A stretch of DNA of 64,000 nt from Rubritalea profundi. Its GTDB lineage: Bacteria; Verrucomicrobiota; Verrucomicrobiia; Verrucomicrobiales; Akkermansiaceae. Each line of letters begins with the position of its first letter. The stretch's first letter is position 1. Below are positions 1 to 64,000 of this stretch, one piece after another. Made by a program: the position numbers and the translations under genes. The notes under the pieces were generated by a model. The model was not told the origin of the DNA and did no database searches. It was given only the letters and a program-made list of their open reading frames with translations. The stretch is from NCBI RefSeq assembly GCF_002954445.1, contig NZ_MQWA01000001.1, forward strand, positions 1,709,781-1,773,780. Direction: 5' to 3'.

Positions 1-215
1 GGGTTAATAACGACTTCATCATCATCGATCAAGCTGGAAGCTACACCATTACATTCGGAGCCGATGTTCCTCTGCAAGAATTCCAAAACTCGAAGAAAAG
101 CGTCACGGCAAATATTGACACTTTTAGCTTCGAAGTCACAAGTATCCCCGAGCCAAGCTCTGCTGCATTGCTGATGCTTGCGGGGAGCACATTTCTTCTC
201 AGAAGAAAACGCTAG
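1..215 (+). CDS. PEP-CTERM sorting-domain protein (3' end only)
   Basis: This is the C-terminal end of a gene cut by the window edge; the reading frame starts at base 3 and stops with TAG at 213-215. The last residues form a typical PEP-CTERM signal: a Pro-Glu-Pro-Ser motif, a hydrophobic helix (SAALLMLAGSTFLL) and an Arg-Arg-Lys-Arg tail. Such tails direct proteins across the inner membrane to processing by an exosortase, usually in bacteria that make extracellular polysaccharide. What remains of the mature part is too short to assign a function. The type of tail supports a Verrucomicrobia-like host. Confidence 0.85.
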   Translation, partial: VNNDFIIIDQAGSYTITFGADVPLQEFQNSKKSVTANIDTFSFEVTSIPEPSSAALLMLAGSTFLLRRKR

Positions 216-265
216 AGCTACATCTGGCCTTGCCAAGCTCGTGAGCGACTCTCTAGTCTAGCACC

Positions 266-1249
266 ATGTTGGCTAAACCCTTTTTTCTCTCTTTCCTCGC
301 CGGAGCCGCACTTTTGTCGGCTACATCTACCCTTTCAGCTGCACAAGAAACCCTCCAACCTGGCCAGTTCGAATGGCAACCAGAGCGCGCACCAAAGGGC
401 CCAATCCTGATGGTAGTCAGTCTCGACGACCAGATGGCCTACGTTTACCGCAATGGCGTACAGATTGGCCGCTCGACAGTCAGTACTGGTCGTGCAGGCA
501 AGGAAACTCCAACAGGCGTTTTTACTATTCTTCAACGCAAGAAGAAGCACGAGTCAAACATCTACAAGGGCGCCAAGATGCCCTACATGCAGCGTCTCAC
601 CTGGACCGGCATCGCAATGCATGCTGGCAAGCTCCCGGGCCACCCAGCCTCGGCAGGCTGCATCCGCCTGCCCTATGACTTTTCTGAACTACTCTATGGC
701 ACCACCAGAAATGGCTCCACTGTAGTGATCAGCGAGAAAGCCTCTACTCCAGCAATCTCTAAAAAGCCCGCTTCGATTTTACTCGATAGTCGCAGTGTTG
801 TAGGAGTCAGACCTGTGCCAAAAGGTCGTGTGGTCTGGGAGCCTAACAAAAGCCCCGAAGGACCAGTCAACATGCTGCTCAGCTACGCCGACAAGACCGT
901 CTACGTATTCCGCAATGGTGTGCAAATCGGTCAAAGTCCTGTGGCGCTGACCCTCAGCGACGACATGCCACAAGGTATTTTCCTCATGCTTGAGGGCGTC
1001 GAAAATAAATCATCAACCACTGGTCAACCTCTGCACCCATGGTCGATGCTAGCCCTCCACGGCGGTTCTCCGGTCAATGCCGTCGACCGTCTCAGAAATA
1101 GCATCGAGATGCCGAAAGACTTTGGTCAGCTCGTTCGAACTGTGATCGCTCCCGGTACTATCCTGTTGGCCACAAATGATGCCAGCACCGAGGCCACTCG
1201 TTCAAAAGGCCCACTCAATGTCCTCGTACCTGAGGAAAAGAAAAAGTGA
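266..1249 (+). CDS. L,D-transpeptidase with a degenerate second YkuD-like domain
   Basis: Predicted exported murein-modifying enzyme. Residues 1-26 are a signal peptide. Residues 37-155 form a YkuD domain with the family signature: His119 (AMHAGK) and a Ser-Ala-Gly-Cys-Ile-Arg-Leu block with catalytic Cys132. YkuD enzymes form 3-3 peptidoglycan cross-links or attach proteins to peptidoglycan. Residues 188-305 repeat the fold (VYVFRNGVQIG against VYRNGVQIG, then LALHGG), but the position of the nucleophile reads NSIEMPKDF, so the Cys and Arg are gone. The gene therefore encodes one active and one apparently dead copy in tandem. It stands alone between the PEP-CTERM gene and a convergent lactonase gene. 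The fold assignment of the first half is sure; the role of the second half is unknown. Confidence 0.88.
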   Translation: MLAKPFFLSFLAGAALLSATSTLSAAQETLQPGQFEWQPERAPKGPILMVVSLDDQMAYVYRNGVQIGRSTVSTGRAGKETPTGVFTILQRKKKHESNIYKGAKMPYMQRLTWTGIAMHAGKLPGHPASAGCIRLPYDFSELLYGTTRNGSTVVISEKASTPAISKKPASILLDSRSVVGVRPVPKGRVVWEPNKSPEGPVNMLLSYADKTVYVFRNGVQIGQSPVALTLSDDMPQGIFLMLEGVENKSSTTGQPLHPWSMLALHGGSPVNAVDRLRNSIEMPKDFGQLVRTVIAPGTILLATNDASTEATRSKGPLNVLVPEEKKK

Positions 1250-1273
1250 GCTTGCTTGCGGGTCAATTTCTAG

Positions 1274-1293
1274 GACTTTTCCTGTGAAAAGTC
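1274..1293 (+). terminator. Hairpin after the L,D-transpeptidase gene
   Basis: GACTTTTC and GAAAAGTC form an 8-bp stem with a CTGT loop, 25 bases after the stop codon. There is no long T-run, so it is a weak terminator candidate or a simple RNA-stabilising hairpin. Confidence 0.35.
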
Positions 1294-1346
1294 TCTGGCT
1301 GGATAGAAGCTCAAAAACTGTCGTGTAATGTGATACCTCCTCTAAC

Positions 1347-1400
1347 TTCGCCAATGGCGAATTTCAAACCAGCCTAGGCACAGCCGCATGCCTAGGTTTT
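1347..1400 (+). repeat. Dispersed REP-like repeat, solo copy
   Basis: A small palindrome (TTCGCCAATGGCGAA) is followed by CAAACCAGCCTAGGC and a second CCTAGG half. The same two-part design occurs at both ends of the RAYT transposase remnant (9397-9454 and, inverted, 10041-10098). This copy has no transposase beside it, as expected for a REP sequence moved in trans. It fills most of the 288-base gap between the two convergent genes. Confidence 0.6.
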
Positions 1401-1537
1401 CTCTGTTTCTAGCTAGAGCCACCTCACTACCCATGTGATTTCAGCATCTCGCTTGGCTTCTTCGAGCCAAATACAAGTGCTACTCATATTACAAAAAAAA
1501 TTAAAATCCAAAGATGCTAGCCAGAATTCTTTTTTAT

Positions 1538-2680
1538 TTATGGCCGCACGAAGCCAATCCACATCGGTAGTTTGACAGCAATTCGTTTTCCTGTCGGTTT
1601 AAGCATTCCTGTTGCTGGGTCTCGGTGGAAGGTCACCACGGCATTGGACTTCTGACCTGCCACCACCAGCAATCTACCGTCAGGTGTGATATCAAAGTGG
1701 CGAGGAATCCATACCCCGACTGGTGCGGTCTGGATTAATTTCAGAGAACCACTGCCATCGACCGAAAGTACCGAGATAGAATCTCTACCCTCGTTTTTCA
1801 AGTCACGGTTCGCCGCATAGATGAATCGACCGTCATCGCTCATTCTAATCTCAGAGCATGCTATATTTTTCACCCCATCTTCTAACAATGGAATGGTTTT
1901 ACCCATGGTGAGACCACCACTCGCTAAGTCACATTTGAAAGTCGTGACCGATGGTTTGAGCTCATTGAGGACATAAAGAAATGAGCCATCGAGCGAGAAG
2001 CACATGTGCCGAGGGCCACTTCCCGGTGGGCATGCTACTGTTGCAACACTCTTCAGTTCCGCAGTTTTTTCATCTAGACTGTATACCTCTATGGAATCTG
2101 TCCCTAGATCCGCCGCGTAGACAAATTTGTTATTAGCACTCGCATAGGCCGAGTGGGCATGTGGGCTTTTTTGTCGATGCAAGTGAGGCCCTTTGCCTTT
2201 GTGTTCAATCACACTCACAGCTGGGCTCAAAGTTCCATCCACTTTCACCTTGTAGCTAGATACTTTTCCCGCGCCGTAATTCGCGGAGAACAAACAGGTC
2301 CCAGTTCTATCTAGACTTACGTGGCAGGCGCCAGTTCCTCCCGTTAGACGACTCTGGAGAAAAACCAAAGTCCCATCCTCAGTTCTCAGATAAGCCGACA
2401 CTCCTCCGAGGTTCGATTTACCATCACTATGCTTGCTACGAGTTGTACTATAGCAAAATTGTTTACCCTTAGAAAATACCAAGAAGTTAGGGGACACAGC
2501 AGGACTCGTAATTCGAGGCTCTGAAATGACACCAGTGTCGGTATCTAACAACGCCTTTGAAATTCCATCTGATGAGCCATTCCCAATATATAAATGAAGT
2601 TGTTCCGCATTTAAAATTTGGCAGCACACTAAAGCTATCAAACCGATCCTAGATAATTGTTTCATGATAATTTCAAACAA
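1538..2680 (-). CDS. Lactonase family beta-propeller protein
   Basis: Member of the 6-phosphogluconolactonase-like seven-bladed propeller family (Lactonase, PF10282), 380 residues, the normal length. Typical blade strings are visible: CHVSLDRTGTCLFSANYGAG, ADLGTDSIEVYSLD, GPRHMCFSLDGSFLYVLNEL and IPRHFDITPDGRLLVVAGQ. An N-terminal hydrophobic stretch (about residues 8-25) ending in LNA suggests export, so it probably acts on sugar lactones or related substrates in the periplasm and not in the cytosolic pentose-phosphate pathway. Met6 (position 2665) gives a more usual signal peptide and may be the true start. No operon partner; convergent with the upstream gene. The family is certain, the substrate is not. 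Confidence 0.85.
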   Translation of the reverse strand: MFEIIMKQLSRIGLIALVCCQILNAEQLHLYIGNGSSDGISKALLDTDTGVISEPRITSPAVSPNFLVFSKGKQFCYSTTRSKHSDGKSNLGGVSAYLRTEDGTLVFLQSRLTGGTGACHVSLDRTGTCLFSANYGAGKVSSYKVKVDGTLSPAVSVIEHKGKGPHLHRQKSPHAHSAYASANNKFVYAADLGTDSIEVYSLDEKTAELKSVATVACPPGSGPRHMCFSLDGSFLYVLNELKPSVTTFKCDLASGGLTMGKTIPLLEDGVKNIACSEIRMSDDGRFIYAANRDLKNEGRDSISVLSVDGSGSLKLIQTAPVGVWIPRHFDITPDGRLLVVAGQKSNAVVTFHRDPATGMLKPTGKRIAVKLPMWIGFVRP

Positions 2681-3043
2681 TAGCAGTTAGCGGCCTTTAG
2701 GGGAAGCTCAATGCCCTGTCGAGTGGAGGGCCACATTAAGGACTAATACCAATTGAGTCATCTTACCATAATGATAGGTTTTTAACGTTGAATGAAATAG
2801 TCAGCGGAGCCGAGATGGGTGCGGCAATCTGACTGTTCAAATGGTATAAATAGAGAATGTCGTTAATTTTAGGTGAATTTGTCGTAATTAATGCTACAGA
2901 TCTCAAGTATAAATTTCGTACTCTAATTCTATCAAGAACAACTATCTACACGAAATATCAACTTCCAATGTGGGACTACCAGTCCTAAAACAGTTGGATT
3001 TTAGGTGTAGCTAAAATCATTTACCCAAACACTAACAACTACT
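2681..3043. other. Intergenic region between divergent genes
   Basis: This 363-base stretch between the lactonase gene and the DUF1080 gene should hold both promoters. It is AT-rich. A short hairpin (GGACTACCAGTCC, near 2970-2982) is the only structure seen; no open reading frame or repeat family member was recognised. Confidence 0.4.
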
Positions 3044-3793
3044 ATGAATCTATTACTTTCCACCAGCCTCTTCATCGGAATCGGCTCCATCTGTCTCGCA
3101 ACTGAACCTGGCAAAAAGCCGGACACCCCAAAACAACCTTGGAGCGACTACGTAGTCCACGATGGCACACGTCCAACCCCAGAAAAGGTCAAAACCCAAG
3201 GAGCGGTAACCACCCCTGCCCCTGCCGACGCCACGGTCCTTTTCGACGGTAAAGATACCTCCGCTTTCACTAAAGCGTGGAAAGTCGTCGACGGTTCCTT
3301 GATTGCCTCACCCGGCGACAACCACACCAAACAAAGCTTTGGCGATTGCCAACTCCACATCGAGTGGAAGATTCCAGCTGGCCGCAAAATAAAAAACCAA
3401 AAAGGCGGCAACAGCGGCATCTTCCTGATGGATAAATACGAAGTCCAGGTCCAGGAAAGCCACACCAATGTCACCTACGCCGACGGCCAAGCCGGAGCCC
3501 TCTACGGGCAAACTCCCCCCGTGGTGAATGCCTCCACTGCACAGGGAGAATGGCAAAGTTATGACATCCTTTTCACCGCTCCAAAATATGCCGAAGGCAA
3601 ACTGGTGAGCCCAGCATTCGTCACCGTCATCCACAATGGCGTAGTCCTCCACAACCACCAAAATTTCTACGGTCCCACAGTCCATAAGACTCTCGCCAAA
3701 TACCCAAAGACCCACCCAGAAAAAGCACCCATCCGCCTGCAATGGCACAACGACCCAATCGAGTTCCGCAACATCTGGATCCGTGAACTCTAA
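3044..3793 (+). CDS. DUF1080 (3-keto-disaccharide hydrolase-like) secreted protein
   Basis: Secreted single-domain protein of the DUF1080 family (PF06439), 249 residues, with a signal peptide at about 1-19 (ending CLA). The family fold is a concanavalin-like jelly roll; characterised members hydrolyse 3-keto-glycosides. Diagnostic strings are LFDGKD, WKVVDGSLIASPGDN, GGNSGIFLMDKYEVQVQES, the ALYGQTPPVVNAS block and IRLQWHNDPIEFRNIWIREL near the end. This architecture is common in Planctomycetes and Verrucomicrobia, where many copies serve polysaccharide breakdown. It has no obvious operon partner here. Another DUF1080 domain begins the pseudogene at 47748-50866. Confidence 0.9.
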   Translation: MNLLLSTSLFIGIGSICLATEPGKKPDTPKQPWSDYVVHDGTRPTPEKVKTQGAVTTPAPADATVLFDGKDTSAFTKAWKVVDGSLIASPGDNHTKQSFGDCQLHIEWKIPAGRKIKNQKGGNSGIFLMDKYEVQVQESHTNVTYADGQAGALYGQTPPVVNASTAQGEWQSYDILFTAPKYAEGKLVSPAFVTVIHNGVVLHNHQNFYGPTVHKTLAKYPKTHPEKAPIRLQWHNDPIEFRNIWIREL

Positions 3794-4082
3794 CCGACTG
3801 GAGGATATCGTGCCCATCAGTCAGGCCAGAATAGGGCGTCGCTGGAAGTCACGGAAATAGAACCGTTGAATGGCTTCAGAGGCATAACCTATGAGACAGG
3901 CTATATGAGTCTGAAAGTTGATTAATCCCTTGTCTATAAGGGATCTTAAAAATGATTGGGCTCTGTGGTGGGCTATCTCAGCTAGGTTTGTGTGGGGATG
4001 CCGGGACTGAATGGCACGCGTCACTTCGTTAGTGAAGTCTGTGTGCTATGTGTGAGGCAGCAGCTTCGCTGGGATTATTTAA

Positions 4083-4106
4083 GCGACCGAGACGGTCGCG
4101 CTACGT
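4083..4106 (+). repeat. GACCG-CGGTC palindrome with GCTACGT tail
   Basis: GCGACCGAGACGGTCGC forms a hairpin and is followed by GCTACGT. A near copy, with compensatory changes that keep the stem paired (GTGACCGGAACGGTCAC then GCTACGT), lies at 12372-12396. The preserved pairing and tail indicate a dispersed repeat family and not chance. Confidence 0.6.
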
Positions 4107-4149
4107 GGAGATACCGTGCCATTGCACAGATATTGTGTGTCTAATCTGG

Positions 4150-4208
4150 GGAGCGCCGAGCCCCAGCTCGGCTGCCACTCTATGAGCCAAGCTGGGGCTC
4201 GGCGCTCC
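4150..4208. repeat. Large inverted repeat (REPIN-like hairpin)
   Basis: Two 23-base arms (4150-4172, starting GGAGCGCCGAGCCCC, and 4186-4208, ending GGGGCTCGGCGCTCC) are inverted copies with one mismatch, around a 13-base spacer. The arm resembles the arm of the inverted-repeat element at 9160-9345 (16 of 23 positions, differences mostly transitions), so the two probably belong to one family of small mobile palindromes. Confidence 0.65.
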
Positions 4209-4387
4209 AAGCGGCAGTTCCCGTATTTTGCGAATTAGTCCACCAACGGCGCTATTAAAGCACTGATGGAGAGTTCCGTGGTGCTCATTTTCTAGCTTCC
4301 ACCTTCCCTATATTGGTACTTTATCGGAAATTATCTCACAACAAAAGTCGTCGAACTCGTTGGTCCACGAGTTCGGACTTTTATGAT

Positions 4388-5101
4388 TTAGAGGTGAGCC
4401 TTAAGCCACGTGCCAACTTCTGCTGCTAGAGGGTCATAGAAACCTTCGAAACAATGGTCGGCGCCTTCGATTACGACGTGCTTTTTCTTGCCACGTAGGG
4501 TGAGGAAAAGGTTTTCGCTGTCCTTTGGTAGGACGACGTCATCCTTGTCACCATGGAGCATGAGCCACGGGCTGCGGATATCGCGTGCAGCTGTGAGCGT
4601 GTTGCCAATATTATGGAGGTCATCGACGTAGGTCTGGCTCAGCGGCAGGCTCTCGTCCTCCCACATGTAGCCCTCATCAGGTACTTGATCGCCAAATTCA
4701 GTTTCACAAAATGCCTTGGTGTCCACCATCCCAGCCAGCGACACGAGGACGCTGAGTCTATCGTCTTTAGCTGCTGCTAGAGCACCTACAGCGCCACCCA
4801 TAGAGTGACCGATGTAGGCTACTTTTTTGCTGCCCTTGACTTGGTCTAACACCGCGTGCAGATCATCGACCTCCTTGTTGATACACATATCTGCATAGGA
4901 ACCTTCTGAGGCACCACAACCGGAAAAGGAAATGCGCAGGCACGGCCAGCCAGCTGCTACCAGCCGATTTGTGAGCTCGACAATCAATGGCCGATCCATG
5001 TCCCCTGTCACTCCGTGAGCTACTACCACCAACACGTCATCGCGCTCAGTCGGGTGGAATGCGTGGTCGATCACCTCGCCGTGTTTATTATGAATCTTCA
5101 T
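4388..5101 (-). CDS. Alpha/beta hydrolase, serine aminopeptidase/esterase type
   Basis: Cytosolic hydrolase of 237 residues with a complete catalytic triad in view: nucleophile Ser100 in GHSMGG, Asp187 in LHGDKDDVV, and His216 in GADHCF. Residues 29-33 (HGVTG) supply the oxyanion-hole region and ISFSGCGASEG is the usual strand-loop before the elbow. Related proteins (YuxL/YfhR-like, Hydrolase_4) cleave small esters, but the substrate cannot be read from sequence. It is the last gene of an apparent operon (ArsR regulator, DUF5069, dehydrogenase, hydrolase), 13 bases after the dehydrogenase. Confidence 0.88.
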   Translation of the reverse strand: MKIHNKHGEVIDHAFHPTERDDVLVVVAHGVTGDMDRPLIVELTNRLVAAGWPCLRISFSGCGASEGSYADMCINKEVDDLHAVLDQVKGSKKVAYIGHSMGGAVGALAAAKDDRLSVLVSLAGMVDTKAFCETEFGDQVPDEGYMWEDESLPLSQTYVDDLHNIGNTLTAARDIRSPWLMLHGDKDDVVLPKDSENLFLTLRGKKKHVVIEGADHCFEGFYDPLAAEVGTWLKAHL

Positions 5102-5114
5102 AAGAAAGTATTCT

Positions 5115-5996
5115 CTACGAACGGCCCTTAAAGGTCAGTTCAGCGATGCCGGATTTATCCAATTCACCGAGCCCAAGCTCGATCATCTTCTTGTACTGCG
5201 CCTCTGTCGCCTGTGAGAGCGGCACAGCAATTTCTGCTGAGTTTGCCAGCGCATTAGCGATCCCGCTGTCCTTGGCGGCGTGAGCAGACGAGAAATAGCA
5301 TGCGTGGTCACGGATCTGCATGTCCTCTGCATCCGTTTCTAACACCCGTGAGTTAGCGCCAGTTTGTGAGAAAATTTCGCGCACCATTCCGAGGTCGAGT
5401 CCCAGCGCATCGGCGAGCCCCAATCCTTCTGCTAGAGCCGCAGTATTGATATTCATCACCATATTGACCAGCGCCTTCACTTTGGCCGCTGAGCCGATAT
5501 CGCCTGTGTGACGGAGCGCCACGGAAAGTACCTCGAGTAGCTCCTTGTTTTCTTGGAACACAGCCTCAGAACCGCCCACCATTAGATAGAGCGTGCCGTT
5601 ACGGGCTTGGTCGATACTTGAAGCCATCGCAGCCTCGAGCGTCTTGGCACCGACTACAGCTGCGTCCTCAGCAGCCTCTTGATGCACCTCTGGGCTCAGG
5701 GTCGCGCAGTTGATAAAGGTCACTCCCTCAGCATTGGCTAGAAGTGTGTCGCCTTGGATTTTGAAAATGTCACGCATCGCATTATCATCGCTCACCACGG
5801 TGAGCACCACATCTGCCGCGGCCGTAACGGACGGTAAATTTTTAGCACACTGAGCACCAACTTCTTGCGCGAGTTCTTCCGCAACTGGTGTGTGGATATC
5901 GTACACGACAGCCACGTTGTAGCCTGAATCGTTGAGGTGACGCGCCATGTTTGCGCCCATTCTGCCCGCTCCGACTATTCCGATTCTTGGTTTCAT
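5115..5996 (-). CDS. NAD(P)-dependent beta-hydroxyacid dehydrogenase (3-hydroxyisobutyrate dehydrogenase family)
   Basis: 293 residues, full length for the family. The N-terminal Rossmann domain has GIVGAGRMGANMA (Gly9-Gly14), the linker has the substrate-site region TFINCATLSPE, and the C-terminal helical domain carries Lys174 in the AKVKALVNM block, matching the catalytic Lys of glyoxylate/succinic semialdehyde reductases and HIBADH. The closest match by eye is the GLYR/HIBADH branch, which reduces small aldehydes or oxidises beta-hydroxyacids. It lies in the operon led by the ArsR regulator, downstream of the DUF5069 gene by 59 bases. Exact substrate unknown. Confidence 0.88.
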   Translation of the reverse strand: MKPRIGIVGAGRMGANMARHLNDSGYNVAVVYDIHTPVAEELAQEVGAQCAKNLPSVTAAADVVLTVVSDDNAMRDIFKIQGDTLLANAEGVTFINCATLSPEVHQEAAEDAAVVGAKTLEAAMASSIDQARNGTLYLMVGGSEAVFQENKELLEVLSVALRHTGDIGSAAKVKALVNMVMNINTAALAEGLGLADALGLDLGMVREIFSQTGANSRVLETDAEDMQIRDHACYFSSAHAAKDSGIANALANSAEIAVPLSQATEAQYKKMIELGLGELDKSGIAELTFKGRS

Positions 5997-6055
5997 AATT
6001 TTTTAAAAATGAGCGCTCCTGGAAACGACCAGAAGCGCTGTTATGTTAGGAATGA

Positions 6056-6493
6056 TTACCTGATAACATTGATGTGGAAGCCCAACCAATCATCGAGATT
6101 GTTGAGGTTCACGGCATCGAGCAAAGTGCCGTTGTCTTCGATGCCATTTGCCGCGAGGATTTCCTTACGGGTATCATCGGTGTGATTGTAGCCTAACACG
6201 CTCGCATTGAATGCCTCGAGAGCTGCTTGGTCGAGCTGACCTCCCTTTTGCTCAAGAAGCCATGCCTCAAGCTGCGGGTAGGTTGGCTTGCTCTGCATGA
6301 ATGCGCTGAATACTTCTTTGTTGAGACCGAAAGCATCGAGAAGCATCTGGTCGTAGCCACCGCCGATCGCTGGGTATTCAGCATTGAGCTTGCCCGCAAC
6401 ATCGAGAGAAACTTTCTGCCAGAGGCGTGGTAGGTGAAGAATGCCGAGAGGGCCACATGTGCCTGAACTGATTAATGGAATGATAGTGCTCAT
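6056..6493 (-). CDS. DUF5069-like protein
   Basis: 145 residues, no signal peptide or membrane segment. The start (SSGTCGPLGILHLPRLWQKV) and the strings YDQMLLDAFGL and GYNHTDDTRKEIL resemble DUF5069, a family of unknown function frequent in Verrucomicrobia; the assignment is from memory of the family pattern and is moderate. It sits between the ArsR-type regulator (80 bases upstream) and the dehydrogenase, on the same strand. Such neighbours suggest a small regulated stress or aldehyde-handling operon, but this is inference. Confidence 0.6.
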   Translation of the reverse strand: MSTIIPLISSGTCGPLGILHLPRLWQKVSLDVAGKLNAEYPAIGGGYDQMLLDAFGLNKEVFSAFMQSKPTYPQLEAWLLEQKGGQLDQAALEAFNASVLGYNHTDDTRKEILAANGIEDNGTLLDAVNLNNLDDWLGFHINVIR

Positions 6494-6573
6494 AGTATTA
6501 TTTGGTTTGTTGTATTATTGGTTTGGATAACTAGGATTATCGATATGTTTTCTTTAGAAATGAGCTACCTCTA

Positions 6574-6876
6574 TTAGAGAGTCAGCTGCAATTCGCTCAA
6601 AAACGCCCGAATGGTTTCGTCATTTCTTTTGTAGTAGGTCCACTTCCCCACTCGCTCAGTAATGACGAGATTTGCGCGCTGTAGAATCGAAAGGTAGTGC
6701 GATACAGTAGACTGAGACATCCCAGTCTTTTCTTGAATAACCTGCACACAGACACCATCTGAAAAATCTTTACCATCCTTGTGTGGACGGAAATTTTTCT
6801 CAGGATCACTCATCCATCTCATGATATCCATGCGGGTATCATTTGCCAGGGCTTTGTGAAGTTCGACTAACTGCAT
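6574..6876 (-). CDS. ArsR-family winged-helix transcriptional regulator
   Basis: 100 residues with the ArsR/SmtB fold: helix-turn-helix at about 46-72 (IQEKTGMSQSTVSHYLSIL) and the wing VITERVGKWTYYKRND at 73-88. The metal-site motif ELCVCDL of classic ArsR/SmtB proteins is absent; the corresponding region reads SDGVCVQVI, with one Cys, so the signal may be something other than a metal. It is the first gene of an operon with DUF5069, dehydrogenase and hydrolase genes, and such regulators usually repress their own operon. Confidence 0.88.
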   Translation of the reverse strand: MQLVELHKALANDTRMDIMRWMSDPEKNFRPHKDGKDFSDGVCVQVIQEKTGMSQSTVSHYLSILQRANLVITERVGKWTYYKRNDETIRAFLSELQLTL

Positions 6877-6950
6877 ACCCTTTATATAAATCCAAATCTC
6901 TAAAACAGCAAACCATAAATCGAGGAATGTCGATTTGAAGGATTTGGGGA

Positions 6951-6980
6951 AGTGTTCAGTTAGCAGTGTTCAGTGTTCAG
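6951..6980 (+). repeat. Heptanucleotide tandem repeat (AGTGTTC)
   Basis: Four 7-base units, AGTGTTC, AGTTAGC, AGTGTTC, AGTGTTC, plus a partial unit, in the gap between the ArsR gene and tag. One unit is variant. It is one of four heptamer arrays of similar size in this window (also 10102, 12463 and 41030), each with a different unit. Confidence 0.55.
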
Positions 6981-7185
6981 AGCCTGTACGATGAAACCTG
7001 ACTACTTGACCGCAGATTTTGTCAGACTAGGGAGCTAGTCGAGTTCTTTGCTTAGGAATAAAGTCACCAGACTTTGTAGACGGACTTTCGACTTTCTGAC
7101 CTTTGACACGTGAATTCTATCGATGGGGTCTCAGAAGATATTAAATAAACTTCAAACTCCTCACATCTCTCTCCACACTTTCCGC

Positions 7186-7752
7186 ATGAAACCCCGCTGC
7201 GAATGGTGCTCTAACGACCCGATCTATACCGACTACCACGACTACGAATGGGGGGTGCCGCTGCACGATGAACGACGGCTATTTGAGATGCTCATTCTCG
7301 AAGGCGCACAGGCTGGTCTCTCGTGGATCACAGTGCTCAAGAAACGTCCCGCCTACCGTGAGCTATTCCATAACTTTGATGTCAAAAAGGTAGCTGCCAT
7401 GAGCGATGAGGATCTGGAGGAAATTCTGCTCAACCCAGCAATCATCAGAAACCGGCTCAAAGTCTACTCAGCCCGCCGCAATGCCATTGCCGTCCTCAAG
7501 CTGATAGAGGAATGCGGCTCGCTCGACCACTACTTCTGGAGCTGGATCGACCACTCCCCGATCGTCAACCACAGGAAAGACCTCAACGAAATCCCCGCCC
7601 TCATTCCTCTCGCTGAAACCATCAGCAAGGACCTAAAAAAGCGCGGACTCAATTTCGTCGGCCCCACCATCATCTACGCCTACATGCAGTCGATCGGCAT
7701 GGTCGATGATCATGTGGAGGAGTGTTTTGTTAGGGTAAAGGAAAAGGGATAA
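7186..7752 (+). CDS. tag: DNA-3-methyladenine glycosylase I
   Basis: Base-excision repair enzyme that removes 3-methyladenine from alkylated DNA. The sequence follows E. coli Tag: start MKPRCEWC with a Cys at 5 and His18 (YHDYEW) as zinc ligands, GLSWITVLKKR, the EEILLNPAIIRNRLKV helix, and the C-terminal MQSIGMVDDHVEECF with the other His and Cys ligands. The reading frame is open from an earlier ATG at 7123, but the Met at 7186 aligns with the family start and is preferred, giving 188 residues. The next gene follows after 11 bases. Confidence 0.93.
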   Translation: MKPRCEWCSNDPIYTDYHDYEWGVPLHDERRLFEMLILEGAQAGLSWITVLKKRPAYRELFHNFDVKKVAAMSDEDLEEILLNPAIIRNRLKVYSARRNAIAVLKLIEECGSLDHYFWSWIDHSPIVNHRKDLNEIPALIPLAETISKDLKKRGLNFVGPTIIYAYMQSIGMVDDHVEECFVRVKEKG

Positions 7753-7763
7753 AGGAAAAAGTC

Positions 7764-8440
7764 ATGAATGAAAAACCACCCGTCACCCGTAATATGATAA
7801 TCGCCCAATGGGCTATTCTTGTCCTACTGTTAGCTATATTAGGAATAATCTCCTATGGGCCCATTCAGAAACAGGTTCGTGCAGCGGAAATGACGACAGC
7901 CAACAATTATTTCAAGCAAGTCTACACAGCCCTCTTTAGCTATGCCAAAGACCATGACGGTATCTATCCAACAGATTTTGAAAATGAATCACCAACCGCG
8001 GCAGCATGTTTTGATAAGCTGGTCCAATCTCGTGTGATGGACGACGAAGATTGTTTCTGGAACAGGAATAATGCCCTCACTTTAGGTACTGCGAGTAAAG
8101 CCAGCCCTGATAACATAAGCCCACTCACAGAAAATGAAAACACGACAGGCTACGTGATGGACTCACGACACGCTCCAGGACCAACCTCCTCATTATTTTC
8201 GATAGCTCGACAGAAGCAGGAATTTTCAACACCAGTGTATGGGAAGGAAAAGCCATCATAGCTAAACTCAATGGCTCGGTTAAACATACGAAAATCAGCT
8301 ATGGATCTTGCTCTCCACTCAACGAGGACGGCAGTGCCAAGTTCGGTACTATTCTTGAAAAACGTGGCCGCGGAGAAATCGATATCTTCAAAGACCTCCC
8401 CGAAGGAACCAAAGTCCTCCCACCGCAACTAGCCAAGTAA
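7764..8440 (+). pseudogene. Pseudopilin-like protein, copy 1 (frameshifted)
   Basis: Close paralogue of the intact gene at 8491-9156, alike from the first residues (KPPVTRNM.IAQW) to the end (KVLPPQLA). A one-base deletion just after 8160 (GTGATGGACTC here, GTGATGGGTCTC in copy 2) shifts the frame, so the annotated frame ends early at 8261. Restoring one base reads through to TAA at 8438-8440 with the paralogue's sequence (SSTEAGIFNTSVWEGKAII). The N-terminal hydrophobic helix and the ANNYFKQVYTALFSYAKDHDG block resemble type II secretion pseudopilin-like proteins, but a prepilin peptidase site is not evident. Confidence 0.8.
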
Positions 8441-8490
8441 TCAGGGGAGCTAAGGTACAACTCTATCACTCATTCTTATCAATTCGTCAA

Positions 8491-9156
8491 ATGACAAACA
8501 AACCACCCGTCACCCGTAATATGAGAATCGCCCAATGGTCGATTCCTGTGCTGCTGTTAGCCATTTTGGGAATCATCTCCTATGGACCAATTCAGAAACA
8601 AGTACGTGCTGCCGAGCTCACCAGTGCCAATGGTAATTTTAAACAGATTTACGTAGCCCTCTCTAGCTATGCCTCAGACCATGATGGACTCTACCCGACC
8701 GATTTAGAAAGCAAATCACCAACTGTCGCTGCCTGTTTTGATGAATTGATTCAATCTGGTAAAATCGATGAAGAAGAGACGTTCTGGAACAAACAAAATG
8801 CTCTCACCTTAAATACTGCGAGTCCATCTCCCCCTAACAATATTAGCCCACTCACAAAAAATGAAAACACGACAGGCTACGTGATGGGTCTCACCACACC
8901 TTCCCCCGCAAACCTCCCCACTACCTTCAATAGCTCAACAGAAGCAGGAGTATTCAATACCAGTGTCTGGGAAGGAAAAGCCATCGTCGCTAAATTCAAT
9001 GGCTCGGTAAAAGCCATGCATATTTCACAAATTAGTAATTCTCCAAATCAACAAAATGAAGGCTATATCCTGGAACGACGTGGAGACTCAATCGTCGATA
9101 TCTTCAAAGAACTTCCGGAAGGCGTTAAGGTTCTCCCACCGCAGTTAGCGAATTGA
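8491..9156 (+). CDS. Pseudopilin-like membrane-anchored protein, copy 2 (intact)
   Basis: 221 residues. A short basic N-terminus is followed by one hydrophobic helix (about 15-31, IPVLLLAILGIISYG) and an alpha-helical stretch ending in FKQIYVALSSYASDHDGLYP, the pattern seen in many Verrucomicrobia/Planctomycetes pseudopilin-like (DUF1559/GspG-like) proteins. The classic Gly-Phe-Thr-Leu-Ile-Glu cleavage site is missing, so it may simply be anchored by the helix. The C-terminal part (WEGKAIVAKFNGSVKAM, PEGVKVLPPQLAN) is shared with copy 1 and with a third fragment at 10185-10280. Function unknown. Confidence 0.7.
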   Translation: MTNKPPVTRNMRIAQWSIPVLLLAILGIISYGPIQKQVRAAELTSANGNFKQIYVALSSYASDHDGLYPTDLESKSPTVAACFDELIQSGKIDEEETFWNKQNALTLNTASPSPPNNISPLTKNENTTGYVMGLTTPSPANLPTTFNSSTEAGVFNTSVWEGKAIVAKFNGSVKAMHISQISNSPNQQNEGYILERRGDSIVDIFKELPEGVKVLPPQLAN

Positions 9157-9159
9157 TGT

Positions 9160-9345
9160 GGAGTGCTGAGGCTTGACTCAGCTCTGGGGTTTGGCGTGGC
9201 TTGACGCGCGTGGCCGGTGAGTCGCCAAACGCCTCTTCGTTCTCCACGGATTCCCCATAAAGATGAAACCCAGTCCTCCGCAGTTCCGCACCCCATGTGT
9301 CGAGCCACAGCCCTCCTCAAGAGCTGAGTCAAGCCTCAGCACTCC
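9160..9345. repeat. MITE-like element with 26-bp perfect terminal inverted repeats
   Basis: Bases 9160-9185 (GGAGTGCTGAGGCTTGACTC...) and 9320-9345 are exact inverted copies over 26 bases. The 134-base interior holds a second hairpin (GTTTGGCG ... CGCCAAAC, about 9187-9230) and no gene. The element begins three bases after the stop of the pseudopilin-like gene. The arms resemble those of 4150-4208. Confidence 0.75.
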
Positions 9346-9396
9346 AAGAAACCTCTATTCGCCAAGTCATTCCTTGCTACTGTGGTCGAATGCTCT

Positions 9397-9491
9397 TTCG
9401 CCAACGGCGAAATTCATACCAGCCTAGGGTGAAGGGCGAAGCCCAAACCCTAGGTCCTCACCACCGTAGAATTACTTGGCTGAAGGCCAAG
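9397..9491 (+). repeat. Left REP pair of the RAYT element
   Basis: Palindrome TTCGCCAACGGCGAA, then ATACCAGCCTAGGG ... CCCTAGG, then hairpin CTTGGC-TGAAG-GCCAAG (9475-9491). The same three parts occur in inverted order and orientation at 10007-10098, on the other side of the transposase remnant. Confidence 0.72.
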
Positions 9492-9501
9492 CTCATCGCG
9501 C

Positions 9502-9947
9502 CTAGTCCCATACATAATTCTCATCATAATCGATCTGATACTTATTGAGAAATTTTCTACACTCTTGCTGGAATGTTAGCTTCTGGTGGTGTTCTTCTTG
9601 TTGATCAATGTATCCTAACAATTTTGATAGATCCGTCGGGCTGACTGAAAATGCTCCATAGCCACGTTGCCAATGAAATGCGCCGACACCTTCGTTTTTC
9701 ATCCAAATCGTTGATTGGCATTTGATGTGCCCCACCAAGTCGCTGAGATTGCAGTTCTGGGCTGTTTGAGTGCCAGATGCACGTGGTCTTCCACGCCTCC
9801 CACACGGTAGCATTGCCAATCATGATCGCGAGCAAGTGTGGAGAGATAGGCGTGAAGTCGGGGTTTTATCTCGTTCTTTAAAAAAGGTAATCGATCCTTT
9901 GTGCTGAAGACCAGGTGGACAACGATTTTCGACAGACTTTGGGACAT
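9502..9947 (-). pseudogene. REP-associated tyrosine transposase (RAYT, Y1_Tnp), frameshifted
   Basis: IS200-like single-strand transposase family (PF01797), about 148 residues when rebuilt. Frame one (from 9947) gives MSQSLSKIVVHLVFSTKDR and the HUH motif DHVHLAL. Frame two supplies SDLVGHIKCQSTIWM, FHWQRGYGAFSVS, the YIDQQEEHH helix carrying the candidate catalytic Tyr, and the family ending YDENYVWD. The frames join at about 9745 by loss of one base. Flanking inverted REP pairs make it a REP-RAYT unit. As sequenced it cannot make the full protein, though a sequencing error is possible. Confidence 0.85.
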
Positions 9948-10006
9948 GGTTGTTGATCTTATTTCACCTGTTAGTATCTCACAAGTTCAAAGATGAAGTG
10001 GATGAT

Positions 10007-10098
10007 CTTGGCTTTCAGCCAAGTGGTTTTTTATGACGATGACCTAGGGTTTGGGCTGTGCCCTTCAGCCAGGCTGGTATGAGTTTCACCTTTGGTGA
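10007..10098 (-). repeat. Right REP pair of the RAYT element
   Basis: Inverted counterpart of 9397-9491: hairpin CTTGGCT-TTC-AGCCAAG (10007-10023), then CCTAGGG ... CCAGGCTGGTAT, then TTCACCTTTGGTGAA (10084-10098). It lies just upstream of the transposase start, and the heptamer array begins four bases later. Confidence 0.7.
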
Positions 10099-10101
10099 AG
10101 T

Positions 10102-10185
10102 GAAGACCAAAGACCGAAGACCGAAGACCGAAGACCGAAGACCGAAGACCGAAGACCGAAGATGGAAGATGGAAGATGGAAGATG
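10102..10185 (+). repeat. Heptanucleotide tandem array (GAAGACC / GAAGATG)
   Basis: Twelve 7-base units in a row: eight of GAAGACC type (the second reads AAAGACC) followed by four of GAAGATG. It sits exactly between the right REP pair and the surviving 3' fragment of a third pseudopilin-like gene, so it marks a rearrangement junction. Confidence 0.85.
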
Positions 10186-10280
10186 GAATCATTTTAGAAA
10201 AACGAGGAACTCAAGATATCGATATCTTTCAAGAATTCCCAGAAGGAACCAAGGTTCTCCCACCGCAATTAGCTCAATAA
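10185..10280 (+). pseudogene. Pseudopilin-like protein, copy 3 (3' fragment)
   Basis: Thirty-one codons (GIILEKRGTQDIDIFQEF then PEGTKVLPPQLAQ) and a TAA stop match the C-termini of copies 1 and 2 (LPEGTKVLPPQLAK and LPEGVKVLPPQLAN). The rest of the gene is missing and replaced by the heptamer array and RAYT element. It is too short to be functional. Confidence 0.8.
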
Positions 10281-10506
10281 TATACCTCGATTTCAGCTTG
10301 GCCTTCATCACCCAGTCCAATTAGTAATTCCAGTACGCTGATCAGAACATAGGTAGGATTTTTACTTGCTTGCTACCATTCGTGGGATTGGTGAGATTCG
10401 TGGTAGAGGTGTTTCATTGCACTGCATTTTCGAAATTTTCGTATCATTCGCGGTGGAAAAAGCGCATCCAAAGCTAGTTTGGAGCAAAGAGGCTGGAAGC
10501 GCTCTT

Positions 10507-11553
10507 CTACGCGATTTCGTCTTCTAACAACTTACTGAAACCGGAGTAGAGTTTTGATTCTACTGGTGGGGTGTCGGGGAGTTTGCTGTCGTCTAACATG
10601 AAGGTGTCGCAGGCGGTGAAGAAGTCGGATTCTGTCTTCACGCGGCGAATTTGGTATTCGAACTCGGCATCGATCCCCTGGGAGATGTAGGCCATGTACT
10701 TTTTCATGCGATTGACATGGCTGCCCTCGACGTAGGTTTTGCGTTTCTCATTTTCCGCGACGGCGTGGTAGAGCGCGGTGACGTAGCCGTGAAGGTCTTT
10801 GCGGGTGGGGGTCACGACTGGGCGGCCTTCGTAGCTGTCCTTGAGTTGTTGGAAAAGCCAGGGACTGCGGATGGCTCCTCGTCCGACCATTAGCCCAGCG
10901 GCTCCTGTTTGCGCGTGGTAGGCTTTGCCGGTTGCTACATTGACCACATTGCCATTGGCTATCACTGGGCACTTCATCAGGTCCACAGCCTGTTTTACCA
11001 GATTCGCGTGGACTGGTGTTCTGTATTGCTCGCGCACGGTGCGTCCGTGGATGGTGAGGGCGTCGATGTCGTGCTTTTGGAAGACTGCTAGAATGGCGTC
11101 AAATTCCTCATGGGTTTCGAAACCTACGCGGGTCTTCACGGTGAATCTCCCGTCTACACACTCGCGCAGTGCTCCAAGAATCGAATCGGCGTGATCCAAT
11201 AACCTCAGCAGTCCACCGCCGGCATTTTTCTTATACACCGTGGGAGCTGGGCAGCCTAGATTGAGGTCTATCCCAGCGACTGGATACTGCATCAGCTGCT
11301 TTGCTGTGCGGGTGAGCGCTTTGATGTCTTCCCCGATCATCTGGGCAAAGACTGGCTTTCCTGTCTCATTTTGGGTGATCGAGCGGAGGATTTTTTTTTC
11401 CAAACTCGAGTCACGATGGACGCGAAAATACTCGGTGACGTAGTAATCTGGACCACCATAGCTGTCGACCACTCCCATGAAGGCGAGGTCGGTGATGTCC
11501 TGCATAGGTGCGAGAACGAGCGCTGGGCGGTGATCTGGAATGAGTGTCTGCAT
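10507..11553 (-). CDS. dus: tRNA-dihydrouridine synthase
   Basis: FMN enzyme that reduces uridine to dihydrouridine in the D-loop of tRNA. The TIM-barrel strings are present: LVLAPMQDITD at the start, GIDLNLGCPAP with catalytic Cys101, FTVKTRVGF (catalytic-site Lys/Arg), LTIHGRTV, VIANGNV and GLMVGRGAIRSPW (FMN phosphate site). 348 residues is a normal length. It does not clearly match DusA, B or C by eye. It is divergent from msrB, 118 bases away. Confidence 0.9.
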   Translation of the reverse strand: MQTLIPDHRPALVLAPMQDITDLAFMGVVDSYGGPDYYVTEYFRVHRDSSLEKKILRSITQNETGKPVFAQMIGEDIKALTRTAKQLMQYPVAGIDLNLGCPAPTVYKKNAGGGLLRLLDHADSILGALRECVDGRFTVKTRVGFETHEEFDAILAVFQKHDIDALTIHGRTVREQYRTPVHANLVKQAVDLMKCPVIANGNVVNVATGKAYHAQTGAAGLMVGRGAIRSPWLFQQLKDSYEGRPVVTPTRKDLHGYVTALYHAVAENEKRKTYVEGSHVNRMKKYMAYISQGIDAEFEYQIRRVKTESDFFTACDTFMLDDSKLPDTPPVESKLYSGFSKLLEDEIA

Positions 11554-11671
11554 CGGGCGTTTCCAGCATGTACCAGATCAGCCAGTGGAATCAAGCGGCA
11601 CCTGCCACCCACCCTGAGACAAAGAATGTGCAATTTATGAAATCTATGTAATGTAAGAATAAACAACTGAG

Positions 11672-12217
11672 ATGAAACATCCTACTTCTATGACCATAAA
11701 ACTCCTCGCCACCGTCGCAGCAATGGCCATGACTGTCACCTCCTGCCAATCAAAGCCAAAAGAACCAATGGAAACTAGCAACGATAAGCCCGCACAACCC
11801 ACTGAGAAGGTTGAAAAGACCGACGCCGAATGGAAAGCCCAACTCACTCCAGAGCAATACCGAGTCGCTAGAAAGTCTGGAACCGAGGCGGCTAATGGTA
11901 AGGCCTATAAGCAATTTAAAGCCCAAGGTGCGGGCACGTATTTCTGCGTCGGTTGTAATGCCGAGCTGTTTAGCTCGAAGGAAAAATTTGATGCCCGCTG
12001 CGGTTGGCCGTCATTCTACGACCCATCCAATGCGAAAAATGTGACGACTAAGAATGACATCAGCGCTGGCATGGTACGCACCGAGGTCAACTGCGCGAAA
12101 TGCGACGCCCACCTCGGCCACGTCTTCAAAGGTGAAGGTTTCAATACCCCGACCGATAAGCGGTTTTGCATCAACGGAATCGTGCTGAAGTTTGTCCCTG
12201 ATAAGGAGAAGAAATAA
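11672..12217 (+). CDS. msrB: Peptide-methionine (R)-S-oxide reductase, lipoprotein form
   Basis: Repairs methionine-R-sulfoxide in proteins. Residues 1-25 are a lipoprotein signal with lipobox VTSC (Cys25), followed by a low-complexity linker, so the enzyme is probably membrane-tethered outside the cytoplasm. The MsrB domain spans about 52-176: zinc ligands Cys92/Cys95 and Cys141/Cys144, the CGWPSF motif (Cys110) and catalytic Cys166 in KRFCING. This placement implies repair of envelope proteins. Single gene, divergent from dus. A cytosolic MsrB would lack the leader. Confidence 0.93.
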   Translation: MKHPTSMTIKLLATVAAMAMTVTSCQSKPKEPMETSNDKPAQPTEKVEKTDAEWKAQLTPEQYRVARKSGTEAANGKAYKQFKAQGAGTYFCVGCNAELFSSKEKFDARCGWPSFYDPSNAKNVTTKNDISAGMVRTEVNCAKCDAHLGHVFKGEGFNTPTDKRFCINGIVLKFVPDKEKK

Positions 12218-12371
12218 GTTCACCGCGAAAGATTTGAAAGCTGCTGGGGCGATGAAGCTGAGGAAGTTTTCAGAACCAGCACGCTTCCACCTCTCCGCAG
12301 GAACCCCATCTCGCTGGTGTATTCTGGGTTACTCAACAGATAGGTAATTTGGCCTTCGGCGATCTGTTTTG

Positions 12372-12396
12372 AGTGACCGGAACGGTCACGCTACGT
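12372..12396 (+). repeat. GACCG-CGGTC palindrome with GCTACGT tail, second copy
   Basis: AGTGACCGGAACGGTCAC followed by GCTACGT, related to 4083-4106 by paired substitutions in the stem. It lies in the gap after msrB, 79 bases before the end of ribD. Confidence 0.6.
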
Positions 12397-12462
12397 AACT
12401 CGCCGGTCTTCATCTGAGTAATCCGCGCAACACAACCCAAGGCTTCATAGCACCGGTCCGAA

Positions 12463-12493
12463 CACTCCTCACTCCTCACTCCTCACTCCTCAC
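12463..12493 (+). repeat. Heptanucleotide tandem array (CACTCCT) over the ribD stop
   Basis: Four exact CACTCCT units and a partial fifth. The ribD stop codon (12476-12478, minus strand) lies inside the array, so the last codons of RibD are encoded by repeat sequence. Confidence 0.75.
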
Positions 12494-13579
12494 AACCACT
12501 CCGCTGATGAGAGTGTCTTGACCGATGGATCTGGAGTGGACTTCTTTGAGCGTGAGGCTGCTTTTAAAATGGTCACCTAGGCCAAAGCCGAAGTCTTCAC
12601 CACCGGTGATGATTGGAGCGTAAAAGAGCTGGTATTCATCGATGAGTTCGGCCTCGGCGAACTGGCGCATGAGTCGCCCACCGCATTCTAACAACACGCT
12701 ATTACAGCCTTTCTCAGCCAGATCTCGGAGCACTTCTGCAAGTGGTTTATCCTGATAGATGAGTGTTCTATTTTTAAACTCATCGGTGAATAAATGAAAG
12801 TCCTGCGGTAGGGATTCACGGCCAGTATGGGTGAGAACTACGCGCCACGGTTGTTCTTTTTCCGCTGCACCTTTCTCACTACGCAGCGTCAGGCGCGGAT
12901 TATCGCGACGCACTGTCTTGCCACCAACAATGATGGCATCGACCTGAGCACGTAGCTGATGGACGACCTCTCGTGACTCTGGACTGGTGAGCCACTGCCC
13001 CTCGCTCGGTGGTCTCGTGATGCGTCCATCCAGGCTCATGGCTGTCTTTGCTATCACCCAGGGAAGTCCGCTGGTGATGCGCTTGGCAAAGGGGCGCAGG
13101 AGCTTCTCGCATTCCTCGCGCAGCACCCCTGCTGTGACCTCAATCCCCTGCCCTCGTAAAAGTGTGTCGGCTGCACCAGCGTGTTTAGGGTTAGGATCCA
13201 CCGCTCCATAAACGACTCTCCGAATTTTATTTTCTAAAATCCCCGAGGTGCATGCTGGGGTTCTGCCAACAGTCGAGCAGGGCTCCAAAGTCACATAAAT
13301 CGTCGCGCCATGCAAAACTTCAGCACCATGTTTAGCCACCACGTCCGCGATCGCTTCACGCTCGGCATGAGGCAAGCCGGTACGATGGTGGTAGCCTGAT
13401 CCTAATTCCATTTCGTCCTTCACGACGACAGCTCCTACGGCAGGATTTGGGCTTGTGAGACCTATTCCTTTCCACCCTTCTTCTAGTGCTCTGAGCATCC
13501 ATTTTTCATCGTAATTTGAAGGTGACATTTGGCTGCTCGAAACTGCTAGATTTGGGGCTGTTTTGCTCTCATTATCCAT
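12476..13579 (-). CDS. ribD: Riboflavin biosynthesis deaminase/reductase
   Basis: Bifunctional enzyme for the second and third steps of riboflavin synthesis. The deaminase domain (about 24-165) has the zinc site His71-Ala-Glu73 with Cys101 and Cys110 in EPCSTVGRTPACTSG. The reductase domain (about 170-362) has WVIAKTAMSLDGRI, the ADAI-type strand VDAIIVGGKTVRRDNPRLT and LLECGGRLM for NADPH binding. 367 residues is normal. The first 20 residues are unconserved, so Met18 may be the true start. No FMN riboswitch was recognised upstream. The candidate origin lies directly upstream. Confidence 0.95.
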   Translation of the reverse strand: MDNESKTAPNLAVSSSQMSPSNYDEKWMLRALEEGWKGIGLTSPNPAVGAVVVKDEMELGSGYHHRTGLPHAEREAIADVVAKHGAEVLHGATIYVTLEPCSTVGRTPACTSGILENKIRRVVYGAVDPNPKHAGAADTLLRGQGIEVTAGVLREECEKLLRPFAKRITSGLPWVIAKTAMSLDGRITRPPSEGQWLTSPESREVVHQLRAQVDAIIVGGKTVRRDNPRLTLRSEKGAAEKEQPWRVVLTHTGRESLPQDFHLFTDEFKNRTLIYQDKPLAEVLRDLAEKGCNSVLLECGGRLMRQFAEAELIDEYQLFYAPIITGGEDFGFGLGDHFKSSLTLKEVHSRSIGQDTLISGVVVRSEE

Positions 13580-13834
13580 GTGAATAAGTGTGTGTAAGTC
13601 TTCGTTGTGTTGTTAATAAAGTGTGAATTGGTAATAACTGTGAATAAGTTTTGAGTGTTTTATTGGGATTAAGTCAACCTTATCCATACCACTCAAAAGT
13701 TATTCACAACACACTCACACCCACTTTCACTATAAGGTTGATAGAGTTACAGCCAAATTTAAGAGTTATTCACACGCTTAAGAAGAAGAATGTTTATCTC
13801 ATTTAAAAAAGATTATAATATACCGTGTGAACAA
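13572..13834. other. Candidate chromosomal replication origin (oriC)
   Basis: Four exact TTATTCACA sites, which differ from the DnaA consensus TTATCCACA by one base, lie at 13579-13587 and 13639-13647 (minus) and 13700-13708 and 13766-13774 (plus). The middle two form a 19-base inverted repeat with 18 matches (CACTCAAAACTTATTCACA against CACTCAAAAGTTATTCACA). Near-sites occur at 13680-13688 (TTATCCATA) and 13826-13834 (TTGTTCACA inverted). An AT-rich stretch (13792-13823) would suit an unwinding element. No gene lies in 13580-13985. parS sites eight kilobases away add support. Confidence 0.7.
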
Positions 13835-13985
13835 GTAGACCATTGAATGTGGTTCATTGCGTTGTTAAAAAGGTAAAAGAGTAATCCACTTTACTGTTTG
13901 AGTGAAAGTAGCTGTCTGCTAGTGTAAAGATGCTGGCCAATAGCGTTGGTTAGCAAACACACCTAACCCCCAAAATAAATTATTT

Positions 13986-14588
13986 ATGAAAAACTCCATG
14001 ACCCCAGTCGTGATGGTCTTGGCATTGTCGTGCTCTACGCTCATTGCACAAGACTCCATTTCCAAAGCCCGTCAATCTCAAGCACGCAAAGTAGAGGCAT
14101 TTTACAAGCAAGCGGAACAAGCCTACCAAGATGGAGATCTCGAGAGATCGAAGTCAGCACTTCGGAATGTTTTTGCTATAGATCGCAACCATGGTCCCGC
14201 ATATGCTCTCGCACTGAAGCTAAAGCGTAGTGGCAATGAATTTAAAATCAAAGCCGGCCAGAGGCAATTAGTAGCCGTTATTCTACCGATGGTAGATTTC
14301 GATAGGATGCCATTGGGCGATGCTCTACGGATGTTGAGTACGCTTATAAAAGAAACGAGTAAGGACAAAGTGATCCCTAACTTTGTAATTCATGATAAAA
14401 GTAATACCTTGAAGGACAAACCCGTCACATTGAACATGAAGCAGGTTCCTGCGAATGTTGTGTTGGACTACCTCATGAACCTTAGCAACTCGACTGCTAA
14501 GGTTAACCAACACGCGATTAGCATCAAGCCTCGTGCTTCGCGTTCAGTTCCGGCAAAACGGGTGGCTAAAGAGGACGAAGGGTTCTAA
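13986..14588 (+). CDS. Exported protein with repeat-like helices and a secretin/TonB short N-terminal (STN)-like domain
   Basis: 200 residues. A signal peptide (about 1-22, ending LIA) is followed by helices resembling a tetratricopeptide pair (QAEQAYQDGDLERSKSALRN), then by a beta-alpha unit at about 105-183 (VDFDRMPLGDALRMLSTLI ... KPVTLNMKQVPANVVLDYL) that looks like the STN/secretin N-terminal fold. Such domains occur in secretins and in verrucomicrobial periplasmic proteins. No secretin barrel follows, so it may be an accessory periplasmic factor. No operon partner. Function not assigned. Confidence 0.6.
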   Translation: MKNSMTPVVMVLALSCSTLIAQDSISKARQSQARKVEAFYKQAEQAYQDGDLERSKSALRNVFAIDRNHGPAYALALKLKRSGNEFKIKAGQRQLVAVILPMVDFDRMPLGDALRMLSTLIKETSKDKVIPNFVIHDKSNTLKDKPVTLNMKQVPANVVLDYLMNLSNSTAKVNQHAISIKPRASRSVPAKRVAKEDEGF

Positions 14589-14692
14589 AAAATATTCTTA
14601 GTTAAGAAATTTATCAACTAAGCCATTCACGTTCTAGCTCAGCAGACGTGAGTGGCTTTTGACTTTAGAGCAAGAATGCCTATGCTGCGCGA

Positions 14693-16066
14693 GTGAGTAA
14701 GATTTACCAAGATTTATCCAAATTGCTACCAAGTGAGTTTGTTTCCATTTCCCAGGGTGACCTAGAAGTGCATCGGATCGATAAGTGGCATGCGGCGGCT
14801 GATCCCGAGGTTGTGGTGTTTGCCCAGAGCACTGAACAAGTAGCAGCTGTGTTGCGCTACGCAAATGAGCACGAGGTGCCGGTATACACGCGTGGAGCCG
14901 GAGTAGGCTATGTGGGCGGCTGCGTGCCAGTGAACGGCGGTATAGCCCTATCTGTGGCACAAATGAATGATATCCTCGAAGTGAACACAGGCGATGGTGT
15001 CGCAGTGGTTCAGCCAGGTGTGATCACTGGCCATTTACAAGAAGCTGCTAGAACCAAAGGTTGGTACTATCCACCAGATCCAGCCTCGTTGAAAGAATGC
15101 TCGATAGGTGGCAACATCGCGACCAATGCCGGTGGGCCACGTTGCCTGAAGTATGGTGTGACAAAACAATATGTGTTAGGTCTCGAGGTGGTGACTGCGA
15201 CGGGTGAAATAATGCGCGTCGGCGGCCGTTGTCATAAGAACAAAACAGGCTTTGATCTGACCACATTGATGTGTGGATCAGAAGGGATGTTAGGCGTCGT
15301 GACTGAAGCGACTGTGCGAATCATCCCCCACCCTGAAACGCGGGCAATGTTAGGTGCGTCGTTCGTTGATTTTACGGGGGCAGCAGCTGCGGTTCAAGCG
15401 ATACTCGATGCTGGTATTTTACCGAGTGCTCTGGAGATAACAGACGCCTTTACGCTGGCTGCTGCTAGAGATTATTTAGGAGAAGACAGCCTGCCTCCTG
15501 GCGATGCTTATTTGATGGTCGAGATTGATGGTCGTTTGAGTTCCGTTAAAAACGAGCTAGAAGGCCTCACCAAGCTCTTGAACGAGCTTGGGGTACTCCG
15601 TATCAACGAAGCCTCTGACGAGGCCGCCTGTGAGGAGATTTGGCAGCTTAGAAGGGATTTCTCGTATTCACTCAAACACACAGGTCTAACCAAGCTGAAC
15701 GAAGACATCGTAGTGCCTCGCAGTAAGTTGGTAGAGTTAGTAAACTTTGCCCGTCAATTGCAGAAAGACACGGGAATTCCAGTGGCGTGTTTTGGCCATG
15801 CGGGTGATGGTAATATCCATACTAATCTAATGGTCGAGGACTACTCAGATCCAGTGATAAAGAAGCGTGCCGATGCAGCAGTCGATAAGCTATTCACATG
15901 GGTGCTAGAACACGATGGAGCTATCACTGGTGAGCACGGCGTAGGCCTAGCTAAGAAGCCGTGGATAAAGCAAGCGCTAGGTCCAGTAAGCTTTGCTATG
16001 CATAAACAGATCAAGCAGGCAATGGATCCAAAAGGAATTCTCAATCCAGGAAAATTCTTGGATTAA
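14693..16066 (+). CDS. glcD: FAD-linked oxidase, glycolate oxidase GlcD subunit-like
   Basis: 457 residues. The N-terminal FAD_binding_4 domain (about 40-215) has VYTRGAGVGYVGGCVPVNGGI and CSIGGNIATNAGGPRCLKYG; the C-terminal domain ends with CFGHAGDGNIHTNLM, GEHGVGLAKKPW and DPKGILNPGKFLD, the standard GlcD/D-lactate dehydrogenase ending. It oxidises 2-hydroxyacids such as glycolate or D-lactate. Translation starts at a GTG; no better ATG is in frame. GlcE and GlcF partners are absent, so it may work alone, like single-chain D-lactate dehydrogenases. Convergent with the htrA-like gene downstream. Confidence 0.9.
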   Translation: MSKIYQDLSKLLPSEFVSISQGDLEVHRIDKWHAAADPEVVVFAQSTEQVAAVLRYANEHEVPVYTRGAGVGYVGGCVPVNGGIALSVAQMNDILEVNTGDGVAVVQPGVITGHLQEAARTKGWYYPPDPASLKECSIGGNIATNAGGPRCLKYGVTKQYVLGLEVVTATGEIMRVGGRCHKNKTGFDLTTLMCGSEGMLGVVTEATVRIIPHPETRAMLGASFVDFTGAAAAVQAILDAGILPSALEITDAFTLAAARDYLGEDSLPPGDAYLMVEIDGRLSSVKNELEGLTKLLNELGVLRINEASDEAACEEIWQLRRDFSYSLKHTGLTKLNEDIVVPRSKLVELVNFARQLQKDTGIPVACFGHAGDGNIHTNLMVEDYSDPVIKKRADAAVDKLFTWVLEHDGAITGEHGVGLAKKPWIKQALGPVSFAMHKQIKQAMDPKGILNPGKFLD

Positions 16067-16275
16067 TAATTGGTAGAGGCTGATCTATCGCCGAGCTGTC
16101 TTTACCAGATTGACAAAGTGTCTAAGGTCGGAGAGTCCAATGTCGAGCTAGCAAAGTCTGGGGACTTTGTGAGCCTATCTATTGCGACCACGCGATCTCT
16201 TTGATTTGAGACTTTCGACAATGGTGGGCGTCAATGATCTAAAAGTATGGTGACTCCGATTCTGCTGAGTAGAAG
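16067..16275. other. Gap between convergent genes
   Basis: Contains a 7-bp hairpin CAAAGTC-TGGG-GACTTTG (about 16154-16172) but no T-run. The words GACTTTG and GACTTTCGAC also occur in the gap at 7050-7100, a weak hint of another short repeat. Confidence 0.3.
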
Positions 16276-17769
16276 TTAGAGTTCTAACCTAGAAATGATG
16301 ATCGGTTGGCTGAGCACCTTGCCATTGCGGATCACATAGATTTCTGTCTCCATTTTTGTAGCTGTCATACCAATGAGATCGTAGAATTCGTTAGGCTGGT
16401 TGATTCGGTATTGGTTCACTTGATAAATGATATCGTTAGGTTGGATACTGCCCACGGCGGCTGATTTATCCATCACTCTAGTGACGCGAACTCCTGAGAT
16501 TCCTGAGCGACGGTGGCGCGTACTGAGGTAGGTAACGGCCACTCCCATACTGCGGAGGATTTTCTCGGATTGGTCAATTCTTGATGCTGGGACTGTAGCG
16601 AGGTCTTTGTTAAATTCTTCAAGCGTGACGGTGGTGTCTACTTCTCGTTTGTTGCGCCAGACTTTGATCTCTACTAGCTTTGCTACTTCGCTGCGTTGGA
16701 TTAAGCCAATGAGATGATCTGGGTCACGGACGGGTCGCTTGTCATAGCTGATGACGATGTCATTTTTTTTGAGTCCAGCCTTGGCTGCAGGTGTGCGTGG
16801 GCCTACATCATCGATCAATGCGCCATATTTTTTTGATACGACAATGCTGTGCGCCGTGCGCTCACTAACGCTGAATGAAACGCCTAGGAAACCACGGACT
16901 GGGCGACCACGTTTGATAATGTCTATAAGGGTACGTTGGGCAATGTTAGATGGAATAGAGAAACTAATTCCTTGGAAGCCTGGGTTTTTCTCATCATTGG
17001 TAAAGATACTGGAGTTGATGCCTATGATCTCACCGTAGATGTTTACTAATGGTCCACCAGAGTAGCCAGGGTTGATGGCAGCAGAGCTTTGAAGTAATCC
17101 TCCTTGTAAATCAGATATAGAACGCTCACGAGCAGATATGACTCCTTGGGTGATAGATTTACCAATTCCAAATGGGTTACCGAAAGCGAGTACGATATTA
17201 CCCTCGCGGACGGCATCTGAGTCACCAAAGCTGATAGCCTCGAACGGTCCTTCGTTCTGCAGTTTGAGTACAGCAATGTCGAGAGCTGAGTCCATGCCGA
17301 TAATCGAAGCTTGAAAAGTTCTCCCATCAGCTAAACGCACGTCGATTTTCTCCATTCTAGCAACCACGTGGTAGTTAGTAAGGACGTGACCTTCACGGCT
17401 CACAATCACTCCAGACCCCTGCCCTGTGGTTGCTTCTCTTAGAGTGGATATACGGCCAAATCTATCACGCACTCGCTTACTTTCGTGGCCAGCGGTATTG
17501 ATGCTTACTACGGAGGGCATGACAGCTGCTGAGATACGGGTGTATTCGTCATTGAGCTGGCTCAGAATGCTGACGTCCTTTTTTGTGAGCGCTGGTTTAA
17601 GTTTTAACGTGACCTGATCGGGTGTGTTTTGTTGGTAAACGGGTTCAGAATTTCGAAGAAATTCTAACAACCCAGGACTGTTGGAAATTTTACGTAAAAC
17701 GACGACGACCAAAAACGCACTGAGTAGTACGATGGTGGTGACCAAAAATCTGCGATAACCATCTTTCAT
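16276..17769 (-). CDS. HtrA/DegP-type serine protease with two PDZ domains
   Basis: Periplasmic quality-control protease, 497 residues. Residues 8-25 form an uncleaved membrane anchor or signal. The trypsin-like domain has His134 (LTNYHVV), Asp164 (ALDIAVLK) and Ser237 (NPGYSGGPLV); the usual Asn before Ser is Tyr here. PDZ1 covers about 292-385 (GFLGVSFS ... TVTLEEF). PDZ2, at about 408-495, is more divergent (SGVRVTRVMDKSAAVGSIQ). The triad is complete, so activity is expected. Transcribed away from the adjacent Lon-like pseudogene, which lies upstream on the same strand. Confidence 0.93.
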   Translation of the reverse strand: MKDGYRRFLVTTIVLLSAFLVVVVLRKISNSPGLLEFLRNSEPVYQQNTPDQVTLKLKPALTKKDVSILSQLNDEYTRISAAVMPSVVSINTAGHESKRVRDRFGRISTLREATTGQGSGVIVSREGHVLTNYHVVARMEKIDVRLADGRTFQASIIGMDSALDIAVLKLQNEGPFEAISFGDSDAVREGNIVLAFGNPFGIGKSITQGVISARERSISDLQGGLLQSSAAINPGYSGGPLVNIYGEIIGINSSIFTNDEKNPGFQGISFSIPSNIAQRTLIDIIKRGRPVRGFLGVSFSVSERTAHSIVVSKKYGALIDDVGPRTPAAKAGLKKNDIVISYDKRPVRDPDHLIGLIQRSEVAKLVEIKVWRNKREVDTTVTLEEFNKDLATVPASRIDQSEKILRSMGVAVTYLSTRHRRSGISGVRVTRVMDKSAAVGSIQPNDIIYQVNQYRINQPNEFYDLIGMTATKMETEIYVIRNGKVLSQPIIISRLEL

Positions 17770-17820
17770 ATATCTGCAAGAAAGGATGGCGGGTGGAAAA
17801 AATTCGGCAAGCAGCGAATG

Positions 17821-19634
17821 TTATTCTTCTTTTAGCTGAGTCCCACTGAGTCGAGCTAGGTCGACTTGGATTTCATTATTGAGAGATTTTAGTTCACGAA
17901 GAATCTTAATGGAAGCCTCAGAATAATAGGTAGTACTAGTCCTACTTTCATCCGTTGATTTTTTTTTAGCCCTGCTGAATCTGTGAAGAATCTTGCAAAT
18001 TTCATCGACCTTATCGTATACTTTTCGATCTTCAGTTGAGATGATGTTTCTGACAGTTTCTAAACCTTTGGATATTTCATCTCTTTGCTCCATCGCATAA
18101 CGCTCTGAGAATGAATCATCACCACCTCTAGTGAGTCTTCCGTTGATCGAATCAAGGAGGTATTTCATAGAAATGGCAAAATACTTACTTTCTAACAGGG
18201 AAGGATTTTTGCGTAATCCGTATTCGAATAGTATCTTAGCAGAAAGGTGGTTTGGCATGATTTCTACGACTTTTTCTAACTTTTCTCTGACGTATTTGTT
18301 TCCAGTCATTGAGCGCAAAGACTTGCGTTCAATAGCGCTTTTAACCTCTGCGAAAAGAGTGGTGGCTTCAGAGTAATCTACGTGATCTTTTTTACTAGTT
18401 AGCTTGCGCGACTGTGTTAGATTTTCTACTTCAATGACTTCATTTTGAATAAAAAATTATGGGTGGCCGAGAGCAAGGAGTTGGAGCAGGTAGTCTTCGC
18501 TACTTTGGCCCACAAGAACACGTGAATCACGCGCCTCTTCGGCAAGTAGAGCGAGGGTTTTCCAGAATTTTTGACTGCGCTTGAAATTGGCTTTTTTATC
18601 TATAGATGAAATGACTAGAAGGTTCTTTTTCAATGGTGAGCCAAGTAATGCGGAATCTAGTGCAACAACGAGTGAACTTGAGGTTATTTATTTATCACTG
18701 CGGTAACTATAGGCCTGATTTAAACTGATAGAAAATTTTGAAGGTGGAATATTTTCCCACTGAGACTGCAGTGGCCTAATCACACTCCATGAGAGATGAG
18801 CTAGATAGTCGTTTATATAGTAGGGTTTCGAAGCAAAGGTGGATTCTTTATCGCCCAGATCTGAGAATGGGTTGATCTGAATTTTTATATTATTGAGTCC
18901 GCTAGAGAAGACTTGCCTGTGATATTCACCAACAAGTTCGTAGGTTGTGATTGGAGCTAAGACAACGAGATCTTTGATTCTCCATTCAGCTGTTGAAGGT
19001 TGTTTTTCGACTTCTATTTTAGCCGTTGGAGTGTCGATATTCGGTTTAGAAATAGCTTCAACCTCGCTGTGTTTGACATGATCGTTACTAGCTATTTTAG
19101 GAGCATCAATGTGGTCGAGTTTATCGTAGTTAGCAATGGAGTTTTTCAAAGATGATCGGGTGCTGAAAACTGAGCCAGTGGGGAATTTTGTGGGGCTATA
19201 GCAGCTATGGCATCCTTAGTGAGATGGACTAAAACTTTACCCTCAGAGTTTGATTCTTCAGTTACTAGGTATTCTAAAATACCAAGCAAACGGTTCTGTT
19301 TATGCTTATTAAGCTTTTCGTTTGGCTTAGTTTGAGTTCCCTGCTTGAGCTTCAAATTAGCTGCAGAGACTTGTAGCAGTGATTTATCAAGTTGTTCTGC
19401 AAGAGCTAGGAGCTTTGCACTGGCTTTGAGTTTCTTAGGGTCTTTACTACCCGCTTGTTGTTCGGCCAGCTCGGTCAGGTATATGGCCATCCAGTGCATC
19501 GTATTACTATCGAGCGGGATTTGGTCAATTTTGACTAGGGTCTTACCCTCAAGGTTTGGTTCAATATATTTAGCAGCGTAGGAGCTGGAAGCACATACAG
19601 TGAGTGTGGCGAGGCCGAGTAAGAACTGTTTCAT
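17821..19634 (-). pseudogene. Exported Lon-like (S16-type) protease-domain protein, decayed
   Basis: One ancestral gene broken in three places. From Met at 19634 (signal peptide MKQFLLGLATLTVCASSS) frame one runs to TGA at 19146-19148, and the sequence continues in the next frame from a TTG at 19149. That frame is then cut by TAA at 18688-18690 and TAA at 18457-18459, yet the protein goes on in phase on both sides (SSSLVVALDSALLG, KKNLLVISSIDKKANFKRSQ, FFIQNEVIEVENL, MPNHLSAKILFEYGLRKNPS). The SSSL...LLG and downstream Lys pattern resembles the Ser-Lys dyad region of S16 peptidases; this family call is moderate. Two stops and a frameshift make a functional product unlikely. Confidence 0.7.
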
Positions 19635-19703
19635 TTCTAAATGCGGTAGTCTACCAACTTTATACGTACACAATCAAGGATAGTTACGGCTTGTCCTATA
19701 ATT

Positions 19704-20141
19704 ATGCCAGCTCTAAAAGTGCGCATGCCAGAATTGATGCCAGTTTACGAGACTCAAGAAGAGGTGATGTTCTTCGACACCGATATCGGTGGTGTAGTCC
19801 ACAATATTGCCTATCTCAGAATGATTGAAACCTGCCGCACTAAGTTGGCTACTGAAAAAATGGGGATGAACCTCAAATCGATGGCCGACACCGGCCTCTA
19901 CCCGGTTGTTGTGCGTACTGAAATTGATTACAAATACCCAGCGACTTTGGGCCACAAGTTGACAATCAAAGGTCGGTTAGAAAGTTTAGAAAAGGTCAAG
20001 TTCTGGGTCTCCTTTGAGGTTTACGCAGAAGGTATCGATCGCTGCCTTATCACCTGTTGCCAAGCATTAGCAATGGTGCAAATGCCTGCTGGTCGTCCTC
20101 AACGCCTGCCCAAGGAATGGCGTGAAATGTGGGGAGAGTAG
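19704..20141 (+). CDS. YbgC/4-hydroxybenzoyl-CoA thioesterase family protein
   Basis: Hotdog-fold acyl-CoA thioesterase of 145 residues. The active-site segment FFDTDIGGVVHNIAYLRMIE contains Asp27, aligned with the catalytic Asp of the 4HBT class, followed by the hotdog helix. IDYKYPATLGHKLTIKGRL and the VKFWVSFEVYAEG strand complete the fold. It would cleave short-chain or aromatic acyl-CoA in the cytosol. Single gene divergent from the Lon-like pseudogene. The substrate cannot be inferred. Confidence 0.87.
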   Translation: MPALKVRMPELMPVYETQEEVMFFDTDIGGVVHNIAYLRMIETCRTKLATEKMGMNLKSMADTGLYPVVVRTEIDYKYPATLGHKLTIKGRLESLEKVKFWVSFEVYAEGIDRCLITCCQALAMVQMPAGRPQRLPKEWREMWGE

Positions 20142-20210
20142 GAATTAGGGGGTTTCCATAAGTATGGCGCAACTGTTGACTATTGACCAATAAACCGTTC
20201 AACCAGTGAA

Positions 20211-20651
20211 CTATTCCACCAGTCTCTTCAGAGACTCGACTCTCTTCGCATTGCTGCCCATGTCTGAGAAACCGACGCGGCTGGCTGAGCGCAGGTGGAT
20301 ACAGCCGGCTTCTTTATCGTATCTGGCTTCAAAGTCTTCTTCAAAACCTAGTAGTGGTGTGCGGAAGACTGCGTGGAGGTAGTTTACCTCTGTTAAGATA
20401 AACCGCCCTGAGAGGCTCTCTACGGCGTCTTGTAGGTTTTCCCAGCTATCAACATGTTCTGCTGCTAACGGCGCGATGTTAGCTGTTTCTCCTTCGCTAC
20501 AAACGCTATTGGGCGATAGATTGTTAGGAGCCAGTTTACCATCAACGACACCATGCGCGGTATAGCGGGTATGAGACCAGACCGCTAGTAATTTGAGTGA
20601 GAGCACTCCCCCACCCAACAATACCACGACTGGCTCTACCCAATTAAGCAT
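20211..20651 (-). CDS. DUF1499 family protein
   Basis: 146 residues. A hydrophobic N-terminal segment (about 5-25) suggests a membrane anchor. The C-terminal domain has the DUF1499 pattern: LQDAVESL, the central YLHAVFRTPLLGFEEDFEAR and CIHLRSASRVGFSDMGSNAKRVESL. Function unknown in the family. It overlaps the end of mnmG by 8 bases on the same strand, so the two are translationally coupled, probably by accident of packing. Confidence 0.85.
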   Translation of the reverse strand: MLNWVEPVVVLLGGGVLSLKLLAVWSHTRYTAHGVVDGKLAPNNLSPNSVCSEGETANIAPLAAEHVDSWENLQDAVESLSGRFILTEVNYLHAVFRTPLLGFEEDFEARYDKEAGCIHLRSASRVGFSDMGSNAKRVESLKRLVE

Positions 20652-22515
20652 CTTGTTCGCGCTTCTTTTTATCGAGCCAGATGGAGAGTAAGGTCACATC
20701 TGCAGGAGTAATGCCTGTGATGCGCCCAGCCTGTCCAAGTGTTTGGGGGCGGATGGTAGAGAAGTTATGATTAGCTTCCTTCTTGAGCCCGCTGATCTCT
20801 GAGTAGTCAAGGTCGTCGGGGATTTTCTTGTGCTCCATTTTAGAGAGTCGCTCGACTTGCTTATGTTGTCGTACGATGTGCCCTTCATATTTAAAATCAG
20901 TTTCAACAACTGACCACAGATCGGCAGGGAATTTATCACGCATTTCCTGTGGGAGGTCTTGCCAAGAATTCTCAGCACGACGGAACCACTTGTTCAATCG
21001 CGTGGACTGGTAAGTTGTCTGACGTATGAACTCAGATGCTTCGGCTATGGTGGCTATTTTTTCTTCAGTGAATGTCTTGTGTTCATCACTGACGAGCCCC
21101 CTCTCGGCCGCTCTCGGTGTGAGGCGCAGATCCGAGTTGTCTTGGCGTAGCAGCAATCGATATTCAGCACGGCTGGTGAACATGCGGTAAGGCTCATTGC
21201 AGCCCTTGGTGACTAAGTCATCGATCATGACCCCGATGTAGGATTCATCGCGGCCTAGAATATAGGGATCTTCACCGCGCACTTTGAAGGCGGCGTTGGT
21301 TCCAGCCATGAGTCCCTGGGCTGCGGCTTCTTCGTAGCCAGAGGTGCCATTGATCTGCCCTGCAAAATAGAGGTTCTCTACCAGCTTTGTTTCTAAGGTT
21401 GGTAGCAATTGTGTCGGCGGACAGTAGTCGTATTCCACGGCGTAGCCTGGGCGGATGATCTCAGCATTCTCCATACCGACGATCGAGTGGATGAAGTCGA
21501 GCTGCACGTCATACGGGAGTGAGGTAGAAACTCCATTGATGTAGCACTCTAGGCTGTGGCGACCTTCAGGCTCAATGAAAATTTGGTGGCGTTCTTTCTC
21601 AGCAAACTTCACTACCTTGTCTTCGATTGATGGACAATAGCGTGGCCCTACAGACTCAATCTTACCTGAGTAGATAGGCGATTGATGCAGGTTGTTGGCT
21701 ATGATTTCGTGGGTCCTTGGATTGGTATAGGTAATCCAGCATGGAACTTGTTCCACGTGGAACGCTGGGTCGCCGAAAGGATTGAGAGTGAAAATGTCGT
21801 TGGGCTTCTTCGTTAAGGTGTGAGCCATGTAAGAGAAGTTAGACACTGGTGTATCACCATCTTGTCGCTCGCACTTCGAGTAGCCGATCGAGCGACCATT
21901 GATGCGGCATGGGGTTCCAGTCTTGAAACGATCCACCTCAAATCCGAGTTCTTTGAGGCTATCACTGACGGTGGAAATGGCGTCGCCCATGCGACCACCC
22001 TTTTCATTTTTGAGGCCAACATGCATCAAACCGCGCATGAATGTGCCTGCGGATAGGATGACTGATTTGGCTAGAATCTCCATTTCCAAGTTGGTGCGAA
22101 TACCATAGACTTGGTCGTTCTTGACTAGAATTTCAGCCACATTCCCTTGGTGCATATCGAGGTTTTCTTGACCCTCGATGATTCGCTTCATGCGGAATTG
22201 GTATGCTTTCTTATCGCACTGGGCTCGTGGAGCTCTGACGCTAGGTCCCTTTTTAGCATTGAGCATGCGGAATTGGATAGCTGTGGCATCTGTGTTTAGA
22301 CCCATGGCTCCGCCGAGCGCATCGATCTCACGCACTATGTGCCCTTTGGCGAGCCCACCAATCGCTGGGTTGCAGGACATAGCTCCAATGGTGTCGAGGT
22401 TCTGTGTGAGCATTGCGACTGAGCAGCCTAGGCGTGCGGCAGCCAACGCGGCTTCTACACCAGCGTGACCTGCACCAATGACGAGGACGTCGTATTCTTT
22501 CGGGTAGCGAAACAT
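20644..22515 (-). CDS. mnmG: tRNA uridine 5-carboxymethylaminomethyl modification enzyme MnmG
   Basis: FAD protein that, with MnmE, makes the cmnm5U modification at the wobble position of several tRNAs. 623 residues, full length. The FAD site is VIGAGHAGVEAA (Gly14-Gly19); also seen are IGAMSCNPAIGGLAKGH, RFKTGTPCRI, CPSIEDKV, YFAGQINGTSGYEEAAAQG and TSRAEYRLLLRQDN. MnmG (gidA) often lies near oriC. A parS site (21749-21764) is inside the gene and two more lie 59-98 bases upstream of its start. MnmE is not in the window. Confidence 0.97.
   Translation of the reverse strand: MFRYPKEYDVLVIGAGHAGVEAALAAARLGCSVAMLTQNLDTIGAMSCNPAIGGLAKGHIVREIDALGGAMGLNTDATAIQFRMLNAKKGPSVRAPRAQCDKKAYQFRMKRIIEGQENLDMHQGNVAEILVKNDQVYGIRTNLEMEILAKSVILSAGTFMRGLMHVGLKNEKGGRMGDAISTVSDSLKELGFEVDRFKTGTPCRINGRSIGYSKCERQDGDTPVSNFSYMAHTLTKKPNDIFTLNPFGDPAFHVEQVPCWITYTNPRTHEIIANNLHQSPIYSGKIESVGPRYCPSIEDKVVKFAEKERHQIFIEPEGRHSLECYINGVSTSLPYDVQLDFIHSIVGMENAEIIRPGYAVEYDYCPPTQLLPTLETKLVENLYFAGQINGTSGYEEAAAQGLMAGTNAAFKVRGEDPYILGRDESYIGVMIDDLVTKGCNEPYRMFTSRAEYRLLLRQDNSDLRLTPRAAERGLVSDEHKTFTEEKIATIAEASEFIRQTTYQSTRLNKWFRRAENSWQDLPQEMRDKFPADLWSVVETDFKYEGHIVRQHKQVERLSKMEHKKIPDDLDYSEISGLKKEANHNFSTIRPQTLGQAGRITGITPADVTLLSIWLDKKKREQDA
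21749..21764. promoter_or_regulatory. parS site inside mnmG
   Basis: TGTTCCACGTGGAACG contains the full 14-base palindrome GTTCCACGTGGAAC, the conserved ParB-binding core in many bacteria. It lies within the mnmG coding region. Confidence 0.82.
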
Positions 22516-22573
22516 AGCGGCAGAAACTTACTCCTGAGCTATAGGAAGGCAAGCAGGTATTCATGTAGTTAGT

Positions 22574-22589
22574 TGTTCCACGTGGAACA
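22574..22589. promoter_or_regulatory. parS site upstream of mnmG
   Basis: Perfect 16-base palindrome TGTTCCACGTGGAACA in the gap between divergent mnmG and pdhA. ParB spreads from such sites for chromosome segregation. Confidence 0.88.
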
Positions 22590-22612
22590 AGAAGTTAAAG
22601 TGGTGATCAAGC

Positions 22613-22628
22613 TGTTCCACGTGGAACA
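22613..22628. promoter_or_regulatory. Second parS site upstream of mnmG
   Basis: A second perfect TGTTCCACGTGGAACA, 39 bases from the first, in the same 248-base gap. No gene or other structure was seen in the gap. Confidence 0.88.
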
Positions 22629-22763
22629 ATGAATAGGGTTCATGACTAGGAGAAAAATAGTAATTGTTATACTAGCATTCGGACTTGCGGGAAGTTCTAA
22701 TAGGAGCTAAACGGTACCTTAGATCTAACTCGGCAGAGATTTAACATTAACTATCTAGTTACT

Positions 22764-23828
22764 ATGGCAACTACTACAGATTACTCTCAGGCACCTATCA
22801 ACCAGCAGCTGACGGCGGATGATAAGATTGGCCTCTACAGACAGCTAGCGCGTATTCGTCGTTTCGAGCAGGCAACCCAGAAACCCTATTCCCAGGGTAA
22901 AATGGGAGGATTCCTCCACCTCTACATCGGTCAGGAATCTGTAGCTGTTGGTACCATCTCACTCTGTGGAGCACACGATCACGTGATCACGGCCTATCGT
23001 TGTCACGCGCACGCTCTCTCTTGTGGGATGAACATGAATGAGTGCATGGCTGAACTCTTTGGTAAAGCGACTGGTTGCTCTAAAGGCAAAGGTGGCTCAA
23101 TGCACTTTTTTGCTCCTGATAAGAACTTCTGGGGTGGTCACGGAATCGTAGGTGGTCAGACTCCACTCGGTCTGGGTCTTGCTTTTGGTGAGAAATACAA
23201 GGGCAACAAAGGTGCTTGTCTTTGTTACATGGGTGATGGAGCTATCAACCAAGGTGCATTCCATGAGTCACTCAACATTGCAGAGCTGCATAATGTACCT
23301 GTGGTGTATATCATTGAAAACAACGGCTACTCAATGGGCACCAGTCAGAAGCGTTCCTCTGCTTACAAGGATACCCTCGCTCAGCGCGCTGACGCCTACG
23401 ATATGGCATGGGACAGTGTGGATGGGGAAAATATCTACGAAGTTCGCGCAAAGACTCAGCAGGCGCTTGAACGTGCTCACAATCAGAGCAAGCCAACAGT
23501 CCTCGAGATCTTTACTTATCGTTACTACGGTCACTCAGTAGCGGATGCGAACCACAAGAAGTACCGGACACCTGAAGAGATCGAAGACTATAAGAAGAAC
23601 CACGATCCAGTGCTACTCTGGCGTGCGCAAGTTATTTCAGAAGGTCTGCTTACTGAAGAAGAAGCAATAGCGATTGATAAAGAAGCTAAGAAGGAAGCAG
23701 CAGCTGCAGTCAAATTTGCTGAAGAGTCCCCTTTCCCAACAATCGATTCGATCTTTGAAGACGTCTACTGGGAAGTGGATAATAAAACTGAAGCTGGCAA
23801 TACTGGCCGCCATTTCTTCAACGACTAG
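22764..23828 (+). CDS. pdhA: Pyruvate dehydrogenase E1 component, alpha subunit
   Basis: Thiamine-diphosphate subunit of the pyruvate dehydrogenase complex; decarboxylates pyruvate and passes the acetyl group to lipoyl-E2. 354 residues. Strings: RIRRFEQATQKPYSQGKMGGF, the TPP motif GDGA (157-160) to NN (186-187), KATGCSKGKGGSMH and RYYGHSVADA in the phospho-loop region. The pair with the E1beta gene 37 bases downstream and E2 further on gives the function. It starts 135 bases after a parS site. Confidence 0.95.
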   Translation: MATTTDYSQAPINQQLTADDKIGLYRQLARIRRFEQATQKPYSQGKMGGFLHLYIGQESVAVGTISLCGAHDHVITAYRCHAHALSCGMNMNECMAELFGKATGCSKGKGGSMHFFAPDKNFWGGHGIVGGQTPLGLGLAFGEKYKGNKGACLCYMGDGAINQGAFHESLNIAELHNVPVVYIIENNGYSMGTSQKRSSAYKDTLAQRADAYDMAWDSVDGENIYEVRAKTQQALERAHNQSKPTVLEIFTYRYYGHSVADANHKKYRTPEEIEDYKKNHDPVLLWRAQVISEGLLTEEEAIAIDKEAKKEAAAAVKFAEESPFPTIDSIFEDVYWEVDNKTEAGNTGRHFFND

Positions 23829-23865
23829 TCCCCTTTCACTTACTACAATTTAACTATTCTTTAAA

Positions 23866-24849
23866 ATGAGAGAAATCGAATACAGAGATGCGCTCAACGA
23901 AGCTTTTGATGAAGAGCTTGCACGCGATGAGAACGTCGTACTTATGGGTGAAGAAGTTGCCCAATACAACGGAGCCTACAAGGTCACTAAAGGACTTTGG
24001 GACAAATGGGGCGACAAGCGCGTGATGGACATGCCGATCTCTGAAGCGGGCTTCATTGGTATGGGTGTCGGTGCCTCAATGCTCGGCGTTCGTCCTGTGA
24101 TGGAGCTGATGTTCTGGTCCTTCCACTCCGTAGCTTTCGACCAATTGGTCAACAATGCAGCCAACGTCCGCTACATGTCTGGTGGTCTTTGTAACTGCCC
24201 TATTGTAATACGTGGCCCAGCTAACGGCGGAACTAACGTCGGCGCTACTCACTCACATACACCAGAAGGCCTCTTCGCTGCTTTCCCAGGTCTTAAAGTC
24301 GTATCCCCTGCTACAGCGGCGGACGCAAAGGGCCTGATGAAGTCTGCTATCCGTGATAATGACCCAGTCTACGTCATGGAAAGTACCCTTCTCTACGGTG
24401 TTAAAGGACCTGTTCCTGACCCTAATGACGGCGACTTCACCATCCCCCTCGGAGTGGCTGATATCAAGCGTGAAGGCTCAGACGTGTCTCTCATCGCCCA
24501 TGGTCAAAGTGTTCTTGTCGCTCTTGAGGCTGCTGAGATTCTTCAATCTGAGCACGGAATCAATGCTGAGGTAGTAGACCTTCGCTCCATCCGCCCTCTC
24601 GATCAGGACGCTATCATCAATTCAGTCAAAAAGACCAACAGAGCAGTGATTGTGGATGAATCCAAGCCATTCTGTGGTGTTTCTTCACAGTTGATCACAC
24701 TGATTCAGGAATACGCATTCGATGATCTTGATGCCCCTATTAAGCGCGTTTGTTCACTCGATGCTCCTGCGATTTATTCCCCAGCTTTAGAGTCTGAACA
24801 GCTTCCGACACCAGCTAAGGTGGTCAAAGCTGTTTTGAGTATTTCATAG
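23866..24849 (+). CDS. pdhB: Pyruvate dehydrogenase E1 component, beta subunit
   Basis: 327 residues of the transketolase central plus C-terminal type. Glu at about 28-29 (VVLMGEEVAQYNGAY) supplies the TPP-activating region. Other blocks are DMPISEAGFIGMGVGASMLG, GPANGGTNVGATHSHTPEG, GLKVVSPATAADAKGL and the C-terminal VDLRSIRPLDQDAI. Forms the E1 heterotetramer with PdhA. A terminator hairpin follows at 24871. Confidence 0.95.
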   Translation: MREIEYRDALNEAFDEELARDENVVLMGEEVAQYNGAYKVTKGLWDKWGDKRVMDMPISEAGFIGMGVGASMLGVRPVMELMFWSFHSVAFDQLVNNAANVRYMSGGLCNCPIVIRGPANGGTNVGATHSHTPEGLFAAFPGLKVVSPATAADAKGLMKSAIRDNDPVYVMESTLLYGVKGPVPDPNDGDFTIPLGVADIKREGSDVSLIAHGQSVLVALEAAEILQSEHGINAEVVDLRSIRPLDQDAIINSVKKTNRAVIVDESKPFCGVSSQLITLIQEYAFDDLDAPIKRVCSLDAPAIYSPALESEQLPTPAKVVKAVLSIS

Positions 24850-24870
24850 ATTTTTGAATCATTTCTTGCT

Positions 24871-24896
24871 AGGGCGGCCTTAGAGTCGCCCTTTTT
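24871..24896 (+). terminator. Rho-independent terminator after pdhB
   Basis: AGGGCG and CGCCCT form a 6-bp GC-rich stem around a short loop, followed by a T5 run, 22 bases after the pdhB stop. Confidence 0.75.
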
Positions 24897-25027
24897 ATTA
24901 TATATCTAAAAGTTATTATGTGATTAACTATGTAGTATATTTTTGTTAATTTATAGTGCGCAGCTTAATATTTATGTAAAATTTGATTTGTAAGATTCGT
25001 TCAACAAACTATCCTCTATGCCTATCT

Positions 25028-25444
25028 ATGAAAACAGCACTTAAACTTCTAGCCACCGCTATGGTAGCAATGTTCTTCGCATCCTGCAGCCAGCAGGCAG
25101 TCTACTATGATGCCAGTGGTAACGCCGTTTCCTCCTCAGACTCCTTAAGTTCTAAGGGAAAATATGTGGCTCCTCCAGTATTCGAGTCAAAGCCTAGGAG
25201 AAGCTGGTTTTGCTGCCCAGAAGCCCAGAAGCCTAAGCCGGAAGTAGCTAAGGTTCGTAAGCCAAGAGTTAAGAAAGCTAAAACACAAGGCTGCACAAAG
25301 TGTTACTCAAGATTCTGTCCTAAGCCAGATTGCTGTGGAATAGTAAGCAAAGAGGTGCTCTCACGCGCTACTATGCAGGGTGGAACTGGTGAGCCTCAGT
25401 TAGGTCTCATCCCGACCATGAAGACACTTGCCCCTGAGCTCTAA
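25028..25444 (+). CDS. Small Cys-rich lipoprotein
   Basis: 138 residues from the ATG at 25028; a longer frame from a TTG at 24983 is less likely. The first 20 residues are a lipoprotein signal with lipobox FASC. The body is basic and low in hydrophobic core (SKPRRSWFCCPEAQKPKP, RKPRVKKAKT) and has eight Cys in the mature part, including CTKCYSRFCPKPDCC. No family recognised. It is bounded by terminators on both sides, between pdhB and pdhC, and so may be expressed on its own. Confidence 0.7.
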   Translation: MKTALKLLATAMVAMFFASCSQQAVYYDASGNAVSSSDSLSSKGKYVAPPVFESKPRRSWFCCPEAQKPKPEVAKVRKPRVKKAKTQGCTKCYSRFCPKPDCCGIVSKEVLSRATMQGGTGEPQLGLIPTMKTLAPEL

Positions 25445-25474
25445 TAGCTCCAAACATAGTCAAAATTTTATCTA

Positions 25475-25508
25475 AAAACCCGCTTGGCGTCAGCGAGCGG
25501 GTTTTTTG
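25475..25508 (+). terminator. Rho-independent terminator after the lipoprotein gene
   Basis: AACCCGCT and AGCGGGTT pair perfectly (8 bp) around TGGCGTCAGCG-type loop and are followed by T6. Confidence 0.85.
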
Positions 25509-25635
25509 CGCATGAATCGTCGTTGATCATGTGAATTGTCGTAGAAAAGACAGATATTCCTCTTGCCCATTGCTAGAGTTTGAGGGAAATATAGGCACCG
25601 CAACAATTGCGGTGATCATTTTTAAGAATTTAGTT

Positions 25636-26883
25636 ATGCCTATTAATATCGAAATGCCAAAGCTCTCAGACACGATGACTGAGGGTACACTAGTCTCTTG
25701 GCGCAAAAAGGCGGGAGACACCGTCGAAATCGGCGACATTATTGCTGAAATCGAAACGGATAAAGCAACCATGGAAATGGAAGCATTCGACGAAGGCACA
25801 ATCGTTGAAATCTTGGTACAAGAGGGGACTAAAGCCCCTGTTGGAGATGTTCTAGCTATCATAGCAGAAGAGGACGAAGACGTTTCCGTTGTGACTGCAC
25901 CACCAGCTGCTCCAGCGACAAAAGCACCAGCCGCCGCCGCTTCGACTCCAGTAGCTGCCGCAGTACCGACTGCCACTGTGGCAGCGGATGGCTCACGCCT
26001 CCGTGTTTCACCACTCGCTCGCAAGATTGCAGCAGAAAAAGGTGTCGATCTTACTACCGTAAAGGGATCAGGACCAAGTGGCCGAATTGTGAAGGCTGAC
26101 GTAGAATCTGCCAAGGCTGCCTCTGCTACACCCGTAGCGGCACCTAGCTCTGCCGCTCCAGTGCCTCAAGGTATTTTTCCAGCGGTTGGAGCAGACGACA
26201 AAGTCACACCACTTTCTGGCATGCGCAAAATCATCGCTGAGCGCCTACTCCTATCGAAGCAAACCATCCCACACTTCTACTTACATGTAGAATGTGACGC
26301 AGCTCCACTGATGGCACTGCGCAAGCAGATCAACGCTCAGACTGAACAAACCGGCGGCAACAAGTATTCCGTCAATGACTTTGTTGTGAAAGCGATGATC
26401 AATAGTTGCGAGGAAGTCCCAGCAGTCAATGCAGCCTACAATGGCGACAGTGTTGTAGAATTTGCAAACGTAGGTATTTCTGTAGCGATTGCAGTGGAAG
26501 ACGGTTTAGTGACTCCTGTAGTCAAGACGGCACAAAATAAGTCGTTGCTTGAGATTTCGCAAGAAATCAAAGCGATGGCAAAGCGTGCTCGCGATAAGAA
26601 GCTTCTTCCTAACGAGTTTGATGGCGGAACAATCACCATTTCTAACCTCGGCGCATGGGGCGTAGAGAGCTTTGATGCGATAGTAAACCCACCACAGGCG
26701 GCAATCGTCAGTGTGGGTGGTATCATTGAAAAGGCAGTTTCTATCAAGGGTGAGATCAAATCTGGCCTCCGCATGAACATCGGCCTCAGCTGTGACCACC
26801 GCGTGGTTGATGGTGCTGTTGCCGCTACCTACCTCAATGCAGTGAAAAAATTCATCGAACAGCCAACGCTGATGCTCGTGTAA
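25636..26883 (+). CDS. pdhC: Pyruvate dehydrogenase E2, dihydrolipoyllysine acetyltransferase
   Basis: 415 residues from Met at 25636; the frame is open 35 codons earlier but that stretch is not conserved. Lipoyl domain 1-78 with Lys43 in ETDKATME; Ala/Pro-rich linker about 80-115; E1/E3-binding domain about 118-155 (RVSPLARKIAAEKG ... GPSGRIVKADV); acyltransferase core to the end with His388 and Asp392 in HRVVDGA. E3 (lipoamide dehydrogenase) is not in the window. A terminator follows. Confidence 0.95.
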   Translation: MPINIEMPKLSDTMTEGTLVSWRKKAGDTVEIGDIIAEIETDKATMEMEAFDEGTIVEILVQEGTKAPVGDVLAIIAEEDEDVSVVTAPPAAPATKAPAAAASTPVAAAVPTATVAADGSRLRVSPLARKIAAEKGVDLTTVKGSGPSGRIVKADVESAKAASATPVAAPSSAAPVPQGIFPAVGADDKVTPLSGMRKIIAERLLLSKQTIPHFYLHVECDAAPLMALRKQINAQTEQTGGNKYSVNDFVVKAMINSCEEVPAVNAAYNGDSVVEFANVGISVAIAVEDGLVTPVVKTAQNKSLLEISQEIKAMAKRARDKKLLPNEFDGGTITISNLGAWGVESFDAIVNPPQAAIVSVGGIIEKAVSIKGEIKSGLRMNIGLSCDHRVVDGAVAATYLNAVKKFIEQPTLMLV

Positions 26884-26905
26884 TTTTTTCAATGAGAATT
26901 TTCAT

Positions 26906-26942
26906 AAAATGGCATGTACCTCTCAGGTGCATGCCATTTTTT
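26906..26942 (+). terminator. Rho-independent terminator after pdhC
   Basis: AAAATGGCATG and CATGCCATTTT make an 11-bp stem, followed by further Ts. Being T- and A-flanked it may work in both directions and also end the convergent gene at 26984. Confidence 0.8.
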
Positions 26943-26983
26943 GAGCACTGGGGGAGGGGAGTGAGCCAGTCTTTCAAGACAGT

Positions 26984-27556
26984 TTAAAAACTATAACCAT
27001 CCGTCAGTAGCTTGATGATGAAATGGCGTTGGAATACTACTGCTAAAGTCATCAGGATAGCTGTGAGCGCTCCAATGAGCATGGGTAGCCACAACTTGTG
27101 GTATTTGCTGTGCAAGGGGTCTGAGAGCAAAATAGCGTGATATTTGTTGGTGAAGATTTCCTTGTGGGCTCTTTGTTTGAGTAAGAAAAAGCAGATGATG
27201 CCGATGAGAGTCCCTAAGGGTACAAAAAACATCATGACGACGGCCGCGAAACGAGCTGGGGTGCGCGACCAAGGATCGTAATGACGCATGCCCCACCCAA
27301 GTAAGACGAAGATGATGGCTATAATCAGCGAGAAAAAGCTCATAAAAATAAGAAGAAGATGGTGGATATCGATGGCAACTTTGAGAAACACTAGCGTTAG
27401 AACTCCGACAAAGGTTCCGCTAAAGAGATACAGCCATGCGACAGTTTGCACACATATTTCATCTTGTGAGTAGTAGTTTCGAAGTTCACTATTACTCATC
27501 TCAGATGTATCGCGCGCACACTGTTCTGGGCATTGATAGATACTTTTAGTCTCCAT
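26984..27556 (-). CDS. Four-helix integral membrane protein of unknown function
   Basis: 190 residues. Four hydrophobic segments at about 39-63, 66-88, 101-127 and 150-175; the cytosolic N-terminus has two Cys (YQCPEQCARD). The string VLLGWGMRHYDPWSRTPARFAAV between helices 2 and 3 is a plausible conserved loop. No domain recognised. It is convergent with pdhC and divergent from the DUF4259 gene. Confidence 0.6.
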   Translation of the reverse strand: METKSIYQCPEQCARDTSEMSNSELRNYYSQDEICVQTVAWLYLFSGTFVGVLTLVFLKVAIDIHHLLLIFMSFFSLIIAIIFVLLGWGMRHYDPWSRTPARFAAVVMMFFVPLGTLIGIICFFLLKQRAHKEIFTNKYHAILLSDPLHSKYHKLWLPMLIGALTAILMTLAVVFQRHFIIKLLTDGYSF

Positions 27557-27716
27557 GGGAGAACAGTATGTGGAATAAAGCTCTAAGAATCAATGATACA
27601 TATGTTTGAAGAGCTTGAGGGAGATGGAGCTTGAAAAAAAGTCAGCAAGAGAGGTTGACCGCTGCAATTTCATCCTCTAAATCAAAAAGAACGCGCACAA
27701 CAACGCACTAAAAATT

Positions 27717-28124
27717 ATGGCTGCCTGGGGAACAAAAACATTTGAAGAAGATACTGCTAACGACTGGATTCAGGAGCTCATTGACTCTGAAGATGCACGT
27801 GAATTTCTGAGTGAATCACTCAGTATTGATCCTGGTTATATTGAAGCCGATCAAGCAGCCATAGTCCTAGCTGCGAGTGAGACTCTGATTGCTCTTCTCG
27901 ACGAACCACGCATCGGAGTTCCTGGTGAATTGGTTGACTGGGTTGGCGACAACGAATGTGACGACGTGAGCGACCTTCCTGAGGTAGCTCTCCCAGCTCT
28001 CGCTAAAGTGCTCGGCAAGGAATCTGAACTTCGTGAGATTTGGTCAGATTCTGAAGATTTCGATGGATGGCTTGAAAATATAGAGTCGATGCGTGAAGTC
28101 ATTACGCAAATGGCCCAACTCTAG
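27717..28124 (+). CDS. DUF4259 domain protein
   Basis: 135 acidic residues with the family's start MAAWGTKTFEEDTANDW, then EDAREFLSESL and the C-terminal block LREIWSDSEDFDGWLENIESM. DUF4259 proteins are small soluble proteins of unknown function. Single gene, followed by a strong terminator. Confidence 0.85.
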   Translation: MAAWGTKTFEEDTANDWIQELIDSEDAREFLSESLSIDPGYIEADQAAIVLAASETLIALLDEPRIGVPGELVDWVGDNECDDVSDLPEVALPALAKVLGKESELREIWSDSEDFDGWLENIESMREVITQMAQL

Positions 28125-28155
28125 TTGATTGATTCAAAAAATATTTCTTAAAGCG

Positions 28156-28187
28156 CCCTGTTAGTGAATGACTAACAGGGTGTTTTT
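28156..28187 (+). terminator. Rho-independent terminator after the DUF4259 gene
   Basis: CCCTGTTAGT and ACTAACAGGG pair over 10 bp around GAATG, followed by TGTTTTT. Confidence 0.88.
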
Positions 28188-28285
28188 CTTTGTGCAGTGA
28201 TAGACTACGAAGAATCCAAAACATCATTTGGATCTCTTGACGTTTTACCTTTTGGAAAAGTGTTCTGCATGTTTGATTAACTTAT

Positions 28286-29548
28286 ATGAAGGAGCAACTC
28301 CTCAAAAATCCTGTATTCCAGATGGCTGCTGAGCAATTTGACCGCACAGCAGATTTCCTAAAATTATCAAACGATGTGCGAGAGCGCTGCAAGTGGCCTA
28401 AGCGCTTGCTGACTGTGAGCATCCCCATCAAAAGAGACAGTGGTGAGACTGAGGTCTTCTTTGGTTATCGTGTGCAGCATGAACTCTCGCGTGGTCCAGT
28501 CAAAGGTGGTTTGAGGTTTCACCCCAATGTCAAGCTAGGCGAGGTGGCGGCGCTTGCTATGTGGATGAACTGGAAATGTGCATTGATGGGCTTGCCATTT
28601 GGTGGTGGAAAAGGCGGTGTGACATGTGACCCACGAAGCATGAGCGAGGCTGAGTTAGAGAATATGACAAGGCGCTACACAGCCGAGATGCTACCATTCA
28701 TAGGCCCACAGACCGACGTGATGGCTCCCGACATGGGAACCAATGAACAAGTGATGGCATGGATGCTCGATGTTTATTCCAGCCACGCAGGTCATTTGGT
28801 ACCAGGGGTCGTTACCGGTAAACCTGTGAACCTCCAAGGTTCGGAAGGACGAACGGCTGCTACTGGTCACGGTGTGGCATTCCTAGCCACACGGGCACTG
28901 ACAAAGTGTAAAATACGCCATGAAAATGCCACTGCTATCATCCAAGGATTTGGTAATGTCGGTTATCATGCAGCTCTAACCATGGAGCGATTTGGAGTGA
29001 GAATCATAGGTATTTCAGATGTGACTGGAGCCGTGCATAATCCCGAGGGAATCAATGTGAAGGAATTAGGCAAGCATGTCGCAAAGAGTGGGGGAGTCGT
29101 CGGCTTTACGGCCGCTGACTCTATTGATCCAGCTGATTTGTTGGTGCAGCCTTGTGATGTGTTAGTACCAGCGGCTCTTGAGCGGGTGATTACCTCAAAA
29201 AATGCTGGCAAGCTCAAATGCCGCGTTCTTGCGGAAGCAGCCAATGGTCCAACAACCACTGAGGCGGACGCCATTTTAGAGCGCAGAGATGACATTTTCA
29301 TGATCCCCGACATTCTTTGCAATGCAGGAGGTGTGACGGTTTCCTACTTCGAATGGGTACAGAATTTACAGCGCTTCCAGTGGAGTGAGCAAGAGGTGTT
29401 GACCAAACTCGACACCATGATGGCAAAGGCATTTGATCGTGTGATAACCTTTGCTCAAAGAAATAAACTACCACATCGTGTGGCTGCCCTAGCACTCGGC
29501 ATTAAAGAAGTTGCCAATGTTAAAAAACAAAGAGGACTATTCCCATGA
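28286..29548 (+). CDS. gdhA: Glutamate dehydrogenase
   Basis: Interconverts glutamate with 2-oxoglutarate and ammonia. 420 residues, the length of the hexameric class. Substrate-site Lys73 (PVKGGLRFHP) and catalytic Lys109 (PFGGGKGGV) are present, as are the MAPDMGTNEQVMAW block and the nucleotide fold IIQGFGNVGYHAA. ILCNAGGVTVSYFEWVQN near the C-terminus is diagnostic. Its stop overlaps the start of the next gene (ATGA). Coenzyme preference is not clear. Confidence 0.94.
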   Translation: MKEQLLKNPVFQMAAEQFDRTADFLKLSNDVRERCKWPKRLLTVSIPIKRDSGETEVFFGYRVQHELSRGPVKGGLRFHPNVKLGEVAALAMWMNWKCALMGLPFGGGKGGVTCDPRSMSEAELENMTRRYTAEMLPFIGPQTDVMAPDMGTNEQVMAWMLDVYSSHAGHLVPGVVTGKPVNLQGSEGRTAATGHGVAFLATRALTKCKIRHENATAIIQGFGNVGYHAALTMERFGVRIIGISDVTGAVHNPEGINVKELGKHVAKSGGVVGFTAADSIDPADLLVQPCDVLVPAALERVITSKNAGKLKCRVLAEAANGPTTTEADAILERRDDIFMIPDILCNAGGVTVSYFEWVQNLQRFQWSEQEVLTKLDTMMAKAFDRVITFAQRNKLPHRVAALALGIKEVANVKKQRGLFP

Positions 29549-30525
29549 TATCAAATTCAGTACGCTTTCATAGCTTCGGCAAAGTCGAAGAAGTCGCTCA
29601 ATTAGAGCCAATCGAACTACCTGCGACAGAGAACGGACAGTTGCTAGTTAAAATGCTGGCGACTCCACTCAATCCAGCGGATATCAATTTTATCCAAGGC
29701 AACTACGGAGTTAAACCCGAGCTCCCAGCATCGCCCGGAATCGAAGGTTGTGCAGAGGTGCTAGAAAGCAAAGCCGAGGGCTTTGCTGCAGGAGATAAGG
29801 TAATCTTTATCGAGCGTGTGGGCACATGGCAGAGCCATGTGGTCTGTGATGCTCAGAATACCCTACGTATTCCCTCCGAGATTGCTCCAGAACAGGCTGC
29901 AATGCTCAAGGTGAATCCCGCGACTGCTTGGCAGATACTCCACGCCTACGCCGATCTTAACCCTGGTGATTGGGTGATTCAAAATGCGGCAAATTCAGGT
30001 GTAGGCCAGTGTTTGATTCAAATTGCCAAACAACTCGGACTGCGCACCATCAATACTGTCCGTCGCGAAGGGCTCGAGGCTGAGCTGAAAGCTTTCGGCG
30101 CGGATCACGTGTTGTTAGATGATGCTGACCTCGTGACAAAGGTGCGCGAGATCTGTGGCGATAATTTACCAAAACTCGCCTCCAATGCCGTTGGTGGCGA
30201 CAGTGCCCTGCGCCAGATGGACGCTCTCGCCGAACATGGAACGCAAGTCACCTTTGGAGCGATGAGTATGCGCAGCCTCAAAGTGCCTAACAAATTTCTT
30301 ATCTTTAAGGGTATCAGCCTGCGTGGACTGTGGATCACCAAATGGATAGCCGCCGCCGAGAGAGGGGAGATTGAAAAAGTTTACCAGCAGCTCGCTGAGT
30401 GGGTGGTGGATGGAAAGCTTACTCAGTCGGTAGAAAAATCCTACAAACCAAGTGAGCTAGTCGAGGCGCTAGAGCGATCCCAACAAGGTGAGCGCAGTGG
30501 TAAAGTCTTGCTGGATTGGCAATAA
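29545..30525 (+). CDS. MDR-family 2-enoyl thioester reductase-like protein
   Basis: 326 residues of the medium-chain dehydrogenase/reductase fold without structural zinc Cys cluster. Strings match the mitochondrial enoyl reductase (MECR/ETR) branch: LNPADINFIQGNYGVKP, PGIEGCAEVLE, KVNPATAWQIL and the NADPH fold NAANSGVGQCLIQIAKQLG with LRTINTVRR. Likely reduces a trans-2-enoyl thioester with NADPH. Coupled to gdhA by a 4-base overlap, though no metabolic link is obvious. Confidence 0.85.
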   Translation: MISNSVRFHSFGKVEEVAQLEPIELPATENGQLLVKMLATPLNPADINFIQGNYGVKPELPASPGIEGCAEVLESKAEGFAAGDKVIFIERVGTWQSHVVCDAQNTLRIPSEIAPEQAAMLKVNPATAWQILHAYADLNPGDWVIQNAANSGVGQCLIQIAKQLGLRTINTVRREGLEAELKAFGADHVLLDDADLVTKVREICGDNLPKLASNAVGGDSALRQMDALAEHGTQVTFGAMSMRSLKVPNKFLIFKGISLRGLWITKWIAAAERGEIEKVYQQLAEWVVDGKLTQSVEKSYKPSELVEALERSQQGERSGKVLLDWQ

Positions 30526-30540
30526 TGACTCGGATTCAGG

Positions 30541-31264
30541 CTATCTACGGTTGGCTTCGTAGATTTTTTCTCGTCCAAGGTAGCTGTCGGTATCGACCTC
30601 AAACCAGGTGCTCTTTTTGATCCGTTCTTTATTGTAGGGCGGAGCAAACGTCAACCAACTGAGTCAGTTGGTGAGCGCGAAGGCGATGGATATTGCGTGC
30701 TTTAGAGGTCAAGGTGGAGACATCGTCTTTGAGTAAAGTGGACTTTGCCGTTTCTTTGAGGAGGACTTTTTCTGCATCGTTTTCGTGCGGCAGGAGGTCG
30801 TAGTTCCATACGTCAATCTTGCCTGTGGCACAGAGCAGCACTCCAGTCATGTCTGGGTGGTCGTGGTGCTTTATTTCTTCGCCTTTTTCAAACTGTACGA
30901 GACTTACCTCGAAGTTGCGTTGCTTTTCGAGCTTATAGAAATCTGGGCGCATATTTCCGAGACCATTCTTGCTGTTTTCAAAAGCCTCAGAGAGATCTGC
31001 ATCTTTGAGGTTCAATTGGAGGGCGAGTGCTGCCACTTGCTTGACATACTTTTCCTGATTCCAGTGGTCGAGGTGTTGTTTAGCAGCTTCCTTTTCAACA
31101 GCAGTGAGGAAGGCATCCCAATTGATGGCTCCATCCGCGGGCAACCTTCCTTGGCACGCATTGGCGCGGGTTGCTAGAGCTGTGATGGCTGGCAACGCGA
31201 GGCTTAGCCCGAGAAATCCAGGGAGCGAGGTGCGGATGAAGTGGCGGCGGTTGTAGTCGTCCAT
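30541..31264 (-). pseudogene. Tat-exported cysteamine/cysteine dioxygenase-like (ADO/PCO-type cupin), 3' frameshift
   Basis: Residues 1-37 carry a Tat signal (NRRHFIRTSLPG, then a hydrophobic segment). The cupin domain has HHDHPDMTGVLLC with His134 and His136 and NIHRLRA with His193, a three-His iron site like ADO and plant cysteine oxidases. The frame stops at 30629, but a run of three A on the plus strand (30646-30648) hides an indel: in the next frame the sequence continues FAPPYNKERIKKSTWFE and reaches TAG at 30541-30543. The intact gene would be about 240 residues. Whether the shift is real or a sequencing error is open. Confidence 0.75.
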
Positions 31265-31374
31265 GGCGAGAAACTAGTCTAGATCGAGAAGCAAGCGAGA
31301 GACTTTATTTACTAAAGAAAGCCAAATGATTGATCAGGATAAGAACAAAAAATACCCACCACCTTTGACTGGAG

Positions 31375-32064
31375 TCATCGCTTCCTATTATTAGTGGGCC
31401 ATTGGAGGCTGGGATTCGGCATTCCTGAGAAATAGAGGCCTGAACCAGTTAGATCCGAGTTGTGTGTAAGGTCAACAAGGCCGACAGGACTAGAGAGCAG
31501 GCGGGTTGTCCAAACCTCAGTATCTAACTGCTCGCGTAATGCCTTAGTGTCCGTAGTCGGAGTGACCGCTAGGAATAGTTGAATGTTTACACCATACCCT
31601 ACGTCTTCTATCCAGTGTGAATATCCTGCAGAATGGAGCTTATTGTGTTCATTAAGCTCAATCAAAAGGGCATACCTGTCAGCCCTGGCCTTGCCGAGTG
31701 AGAGCTTAAATAAGCTGAAATTTGGTATGCTCAGACCGATTTGACGTTCTACGACGTCACGAAATTCGTAGGCGAACACGTAGTGGCCAGATTCGAGTTG
31801 GCCCACTTTTTCCGGCGGTCCCAATTGGTCCAAAATCTCTGAGCGGGTAGATGGAATTTGCGGTACTTGTTGTATTTTTAAGTCGTTAGGTTGAGCCAGA
31901 TTTCCAATAGACTCACCACCAATTTTGTACTTGAGAACCGTACAGCTACTGCACAGCAAAGGTACAACAGCAAGCCGTGCCCAAGTTGCAAAAAAACGTG
32001 CAGTTTCTAAACCCGTTATTCCCGATCTCATCAGCGTAAGGATGTTCTGACTATTACCCCTCAC
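31375..32064 (-). CDS. BamE/SmpA-like lipoprotein, larger member
   Basis: 229 residues. A hydrophobic stretch ending LCSSC (Cys41) suggests a lipoprotein signal with a long N-terminal region; a later start could be used. A short domain, TRSEILDQLGPPEKVGQLESG then YVFAYEFRD, resembles the BamE/SmpA strand-helix pattern and the similar segment in the next gene. The remainder is unrecognised. It overlaps the upstream gene by 11 bases on the same strand, so the pair is an operon. Confidence 0.6.
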   Translation of the reverse strand: MRGNSQNILTLMRSGITGLETARFFATWARLAVVPLLCSSCTVLKYKIGGESIGNLAQPNDLKIQQVPQIPSTRSEILDQLGPPEKVGQLESGHYVFAYEFRDVVERQIGLSIPNFSLFKLSLGKARADRYALLIELNEHNKLHSAGYSHWIEDVGYGVNIQLFLAVTPTTDTKALREQLDTEVWTTRLLSSPVGLVDLTHNSDLTGSGLYFSGMPNPSLQWPTNNRKR

Positions 32065-32431
32065 TTACTGAGAAGTCTGTTAGCACTCCTTGTTTATCAA
32101 AGAAGAAAATGGCCCTATCGTATTCCGCGTGAACCTTAACGTTGTTGTAAACGATAAGCACAATACCTTCGCCGTTGATTTGCTCGCGTAGATAGTAAAA
32201 GACCGTCTCATCTCCTAGGGTGAGTACTTGGGAAGGGGGGCCAAGGTCTTTTAGTATCTTAGATTTTGTTGTTTTTCCTTTGCTCCAATTGGAGGCTTTG
32301 TTGTCTCCCTCATCCGAGTTCCAAAGGTTTTCGACTCCTCGCTCACTTCTCACATTCACACAGGAAGAGTTGGCTCCAATTCCTAATGAAATAAGAAGCC
32401 ATAAGGATAGAAGTCGAGTAAAGGGTTTCAT
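32054..32431 (-). CDS. BamE/SmpA-like lipoprotein, small member
   Basis: 125 residues with a lipoprotein signal (MKPFTRLLSLWLLISLGIG, lipobox NSSC, Cys24). The body has TTKSKILKDLGPPSQVLTLGD followed by VFYYLREQ, a BamE-like unit that parallels the one in the gene it precedes. BamE-like domains often help outer-membrane assembly, but none of the Bam machinery is nearby, so the role is inferred weakly. Confidence 0.62.
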   Translation of the reverse strand: MKPFTRLLSLWLLISLGIGANSSCVNVRSERGVENLWNSDEGDNKASNWSKGKTTKSKILKDLGPPSQVLTLGDETVFYYLREQINGEGIVLIVYNNVKVHAEYDRAIFFFDKQGVLTDFSVSEG

Positions 32432-32640
32432 CTAAATCAAAGTGTGTGTGATGAACTCGGCAGTCAATCGTCGAATCACAGGAGAGTAGATGGGGGATTC
32501 AACAAGATTTAATGTGATTTATAGCATCATGCTCAACATCAACAATTTACGAGTATAGTTAGTAACTCTATTCTGTTGCGTAGATCTATCATTTCTGATC
32601 TACTGCTAGGTGCTTCTCTCATCAATAAATCCTACTCGTA

Positions 32641-33045
32641 ATGTCCCCCCCAGACTATTGGCCGTTTGTGGTTTACGTGGCGCTCATCGCCACGGTGGCG
32701 GGAGGCATGCTCGGTGTCTCAGCCTTGCTCGGCCAGAAACACAACGCTCGAGGCAAGGGAAAACCTTATGAATCGGGGCTCGATGGCACGGGCACGGGAA
32801 GGCTGAAAATCTCTATCCGCTTCTATCTGATCGCCATTCTTTTTGTTATCTTTGACCTCGAGGTAATCTACATTTTCTCCTGGGCTATCGCACTACGAGA
32901 ACTTGGCTGGCAAGGCTATGGTGGCATTGCGGTGTTCATAGGAATCTTGATTGTCGCCCTGATCTACGAATGGCGCATGGGCGCACTGGACTGGAGCCGA
33001 CCACGGCGGCCAGGGAGAATCACTAACAAGAAAGACAAACTATGA
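32641..33045 (+). CDS. nuoA: NADH-quinone oxidoreductase subunit A
   Basis: 134 residues, three membrane helices (about 8-28, 60-80, 92-114). [11 protein letters not shown] and the [20 protein letters not shown] block are typical for NuoA, whose loop helps form the quinone channel. First gene of the nuo operon, preceded by a 209-base gap that should hold the promoter. Overlaps nuoB by 4 bases. Confidence 0.95.
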
Positions 33046-33677
33046 ATATAAGCATATCCAATCCAGAAGACCCCGCTCCGCAAAACGGCCTTAGTGACCT
33101 TGACGACGAAGTCAGCAAAGTCCTCGCCATGGCAAAGCTTCAAGACCTCGTAGCCTGGGGCCGCAAGTATTCGCTATGGCCTTTCAACTTCGGTCTCTCT
33201 TGTTGTTTCGTGGAAATGGCCACCAGCCTAACCAGTAAATACGACATTGCTAGGTTCGGAGCCGAGGTGCTGCGCGGAAGCCCGCGCCAAGCCGACGTGA
33301 TGATTATCGCCGGCACCGTCTTCGTGAAAATGGCTCCCATCATCCAGCGGCTCTACGAACAAATGATGGAGCCGCGCTGGGTGATATCGATGGGCTCCTG
33401 CGCCAACTCCGGCGGCATGTTTGACATCTACAGCGTGGTGCAAGGGGTCGACAAATTTCTCCCAGTAGACGTTTACGTGCCCGGCTGTCCGCCCCGGCCC
33501 GATGCCTTCATGCAGGGACTCGTTCTTCTTCAGCAAGCCGTCGGTCAGGAAAAACGCCCGCTCAGCCACGTCATCGGGCCTCAGGGGGTTTCCCAACCAG
33601 GCCGCTTCAGCCAGCGTGACCTCAAACACGAAGAACGCATGGGAGTCACCACACTTAGGACTCCGGATCAGTCGTAA
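33042..33677 (+). CDS. nuoB: NADH-quinone oxidoreductase subunit B
   Basis: 211 residues, ligand of cluster N2 next to the quinone site. The Cys set is visible: [10 protein letters not shown] (two adjacent Cys), [10 protein letters not shown] and VPGCPPRPD. Start overlaps the nuoA stop. The C-terminal 30 residues (after GPQGVSQPG) are an unconserved tail. Confidence 0.96.
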
Positions 33678-33781
33678 CTCATTAATATCGAGTGCTGTCG
33701 ACTTGGGTGAATGGTGAAATATCCTTGACTGACTCAGCCACTCTAACCTACTGTTAGCCTTTAATCCTTAGACACTAGCAA

Positions 33782-35529
33782 GTGACAACGGCGCACACAA
33801 AGATCTCTTTTATGGAGTCCCTGACCTCAGGGACTTGGGGGCAGATTGTTGAGCAAGCCACGGTAGATGGCATCCCCACCTTCTGGGTTCTTAGCGAACA
33901 CTTGATTCCTTTGCTTCGTCACCTCAAACACGACGAGGGCTTTGCGATGCTCTACGACCTCACTGCTATCGACGAACGCCACCGCCGCCACCGCGATGGC
34001 CAGCCCGCGAGTGATTTTACCGTCGTCTATCATCTGCTTTCCATTCCTAACAATACCGACATCCGCATCAAGGTAGCCCTCGAAGGTGACTACCCCAGCA
34101 TCCCATCCATCACTAATATCTGGCCAACGGCAAGTTGGTATGAACGTGAGGTCTGGGACATGTTTGGCATCCGCTTCGATGGCCACTCAAAGATGCGACG
34201 CCTGCTTATGCCACAAAGCTGGCAAGGCCACCCGCTGCGTAAGGAACATCCAGCGCGTGCGACCGAGATGGGTCCCTTCGAACTCACTCCTGAAAAAGAA
34301 GACGCCGAGCACAAGGCTCTGCAATTCGACCCCGAAGCTTGGGGGCTGGAGCGCAGCAGCGCCGACTCCGAGTTCATGTTTCTCAACATAGGCCCTCAAC
34401 ACCCCGGAACCCACGGCGTGCTACGTCTGGTGCTTCAGCTTGATGGTGAAGAGATTCTCAATGTCATCCCAGACATCGGATTCCACCACCGTGGACAGGA
34501 AAAGATGGGCGAGCGCCAGTCGTGGCACAGCTACATTCCCTACACCGACCGCGTCGATTATCTCGGAGGGGTGATGAACAACCTGCCCTACGTGCTGGCG
34601 CTGGAGAAAATGTGCGGCATCGATGTCCCCGACCGCGCCAAGGTCATCCGCATCATGCTCTGCGAGCTGTTCCGCATTTCTAACCACCTCGTCTGGTATG
34701 GAACTTACGCCCAAGACCTCGGCCAGATGTCGCCCGTGTTCTACATGTTCAACGACCGCGAGCAGTTATTAGGTATCATCGAATCAATCTGCGGCGCACG
34801 CATGCACCCAAACTGGTTCCGCATCGGTGGAGTCGCCCAAGACCTCCCTAAGGGATGGGACACCCTAGTCAGAAACTTCCTCGACTACCTGCCACCACGG
34901 CTCAAGGAATACGACACCATGGTGATGAAAAACCGCATCATCAAGCGCGCACCATCGGCATCGGTGCCTACACCACCGAGGAGGCGCTGGAGTGGGGGAT
35001 CACTGGACCCGGATTGCGCGCCACTGGCAGCGACTGGGATTTGCGCAAGAAACGGCCCTACGCCGGATACGACCAATTCGACTTCGACATCCCCACAGCC
35101 GACAACGGCGACTGCTATGACCGAGGCATGGTGCGGATCGAGGAAATGCGCCAGAGCCTGCGCATCATCGAGCAATGTCTCAAGTGCATGCCCGGCGGCG
35201 CCTACAAGTCCGATCATCCACTCACTTGCCCGCCCACCAAGGACGGCACCATGCATGACATAGAAACCCTGATCACCCACTTCCTCTCTGTCAGCTGGGG
35301 ACCGGTGGTGCCTGCCGGAGAAATGATGTGCAGCGTCGAGGCCACCAAGGGAATGAGCGGCTATTACCTCATCAGCGACAAGGACAGCATCTCCTACCGC
35401 ACTCGCATCCGCGCCCCGTCGTTCCCCCACATGCAAATCATCAACAACATCAGCCAAGGCCACATGATCCCCGACCTCCTCGCCATCCTAGGCAGCATCG
35501 ACTACGTCCTAGCAGATATAGATCGCTAG
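33782..35529 (+). pseudogene. nuoCD: NADH-quinone oxidoreductase fused C/D subunit, frameshifted
   Basis: One gene encodes NuoC (about 1-180, ending in the [12 protein letters not shown] signature) and NuoD ([18 protein letters not shown] onward). A missing base after 34945 (AAGCGCGCACC; AAGGCGCGCACC would keep frame) splits it: the first frame runs to 35263 and the second carries [20 protein letters not shown] to the end, including [11 protein letters not shown]-like [15 protein letters not shown]. With the base restored a 581-residue NuoCD results. Start is GTG at 33782; ATG at 33812 is also possible. Given the intact operon around it, a sequencing error is likely. Confidence 0.88.
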
Positions 35530-35560
35530 CAACACGACCGCCCTGATAACCCCTAAAATA

Positions 35561-36022
35561 ATGAGCCCCGAAGAACGCCAAGAAATTGAACACGAAATCG
35601 CCTGCTATCCCTACAAGCAAGCAGTCTGTGTCGATGCGCTGAAAATTTTGCAGAAGCACCGTGGTTGGGTATCCGATGAGGCGGTGAAGGAAGTTGCCGA
35701 GATCTTGGAGATGTCGCCCAGTGAAGTCGATAGCGTGGCCACCTTTTATAACCTCATCTACCGCCAACCCACAGGCCGCCACGTGATCCATGTCTGCGAC
35801 AGCATCAGCTGCTGGGTGATGGGCTGCGGCAGTATTTGCGAGCATTTGAAAAAACGCCTCGGAATCAACATGGGGGAAACCACCCCAGACGGCCGCTTCA
35901 CCCTCCTGCCCATTGTCTGTCTCGGAGCCTGCGATAAGGCTCCCGCCATGATGGTTGGCAAAACCACTCACGAAAATCTCACGCCAGAAACCATCGACGC
36001 ACTTTTGGAAAAACTCCCCTAA
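35561..36022 (+). CDS. nuoE: NADH-quinone oxidoreductase subunit E
   Basis: 153 residues, thioredoxin-like fold holding the [2Fe-2S] cluster N1a. Ligand motifs CDSISCWVMGCG and CLGACDKAP are present (the usual second motif, CxGxC). Start is ATG at 35561, 31 bases after nuoCD. Confidence 0.94.
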   Translation: MSPEERQEIEHEIACYPYKQAVCVDALKILQKHRGWVSDEAVKEVAEILEMSPSEVDSVATFYNLIYRQPTGRHVIHVCDSISCWVMGCGSICEHLKKRLGINMGETTPDGRFTLLPIVCLGACDKAPAMMVGKTTHENLTPETIDALLEKLP

Positions 36023-36046
36023 CAAATAACTATTTCCCCCAACAAA

Positions 36047-37333
36047 TTGGAAACTCCTCTGACAGAACACATCCGTCCTGGACACCCGTCGCCAGACCTC
36101 GCCGCCTACCAAAAACTAGGCGGCTACCAGGCGCTGCGTCGTGCCCTTACGGAAATGACTCCAACTGAGGTTATTGAGGCCGTAAAAGACTCGAACCTTC
36201 GCGGTCGCGGTGGCGCCGGATTTCCCGCTGGATTGAAGTGGAGCCTGGTGCCCAGTGGCGATGACGCGCCACGCCAGCGCTACCTCGTCTGTAATGCTGA
36301 CGAAATGGAGCCAGGCACCTTCAAAGACCGCTACCTGATAGAAGGGAATCCGCACCAGCTGCTAGAGGGAATCATGCTTGCAGCCTACGCCATCAAGGCC
36401 GATACCGCCTACATTTTCCTCCGAGCCGAATACACATGCTCGGAGCGAACCTTGCGTGAGGCCATAGCGGAGCTGTTCGCTGAAAACTTGTTAGGCGACA
36501 ACATTCTAGGCTCTAACTACAACCTAAACATCCATCTCCACACTAGTGCGGGTCGTTACATTTGCGGTGAGGAAACCGCCTTACTGAATGCTCTGGAAGG
36601 CAAACGCGCCGTGCCACGTGCCAAGCCACCTTTCCCGCCCCAAGTGGGTCTTTGGGGGCAGCCGACTATCGTGCAAAACGTCGAAACTCTCTGCTGTGTG
36701 CCGCACATCATCAATCACGGCGCGGATTGGTTCAAAGGTCTTAGCAAAACCAACAACAGCGGCACCAAAATCTACGGGGTCAGTGGCCGAGTCAAACGAC
36801 CGGGTCTGTGGGAACTCCCGCTAGGCACCACACTGCGAGAAATCATTGAGGAGCACGCGGGCGGCATGCTGGATGGCTACAAATTCCGTGGCGTCATCCC
36901 CGGTGGAGCTTCCACGGATTTCTTAGTAGAGGAACACCTCGACCTGCCACTCGACTATGAAACCGTCGCCGCAGCAGGCAGTCGCCTGGGCACTGGCACC
37001 ATGATCGTTCTCGACGACCGCACCTGCCCGATAGCCATGGTGCATAACTTGGAAACCTTCTTTGCCCGCGAATCTTGTGGCTGGTGCACCCCTTGCCGCG
37101 ATGGCCTGCCATGGATCGAGAAAACCCTGAGCGCCATCGAGGAGGGGAGGGGTGTCGCTAGCGATATCGACCTTCTCCACCAACACTCCCGGATGCTTGG
37201 CCCCGGACGCACTTTCTGCGCCTTCGCTCCCGGAGCCGTCGAACCCCTGCAGAGCGCCCTCAAATACTTCGCCGACGACTTCGAGCAACACATCTCCGAA
37301 AAACGCTGCCCTTACAAACATCTTCAATCTTAA
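36047..37333 (+). CDS. nuoF: NADH-quinone oxidoreductase subunit F
   Basis: 428 residues, binds NADH, FMN and the [4Fe-4S] cluster N3. GRGGAGFPAGLKW is the FMN/NADH loop, and ESCGWCTPCRDG provides cluster ligands with a further Cys near CAFAPGA. Starts at a TTG (36047); no ATG precedes the conserved part in frame. Runs directly into nuoG. Confidence 0.95.
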   Translation: METPLTEHIRPGHPSPDLAAYQKLGGYQALRRALTEMTPTEVIEAVKDSNLRGRGGAGFPAGLKWSLVPSGDDAPRQRYLVCNADEMEPGTFKDRYLIEGNPHQLLEGIMLAAYAIKADTAYIFLRAEYTCSERTLREAIAELFAENLLGDNILGSNYNLNIHLHTSAGRYICGEETALLNALEGKRAVPRAKPPFPPQVGLWGQPTIVQNVETLCCVPHIINHGADWFKGLSKTNNSGTKIYGVSGRVKRPGLWELPLGTTLREIIEEHAGGMLDGYKFRGVIPGGASTDFLVEEHLDLPLDYETVAAAGSRLGTGTMIVLDDRTCPIAMVHNLETFFARESCGWCTPCRDGLPWIEKTLSAIEEGRGVASDIDLLHQHSRMLGPGRTFCAFAPGAVEPLQSALKYFADDFEQHISEKRCPYKHLQS

Positions 37334-40049
37334 ATGGCCACGATCACCATAGACGGCAAATCCTACCAAGCCGATGCTTCGCAGAACCTTCTGCAGACAG
37401 CATTGCAGCTGGGGTTCGACCTACCGTATTTCTGCTGGCACCCCGCCATGGGATCTGTCGGGGCGTGCCGCCAATGTGCGGTCAGGCAGTTCCGCGATGA
37501 TGACGACACCACTGGCATGATTGTGATGGCTTGCATGGTGCCAGTTAGCGATGGACTGCGCATTTCCATCGACGACCCCGAAGCCAAAGAATTTCGCAAG
37601 GGCGTGGTCGAGTGGCTGATGACCAACCATCCGCATGACTGCGCAGTGTGTGACGAAGGAGGCGAGTGTCACCTACAGGACATGACAGTGATGGCTGGCC
37701 ACTCCAAGCGTCGTTATAGATTCCAGAAACGCACTCACCGTAACCAATACCTAGGCCCCTTCATCAATCACGAGATGAACCGCTGCATCCAATGCTACCG
37801 CTGTGTGCGTTTCTACAAAGACTATGCTGGTGGCAGAGATCTCGATGTTTTTTCCTCCCGCAATCGGGTTTACTTTGGGCGTCATGAAGAAGGAGTTTTA
37901 GAAAACCCGTTCAGCGGAAATCTGGTCGAAGTTTGTCCCACTGGCGTCTTCACCGATAAGCCTTTCAAAGCCCAGCCCACCCGTAAGTGGGACCTCAGCA
38001 CCGCAGCCTCCATCTGCCCTCATTGCAGCCTTGGTTGCAATACTATCGTAGGCGAACGCTATGGAAAATTCCGCCGAGTGCTCAACCGCTACCACCACGA
38101 CCTCAACGGCTATTTCCTCTGTGATAGAGGACGTTTTGGCTCAGCCTTTGTGAATAGCGACAAACGTAGCAGGCAGCCCCAATGGAGGGAAAATGGACAG
38201 ACGGTTAGCCTCGACAAACAAACCATCACCGACTTGTTAGCTACTGAAATTTTAGACGGTAAAAAAGTGATTGGCATCGGCTCGCCGCGTGCCTCAATGG
38301 AAGCCAACTATGCTCTGAGAACTTTGGTGGGTGAAGACGCCTTTTTTAACGGACTGTCAGAGAACGATGCCGCCATTTCCAAGCAAATCATCAGCATCTA
38401 CCAACACACCCACATCGCTTCTTTGCGTGACGCCGCAGAATCCGATGCCGTTTTTGTTCTCGGTGAAGACCTCACCAATACCGCACCACGACTAGCCTTG
38501 GCTCTGCGACAAGCGGTGCGCAATACGCCGCTGGAAGACGCCGATAAACTCAAGATCCCTCGCTGGCACGCTAGGGCTGTGGCAGATGTCATCCAGCACC
38601 GCCACGGCCCGCTACACCTCGCCTCCATCGCTGCGACTCAGCTCGATGATATCGCCACCAGCAGACATTTGGCCGCACCCGCCGACCTAGCACGCATCGG
38701 TTTCGCCATCGCCCATGAGTTAGACTCCGACGCACCAGCCGTAGCAAACTTAACATCCGAACAAGCCGCCTACGCGAAACAAGTCGCCCATGACCTCCGC
38801 CAAGCGAAACGTCCGCTGGTGGTTGCTGGATCAAGCCTTGGCAGCGTCGCCTTGGTGCAAGCGGCTGGGCAAATCACCAAGGCATTGAAGCAAAATGAAG
38901 CTCGCATTTCTCTGATTGTGGCCGAAGCCAACACGCTCGGTGTGGCCTTGCTTGGAGACAAGAGCATCAGTAGTGCCATTCAGGAGAAAGCCGACACCAT
39001 CATCGTGTTAGAGAACAACATTTTCCGCCGATCCACCGATCATCTGATAAATAGAATGCTCAAATCGGCCAACTGCGTGATCACCATCGATCACCTCGAG
39101 AATGCCACAACTCAGCAAGCCCACGCATCGCTCCCCGCTGCCACTTTCACCGAAGCAAGTGGAACTTCCATCAACAATGAGGGACGTGCGCAGAGAAGCT
39201 TTCAGGTCGTGCTCGCAAGCGATCCTGTGCAAGCTAGTTGGCGTTGGTTACGTGATCTTATGGTCGCGGCAAACAAGCAACAAACTGGCGCATGGGAAAC
39301 TCTCGACGACGTTCTCGCTTCTTTAGTAACTGAATTCCCCAAGCTTGCAAAACTTTCAGAAGTAGCACCCAACTCCAAGTGGCGTCAGAGCAGTCAAAAA
39401 GTCGCCCGAGCCTCGCGTCGTTCTGGTGGCCGTACCGCCATTCTGGCGACCGTGCACGAACCCAAGCCACCAAGCGACCCCGACGCTCCGCTTTCTTTTA
39501 CCATGGAAGGCAACCCGGCCTCCTCATCAACCGCCCTCAACAACCGCTACTGGTCACCTGGTTGGAATTCAGTGCAGGCCCTCAATCAATACCAACAAGA
39601 AATCGGCGGCCCGCTGCGAGGTGGCGACCCCGGCATCTGCCTCTTTGAAAAAAAAAGACGACAACAGCGCGTGGTTTACTGAAATTCCACCAGCATTCAC
39701 ACCTGAGAACGACAAGCTCCTCGCCCTCCCTCGGCACCAGATCTTCGGCACTGAAGAGCTCAGTAACCAATCCTCATCCGTCGCCGAACGCATCCCAATT
39801 CCAGCCATCGGCCTTAACCCTCAAGAAGCTGCCAAACGTAAGCTAAAAGAAGGCTCCACCGTCACCATCACAGCAAACAACAACGAACACAAACTTTCCC
39901 TAACCATCACCCCCGAACTACCAATCGGCACCGCAGCTTTACCCACAAACATCGTCGAGGCTAATACGCTCATTGGGGTGCGCCTTGGTGAAGAAGAATC
40001 AGCGTCCTCTAACAAACAAAGCGCCGATTTTCGGAGCACTCCAAAGTAA
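37334..40049 (+). pseudogene. nuoG: NADH-quinone oxidoreductase subunit G, frameshifted near its 3' end
   Basis: Iron-sulfur subunit with a molybdopterin-oxidoreductase fold. Ligands are visible for N1b (CWHPAMGSVGACRQCAV), the HxxxCxxCxxxxxC site (HPHDCAVCDEGGEC), CIQCYRC with VCPTGVF, and an N7-like CPHCSLGC. The first frame stops at 39682 because an A9 run (39648-39656) has one base too many; with A8 it continues DDNSAWFTEIPPAFTPENDK to TAA at 40047-40049 (904 residues). The stop overlaps the nuoH start by one base. Homopolymer error, mutation, or transcriptional slippage on the A9 could explain it. Confidence 0.87.
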
Positions 40050-41002
40050 TGTCCCCAACCTTCCAGAATATCCTCATCGCGGCCCTCATCCTGTTCTGCA
40101 TGCTGAACATGGCAGCCTTGATGATATGGATTGAGCGACGCTTGCTGGCGTTGATGCAGGATCGATTGGGACCTAACAGAGCTGGGCCATTCGGCTTGTT
40201 AGTTATCCTAGCTGATATGATCAAGATTTTCACTAAGGAAGACTGGATCCCACCATTTTCAGACAAGGTGGTGTTTGTCCTCGCGCCCGCCATCATCATG
40301 GCTACTACTCTGCTTTCGTTCGCCGTGATTCCTTTTGCCCCAGGAATTCAAGTCATCGACCTCAACATTGGCCTACTCTATGTGCTGGCGATGTCGTCGA
40401 TAGGCATTTACAGCATCGTTTTGGCGGGCTGGGCATCCAACAGTAAGTATTCGCTGTTAGGTGGATTAAGAATGTCAGCCCAGATGTTCAGCTACGAGGT
40501 CTTCATGGGGCTTTCCTTGCTCGGAGTGGTGGCTATGGCTGGCACTTTCAATCTGCGCGAAATCGTCGATTCTCAGCAAAGACTATGGTTCGTGGTGCCG
40601 CAGTTCCTTGGCTTTGTGATCTTCATGATTGCCGGGCTGGCGGAAACCCACCGTTTGCCTGCCGACATGCCCGAGGCCGAGAGCGAGCTGATTGCCGGCT
40701 ACCATGCCGAATACTCAGGTATGAAATTCGGCATGTTTTTTGTCGGTGAATACGTCGGGGTGATCTTGATTTCCTCACTGATGGTGGTGCTCTTCTTCGG
40801 CGGATGGCACGGCCCTTTCCTGCCCCCATTAGTATGGTTTGCACTTAAGCTCGGCGCCTTCCTGTTCTTCTTCATCCTCTGCCGCGCTGCTATGCCGCGG
40901 CCACGCTACGACCAATTCATGGCGCTCGGCTGGAAAGTTCTGCTCCCTCTATCGCTGCTCAACGTCCTAGTCACCGGAGCAATCATTTTAGCCAACACCT
41001 AA
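40049..41002 (+). CDS. nuoH: NADH-quinone oxidoreductase subunit H
   Basis: 317 residues, eight membrane helices; lines the quinone channel. Conserved strings: [21 protein letters not shown], the [20 protein letters not shown] loop with its Glu residues, and [25 protein letters not shown] overlaps the nuoG stop (TAATG). Confidence 0.96.
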
Positions 41003-41029
41003 CACACGCCAAAGGCACTAACTCCCCCC

Positions 41030-41057
41030 TTATCACTTATCACTCTACACTTATCAC
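41030..41057 (+). repeat. Heptanucleotide tandem repeat (TTATCAC)
   Basis: Four 7-base units, TTATCAC twice, TCTACAC, TTATCAC, in the short gap between nuoH and nuoI. Similar in design to arrays at 6951, 10102 and 12463. Confidence 0.65.
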
Positions 41058-41065
41058 TTCTAACC

Positions 41066-41581
41066 ATGCTTTCTCACATCCGCAGCCTAGCACTGGTATT
41101 CCGGCATTTATTCCGGAAGAACATCACGATCCAGTATCCCGAGGAAAAGGCTCGCCTCTCGCCGCGTTATCGTGGTCGCATCATCCTAAGTCGCGACCCC
41201 GATGGAGGCGAGCGCTGTGTGGGCTGCCAACTCTGCGCGGTGGTGTGCCCGGTCGACTGCATTGCCCTGCAAGCCGCCGAGGACGAGAACGGCAGACGCT
41301 TCCCTGAGTTTTTCCGCATCAACTTCTCCCGCTGCATCTACTGCGGCCTCTGCGAAGATGCCTGTCCGACCTACGCCATCCAACTCACACCCGATGTGGA
41401 AATGGCGGAATACGATCGGCCTAATCTGGTTTACGAAAAAGAAGACCTGCTGATCTCAGGCGAAGGGAAATACCCCGGTTACAATTACTACAAAGTAGCG
41501 GGACTCTCGATCGGCGGAAAAGACAAGGGTGAGGCTGAAAATGAGTCACCTCCCATCAACCCAAAGGATCTTATGCCATGA
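41066..41581 (+). CDS. nuoI: NADH-quinone oxidoreductase subunit I
   Basis: 171 residues with two [4Fe-4S] motifs, [15 protein letters not shown] and [15 protein letters not shown], binding N6a and N6b. Sits between the peripheral arm and the membrane arm. Its stop overlaps the start of nuoJ (ATGA). Confidence 0.95.
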
Positions 41582-42099
41582 TCAACCTCTTTTACATCGC
41601 GGCATTGGTTGCCATAATCGCCACTGTATTGGCAATCACCCGCCACCATGCGGTGCATGCCTTGCTCTACTTGATCGTGTCGTTACTCGCGGTGGCGCTG
41701 GTCTTTTTCACGCTAGGCGCGCCCTTCGTGGCAGCGCTTGAAGTCATCATTTATGCGGGAGCGATCCTCGTGCTTTTCTTGTTTGTGATGATGATGCTCA
41801 ACCTGGGACAGGACGCCAAAGAGCAGGAACGCGAGTGGCAACCCCTAAGAATTTGGATAGGACCAGCATTACTCTCCTGCATTTTGTTAGCTCTTATTAT
41901 CCACGCGATCATGGGGGAGGGGAGTGCATCCGTGGTCACTGAGGAGGTTGGGCCCAAGGCGGTCGGCAGTTTACTCTTCGGCCCGTATATGATCGCCGCC
42001 GAACTGGGAGCCTTCCTGCTCATGGCTGGCGTGGTTGGAGCGTCGCATTTGAGACGCCGTGAGTTTCAAAGCGAAATCACTGGGAAGGAGGAATCGTGA
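41578..42099 (+). CDS. nuoJ: NADH-quinone oxidoreductase subunit J
   Basis: 173 residues, five membrane helices. The helix-3 region [20 protein letters not shown] carries the pi-bulge segment of this subunit. Overlaps nuoI by 4 bases and nuoK by 4. Confidence 0.94.
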
Positions 42100-42404
42100 G
42101 CGCCGTGCCTATCAATCACGTGCTGATTCTAGCCGCTATCTTGTTCAGCGTTGGCCTTACTGGGGTGCTGGCGCGGCGTAACATCATCTTCATGCTGGTC
42201 TCTGTAGAAGTCATGCTGAATGCCGCGGGGCTCGCATTTGTCGCGGCGGGTGCGCGCTGGCAGCAGGCAGATGGTCAGGTGATGTTCCTATTCATTCTCA
42301 CCATGGCATCAGCTGAAGTAGCGGTGGGGTTGGCGCTCATTCTCCACCTTCATTGGCGTCGTCTCTCGCTCGACTCTGACACCCTTAACAAGATGAAAGG
42401 ATAA
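42096..42404 (+). CDS. nuoK: NADH-quinone oxidoreductase subunit K
   Basis: 102 residues, three helices, with the conserved Glu pair in [19 protein letters not shown] and [15 protein letters not shown] start inside the nuoJ stop overlap, with a strong ribosome binding site (GGAAGGAGG, just before). Confidence 0.94.
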
Positions 42405-42406
42405 CC

Positions 42407-44290
42407 ATGCTCAACCAACTCTGGCTAGTGCCGACACTCCCACTGCTCGGCTTCCTGATCCTCGCACTGTGCGGATCGCGCTGGAGTCGTGGGTTGGTGG
42501 CTACGGTTGGTTGTGGCTCGATCGGTCTATCCGCCTTAGTGGCCACCGCTGCAGGATTTGATCTACTAACAACGAATAGCGAAAACGCCTCTTTTACTCA
42601 ACATCTCTGGAACTGGTTCGAGGTCGGCGGGCTTTCGCTAAGCATCGGTCTGCACCTTGATGCGCTATCGCTGTTGATGATCTTGGTGGTGACTTGGGTG
42701 GCCTTCTTCATCCATATCTATGCCAGCGAATACATGGCGAAGGAAGGCTATAGCCGCTTCTTTGCCTATCTCAACCTATTCGTCTGCGCCATGCTGGTTC
42801 TGGTGTTGGCTGATAACCTATTGATGCTTCTGCTAGGCTGGGAAGGTGTGGGGCTGTGCAGTTATTTACTCATCGGTTTTTGGTATAGCGATCCCGCCAA
42901 TGGCGCTGCAGCGCGCAAAGCTTTTGTGGTAACACGGGTGGGGGACACAGCGCTGATGGTCGGCATTTTACTGCTTTTCAAACATCTCGGCACGCTCGAT
43001 ATCGGGCAAATTCTATCCACAGCAAACGCTCAATGGCAGCCAGGATCCACCATCGCTATCACCGCCGCCGCCCTGTTGCTGGGGGGTGCTGTGGGGAAAT
43101 CTTCCCAGCTACCTCTGCAAACATGGCTGCCCGATGCGATGGCTGGCCCCACCCCCGTGAGCGCTCTAGTGCATGCCGCCACCATGGTGACCGCAGGGGT
43201 CTATCTGATCGCCCGGATGCATGGCATTTTCCTACTCGCGCCAGTGGTGATGGGTGTGGTGGCCGTGTTAGGCGCGACCACAATGTTAGTGGCTGGCTGC
43301 AGTGCGCTGGTACAAAGCGACCTAAAACGCGTGCTGGCGTATTCAACTATCAGTCAAATCGGCTACATGTTTCTCGCGTTGGGAGTGGGAGCCTGGACGG
43401 CGGCGATGTTTCACTTCATGACCCACGCCTTTTTCAAAGCCCTGCTCTTCCTGGGAGCTGGCGCGGTGATTCATTCCCTGAATGATCAAAAAGATATGTT
43501 CAAGATGGGGGGATTGCGGAAAAAACTGCCCGCCGTGTTCTGGACTTTTCTGATAGGGTCGGCGTCGTTGGCGGCACTCCCTTTGGTCACCTCGGGGTTC
43601 TACAGTAAGGAGCTCATCCTCTGGAGTGCCTGGGCCTCTCCTCATGGTCATCCAACTCTCTGGGCCGCGGGGATTGTTGGAGCCTTCATCACTGCTCTCT
43701 ACACGACTCGTGCAGTGATTCTGACCTTCTTCGGCAAAGTAAAAACAGAAGTAAGCCACCAACCTGGAGCGCGCATGGTGCTACCGCTGTGCATTCTTGC
43801 AGCTCTCTCAACCGTGGCGGGTTTGCTACAGACTCCTCACAGCCTCGGTCACCTGCATGCCTTTTCTGATCTGCTAGAAACTGCTCTGCCTGTCACTCAC
43901 CTCAATGGCAGTTCTTCCGTAGAAATCACGCTACAAGCCGTGGCTGTGGCGATTGTTCTAGCGGGAGTCGCACTGGCTTACTGGCTCTATCAAAAAGCGC
44001 CACATCTCCCTGAGCGCATCGCATCTGGCTGGGGGAAACCTATACGTAAAGCTTGGCTGGCAGGTTGGGGGTTTGACTGGATTTACGATCAGCTGCTGGT
44101 GAAACCCATCGTCGCTGTGGCCCAGTTAAACCGACGCGACATCATCGATCTCTTCTACACGGGCCTCGCCAGCTTTGCGCGTTTACTCAATTTCCTGCTC
44201 AGTGCCAGCCAGACCGGACGCATGCGTTGGTATGCGGCGGGCATTTCCGCAGGCACCATTTTCATCTTCCTAATCGTTTATTTCACATGA
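42407..44290 (+). CDS. nuoL: NADH-quinone oxidoreductase subunit L
   Basis: 627 residues, antiporter-like proton-pumping subunit with the long lateral helix. Diagnostic: LLGWEGVGLCSYLLIGFWY, KSSQLPLQTWLPDAMAGPTP and VHAATMVTAGVYLIARM, and SDLKRVLAYSTISQIGYM. The end has the amphipathic segment and a final membrane anchor. Starts two bases after nuoK. Confidence 0.96.
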   Translation: MLNQLWLVPTLPLLGFLILALCGSRWSRGLVATVGCGSIGLSALVATAAGFDLLTTNSENASFTQHLWNWFEVGGLSLSIGLHLDALSLLMILVVTWVAFFIHIYASEYMAKEGYSRFFAYLNLFVCAMLVLVLADNLLMLLLGWEGVGLCSYLLIGFWYSDPANGAAARKAFVVTRVGDTALMVGILLLFKHLGTLDIGQILSTANAQWQPGSTIAITAAALLLGGAVGKSSQLPLQTWLPDAMAGPTPVSALVHAATMVTAGVYLIARMHGIFLLAPVVMGVVAVLGATTMLVAGCSALVQSDLKRVLAYSTISQIGYMFLALGVGAWTAAMFHFMTHAFFKALLFLGAGAVIHSLNDQKDMFKMGGLRKKLPAVFWTFLIGSASLAALPLVTSGFYSKELILWSAWASPHGHPTLWAAGIVGAFITALYTTRAVILTFFGKVKTEVSHQPGARMVLPLCILAALSTVAGLLQTPHSLGHLHAFSDLLETALPVTHLNGSSSVEITLQAVAVAIVLAGVALAYWLYQKAPHLPERIASGWGKPIRKAWLAGWGFDWIYDQLLVKPIVAVAQLNRRDIIDLFYTGLASFARLLNFLLSASQTGRMRWYAAGISAGTIFIFLIVYFT

Positions 44291-45756
44291 TGCTTCCTTT
44301 GCTCATTCTCGTTCTCCTGCTGGGTGGCCTGTTAGTATGGGCCGCAGGGAGAATAAGTGCCTCGGCGACTCGCTGGACGGCGCTGACAGTGCTATTGCTA
44401 GACGCTGCTCTGGTGGGATGGATTTTCTGCGCTATCAATGATTCCCCAGCAGACGGGCGCTGGCTGATGACCTATGAAGTCGACTGGATCACCGCGCTCA
44501 ACGTCCAGCTTTACCTAGCAGTCGACGGCTTCAGTTTGGCATTGATCTTACTCACCATTTTCCTCGGCATTGTTGCGGTGCTAGCATCGTGGAAAGGCAT
44601 TACCGAGCGCGTTGGATTTTTCTATTTTAATCTACTCTGGGTGCTGGCCGGCACGCTGGGAGTATTCATGGCGCTCGACCTCCTCGCTTTTTTCTTCTTC
44701 TGGGAGCTAATGGTAGTGCCAATGGTGTTTCTAATTGCGATCTGGGGGCACGAGAACCGTCGTTATGCTGCCATCAAGTTCTTCATTTTTACTCAGGCCA
44801 GTAGCCTGTTGATGTTAGTGTCGATTGTGGGGCTGTATGCGCTGCACGGCACGTTCCGCTATGACGACTTGCTGGGTACTGAAATGCCAGAGGGCACTGC
44901 TTTTTGGCTGATGCTGGGATTCTTTGTAGCCTTCACAGTCAAGCTCCCAGCCTTCCCATTCCACACCTGGCTCGCCGACGCCCACACCGAGGCTCCGACT
45001 GCGGGCAGTGTCATTCTCGCGGGGCTGATGCTGAAAACGGGTGCATATGGGCTGGTGCGCATTGTCGTGCCTTTGTTTCCTGATGCCGCACGCGATTTTG
45101 CACCGATTGCTCTGGCGATGGGGGTCATCGGCATTCTCTACGGAGCTCTGTTAGCCTTGGCTCAGACTGACCTGAAACGGCTCATTGCTTACACTAGTGT
45201 GAGCCACATGGGCTTTGTGTTAGTGGGGGTGTTTTCATGGAATAGCTGGGCGGTGCAAGGCGTGCTGATGCAGATGATTTGCCACGGTATCAGCACTGGT
45301 GCCTTGTTCATTATCGCTGGGGCGCTGCAGGACCGCATGCACACGCGGGATATCCGTCGCATGGGGGGCCTGTGGGGTGTCACTCCGAAGCTCGCGGCAT
45401 TCGGACTCGTGTTTGCTCTGGCATCGCTAGGATTGCCGGGTATGGGGAATTTTATAGGTGAATTTCTCATCCTGCTAGGCAGCTTCCAAATCAGCCCGAC
45501 CATTGCCATTATAGCTGCGTTATCATTGCCAGCCTCCGCAATCTACTCACTGAGGATTGTCCAACGTACCTTCCATGGCCAGCAGGCAGAAAGGTGGAGC
45601 GTTACGGATTTCGACCGACGTGAAATAGGCGTGATGGCGGTGCTAGTCATAGCCATCCTGTGGCTAGGTCTGATGCCCCAGCCGGTGTTAGATCTAGTGT
45701 CGCCGTCTCTCACAGAAACCTTGGAAAGAACTCAGCAGAATGGAGGTGCTCAGTGA
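44287..45756 (+). CDS. nuoM: NADH-quinone oxidoreductase subunit M
   Basis: 489 residues from ATG 44287, which overlaps the nuoL stop (ATGA); an earlier TTG at 44227 is unlikely. Antiporter-like pump with FFWELMVVPMVFLIAIWG, KLPAFPFHTWLADAHTEAPT and DLKRLIAYTSVSHMGFVL. Confidence 0.95.
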   Translation: MMLPLLILVLLLGGLLVWAAGRISASATRWTALTVLLLDAALVGWIFCAINDSPADGRWLMTYEVDWITALNVQLYLAVDGFSLALILLTIFLGIVAVLASWKGITERVGFFYFNLLWVLAGTLGVFMALDLLAFFFFWELMVVPMVFLIAIWGHENRRYAAIKFFIFTQASSLLMLVSIVGLYALHGTFRYDDLLGTEMPEGTAFWLMLGFFVAFTVKLPAFPFHTWLADAHTEAPTAGSVILAGLMLKTGAYGLVRIVVPLFPDAARDFAPIALAMGVIGILYGALLALAQTDLKRLIAYTSVSHMGFVLVGVFSWNSWAVQGVLMQMICHGISTGALFIIAGALQDRMHTRDIRRMGGLWGVTPKLAAFGLVFALASLGLPGMGNFIGEFLILLGSFQISPTIAIIAALSLPASAIYSLRIVQRTFHGQQAERWSVTDFDRREIGVMAVLVIAILWLGLMPQPVLDLVSPSLTETLERTQQNGGAQ

Positions 45757-47195
45757 CAGCTGCCGACCTCCAAGCTCTGCTCCCTCTACTCATCCTAGCT
45801 GCGACTTCCTTGTTTATTTTACTGGGAGCGGCTTTCCTACCAGGGCACCGCACTGCTTACCTGATCACGATTGTCGGTATGCTTGTTGCACTCGCCTCAA
45901 TCCGCGCTGCTGTTGCGCAAGCACCTCACTTGGTTGGTGAGATGTTGGTTATAGACGCATTCGCACTGTTCTATATAGGCCTCCTCCTGTTAGCCGCGTC
46001 GGTGGTGACGACTTTTGCTTATGACTACCTGAAAAAAATCCATCTTAAAGCCGAGGAATTCTACGCCCTGCTGACCCTAGCCACTCTGGGTGGGTGTGTG
46101 CTTGCCGCCAGCAACCACTTCGCCACCATGTTCCTTGGTATCGAGCTGCTTTCAGTTCCGCTCTACGTGCTGATCGCTTACGTTTTCCGTAAGAACGACT
46201 CGCTAGAGGCGGCACTAAAATACCTCATCCTCGCCGCCACAGCTTCCGCCTTCCTACTCTTTGGCATGGCACTGATTTACGCAGAACTGGGAACCATGCA
46301 TTTCGATGGCCTCCGCGACAACCTGCAAGCTGGCATCGGGGAACGTCGTGGTTTGTTACTCGCTGGCATCGCCCTGATGATCACGGGCTTTGGCTTCAAA
46401 CTGGCTGTCGCCCCTTTCCACATGTGGACACCTGACATTTATCAAGGAGCCCCGGCCCCCGTAACAGCCTTCATAGCCACCATATCGAAAGGTGCCATGG
46501 TCGCCTTGTTGTTGCGTTTCTTTGGTGCGATCCCAAGCGATCAAAGCGGTGCTGTGTTTACCGCCATTTCCTGCATCGCCGTAGCCTCCATGACTATCGG
46601 TAATCTACTCGCTCTGCGACAAACCAATGTAAAGCGCATCATGGCCTACAGCTCGATCGCCCACCTTGGTTATGTCTTGGTGGCATTCCTTTCAGGTGGC
46701 CCCCAAGCCATCGAATCAGCGACCTTCTACATCGTCAGCTACAGCATTGCCACGCTGAGTGTGTTCGGTTTGTTAGCTGCCCTCTCGAACGCAGACGGTG
46801 AACCAGAAACCCTTGCTCCTTTCAAGGGCTTGTTCTGGCGAAACCGTTCGGCGGCGGTTTTCCTCAGCCTCGCTATCTTCTCGCTCATCGGTATTCCCCT
46901 AACTAGTGGCTTCTGGGCAAAACTTTTCATCTTCATCGCAGGCATTCAGTCAGGGCTATGGGTTCTGGTGATCCTACTAGCCCTCAATAGCGCAATTGGC
47001 CTCTACTACTATCTCCGCATTCTCTTCGTGCTCTACTCGCCGACAGACGAACTTTCAGAACTGTCCTCTACTACATCCCCATTGAATAGATCCAGCTTTG
47101 TTATCCTAGCCGCACTCACTCTCCTCAGCCTAACAATCGGCATTCATCCTGCTCCACTTTTAGAGCTGGTGAAAATGTTAGTCACCACACTGTAG
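45753..47195 (+). CDS. nuoN: NADH-quinone oxidoreductase subunit N
   Basis: 480 residues from a GTG at 45753 that overlaps the nuoM stop and is preceded by GGAGG. Antiporter-like pump with FLGIELLSVPLYVLIAY, KLAVAPFHMWTPDIYQGAP and NVKRIMAYSSIAHLGYVL. Last gene of the operon. No clear terminator was seen in the 82 bases before the CBS gene. Confidence 0.95.
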   Translation: MTAADLQALLPLLILAATSLFILLGAAFLPGHRTAYLITIVGMLVALASIRAAVAQAPHLVGEMLVIDAFALFYIGLLLLAASVVTTFAYDYLKKIHLKAEEFYALLTLATLGGCVLAASNHFATMFLGIELLSVPLYVLIAYVFRKNDSLEAALKYLILAATASAFLLFGMALIYAELGTMHFDGLRDNLQAGIGERRGLLLAGIALMITGFGFKLAVAPFHMWTPDIYQGAPAPVTAFIATISKGAMVALLLRFFGAIPSDQSGAVFTAISCIAVASMTIGNLLALRQTNVKRIMAYSSIAHLGYVLVAFLSGGPQAIESATFYIVSYSIATLSVFGLLAALSNADGEPETLAPFKGLFWRNRSAAVFLSLAIFSLIGIPLTSGFWAKLFIFIAGIQSGLWVLVILLALNSAIGLYYYLRILFVLYSPTDELSELSSTTSPLNRSSFVILAALTLLSLTIGIHPAPLLELVKMLVTTL

Positions 47196-47277
47196 CCATT
47201 CAAAATAAATGACTTGAAGCCAGAGTTTATGGTAGAGACATCTTGACTTTTCAACTCAAAAATATTATCTATATACG

Positions 47278-47721
47278 ATGGAAACGACTCTAGATGAAAT
47301 ACTTAGGACAAAGGGTGGTCGTGTGTGCCATGTGAAGCCGGAGGCTAACGTGCTAGAAGCAGCCCAGCTGATGAAACACGAAAAAATCGGAGCATTACTT
47401 GTCCTCCAAGGTGAAAAAATCCTCGGGATTCTTACCGAACGCGACATGCTCCATCGTGTCGTGGCAGAAGGCATCGATCCCGCAGCGACCAAGGTTCATG
47501 AGGTCATGACTAAGGACGTAGTAGTCCTCAAACCCAGCCTCACCGTGCGAGAGGCCATGCAGATTGTCAGCGACAAACGCACACGGCACCTTCCGGTGGT
47601 TCAAGACGGCCACCTGCTAGGCATGATCTCCAGCGGCGACCTCACCCACCGCGCCATCGCCGAAGAAGAAGGAGTCATCCACACGCTCTACGATTACATC
47701 TACGGCGCCTACCCAGCATAA
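47278..47721 (+). CDS. CBS-domain protein
   Basis: 147 residues with two CBS motifs: VLEAAQLMKHEKIGALLVLQ (about 24-75) and LTVREAMQIVSDKRTRHLPV (about 88-139). Stand-alone CBS pairs bind adenosine nucleotides and regulate partner proteins. It follows the nuo operon on the same strand; whether it is co-transcribed is unknown. Confidence 0.9.
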   Translation: METTLDEILRTKGGRVCHVKPEANVLEAAQLMKHEKIGALLVLQGEKILGILTERDMLHRVVAEGIDPAATKVHEVMTKDVVVLKPSLTVREAMQIVSDKRTRHLPVVQDGHLLGMISSGDLTHRAIAEEEGVIHTLYDYIYGAYPA

Positions 47722-47747
47722 TGGGCAACATGCTCATTGCTGGTGTA

Positions 47748-50700
47748 TTATCCTTGGTTTTGTTGAGTTAGGTAAGACATTAAGTCTCTCAATTCGCTAG
47801 GGTTGAGGCTGTTGATCAGAGCTGGAGGCATAGGAGATACTAGGGAGTGACTCGTCTTCTTGATCTCGGACTTCTTGAGTTTGATGACTTGGCTCAAGTC
47901 AAAGGGATTAAGCGCGATACTGAGGTGAGTGGCATCTTCCTGCATTACCTTACCTCGTGTGCTGCTGCCATCTTTTAAGTCAAACTGTGAGAAATGGTAT
48001 TGCTCTGAAATGACTTCGGAGGGATCAATGATAGCTTTGAGCACGTCTTTTGTGCTGAATCGATTGCCAACATTGGTTAGTTTAGGTCCTGAGTTGCCTC
48101 CTGATCCACCCATGGTGTGGCAGCGTATGCAGAGAGCGGCTTGGAACATTTTCTTGCCGTTAGCTATGTTCGCCTTACTCAAGTCGCTGGTCGCTGCCTG
48201 GGCGCTTTCTAGGTCCCAGTTTCTACCAGGGCCTTCAGCAATAGCGATTGGCTCTTTAGGAGCTTTGTATTGCGGTGCTGAGGCGGCTACCTTTTTGAGT
48301 GGCTCTGAGAGCTTATCGAGGGCTTCTTTACGGATATTATTAATGAAGCCTTTGTAGCTGCGTCCACCACTCCTAGAGCTCGCTTTGTTGAGCCATGAAT
48401 AGTAGCTGAGGACAGTTTTTTCATTCCATCCAGATTTTGCATTTTTAAGCACCAGAGCATAATGTAATGCCTGAGTTTTTGGGTGGTTTTTGAGCATATT
48501 TAGAATGTCTTTGGCATAGGTATCATTGCCTTCGAGAACCTCTTTGGAGACTTCTTTTTTTCGTCTGCTGCGCTTTGCATCAAGGTAATTGTTTTAGTGA
48601 CAGCAAGTGGAGAATCCAAATAAATCATCGCTCTAGAGAGCTCGCTGTCTAGGTTCTTATCGTATGATGGATAATGATTAGAGAGTTTCTTGATCCATGC
48701 TAACTTATCACTATCCGAGCAACCAAGTCGGATCCAAACCAGCGAGCAGGCCCGTAGGTATTCGATTTTTTGGTTCACACTAAGTTTGGCATAGTCGATC
48801 CCTAGCAGCTTTTTAGTAGCAAGTTTTTGCTCACCCTTCATGCGTGCGAATGCGAGTGTGGATGTGATGAGTGTCTGTGGTTTATTTTCTGCATTATACT
48901 TTGGTAGCCATTGCTTGAGTGGCAACTTCTCTAAGCCGATTCTAGCGGTGTAGCGGAGGGTTCTGTCTGGAGAGCTTAGGGCATTCCAGAGGGTGTTTAC
49001 GTCTGAGCTAGCTTGTAGTTTGATTTGGAGTTTCTGCGCGTCGTTGAGGGCGAGAGATTGCACCGGCTTGGTGCTCTCATTTCCGACATAATCGACGCGG
49101 TAGAGAGCTGAAACTAGGCCTCGTCCACCAGTGGTGAAATAGAGGGAACCATCAGGACCTGCAGCAATGTCTGTCAGCGGGAGTGGCTTGCCAGATAGGA
49201 AGGTTTCGCGGCTAGCACGGTAAGTAGCGCCATTGGGCTCGAGGTGGAGCGTGTCGATGCGGCCAAATGTCCAGTCGAGGATGTAAAGCGCACGTTGATA
49301 GTCAGCCGAGAACTTTGTGCCGAAGCTAAAGCTTACACCTGTTGGGCAACCTGGTCCGACATTTTCCACAGCTCCGAGGCTATCGGCATAATAGGCTGGC
49401 CATTTTGCGGTGCCATTACGCCAGCCGAATTCTGCGCCATCGATGTAATGCATGACGCGAGTTGGTCGGTATCATGGTGTGCCGATGTCATATTCCATAT
49501 CGGAGTCATAGCCAAAGAGGGCGCCATTGGTATTGGCTGCGATATCGTAGGTGTTTCGCATACCATTAGCGATAACTGTCTGCTCACTTCCATCGGCTGA
49601 GAACTTGATGAGAGTTCCGCCTGGTGCTTTGATTCTTACAGCGTGTCCTGAGGCATCTTTGAGATGTGGGTGAAGGGTGTCTTCTGCCCAGTTGTGACCA
49701 TTGAGTGATTTCACACCTTCGGGTATTTGGGTGTGGTTACCTATTACGACGATGAGGTTTTTGCCATCTGGCGCTTTGATCACACCATGAGGGCCGTGCT
49801 CACCATGGCCATTGGCTTTGACGATGTGTTCGATTTTATCAAATTTGCCATCGTTGTTAGTATCACGCATTCTATGGATGCCTTGTTTGCCTTTACGTTG
49901 GCTAGTCACATAGAGGCTATCGAATGCCCAGCAGAGCCCTTGAATACGGCCAGGGCTCTCCAGTTATTCAATTTTTTGGACTTGGCCTTTTTTGAGGGTA
50001 ATGCGGTAAATTTCACCGCTCTGGTTAGAGGTGTAAAGTGACCCTTTATCATCAAAGCAGATCGCGACCCATGAGCTATGTTCCTTTTTGTTGACTTGAT
50101 GGATTTTAGTCACTTTGAAGCCGGGTAGGGTTTGGATATTTTCAGAGATCTTTGGCTTTTCCTGGGTATCTTCCAGCTCCAGCATAAGCATGTCCTTGAA
50201 CTGGATTTTCATTGCTGGACCTTGGTGCAGCTGGAGTGCAAATAGACCTTTTAGTGAGAATTTATTTTCCTGATTATCGACGACCTGAATCGTTTTATGG
50301 CCATTAATTTTATGCGTGAGCGTATGGCCATCTGCGACAATCCGGTAGCTGTTCCATTTTTTCAATTTAAGGGAATCTTGTGCGAGTTGTGAGGACTGGG
50401 TGAATGGAGTTTTCTTGGTTTTTTAGCCAGTTTTCGAAATCGTGACATGCTCACCGCGTTTCGCTACAATCCCTCTGCCGTCTTGATCGTAAAGAATTCC
50501 GCTGTAGTTTTTACCGGTTTCCATGTCTGCCTGATAGCCTTTGATTTGGAAGGCATCTTTGTCTTTTCATAGGCTGCGGTACTGGACACCAGAGTTGCCA
50601 GCTTCACTCATGAATCGGAATGAAAAGGTGAGTTCAAAATTTGAAAACTCCAGTTTGTTATAGGTGAGGTAAGTGGTCTTTTTACAGGGATTGGCGGCGG

Positions 50701-50866
50701 TAGATTCACCCGTGATGGTTCCGTCTTCGACTTTCCAGAATGCCTAGTCGCCAGTCCAGCCCTTAAGCGACTTGCCATCGAATAGGCTAATCGAATCAAC
50801 CTGCAGGGTGGTCGAGCTGATGTCTCCCGTGAATGCCAGGAGAAGGCATTTATTTATCGTGATCAT
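47748..50866 (-). pseudogene. DUF1080 / PVC-type haem-binding protein, heavily decayed
   Basis: Rebuilt from a single start at 50864-50866: signal-like N-terminus, DUF1080 domain (SLFDGKSLKGWTGD), propeller-like repeats (GFKVTKIHQ, MRDTNNDGKF, GPDGSLYFTTGGRG), HEAT-like helices, and a terminal cytochrome c with CIRCH and PALINSLNPSELRDLMSYL. In-frame stops occur at 50744-50746 (TAG), 50567-50569 (TGA), 50423-50425 (TAA), 49964-49966 (TAA) and 49472-49474 (TGA, where Trp is expected), and a frameshift sits in a T7 run at 48555-48561. All five stops are in one phase. This is a true pseudogene of about 1,040 codons. Neighbour of an SGNH hydrolase, a typical PVC polysaccharide setting. Confidence 0.9.
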
Positions 50867-50905
50867 AATTTTTTTTAAATGGTTTAGGTGGAAAATAGTG
50901 ATTGA

Positions 50906-51628
50906 TCAATCAGCCATCAGTACTTCGAGGGTGGGGGCGATGGAGTCGGCCCAGACTTGGTATTGAGACTTATTTGGGTGGAGCAGGTCAGCCATGACAG
51001 TTCTGCTGAGCTTGCCATCTTTAGCGAGGAACTTATCGTTGATGTTAAGATAAAAGACGCGCTTGTTGTCTGCGTAGTCTTTGATGATTGCGTTGGTTCC
51101 ATCGGTTAGTTGACGCAGGGGATCGTCACTGGTGGCTCCACGTGGGAAGATTCCAAGTAGTAGGACTTTGGCCTGTGGTTGCTTTTTTTGGACAGATTCG
51201 AGAATGGCTTTGATGCCAGCCGCAGTCTTAGTGGATTCCTCTTTGCGGTGCCCAGCGTTGTTGGTGCCGATCATGATGACGATGGCTTTAGGCTTGATAA
51301 CGTCTAGCTCACCATGATCGAGATGCCAGAGGACTTGCTCGGTGCGGTCTCCTGAGAAACCGAGGTTGAGGGCATTGTATGACGCATAGTTGTCCTTCAA
51401 GGTGGCTTTTCCTTTGTTATCCCATGCGTGGGTGATGGAGTCACCGAGGAAGACTAACTGCACGTCACCGAGAGCTTCCTTTTCTTTCAATTTTGCCTCA
51501 TGGCGCGGCATCCACCATTTGACCGCCCACTTTGCAGTCTGAGCGACAGGAGTGGTTGAGAGCTTAGCATCTTCTTTAGCTAGAGCTGGGGTGATGAGTA
51601 ATGCGAGAGTGAGCAATAGGTATTTCAT
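50906..51628 (-). CDS. SGNH/GDSL-type hydrolase, exported
   Basis: 240 residues from Met at 51628, which starts a clear signal peptide (LLLTLALLITPALA); the longer frame to 51676 lacks one. Block I LVFLGDSITHAW carries the nucleophile Ser, block III is IGTNNAGH, and block V has DLLHPNKSQY (Asp/His). The sequence is of the platelet-activating-factor acetylhydrolase-like type, active on acetyl or acyl esters, often on sugars. It lies upstream of the DUF1080 pseudogene on the same strand, and the two may once have formed one operon. Confidence 0.9.
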   Translation of the reverse strand: MKYLLLTLALLITPALAKEDAKLSTTPVAQTAKWAVKWWMPRHEAKLKEKEALGDVQLVFLGDSITHAWDNKGKATLKDNYASYNALNLGFSGDRTEQVLWHLDHGELDVIKPKAIVIMIGTNNAGHRKEESTKTAAGIKAILESVQKKQPQAKVLLLGIFPRGATSDDPLRQLTDGTNAIIKDYADNKRVFYLNINDKFLAKDGKLSRTVMADLLHPNKSQYQVWADSIAPTLEVLMAD

Positions 51629-51654
51629 GATGGTAATAGTAGAAAGAGATTCTT

Positions 51655-51794
51655 GAGATGTTTTGCTTGGTGGCATTGAATAGCTCTGAAATTTCTAGCT
51701 GACTAAGCCAGACAGTGCCTTGCTCAGCATGCAACTGAATTCGGCTTTTCCTCGTTCGCCCGGTAAGTAACGGGGTGTTTTTTATTTTGGCCAA
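51655..51794 (-). pseudogene. RhuM-family toxin-like N-terminal fragment
   Basis: About 45 codons (frame opens with a TTG at 51794) read RIQLHAEQGTVWLSQLEISELF then NATKQNIS, like the N-terminus of RhuM/Fic-associated proteins (VWL(S/T)Q..(M/I)..LF..T..N(V/I)). The similarity ends abruptly before the SGNH gene. It begins inside the end of the antitoxin-protease gene. Only the start of the family is present, so it is not functional. Confidence 0.6.
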
Positions 51795-52978
51795 GTGGCA
51801 TTTTCGAAGCCGAGAGCCTCTCTCAGTATTCCTTGTCCTACTATGCTGGAGTGCTTTTTGTAGCCGTGGATGCGGCGGAGGCGGCCGGCGAGGATGGAGG
51901 GGTGAATGGATAGTTTACTCGCTGCAGAGCGGATTTGAGGTGCGCGTGTGAGTGATTTTAGTTCCGCCCAATTGTCTTTAGAAATGCAGGAGTTGAGGGC
52001 GAACTCATCCGCTTCTTTTTCAAGTTTCTCGCTGCTTTCCTTATCAATATCTGTGTCTAGGAAATCTGTGATGTCTCCCTTGGATAGGTGGAGTTTTACA
52101 TGGGCGAGTTCGTGCAGGAGGACGAACCAGAAGTTATCGAGTCGGTCATGACGCAAGGTCAAGCCGATGACAGGGCGTTGGTTGGAGAGTAGGGCAGCTC
52201 CGTCGAGGTGCGTTTGAGGCAGACGGGCCTCAATCACCACGGCAATGCCTTTATTCTCCAGAGCCTTGATGGCAAGAGCTGGGCCTTCCTCAAAGCTGCT
52301 GAGAGCGATCAGGGAACGAACGAAGGCGTCGTTGACATCTTCAGCTTTATAGCTAGGTAGTTTTTTTTCTGTGGCTAGCTGCAGCACGCGGTGACGCCAG
52401 GCGTGCAGGGCATTGCTATCCAGCTTGCTATTGCTGCGGATGAGTTGGCGGTTAAGGGCTGGGATAGCCATCATCTTTGAGCTTCCAAAGAAGTCATGCA
52501 GCATTTCTTTGGCTTGTTCTTTCACTTGCGCCCAGGTGCCCCGAAATGCAGGGAACCAACCGCGAGCGTGCATTTCCTTCACGGGAAATTCTCCAACCGG
52601 GATCTCATCAGGAAGGTCTTTATCCGGTTGCTCTATCAGCACGTCGGCGGCAATGCCGAGCCCTATATGGAGCTTACGGATCATCGGCAGGCTCAATGGA
52701 CGTTTGCCATTGAGGACCTCGGAGACCTTGCTGCGACTGCCGATGTATTTCACCAGGTCAGCTTGTTTAAAGCCCTGCTGTTCCATGCGGAACTTGATTG
52801 CTTCGACCGGAGTGGGCGGGGCGATGCAGATGTGTTCCTTTTCATAGGATTCGATCAGAAATGCCAACAGCTCAAGCTCCTTTTCCTCTGGCGAATCAGC
52901 CGCGGGATCGGCCAGCATGAGTTCGCTGAGATGCTCCATAGCCTCGGCGTGTGCTTGCTTGGTTTTGATTAGTTTCAT
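51782..52978 (-). CDS. HigA-type antitoxin fused to an ImmA/IrrE-like metalloprotease
   Basis: 398 residues. N-terminal acidic helices (1-50), a helix-turn-helix at about 60-110 (KFRMEQQGFKQADLVKYIG, SKVSEVLNGKRPLSLPMIRK), a linker, then an ImmA/IrrE-like domain with HELAH (His289, Glu290, His293) and Glu322 (KEADEFA) as third ligand. HigA antitoxins bind HigB and repress their promoter; ImmA-type proteases cleave regulators in phage-like and stress systems. Here both are on one chain, 19 bases after the toxin gene. That the protease regulates its own antitoxin half is inference. Confidence 0.85.
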   Translation of the reverse strand: MKLIKTKQAHAEAMEHLSELMLADPAADSPEEKELELLAFLIESYEKEHICIAPPTPVEAIKFRMEQQGFKQADLVKYIGSRSKVSEVLNGKRPLSLPMIRKLHIGLGIAADVLIEQPDKDLPDEIPVGEFPVKEMHARGWFPAFRGTWAQVKEQAKEMLHDFFGSSKMMAIPALNRQLIRSNSKLDSNALHAWRHRVLQLATEKKLPSYKAEDVNDAFVRSLIALSSFEEGPALAIKALENKGIAVVIEARLPQTHLDGAALLSNQRPVIGLTLRHDRLDNFWFVLLHELAHVKLHLSKGDITDFLDTDIDKESSEKLEKEADEFALNSCISKDNWAELKSLTRAPQIRSAASKLSIHPSILAGRLRRIHGYKKHSSIVGQGILREALGFENATWPK

Positions 52979-52997
52979 CGCTGTGTCCTTTCTGTTG

Positions 52998-53285
52998 TTA
53001 CTTCAACTTCCACTTGTCGTATTCTGCGTGGGTGCCGACTTTGTCGATGGCGACAATGCCGTTGCGGTAGCGCACCACTACTACCAGACGGTATTTGTTT
53101 CCTGAAATGTTGAAGACCACTTGATTGTTACTGAGAAAGCTGGCGGAGGCATAGCGCTGTTTGATGTCCTGACTGGTTTTCCAATCGGCATTCTCGGTTT
53201 CCTTCAGCCATGCGCTGAGCTTTCCTTTGCTCTGCGCATGTTTCGTCATGAAGTCATCGAGCTTGTCTCTGCCAGCTACTCTCAT
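52998..53285 (-). CDS. HigB-type mRNA interferase toxin
   Basis: 95 residues of the HigB_toxin family (ribosome-dependent or free mRNA interferase). Seen are DDFMTKHAQSK, ENADWKTSQDIKQRYASAS, VVFNISGNKYRLVVVVRYRNG and the ending IDKVGTHAEYDKWKL, with the catalytic-type His88-like pair near HAEYDK. First gene of the pair (toxin first, as in higBA), on the same strand as the antitoxin fusion. Expression is probably repressed by the HTH of the downstream protein. Confidence 0.87.
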   Translation of the reverse strand: MRVAGRDKLDDFMTKHAQSKGKLSAWLKETENADWKTSQDIKQRYASASFLSNNQVVFNISGNKYRLVVVVRYRNGIVAIDKVGTHAEYDKWKLK

Positions 53286-53437
53286 CTGTTAAGCGTCACC
53301 GTGGAGAGATTATTTCTGGGAACAATTAAATAATTTCCCAATTTGGGAAATGTGTCGAGAATTTTGATAATAATTGACCTTTGAAGGCGATTTTGAGGAG
53401 GGAGGTTTTGAGGGGTTTTAGGCGGGTGTTGTTAGTT

Positions 53438-56400
53438 TTACTCCATCCACTTCGCCAGAGCCATCTCTAGGGAGTCGGATTTGCGGACGAGGAAGGACTC
53501 TGAGGCGGCGAGGGTGGCTCGGTCGCCCATGCTGTTCTGGATGTGGATCAGTACGGAGGTCTTGCCGGGGTTTGACTGGAGAATTCCTTTGATCTCGTGA
53601 AGGTCTTTTTCGTCGTGTTTGGATGTCCAGAGGGTGATGTTGAGCGCTTTTTTGTCGGCACATGTGACGCGTTTTCCTGCTAAGCCTTCGATTTTTGAGC
53701 CTGAGACACGGCGCGATTCTGGGTTGCGATCATCTTCTTGCACGTTTCCGAAAAGGCGAATGACGTTGCCGGGTTCTAACAAGCCTTCTTCTCGGGCGGG
53801 GCTGTAGCTTTCACTCCAAGCGAGGATTTCTTTGGTGCCTGTGAAATCTTCTAGGTGAATCACACCGAAGGGCTTTCCTGCTTTGGTGACTTTGTGCTCG
53901 ATGTGTTTGATCATGCCGGCGAAGCGGTGGCGCTTGCGGCGGTCGGAGAGGTCGAGTTCATCAATGATGCCGATACGGGTGTACATGTCGACGTCGATAA
54001 TGCCACGGTAGGCATCGAGCGGGTGGCCTGAGATGTAGAATCCTAGTAGTTCTTTCTCAGTGTCAAGGCGTTGCTCTTTTGGCCATTCTATGAGGATACG
54101 CGGGGCATCATCGGGTTCAGGTGCTGAGCCAAAGTCGACGGTGTCGAAAAGTGAGACCTGGCCAGAGGCGCGGTCTTTGTGGGCTGACGAAGCAGAGGCG
54201 ATCACGTTTTCGACTCTAGCATCTAGGCTAGAGCGGTTTTCTTTGGTCCAATCGAAGGCACCAGCCTTCACGAGGTTCTCGAGAATGCGCTTGTTGACTG
54301 CCTTGGTGTCGAGTCTGTTGGAAAAGTCTTTCATCGACTCGAATGGGCCGTTGGCGTCACGGTCAGCAACGGCAACTTTCATAGCGCCTTCACCTACGTT
54401 CTTGATGGCGGAGAGTCCGTAGCGGATCGCCATTTTTCCAGATGCGAGCTTTTCTGGGCAAAATCGTAGTTTGGATTTGTTGACGTTTGGTGGCAAGACC
54501 TCGATCTTCATGTTGTGACACTCGGCGATGAAAACGGAAATTTTCTCAGTGTTGTTGATCTCGTTAGAGAGCAGACCACAGAGGAATTCGACGGGGAAGT
54601 TAGCTTTGAGGTAGGCGGTCCAGTAGGAGATGTGACCGTAGCAAGCGGAGTGGGATTTGTTGAAACCGTAACCCGCGAATCCAGCGATCTTGTCGAAAAT
54701 CTTGTTAGCTGTTGTTTTATCAATTTGGTTAGTCTCGGCTGCACCCTTGATGAAAATTTCACGCTGTTTCGCCATCTCAGACGGCTTCTTTTTACCCATC
54801 GCACGACGGAGAATATCCGCACCACCGAGCGAGTAGCCCGCGAGCACTTTTGCCGCATTCTGCACCTGCTCCTGATAAATCATCACGCCATAGGTGTCGC
54901 CACAGATGGTCTCTAACAGCGGGTGTTCATAGTCGACAGTGGTGATCCCTTTTTTCACAGAGATCATCTCATCGATGTACTGCATCGCACCTGGGCGATA
55001 AACCGCCAAAAGGTCAATCACGTCTTCGATCTTGTCGATTCCATACTTCTTACAGGTATCGACCATGCCGCCGGATTCCAGTTGGAACACGCCCATGGTT
55101 TCACCACGGTTGAGTAGCGCGAGGGCTGGGACGTCATCGAGTGGGACTTTGGTGATGTCAAAGCCCGGTGTGTGTGGGGTGATGTGGTCAACAGCGTCTT
55201 GGATGACGGTGAGGTTCTTTAGGCCTAGAAAGTCCATCTTGAGTAGCCCAATCTCAGTGATCGCACCCATGTCCGCTTGTGAAACAACTTCACCTTCTTT
55301 CGCACGTGCAAGTGGCACGTGGCGGTCGAGATCACCATCACCTATCACCACACCAGCGGCGTGGACACCGGTGTTACGCTTGAGGCCTTCTAGCTTGATG
55401 GCGTATTTCCAAAGTTCTTGGTAGGTGCTCGAGGCGGCAATCGCATCGCGCAGTTCTTCCTTGAGGTCGTATTCGCCTTGGAGTTTAACTCCGGGAAGTG
55501 TCTCGATCATTTTGGCGAGATGAGCTGCGTCGCCAAAGGAAACACCCATCACACGGGCCACGTCGCGCAGTACTGATTTTGCTCCGAGCGTGCCGTAAGT
55601 GATGATGTGGCAAACGCATCGCTCACCGTATTTTTTACGCACGTAGTCGATAACCTCTGGTCGGCGGGTCTGGCAGAAGTCAATATCTACGTCGGGCGGG
55701 GAGACACGCTCAGGGTTGAGGAATCGCTCGAACAGGAGACCAAAACGCATCGGGCAGATGTCGGTGATCTGCATCGCGTAGGCGACCAGTGATCCTGCAG
55801 CCGATCCACGACCTGGACCTACGGGGATTTTTTGGTCGAGAGCCCAGAGGATGAAATCGGCAGTGATCAAGAAGTACGAGGCGAAGCCTAGACTGTTGAT
55901 AATCTCCGTTTCGTACTCGAGGCGTTCGTCGAGGATCTTCCAGACTCCAGCGACATCGGTGTCGTAGACGCCACAGAGCTCTTCGATCTTTTCCTCTGGG
56001 TAGCGCATCTGCACACCTTCTTTACAAACGCGCTTGAAGTACTCTTCACGCGGGCTGCCGTCTGGTGCTTCGAATTGCGGGTATTTGTCCGAGCTTGTCG
56101 GATCTAACGCAAGCTCGACATTACATTTTTCAGCAATTTCTAGGGTGTTGTCACAGGCGCCGGGTACGTCTTTGAAAAGCTCGCGCATTTCAGCAGGAGA
56201 CTTGAAGTAAACTTGGTCTGAGTAGCTTTTGCGGTTCTCATCGAGAATCAAGCAACTCTCACCGATACAGATCAGAACGTCGTGCGCTTCGTGTTCATCT
56301 TGCTTAAGAAAGTGGACGTCGTTGGTGGCGACCACCTTGAGATCAAATTCGTCAGCGAGCTGGCGCAGTGAGGCTATGGTTGCTGGCTGGGTCTCGAGGG

Positions 56401-56944
56401 CATGGTCCATCAGCTCAATATAGAAATCCTCAGCTCCGAAAATTTCTTTCAGCTCAGCCACTTGGGCTCGGGCTTGCTCCATGTCATTCTTCACTAACCA
56501 TTCCTGGATTGGGCCATCATCATCGCCAGAGAGGCAGATGATCCCTTCTGAAAATTCACGTAGAGTGTCGCGGTCGACTCGTGGTTCGCCGAAGTAATCC
56601 CCATCGAGGTGGCCAGCAGAGACGAGTTTGGTCAGGTTATCCCAGCCGATTTTATTCTTGGCGAGCAGGGTGAGGTGAGTCGAGCGCTTGCGACCAGGGA
56701 TATCCTTCTTTGACGAAAGGGCGGCGGGCGCGAGATAGACCTCACAGCCAAGAATCGGTTTGATTCCTTCACCCGTCATTTTCTGGTAAAACTCAACGGT
56801 ACCAAAGAGGTTACCGTGGTCGGTCATAGCGACCGTGCTCATGCCGTTATCTTTGACTGCACCAGCGAGCTCCTTGATACGGACGATGGAGTCTTTGATG
56901 GAGTATTCTGTGTGGACGTGAAGGTGAACGAATGAGTCTGACAT
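53438..56944 (-). CDS. dnaE: DNA polymerase III alpha subunit
   Basis: Replicative polymerase, 1,168 residues, full length for DnaE. PHP domain with HLHVHTEYS and MTDHGNLFG; palm with GPGRGSAAGSLVAY and the catalytic PDVDIDF, plus the DxD-type partner KMDFLGL; then YQEQVQNAAKVLAGY, an HhH region, and the C-terminal OB fold (FAGMIKHIEHK) and tau-binding region. Single gene; promoter in the gap 56945-57021. Confidence 0.97.
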   Translation of the reverse strand: MSDSFVHLHVHTEYSIKDSIVRIKELAGAVKDNGMSTVAMTDHGNLFGTVEFYQKMTGEGIKPILGCEVYLAPAALSSKKDIPGRKRSTHLTLLAKNKIGWDNLTKLVSAGHLDGDYFGEPRVDRDTLREFSEGIICLSGDDDGPIQEWLVKNDMEQARAQVAELKEIFGAEDFYIELMDHALETQPATIASLRQLADEFDLKVVATNDVHFLKQDEHEAHDVLICIGESCLILDENRKSYSDQVYFKSPAEMRELFKDVPGACDNTLEIAEKCNVELALDPTSSDKYPQFEAPDGSPREEYFKRVCKEGVQMRYPEEKIEELCGVYDTDVAGVWKILDERLEYETEIINSLGFASYFLITADFILWALDQKIPVGPGRGSAAGSLVAYAMQITDICPMRFGLLFERFLNPERVSPPDVDIDFCQTRRPEVIDYVRKKYGERCVCHIITYGTLGAKSVLRDVARVMGVSFGDAAHLAKMIETLPGVKLQGEYDLKEELRDAIAASSTYQELWKYAIKLEGLKRNTGVHAAGVVIGDGDLDRHVPLARAKEGEVVSQADMGAITEIGLLKMDFLGLKNLTVIQDAVDHITPHTPGFDITKVPLDDVPALALLNRGETMGVFQLESGGMVDTCKKYGIDKIEDVIDLLAVYRPGAMQYIDEMISVKKGITTVDYEHPLLETICGDTYGVMIYQEQVQNAAKVLAGYSLGGADILRRAMGKKKPSEMAKQREIFIKGAAETNQIDKTTANKIFDKIAGFAGYGFNKSHSACYGHISYWTAYLKANFPVEFLCGLLSNEINNTEKISVFIAECHNMKIEVLPPNVNKSKLRFCPEKLASGKMAIRYGLSAIKNVGEGAMKVAVADRDANGPFESMKDFSNRLDTKAVNKRILENLVKAGAFDWTKENRSSLDARVENVIASASSAHKDRASGQVSLFDTVDFGSAPEPDDAPRILIEWPKEQRLDTEKELLGFYISGHPLDAYRGIIDVDMYTRIGIIDELDLSDRRKRHRFAGMIKHIEHKVTKAGKPFGVIHLEDFTGTKEILAWSESYSPAREEGLLEPGNVIRLFGNVQEDDRNPESRRVSGSKIEGLAGKRVTCADKKALNITLWTSKHDEKDLHEIKGILQSNPGKTSVLIHIQNSMGDRATLAASESFLVRKSDSLEMALAKWME

Positions 56945-57021
56945 AAGGCTCGCGCAGCTTGGAGAATTGCGCGTGCGGATGCAATCAAAAGTGCGCTCGA
57001 TCGGCAGAAATTAGGCAAAGA

Positions 57022-57049
57022 AAAAAGCCCGCCGTTTTAAGGTGGGCTT
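57022..57049 (-). terminator. Rho-independent terminator of the S33 hydrolase transcript
   Basis: Read on the minus strand, AAGCCCACC and GGCGGGCTT pair (with one G-U-type mismatch) and are followed by T6. It lies between the end of the hydrolase gene and the dnaE start, so it ends the upstream transcript. Confidence 0.75.
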
Positions 57050-57214
57050 GATTGGGGGGGATTTTTCTTTTCGGGGGGTATTTTCTACCTTGTCAGCTTC
57101 TTATTTTACGGGGGATTAAGTAGTCGGCCACCTTGGTATCTATGAATATGTATAATCGTTCAAAAGATTGCAAGTAAATTCTAATAAGTGAGTTACGTCT
57201 TAATTTGGGACATC

Positions 57215-58535
57215 TTAAAGACGTGGCGCTGATAGCTTATCGAGTAGGCGTTTGAGGATTTTGGCTCCGTCATGACCAATGCCATCATGTTCCCACTCGT
57301 TGGTGACCCATTGATAGAAATTTGGGATATGCAGGGCGGTTTCGCGTGAGAGCTCGATGGGTACGTACATGTCCTCGTAGTAGGATATTGCTGAGATTGG
57401 AACTTTGTTCCTAGAGAGTTGTTCGAGATCGTAGAGCGGGCCCCAATCGGATTTTTGCGCGAGAATTTCTGCACACTGCTTGAGTGGAGCGAGATGGGCG
57501 AAGTCATCGAGCATCGTGGGTGAAATCATTTCTCCGGTGAAATGGAAGCGCTGGTTAGAGTCAACTTCTACCCACGGGAATTCGCGGCGGAGTCGTTCGG
57601 CAGCCCACTGGGTAGCGTAGCCTTCAGCGTAGATGGACTCATGGAGGATGCAGAAAATTGGGTTGGTGTCGAAAGAGTGCATTTGTTCGACTTCTGAGAG
57701 GAAGTCGTAGGCGATTTCTGGGCCGTTGGGGCCGTCGATGAATGCTTTCTCTACGAGGTAGTGGATGCGCTCGAATCCACCCTCTGCTCCAAAGCTGAGG
57801 CCTAGCGCTTGGAAGCGACGTGGGCTGAGACGCACTCCGCTCGGGAGTATGACTTCGTTGTCGAGGAGATGTTTGACGATGTCTTGGACGCGTTTTTCGT
57901 CTTCTGGGTAATGACGGTAGTAAGCATTATTTTTTTCTAACACTTTCTGGTAGGTGAGACGGTAGTTGTCTTCAATATGTCTTTTGACACAGGCAACACC
58001 GCCGGTGATGATGACGCCATCGAGAGAGTCAGGGAAGAATGATAGGTAGGTGAGAAGGCAGAATCCACCGTAAGATTGACCCATACCTTTCCATTTCTTA
58101 CCGTCACCTAACAAAGTGTGGCGCATGGCCTCGGCATCTTTCACGATGTTGTCAGCGCGGAAGTGAGTGAGGTAGTCGGCTTGTTGTTGTGGTGTGGCAA
58201 ACTGTGCGAGCGATTGTGGAAGAATACGGGAGCTCAGGCCAGTGCCACGGTGGTCGAGTAAAAGCAGTCTGTGCGTTTTTAAAATTTCGCCTATCCAGCC
58301 CCCATGGGTGATTGGTCGGTTGACTGGAAACCAGGCCCCCCTGGAAGTAAACCACCCACGGCAGCTCAGCGTTATCTGCTTGTTTGATGTCTACTACTTC
58401 CCGGGCAAAGACCTTGATGGTGGGGGAGTCTGTTACTGTGTAATCGAGTGGGACTTCAAAGTAATGGTCACACAGTGACATACCTTTAAAATTACGGTAG
58501 GCAGTGTGGCGGTGTGAGACTGTGGTGATCGACAT
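57215..58535 (-). pseudogene. S33-type alpha/beta hydrolase (proline iminopeptidase-like), frameshifted twice
   Basis: Two frames make one protein: 58152-58535 begins MSITTVSHRHTAYRN and has PWVVYFQGG, and 57215-58144 carries the nucleophile GQSYGGF and the C-terminus. Between them a third frame supplies PGFQST, and the fourth gives GWIGEILKTHR then LLLLDHRGTGLSSRI. The needed corrections are one base in each of two C-runs (58336-58341 and 58299-58303), after which the oxyanion GGPGF and GQSYGG motifs stand in order (about 435 residues). Two indels in two homopolymers suggest base-calling error at least as much as decay. Confidence 0.78.
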
Positions 58536-58644
58536 GGCTCAGTCAAACCCCATAGCCGCCATGAGGGAATACGAAATGTGACCTTTTACCGATTTCTCAT
58601 GCTCTGCTGAAAAATTGGCCGAATGCGAGATTGATGACTGGGGA

Positions 58645-58678
58645 AAGAAAGACGCTCCGCAGAGTGAGTGCGGAGCGT
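58645..58678 (-). terminator. Terminator of the PUR-like gene
   Basis: ACGCTCCGCA and TGCGGAGCGT form a 10-bp stem around GAGTGAG. On the minus strand it is followed by CTTTCTTTCC, a broken T-run, 19 bases after the stop. Confidence 0.65.
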
Positions 58679-58696
58679 TTGAAAAAGTTTTCCAGA

Positions 58697-58924
58697 CTAG
58701 CTGTTGTCTGAATCGTTATCGGAAGTCTCTTGGATGTCCGTGAGAGCTGCGATGAAATCTGCTAAAATATCGGCAGGGACCATGATGGTGTCTCGATTGC
58801 CGCCGACATCTTCTGTGATTTTGACTACCTTGCCGCGCGCATTCTTTTTAAGGTCTATGTAAAATGTCTTACGATCAGCAATGATTTTTTCTGTGTGTAA
58901 CAGGTCGTTGTTATTATTCTGCAT
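58697..58924 (-). CDS. PUR-family nucleic-acid-binding protein (DUF3276-like)
   Basis: 75 residues with one PUR-like unit: EKIIADRKTFYIDLKKNARG (beta strands), VVKITEDVG and ILADFIAALTDI (helix), and an acidic tail. Bacterial PUR proteins of this length bind DNA or RNA as dimers; many Bacteroidetes and Verrucomicrobia have one. A strong purine-rich site GGAGG precedes the start at 58930. Family assignment is by pattern. Confidence 0.72.
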   Translation of the reverse strand: MQNNNNDLLHTEKIIADRKTFYIDLKKNARGKVVKITEDVGGNRDTIMVPADILADFIAALTDIQETSDNDSDNS

Positions 58925-59011
58925 TCTAGCCTCCTTATATTATATGTGTTTTATCCTCCCCTTGAGAATGGAGAGATTCTCCAATTTTCTACTGAGGTAA
59001 GTCAATGTAAA

Positions 59012-59791
59012 TCAAATTGAAGTGGCATTAAATCCACCGTCGACCACTATTTCAGAGCCAGTGATGAAGCTTCCAGCTCCGTGAGAGGCAAGCAAAAGTG
59101 TGGCTCCAATGAGTTCTTCTGGGTTTCCAAAGCGTGAGCTTGGCGTCTTCCGCAGGATTTCTAGCACGCGAGCATCATCGAGCATGGTGTCGCTCTGGGA
59201 TGCTGGGAAAAATCCAGGAATGAGGGTGTTTACGCGAATGTCGTATTCTGCCCATTCTCTTGCAAGGTTGCGTGTGAGGTTGTGCAATGCTGCTTTGCTG
59301 GCAGAATGAACATATCGGTTAGATAGAGGTGTGAGACCTGAGATAGCGCCAATGTTGATGATGCTTGTGGGGCGATCGCGCTGCTTAAAGTAGTCGGCAA
59401 AAATCTGACAAGTACGGAAAGCGCCATTGAAATTGACTTCGAAGATGGCGTGGAGTTCGGTTTCTCCTATATTTTCAATTGGCGTGTCATTGTTTATCCC
59501 AGCCCCATTGATAAGGATGTCGATGCGGCCAGAGCGCTCGCTGACAATATCCACGAGAGCTTCTATCGACCCGCGTTCTGTGACTTCCACTTCTACGAAG
59601 TATCCTTTTCCACCAGCAGCCTCGATAGCATCTAACTTTTCTTCAGCTTTGGCTTCATCGCGTCCAGAGATGACGATTTCACAGCCAGCTTTAGCGAGTC
59701 CGACAGCAAGTTGACCGCAGAGTTCACCCGTCCCGCCAATGACGACCGCGACTTTGTTTTTGAGGTTAAATAAGGAATCGAGGTAGGACAT
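59012..59791 (-). CDS. Short-chain dehydrogenase/reductase
   Basis: 259 residues, classical SDR. Cofactor motif GGTGELCG (19-26; the usual third Gly is kept), NGAG after the fourth strand, Ser then YVHSASKAA with the Tyr-x3-Lys pair, and the C-terminal SFITGSEIVVDGGF. The pattern resembles gluconate or mannonate oxidoreductase-type SDRs; the substrate is not certain. Same strand as the PUR-like gene, but an 87-base gap lies between. Confidence 0.87.
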   Translation of the reverse strand: MSYLDSLFNLKNKVAVVIGGTGELCGQLAVGLAKAGCEIVISGRDEAKAEEKLDAIEAAGGKGYFVEVEVTERGSIEALVDIVSERSGRIDILINGAGINNDTPIENIGETELHAIFEVNFNGAFRTCQIFADYFKQRDRPTSIINIGAISGLTPLSNRYVHSASKAALHNLTRNLAREWAEYDIRVNTLIPGFFPASQSDTMLDDARVLEILRKTPSSRFGNPEELIGATLLLASHGAGSFITGSEIVVDGGFNATSI

Positions 59792-59836
59792 AATGTAGAC
59801 TTATCCAGACTGTTCTGGGTGAGGGATCAAATTCTT

Positions 59837-60802
59837 TTAGAATCGATAGCTGACTCCGATACCAGCAAAGGGACCCGCATTGATATCAGATTTTTGGAGT
59901 TCATGATTACCCATGTCTTCAACTTCTAGCTCACGACCGAAGGAATAACCTATGTCGAGAGTTCCCCAGATGTTTTTATAGATTCGATGTTCAGTGCGCA
60001 GTGCGAGGTTGATTCGGCTGACATTGACTGTGCGCTCAGGTCCTGCGTCGTCAGCCTCAACTTTCCATGTAGGTGAGGAGAAGCGAACGCTGGTGCCGAC
60101 AAACCAATCGTCATTGATACTGTAGGAAACTCCTGCAATTGGTCCTAGGATATAGGCCTCTACATCAGTGCAAGGGCGATAGATCAACTGGATAGCCGGA
60201 ATAAAAAAATCTTTGCCGTAGTTGTGTGAATAATAAGCGCCGACGAGGAAGCGAAAATCAGGATTAAAGACATAACCAACACCAGCTCCAGCTGCGATGG
60301 CATCGTTGTTGCTAGCGTCAAAGTCACCATTCCAACTAGGCATGACAAAGGCGCCAGAAATCCAGTCATCACCGTGTTCCTTGAGGATAGCTATAGGCAG
60401 GCTGAATGAATGTAGTGTGCTGTCTGGTACTAATGATGTGGCTGAGCTGGTTTCAAATTTTGTCTGAGTGTAGTAAAAGAAACTGAGTAGGTGCCAGTCA
60501 TTGTAATTGAGGGCTAAAACCGGGCCAAAGAGGGAGAACTCGTCAGACTCAATATCACCGTCGAGTGAATCAAAATCCGCAGAAAACTGCTTTTGGTATG
60601 AAGCAAACCCGACAGCGTAACCTGGGAGGTTGGTCGTAGTACTCTGGGAGCGGGTGAAGAACTCTAAGTGCGGAGCTCCAAAAGAGAGACCTTCGGGTGC
60701 TGGACTAGATTCTGTAGTGGTTAGATCAGTGATAGATCCAGCGACTAGTGACGAGCTGGTGATAGATGCAGTCGCAAGGCTGGTGAGTAGGGCTTTGAGC
60801 AT
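59837..60802 (-). CDS. Outer-membrane beta-barrel protein (DUF6268-like)
   Basis: 321 residues with a signal peptide (about 1-21) and alternating amphipathic strands; ends in aromatic GVSYRF as expected for BAM-inserted barrels. Strings such as VLALNYNDWHLLSFFYYTQ, FRFLVGAYYSHNYGKDFF and GYSFGRELEVED fit a porin-like barrel of about twelve strands. DUF6268 is a pattern-level assignment. Lies 45 bases before the SDR gene on the same strand. Confidence 0.7.
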   Translation of the reverse strand: MLKALLTSLATASITSSSLVAGSITDLTTTESSPAPEGLSFGAPHLEFFTRSQSTTTNLPGYAVGFASYQKQFSADFDSLDGDIESDEFSLFGPVLALNYNDWHLLSFFYYTQTKFETSSATSLVPDSTLHSFSLPIAILKEHGDDWISGAFVMPSWNGDFDASNNDAIAAGAGVGYVFNPDFRFLVGAYYSHNYGKDFFIPAIQLIYRPCTDVEAYILGPIAGVSYSINDDWFVGTSVRFSSPTWKVEADDAGPERTVNVSRINLALRTEHRIYKNIWGTLDIGYSFGRELEVEDMGNHELQKSDINAGPFAGIGVSYRF

Positions 60803-60902
60803 GATTTTATGAGCAGGCTAAAGAATTTAGTAGTTAGACTATTTACTAATATGTTGCAAAGACCAGAGGTGTGTCAATCACACAAGCGAATAATGCCTTA
60901 GC

Positions 60903-62720
60903 CTAATTTCTATAGAGGTCTTTGATCTCGAAGTCGCTGAGTTTTCTTTCCCAAATTGCAATATTGTCAATTATGACGGGTGAAGCGTGTTGGGACTTCT
61001 CGCTAGAGTCACAGCCAATATAGATGAATGGGTTTTTGCTGATCTCATTGATCTCCCCATTGGATGAAGTTTCTACTTTTTCACCATCAAGATAGATTGT
61101 GATTTCCTCGGAAGACCGAGAGCTGGCCATGGTGACCATATTCCATGCTCTGCCGATGATGACGGCTTTTTCTGGTGTCCAGATGTGATTTCCTAAGTCA
61201 TTCTTGGTTTCACCATCCATCCATGGTTGATTACTGGTAGCGCCGAGGTCTTGATCCGCTGATTTACGAGGCCTGATCCAGAATGAGATGGTAAAGTCGG
61301 TTGAAGAATTTGCTATTGAACTGCCCTTCAAAGAGAGGCGGAAGTAATGGGTTTTATCGAGAATGAGTCCTTTACCGTTGCGGCCATTTGTATCGAAAGT
61401 GGGTTCATTTTTGAGGGGTTCTAGCTGAATAAGCTTATCATTTATTGCAGCGACTTTAGCATCGTTGAAACTAATGTAAGCGAATAGTCCGTCACGCGGC
61501 AGGCTGGCGATTTCCGCGTTATCAGCTTCCTTACTGCTCACATAGTCGGGTTCGTTGGGTTCGTCTTTATCTTCACCTGTAGAGAGGGGTTCAACACGCG
61601 GAGGCTTGGCCGTTTTAGTCTTCTTAATACCCTCACTGCTCACATAGTTGGATTCGTAGGCATCGTCATCACTTCCACCTGTAAAGAAGATGATGAATGT
61701 AATGAGGAGAACGATAATTCCAATACCAGCTAGCACTAGAGGATTTTTAAGTATTGTTACTTTCTCCGCGTTGGCTTCTTTCTGTTGAGCAGCGAAGGCA
61801 TCTGCTGCTGAAACTGGGCCAGTACCGTCTGCAGGGACAGTTTGGGCCGCCGTCGTGTGGGTGGCTGGCACTGTGTAGATCGCCGATGTAGCTTGGATTG
61901 GCACGGGGGCCGATTGGATTGGCTCTGGAAGGTGCGTGATTGCTTCCTCGTAGCTCTGGAAGCGGTCTTTCGGCTCCAGAGCCACCAATTTGCTTATCCA
62001 TTGGGCCATCGCCTCGGGCACTTCCGAGCTGTATTCGGTGATGGGTCCAAGGGGATCGGTCTTTTGGAGTTCGATTATTTCATCGAGTGGAGTCTGGATC
62101 CATGGGTGTCCACCCGCGAGGGCGTGAAAAATGAGCTGACCAATGGCGTAAATCTGCGAGAGTTCGCTGGCAGGTTCGCCCTTGGCTTGTTCCGGAGAAA
62201 TGAGGTAGGGGGCTCCCACGTAGTCAGTATTGTCGTGCATCCGTTTGGAGACTTCAGCGAGACCGTAGTCAGTAATGGAGTAAAGTTTCTTGCCACTTGG
62301 GCGGGTGATGAGACCGATGTGGTTGGCATCTAAAGCGCCATGGAAGTTTCCTGATGGCTTGGCCGCATCATGGATCTCAAGCATTTGGTAGGCGAGCTCC
62401 CAGGCTTCAAACTCGCTCAGTGGACCAGACTCTGCCAAGCGGGTGTTAAGGACTGTACTATCTAGCAATTGACGAATGGTGTAGGGGCCATCGTCGTCTA
62501 TACCGTGGGTATAGATAATCGGGAGCCCGGGGTGCGATGCAGTTGCTAGTTCTGCAGATGTAGCGTGGAAGGCTTCTTTCCACTCAGCTTCATTGCTAGA
62601 AGTAGGGACGAAATAGCGGAAGATTTGCACTTTCCGCTGAATCAGCGTGTCTTCAGCTTCGTAAATATTACCGAAAGCGAGTTCTTCTATGAGCTGGCCT
62701 ACTTGGTAGCGGTCGTCCAT
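60903..62720 (-). CDS. Membrane-anchored pseudokinase with C-terminal LamG-like domain
   Basis: 605 residues. Residues 1-265 have the Ser/Thr kinase fold, with DYG (151-153), SPEQAKG and a helical C-lobe, but key residues are changed: the glycine loop reads ELAFGNIYEAED, the strand-3 lysine is lacking (VQIFRYF), and the HRDLKPxN position reads HGALDANH, so the catalytic Asp and Asn are gone. After a Pro/Ala/Thr linker comes a single transmembrane helix (about 327-347), then a laminin-G/concanavalin-like domain (about 411-605; FTISFWIRPRKSADQ, IIDNIAIWERKLSDFEIKDLY). The kinase-like part is cytosolic, the LamG part external. It is likely a receptor-type pseudokinase. Confidence 0.8.
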   Translation of the reverse strand: MDDRYQVGQLIEELAFGNIYEAEDTLIQRKVQIFRYFVPTSSNEAEWKEAFHATSAELATASHPGLPIIYTHGIDDDGPYTIRQLLDSTVLNTRLAESGPLSEFEAWELAYQMLEIHDAAKPSGNFHGALDANHIGLITRPSGKKLYSITDYGLAEVSKRMHDNTDYVGAPYLISPEQAKGEPASELSQIYAIGQLIFHALAGGHPWIQTPLDEIIELQKTDPLGPITEYSSEVPEAMAQWISKLVALEPKDRFQSYEEAITHLPEPIQSAPVPIQATSAIYTVPATHTTAAQTVPADGTGPVSAADAFAAQQKEANAEKVTILKNPLVLAGIGIIVLLITFIIFFTGGSDDDAYESNYVSSEGIKKTKTAKPPRVEPLSTGEDKDEPNEPDYVSSKEADNAEIASLPRDGLFAYISFNDAKVAAINDKLIQLEPLKNEPTFDTNGRNGKGLILDKTHYFRLSLKGSSIANSSTDFTISFWIRPRKSADQDLGATSNQPWMDGETKNDLGNHIWTPEKAVIIGRAWNMVTMASSRSSEEITIYLDGEKVETSSNGEINEISKNPFIYIGCDSSEKSQHASPVIIDNIAIWERKLSDFEIKDLYRN

Positions 62721-62966
62721 TGTTGTGAGGTTTTTGGGTATTTGGATTGGTGGAGGACAGAGGGAATATAATCCGTTAACATTTAAGTAATAACAAATAA
62801 AGATTTATTAGCAACAGTGGTTACTAAATAGCAGTAGGTAGACCTATTGAGGGAATGATGAGTCCATCCAATACCTTAAAACTGGCTAATCTCCAGCAGC
62901 CCTTTTCCGTTTAAATGTGGAGTGTGTTGTTGGTGGACGGGCTGGGTCTCAGCGGTCCCAGTTAGA

Positions 62967-64000
62967 CTAACCAAGCTTTTCCTTCGCAGCAGCGAGGAGG
63001 TCAGCGGCTTTGTCGCGCTGGGGTGCTGCGCCGCGTGCTTGGTCAGGCTTGCCGCCGCCTTTGCCGCCAGCGATTGGGCCGAGCTCTTGGATCAGCTTGC
63101 CAGCCTGGAGACCAGCAGCGATCGAGTCAGGGCCACAGAAAGCACCGAGGTGGAGGCGATTGCCATCATCGACGATGACAAAAGCAGCACCAGAGAATTG
63201 CTTTTTCTTCAGACCGTTGAGTAGCTCTTGCAGCAGGTTGGCTGGTCCTTCGAAGATCTCAGCGATGTTGCCACCGTTTTCGAGAAGTTCTACGAGAGCC
63301 GTGTCAGCCATTGCAGCAGCAGCTCCGGCTTGAGCCTTCTTGAGTTTCTTGTCGGCAGCTGTGACCGTGTCACGCAGGCCTTGGATGTGCTTGAGCGAGT
63401 TGTTGAAGACGGTATTTACTTGGTCGAAAGTACCTTGGGCTAGCATGGCTGCCATGATGCGCGCTTCCTCTGGGTAGTGGACTTCCTCTGCACCTACAGC
63501 TTTGAAGCCAGCATTGATGGTCTCGAGTCTTGCTCTGAGTTCATCTTCTTCCTTCGCATTTTTCTCCGCGACTCCGCGAGCCCAGTCGTAGGCAGCGACT
63601 CCGCAAGCGGCTTCGATTCGGCGTACGCCAGATGCGATGGCTCCTTCGGATTTGATCTTAAAGATGCCGATGTCGGAAGTAGTATCGATGTGGGTTCCTC
63701 CGCAGAGTTCCATGGCGTAGCCGTCGAGCCCTAGCTCGTTGCCGCCGATCTGAACCACGCGTACCATCTCGCCGTACTTGTCGCCGAAGAACTGCATGAT
63801 GTCCTTGCGGTTCTTGACGTCGGCATGTGGGACTTCGTTGTAGAAGACGCCATCGCCAGATTCGATCTTCTCGTTCACCTTGATCTCGATGTCAGCGATC
63901 TGCTGGGCTGTGAGAGCGCCGGATGTGAAGTCGAAGCGGAGGCGGTCAGTGGTGACTAAGGAACCTTGTTGGGTAGCATCAGTAGAAACGACTTCGTGCA
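62967..64000 (-). CDS. alaS: Alanine-tRNA ligase (3' part)
   Basis: The gene runs off the window edge (about the last 344 residues are in view). The editing domain has SGALTAQQIADIEIKVNE, VRVVQIGG and the zinc Cys-His motif MELCGGTHIDTTSDIGIFKI. The C-terminal coiled coil and DHHA1-type domain follow (KKAQAGAAAAM, GGKGGGKPDQARGA). AlaS charges tRNA-Ala and clears mischarged Ser and Gly. The hairpin between 62941 and 62960 lacks a T-run. Confidence 0.95.
   Translation of the reverse strand, partial: HEVVSTDATQQGSLVTTDRLRFDFTSGALTAQQIADIEIKVNEKIESGDGVFYNEVPHADVKNRKDIMQFFGDKYGEMVRVVQIGGNELGLDGYAMELCGGTHIDTTSDIGIFKIKSEGAIASGVRRIEAACGVAAYDWARGVAEKNAKEEDELRARLETINAGFKAVGAEEVHYPEEARIMAAMLAQGTFDQVNTVFNNSLKHIQGLRDTVTAADKKLKKAQAGAAAAMADTALVELLENGGNIAEIFEGPANLLQELLNGLKKKQFSGAAFVIVDDGNRLHLGAFCGPDSIAAGLQAGKLIQELGPIAGGKGGGKPDQARGAAPQRDKAADLLAAAKEKLG

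Follow-up and report, generated by a model that had tools for sequence, protein, structure and literature searches.

Is the chromosomal origin among a cluster of DnaA-boxes beside ribD?

The intergenic DNA between ribD and an open reading frame at 13986 raises the question of whether this chromosome is replicated from a site that does not adjoin dnaA and, if so, how DnaA would open it. We analysed a 64-kb stretch of DNA (the window, C1:1709781-1773780; coordinates below are those of the window unless a contig is named, and features given without a strand have none assigned) together with the whole genome of 4,167,407 bases in four contigs. Region 13572-13834 is very probably the chromosomal origin (oriC). 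As the original prediction had stated, four exact matches to the DnaA-box TTATTCACA lie within about 200 bases, at 13579-13587 (minus strand), 13639-13647 (minus), 13700-13708 (plus) and 13766-13774 (plus), and together span 196 bp. In the ORF list, the ribD ATG begins with the last base of the first box. The inner pair forms part of a 19-nt inverted repeat with one mismatch (13639-13708; arms 13639-13657 and 13690-13708), again as predicted. The fourth box, which could be aligned with relatives, is DUE-proximal and faces an array of triplets on the minus strand (13778-13798). An AT-rich flank had been noted too, and the 40-mer at 13783-13822, which overlaps the array and is the proposed unwinding element, is indeed 85% A+T; by composition only, one other place in the window reaches this value. 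Beyond the AT-rich stretch, a TTGTTCACA box (13826-13834, minus strand) differs from TTATNCACA by one mismatch and is also present in Rubritalea marina (L063).

On one side of the site is ribD (12476-13579, minus strand; Pfam RibD_C, 1.3e-47), which has no part in the proposed mechanism. The gene on the other side (13986-14588) had been labelled an STN-domain gene, a label that was not borne out, as a Pfam search returned no STN match and only two weak matches to other families, below cut-offs, at E-values up to 1.

A chance cluster of 9-mers has to be considered, because AT-rich intergenic DNA raises the rate of such words. The rate originally quoted for a given 9-mer, about one per 130 kb per strand, needs correction in that it holds for both strands together. 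The window contains five copies of TTATTCACA (the fifth is remote from the cluster, at 60225) against a shuffle mean of 0.33, and none of 100 shuffles reached five. Genome-wide there are 44 copies, or approximately one per 95 kb counting both strands, compared with 19 for the reversed control. Nowhere else in the 4.17-Mb genome do three or more copies fall within 1 kb, the nearest pairs elsewhere being 231 and 333 bp apart; a search of the whole genome for an equally dense cluster found none. A looser box, TTWTNCACA, was also counted and rejected as a measure: it occurs seven times in the window versus 4.05 expected, and eight shuffles reach seven. As this count is not clearly raised across the window, the signal is the TTATTCACA cluster.

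GC skew and parS sites place the origin near the cluster

GC skew was calculated for forty 20-kb stretches across the contig, sampled about every 100 kb, and fitted with two breaks. The skew was mostly negative before the region of the site and positive after it, with a sign change at ∼1.65-1.72 Mb that coincides with the site (1.7235 Mb) within the 100-kb sampling. The best fit had its origin break at 1.65 Mb, only 0.07 Mb away from the site, and its terminus break at 3.76 Mb; signs agreed in 37 of 40 stretches. The score was 3.535 with the origin fixed at the site versus 0.589 with the origin fixed at dnaA. Finer sampling in 20-kb steps gave mixed skew from ∼1.34 to 1.72 Mb. The cumulative minimum, which had been proposed as a check, fell at ∼1.66 Mb in this series, with a second, slightly shallower minimum at the site. 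Given the mixed local skew, skew by itself locates the origin only to ∼100 kb.

The parS sites that had been noted 8 kb from the candidate origin were recovered. With up to two mismatches allowed, the consensus parS occurs at four places in the genome, two as single sites elsewhere and two as a close pair of TGTTCCACGTGGAACA (22574-22589 and 22613-22628) about 9 kb from the site. A third, weaker parS-like site with three mismatches to the consensus lies inside mnmG (21749-21764).

In agreement with the prediction that this origin does not adjoin dnaA, dnaA is located at C1:3546760, 1.82 Mb from the site, and parB at C1:3952246, ∼1.93 Mb away; each is ∼0.2 Mb from the fitted terminus. Adjacency to dnaA is common for bacterial oriC but does not define it.

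The element is conserved in relatives

A search for ribD in named genomes returned 23 loci, among which that of R. marina DSM 17716 was closest (67% identity). Upstream DNA of the window and 12 of these loci was aligned, revealing a shared AT-rich part, TTC repeats, a DnaA-box facing the repeats, two GTTCCAC motifs and a distal TTATTCACA-type box; the window and R. marina (L063) lack the GTTCCAC motifs. In most aligned relatives, two GTTCCAC-type motifs ∼22 nt apart adjoin the box (e.g. L072:1450-1551). GTTCCAC is part of one half of the parS of this lineage, which raises the question of whether these motifs are weak DnaA-boxes or ParB half-sites.

A model built from the 13 aligned sequences (R1) matched 14 of the 23 ribD loci, the other nine giving no match at E 0.01, and detected a single copy of the element in each of 62 genomes among 239 sampled from the order. 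With a wider model built from 71 sequences (R2), 161 of 244 sampled genomes of the family matched, two of them (G077 and G291) twice. Across the phylum, R2 matched 20 of 337 genomes, 14 within the family; two of the six other matches were strong. In G233, which belongs to the same genus as the window, the element is identical in sequence to that of R. marina, which suggests that this genus is Rubritalea. This conservation in relatives, together with the shuffles, leaves chance clustering with a negligible probability.

No R1 or R2 match was found in the g2 genomes (a genus that is probably Akkermansia) among those searched. A related array and box are nevertheless present near the inferred ribD start in all six g2 genomes inspected (L248-L253). 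There they lie on the strand opposite to ribD, whereas those of the window share the ribD strand, and the main box-to-triplet spacing is longer in at least five of the six.

Could the cluster serve DnaA titration or a DnaA-regulated promoter (a datA-like site or control of ribD) and not replication initiation? One box touches the ribD start codon. Genomic context was counted in 60 genomes that carry the element and have a main dnaA match; for DnaA and for RibD, the main match alone was taken per genome. In 18 of the 60, the RibD_C match and the element were 0.6-1.2 kb apart, which would also fit such a role. In the other 42, however, the RibD_C match was farther away or on another contig, yet the element was kept, with one match per genome; it is thus not merely a feature of ribD. 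Skew change and parS also coincide with the element, and we consider a titration or promoter site very unlikely. Left out of these counts were weaker RibD_C paralogues, none of which is near an element, and weaker DnaA-family matches, one of which, in G195 (E 1.3e-7, 253-aa frame), is on the contig of the element, 48 kb away.

In the same 60 genomes, dnaA was at least 652 kb from the element along the record in five and on another contig in 55, a result that in drafts allows a moderate distance. The circular distance between dnaA and the element in five complete or nearly complete genomes ranged from 0.65 to 2.63 Mb; the position of dnaA with respect to the origin is therefore not constant. 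Exact parS was found in 18 of 46 family genomes searched and was absent from the other 28. In all 18, every exact copy shares the contig of the element and lies 3.9-12.9 kb from it.

Skew in complete relatives was sampled every 245-320 kb. In G123, 20 of 20 signs fitted and the best break fell inside the sampling interval of the element. In G103, 17 of 20 signs fitted, the break was again in the interval of the element, and the score was 1.038 for the element versus 0.900 for dnaA. Two genomes were ambiguous. In G207 the best break was at ∼0.40 Mb, and the element (0.842) scored lower than dnaA (1.042). For G100, the best break (0.796) was 0.65 Mb from the element, which scored 0.656 compared with 0.577 for dnaA. 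For G026 (genus g2), whose record starts at dnaA, all 20 stretches fitted a break at 1.07-1.22 Mb, and the array upstream of ribD is at 1.11 Mb. Together, the unique box cluster, the skew change, the parS pair and the conservation in relatives support the candidate as a chromosomal origin.

A triplet array beside the DnaA-box resembles DnaA-trios with C at the centre

Box and trios have a defined relative polarity in E. coli and B. subtilis. H. pylori (PMC8235120) and C. difficile accounts, in the parts available, agree in placing 5'-CTA-3' on the complement of the bound strand. Read in the manner of the published basal unwinding system (BUS), starting at the box at 13766, the predicted bound strand is, 3' to 5', GCG AAT TCT TCT TCT TAC AAA TAG. 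After GCG there are seven in-phase trios with the centres A, C, C, C, A, A and A, the C-centred ones at 13781-13789. In the available text of PMC8287927, a BUS is defined as a DnaA-box with three or more consecutive 3'-NAN-5' trinucleotides on the complementary strand, no more than 16 nt beyond the box; the usual box-to-trio distance is 10-13 nt, and an A-centred BUS was found in 1755 of 2070 predicted origins. The first trio of the window is 3 nt from the box, within the 16-nt limit.

Trios were counted in relatives by anchoring on the box column alone, which gave 76 rows, 66 of them unique, after five g2 rows with different box spacing had been dropped. This replaced an earlier count by a regular expression that placed 68 of 76 rows and was circular, as it demanded C or A. 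At the centres of trios 2-5 in the 66 distinct origins (n = 264) we observed C 215 times, A 41, T 8 and G 0, a share of C that is inflated because the copies were found by models trained on such arrays (R1 on TTC-rich ones); the excess of A over T and G at the centres other than C should suffer less from this bias. First bases of the same trios were T in 201 cases, A in 52, G in 10 and C in one, and third bases were T in 251, C in nine and A in four. All four centres were A or C in 63 of 66 arrays. Seven of the eight T centres came from L238 and L246, in which the array is shifted by one base, and the eighth from L245. Trio 2 was centred on C in 35 origins, on A in 30 and on T in one; both the C and the A state are present within each of the genera g3, g4, g5 and g6, suggesting repeated swaps.

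We propose that DnaA binds the strong boxes of the site and that an oligomer would extend from the box at 13766-13774 along the minus strand over the trinucleotides at 13778-13798. By capturing trio bases, DnaA would melt the adjacent AT-rich stretch and admit the helicase. The trios are mostly 3'-N(C/A)T-5', and three of the seven in the window are C-centred; the exocyclic amino group common to A and C is probably what DnaA reads. The array probably functions as C-centred DnaA-trios, and an oriC opened through such a C-centred trio step is, as a whole, a likely explanation of the locus.

Alternatively, the origin may be real and the TTC/GAA array something other than a DnaA-trio tract: a spacer, the tract of another protein, or the complement of opposite-strand trios loaded from the box at 13826. 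The published A-centred rule, (.A.){3,}, is passed by only 14 of 66 arrays, and by the window solely through TAC AAA TAG, 15 nt from the box, so that its C-centred trios could be spacer; an A-centred phase also exists on the other strand. With A or C allowed at the centre, the same three-trio rule is passed by 66 of 66 arrays. The distance from array to box is nearly constant across copies, and the centres vary between C and A, with G absent and T rare. As C-to-T changes are more frequent than any other kind, the rarity of T counts against an array that is not read as trios. Trios on the other strand of the window would be separated from the far box by more than 16 nt, and we ranked that version second because its loading box is too far away. 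Overall, a non-trio array is possible but unlikely, and C-centred DnaA-trios are the reading we prefer.

In L292 (∼1456-1575; G676, of the same class and, by its kinship label, another order), two box-plus-TTC arrays face each other across an AT-rich stretch, and the far box of the window (13826-13834) likewise has A-centred triplets adjoining it. Such arrangements possibly represent one unwinding module per strand.

DnaA residues that contact trio bases are conserved

We aligned the DnaA of this genome to 8btg. Asn187, Ile190, Arg202 and Glu228 are kept, Ile193 is replaced by Val, and the equivalent of B. subtilis Asn196 is Gly. Compared by eye, equivalents of N187, I190, R202 and E228 are kept in 15 of 15 DnaA strings, with an insertion between them in the G026 protein. 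According to the available text of the B. subtilis cryo-EM study (PMC10721633), Asn187 holds the amino group of the central trio base, Arg202 and Glu228 hold G at the first position and Asn196 contacts the third base. The same source reports that C at the centre of trio 1 gave an unwinding rate in vitro about equal to that of A, that a central C supported growth in vivo better than G or T, and that, in its authors' view, DnaA homologues might be able to read various sequences. Three points weigh against a simple transfer to the present array: the first trio base in the elements counted here is mostly T, not the preferred G; the residue equivalent to Asn196 is Gly; and in H. pylori, a conserved central A was not sufficient for trio function, as far as the consulted part of PMC8235120 describes it.

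Comparison with other bacterial origins

The site resembles the B. subtilis BUS (consensus 3'-GAT-5') in having a strong DnaA-box followed by in-phase trinucleotides and AT-rich DNA, in the third trio base being mostly T and in the retention of N187, I190, R202 and E228. It differs in that the centre is mostly C instead of A and the first base mostly T instead of G; compared with the usual BUS, the box is closer to the trios than 10-13 nt and the origin is not next to dnaA. E. coli oriC lies between gidA and mioC. Here, mnmG (gidA) is likewise close, 7-9 kb from the site; in contrast to E. coli, however, it is not adjacent, parS is nearby and the triplet array is different. That gidA adjoins E. 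coli-type oriC is also stated in the available part of PMC10225481.

Origins of 12 mouse-gut strains, including A. muciniphila YL44, have been placed by skew, parS and coverage and were not systematically at dnaA (PMC10197239); a bacterial origin apart from dnaA thus has precedent. Those origins were likewise defined by skew and parS, whereas the portion of that account at hand gives no origin sequence or trio array and does not specify the departing strains. Among the titles and abstract openings retrieved in a literature search, none reports the sequence of this origin or naturally occurring C-centred trios.

We think it fairly probable that in the family of the window (probably Akkermansiaceae in GTDB) and some other Verrucomicrobiota, DnaA melts oriC through natural 3'-N(C/A)T-5' trios by reading the shared amino group, and that searches for a central A miss most such origins. 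C-centred trios may explain part of the predicted origins without an A-centred BUS among the 2070 of PMC8287927, judging from the part of that study available. The swap of A and C at the trio centre, with G absent and T rare, would provide evolutionary evidence on the single-stranded reading by DnaA, and is the pattern that the 2023 base-capture work would predict. The analysis also gives an origin position for a family whose complete records in some cases begin at dnaA, about a megabase from the skew break (G026); where the origin is placed affects growth rates estimated from read coverage as well as genome conventions.

Other features of the window and genome

A gene for the DNA polymerase III alpha subunit (53438-56944, minus strand) is situated 40 kb away from the proposed origin. 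Genes of complex I, encoding NuoF, NuoG and three subunits of antiporter type, occupy 36047-47195, in a GC-richer stretch, and the open reading frame at 60903-62720 combines a protein kinase domain with a laminin-G-like lectin domain. Elsewhere in the genome, the 20-kb stretches starting at 400001, 600001, 900001 and 1100001 (G000:C1) have a GC content of 0.29-0.36, compared with ∼0.40-0.53 in the other samples, and are possible islands.
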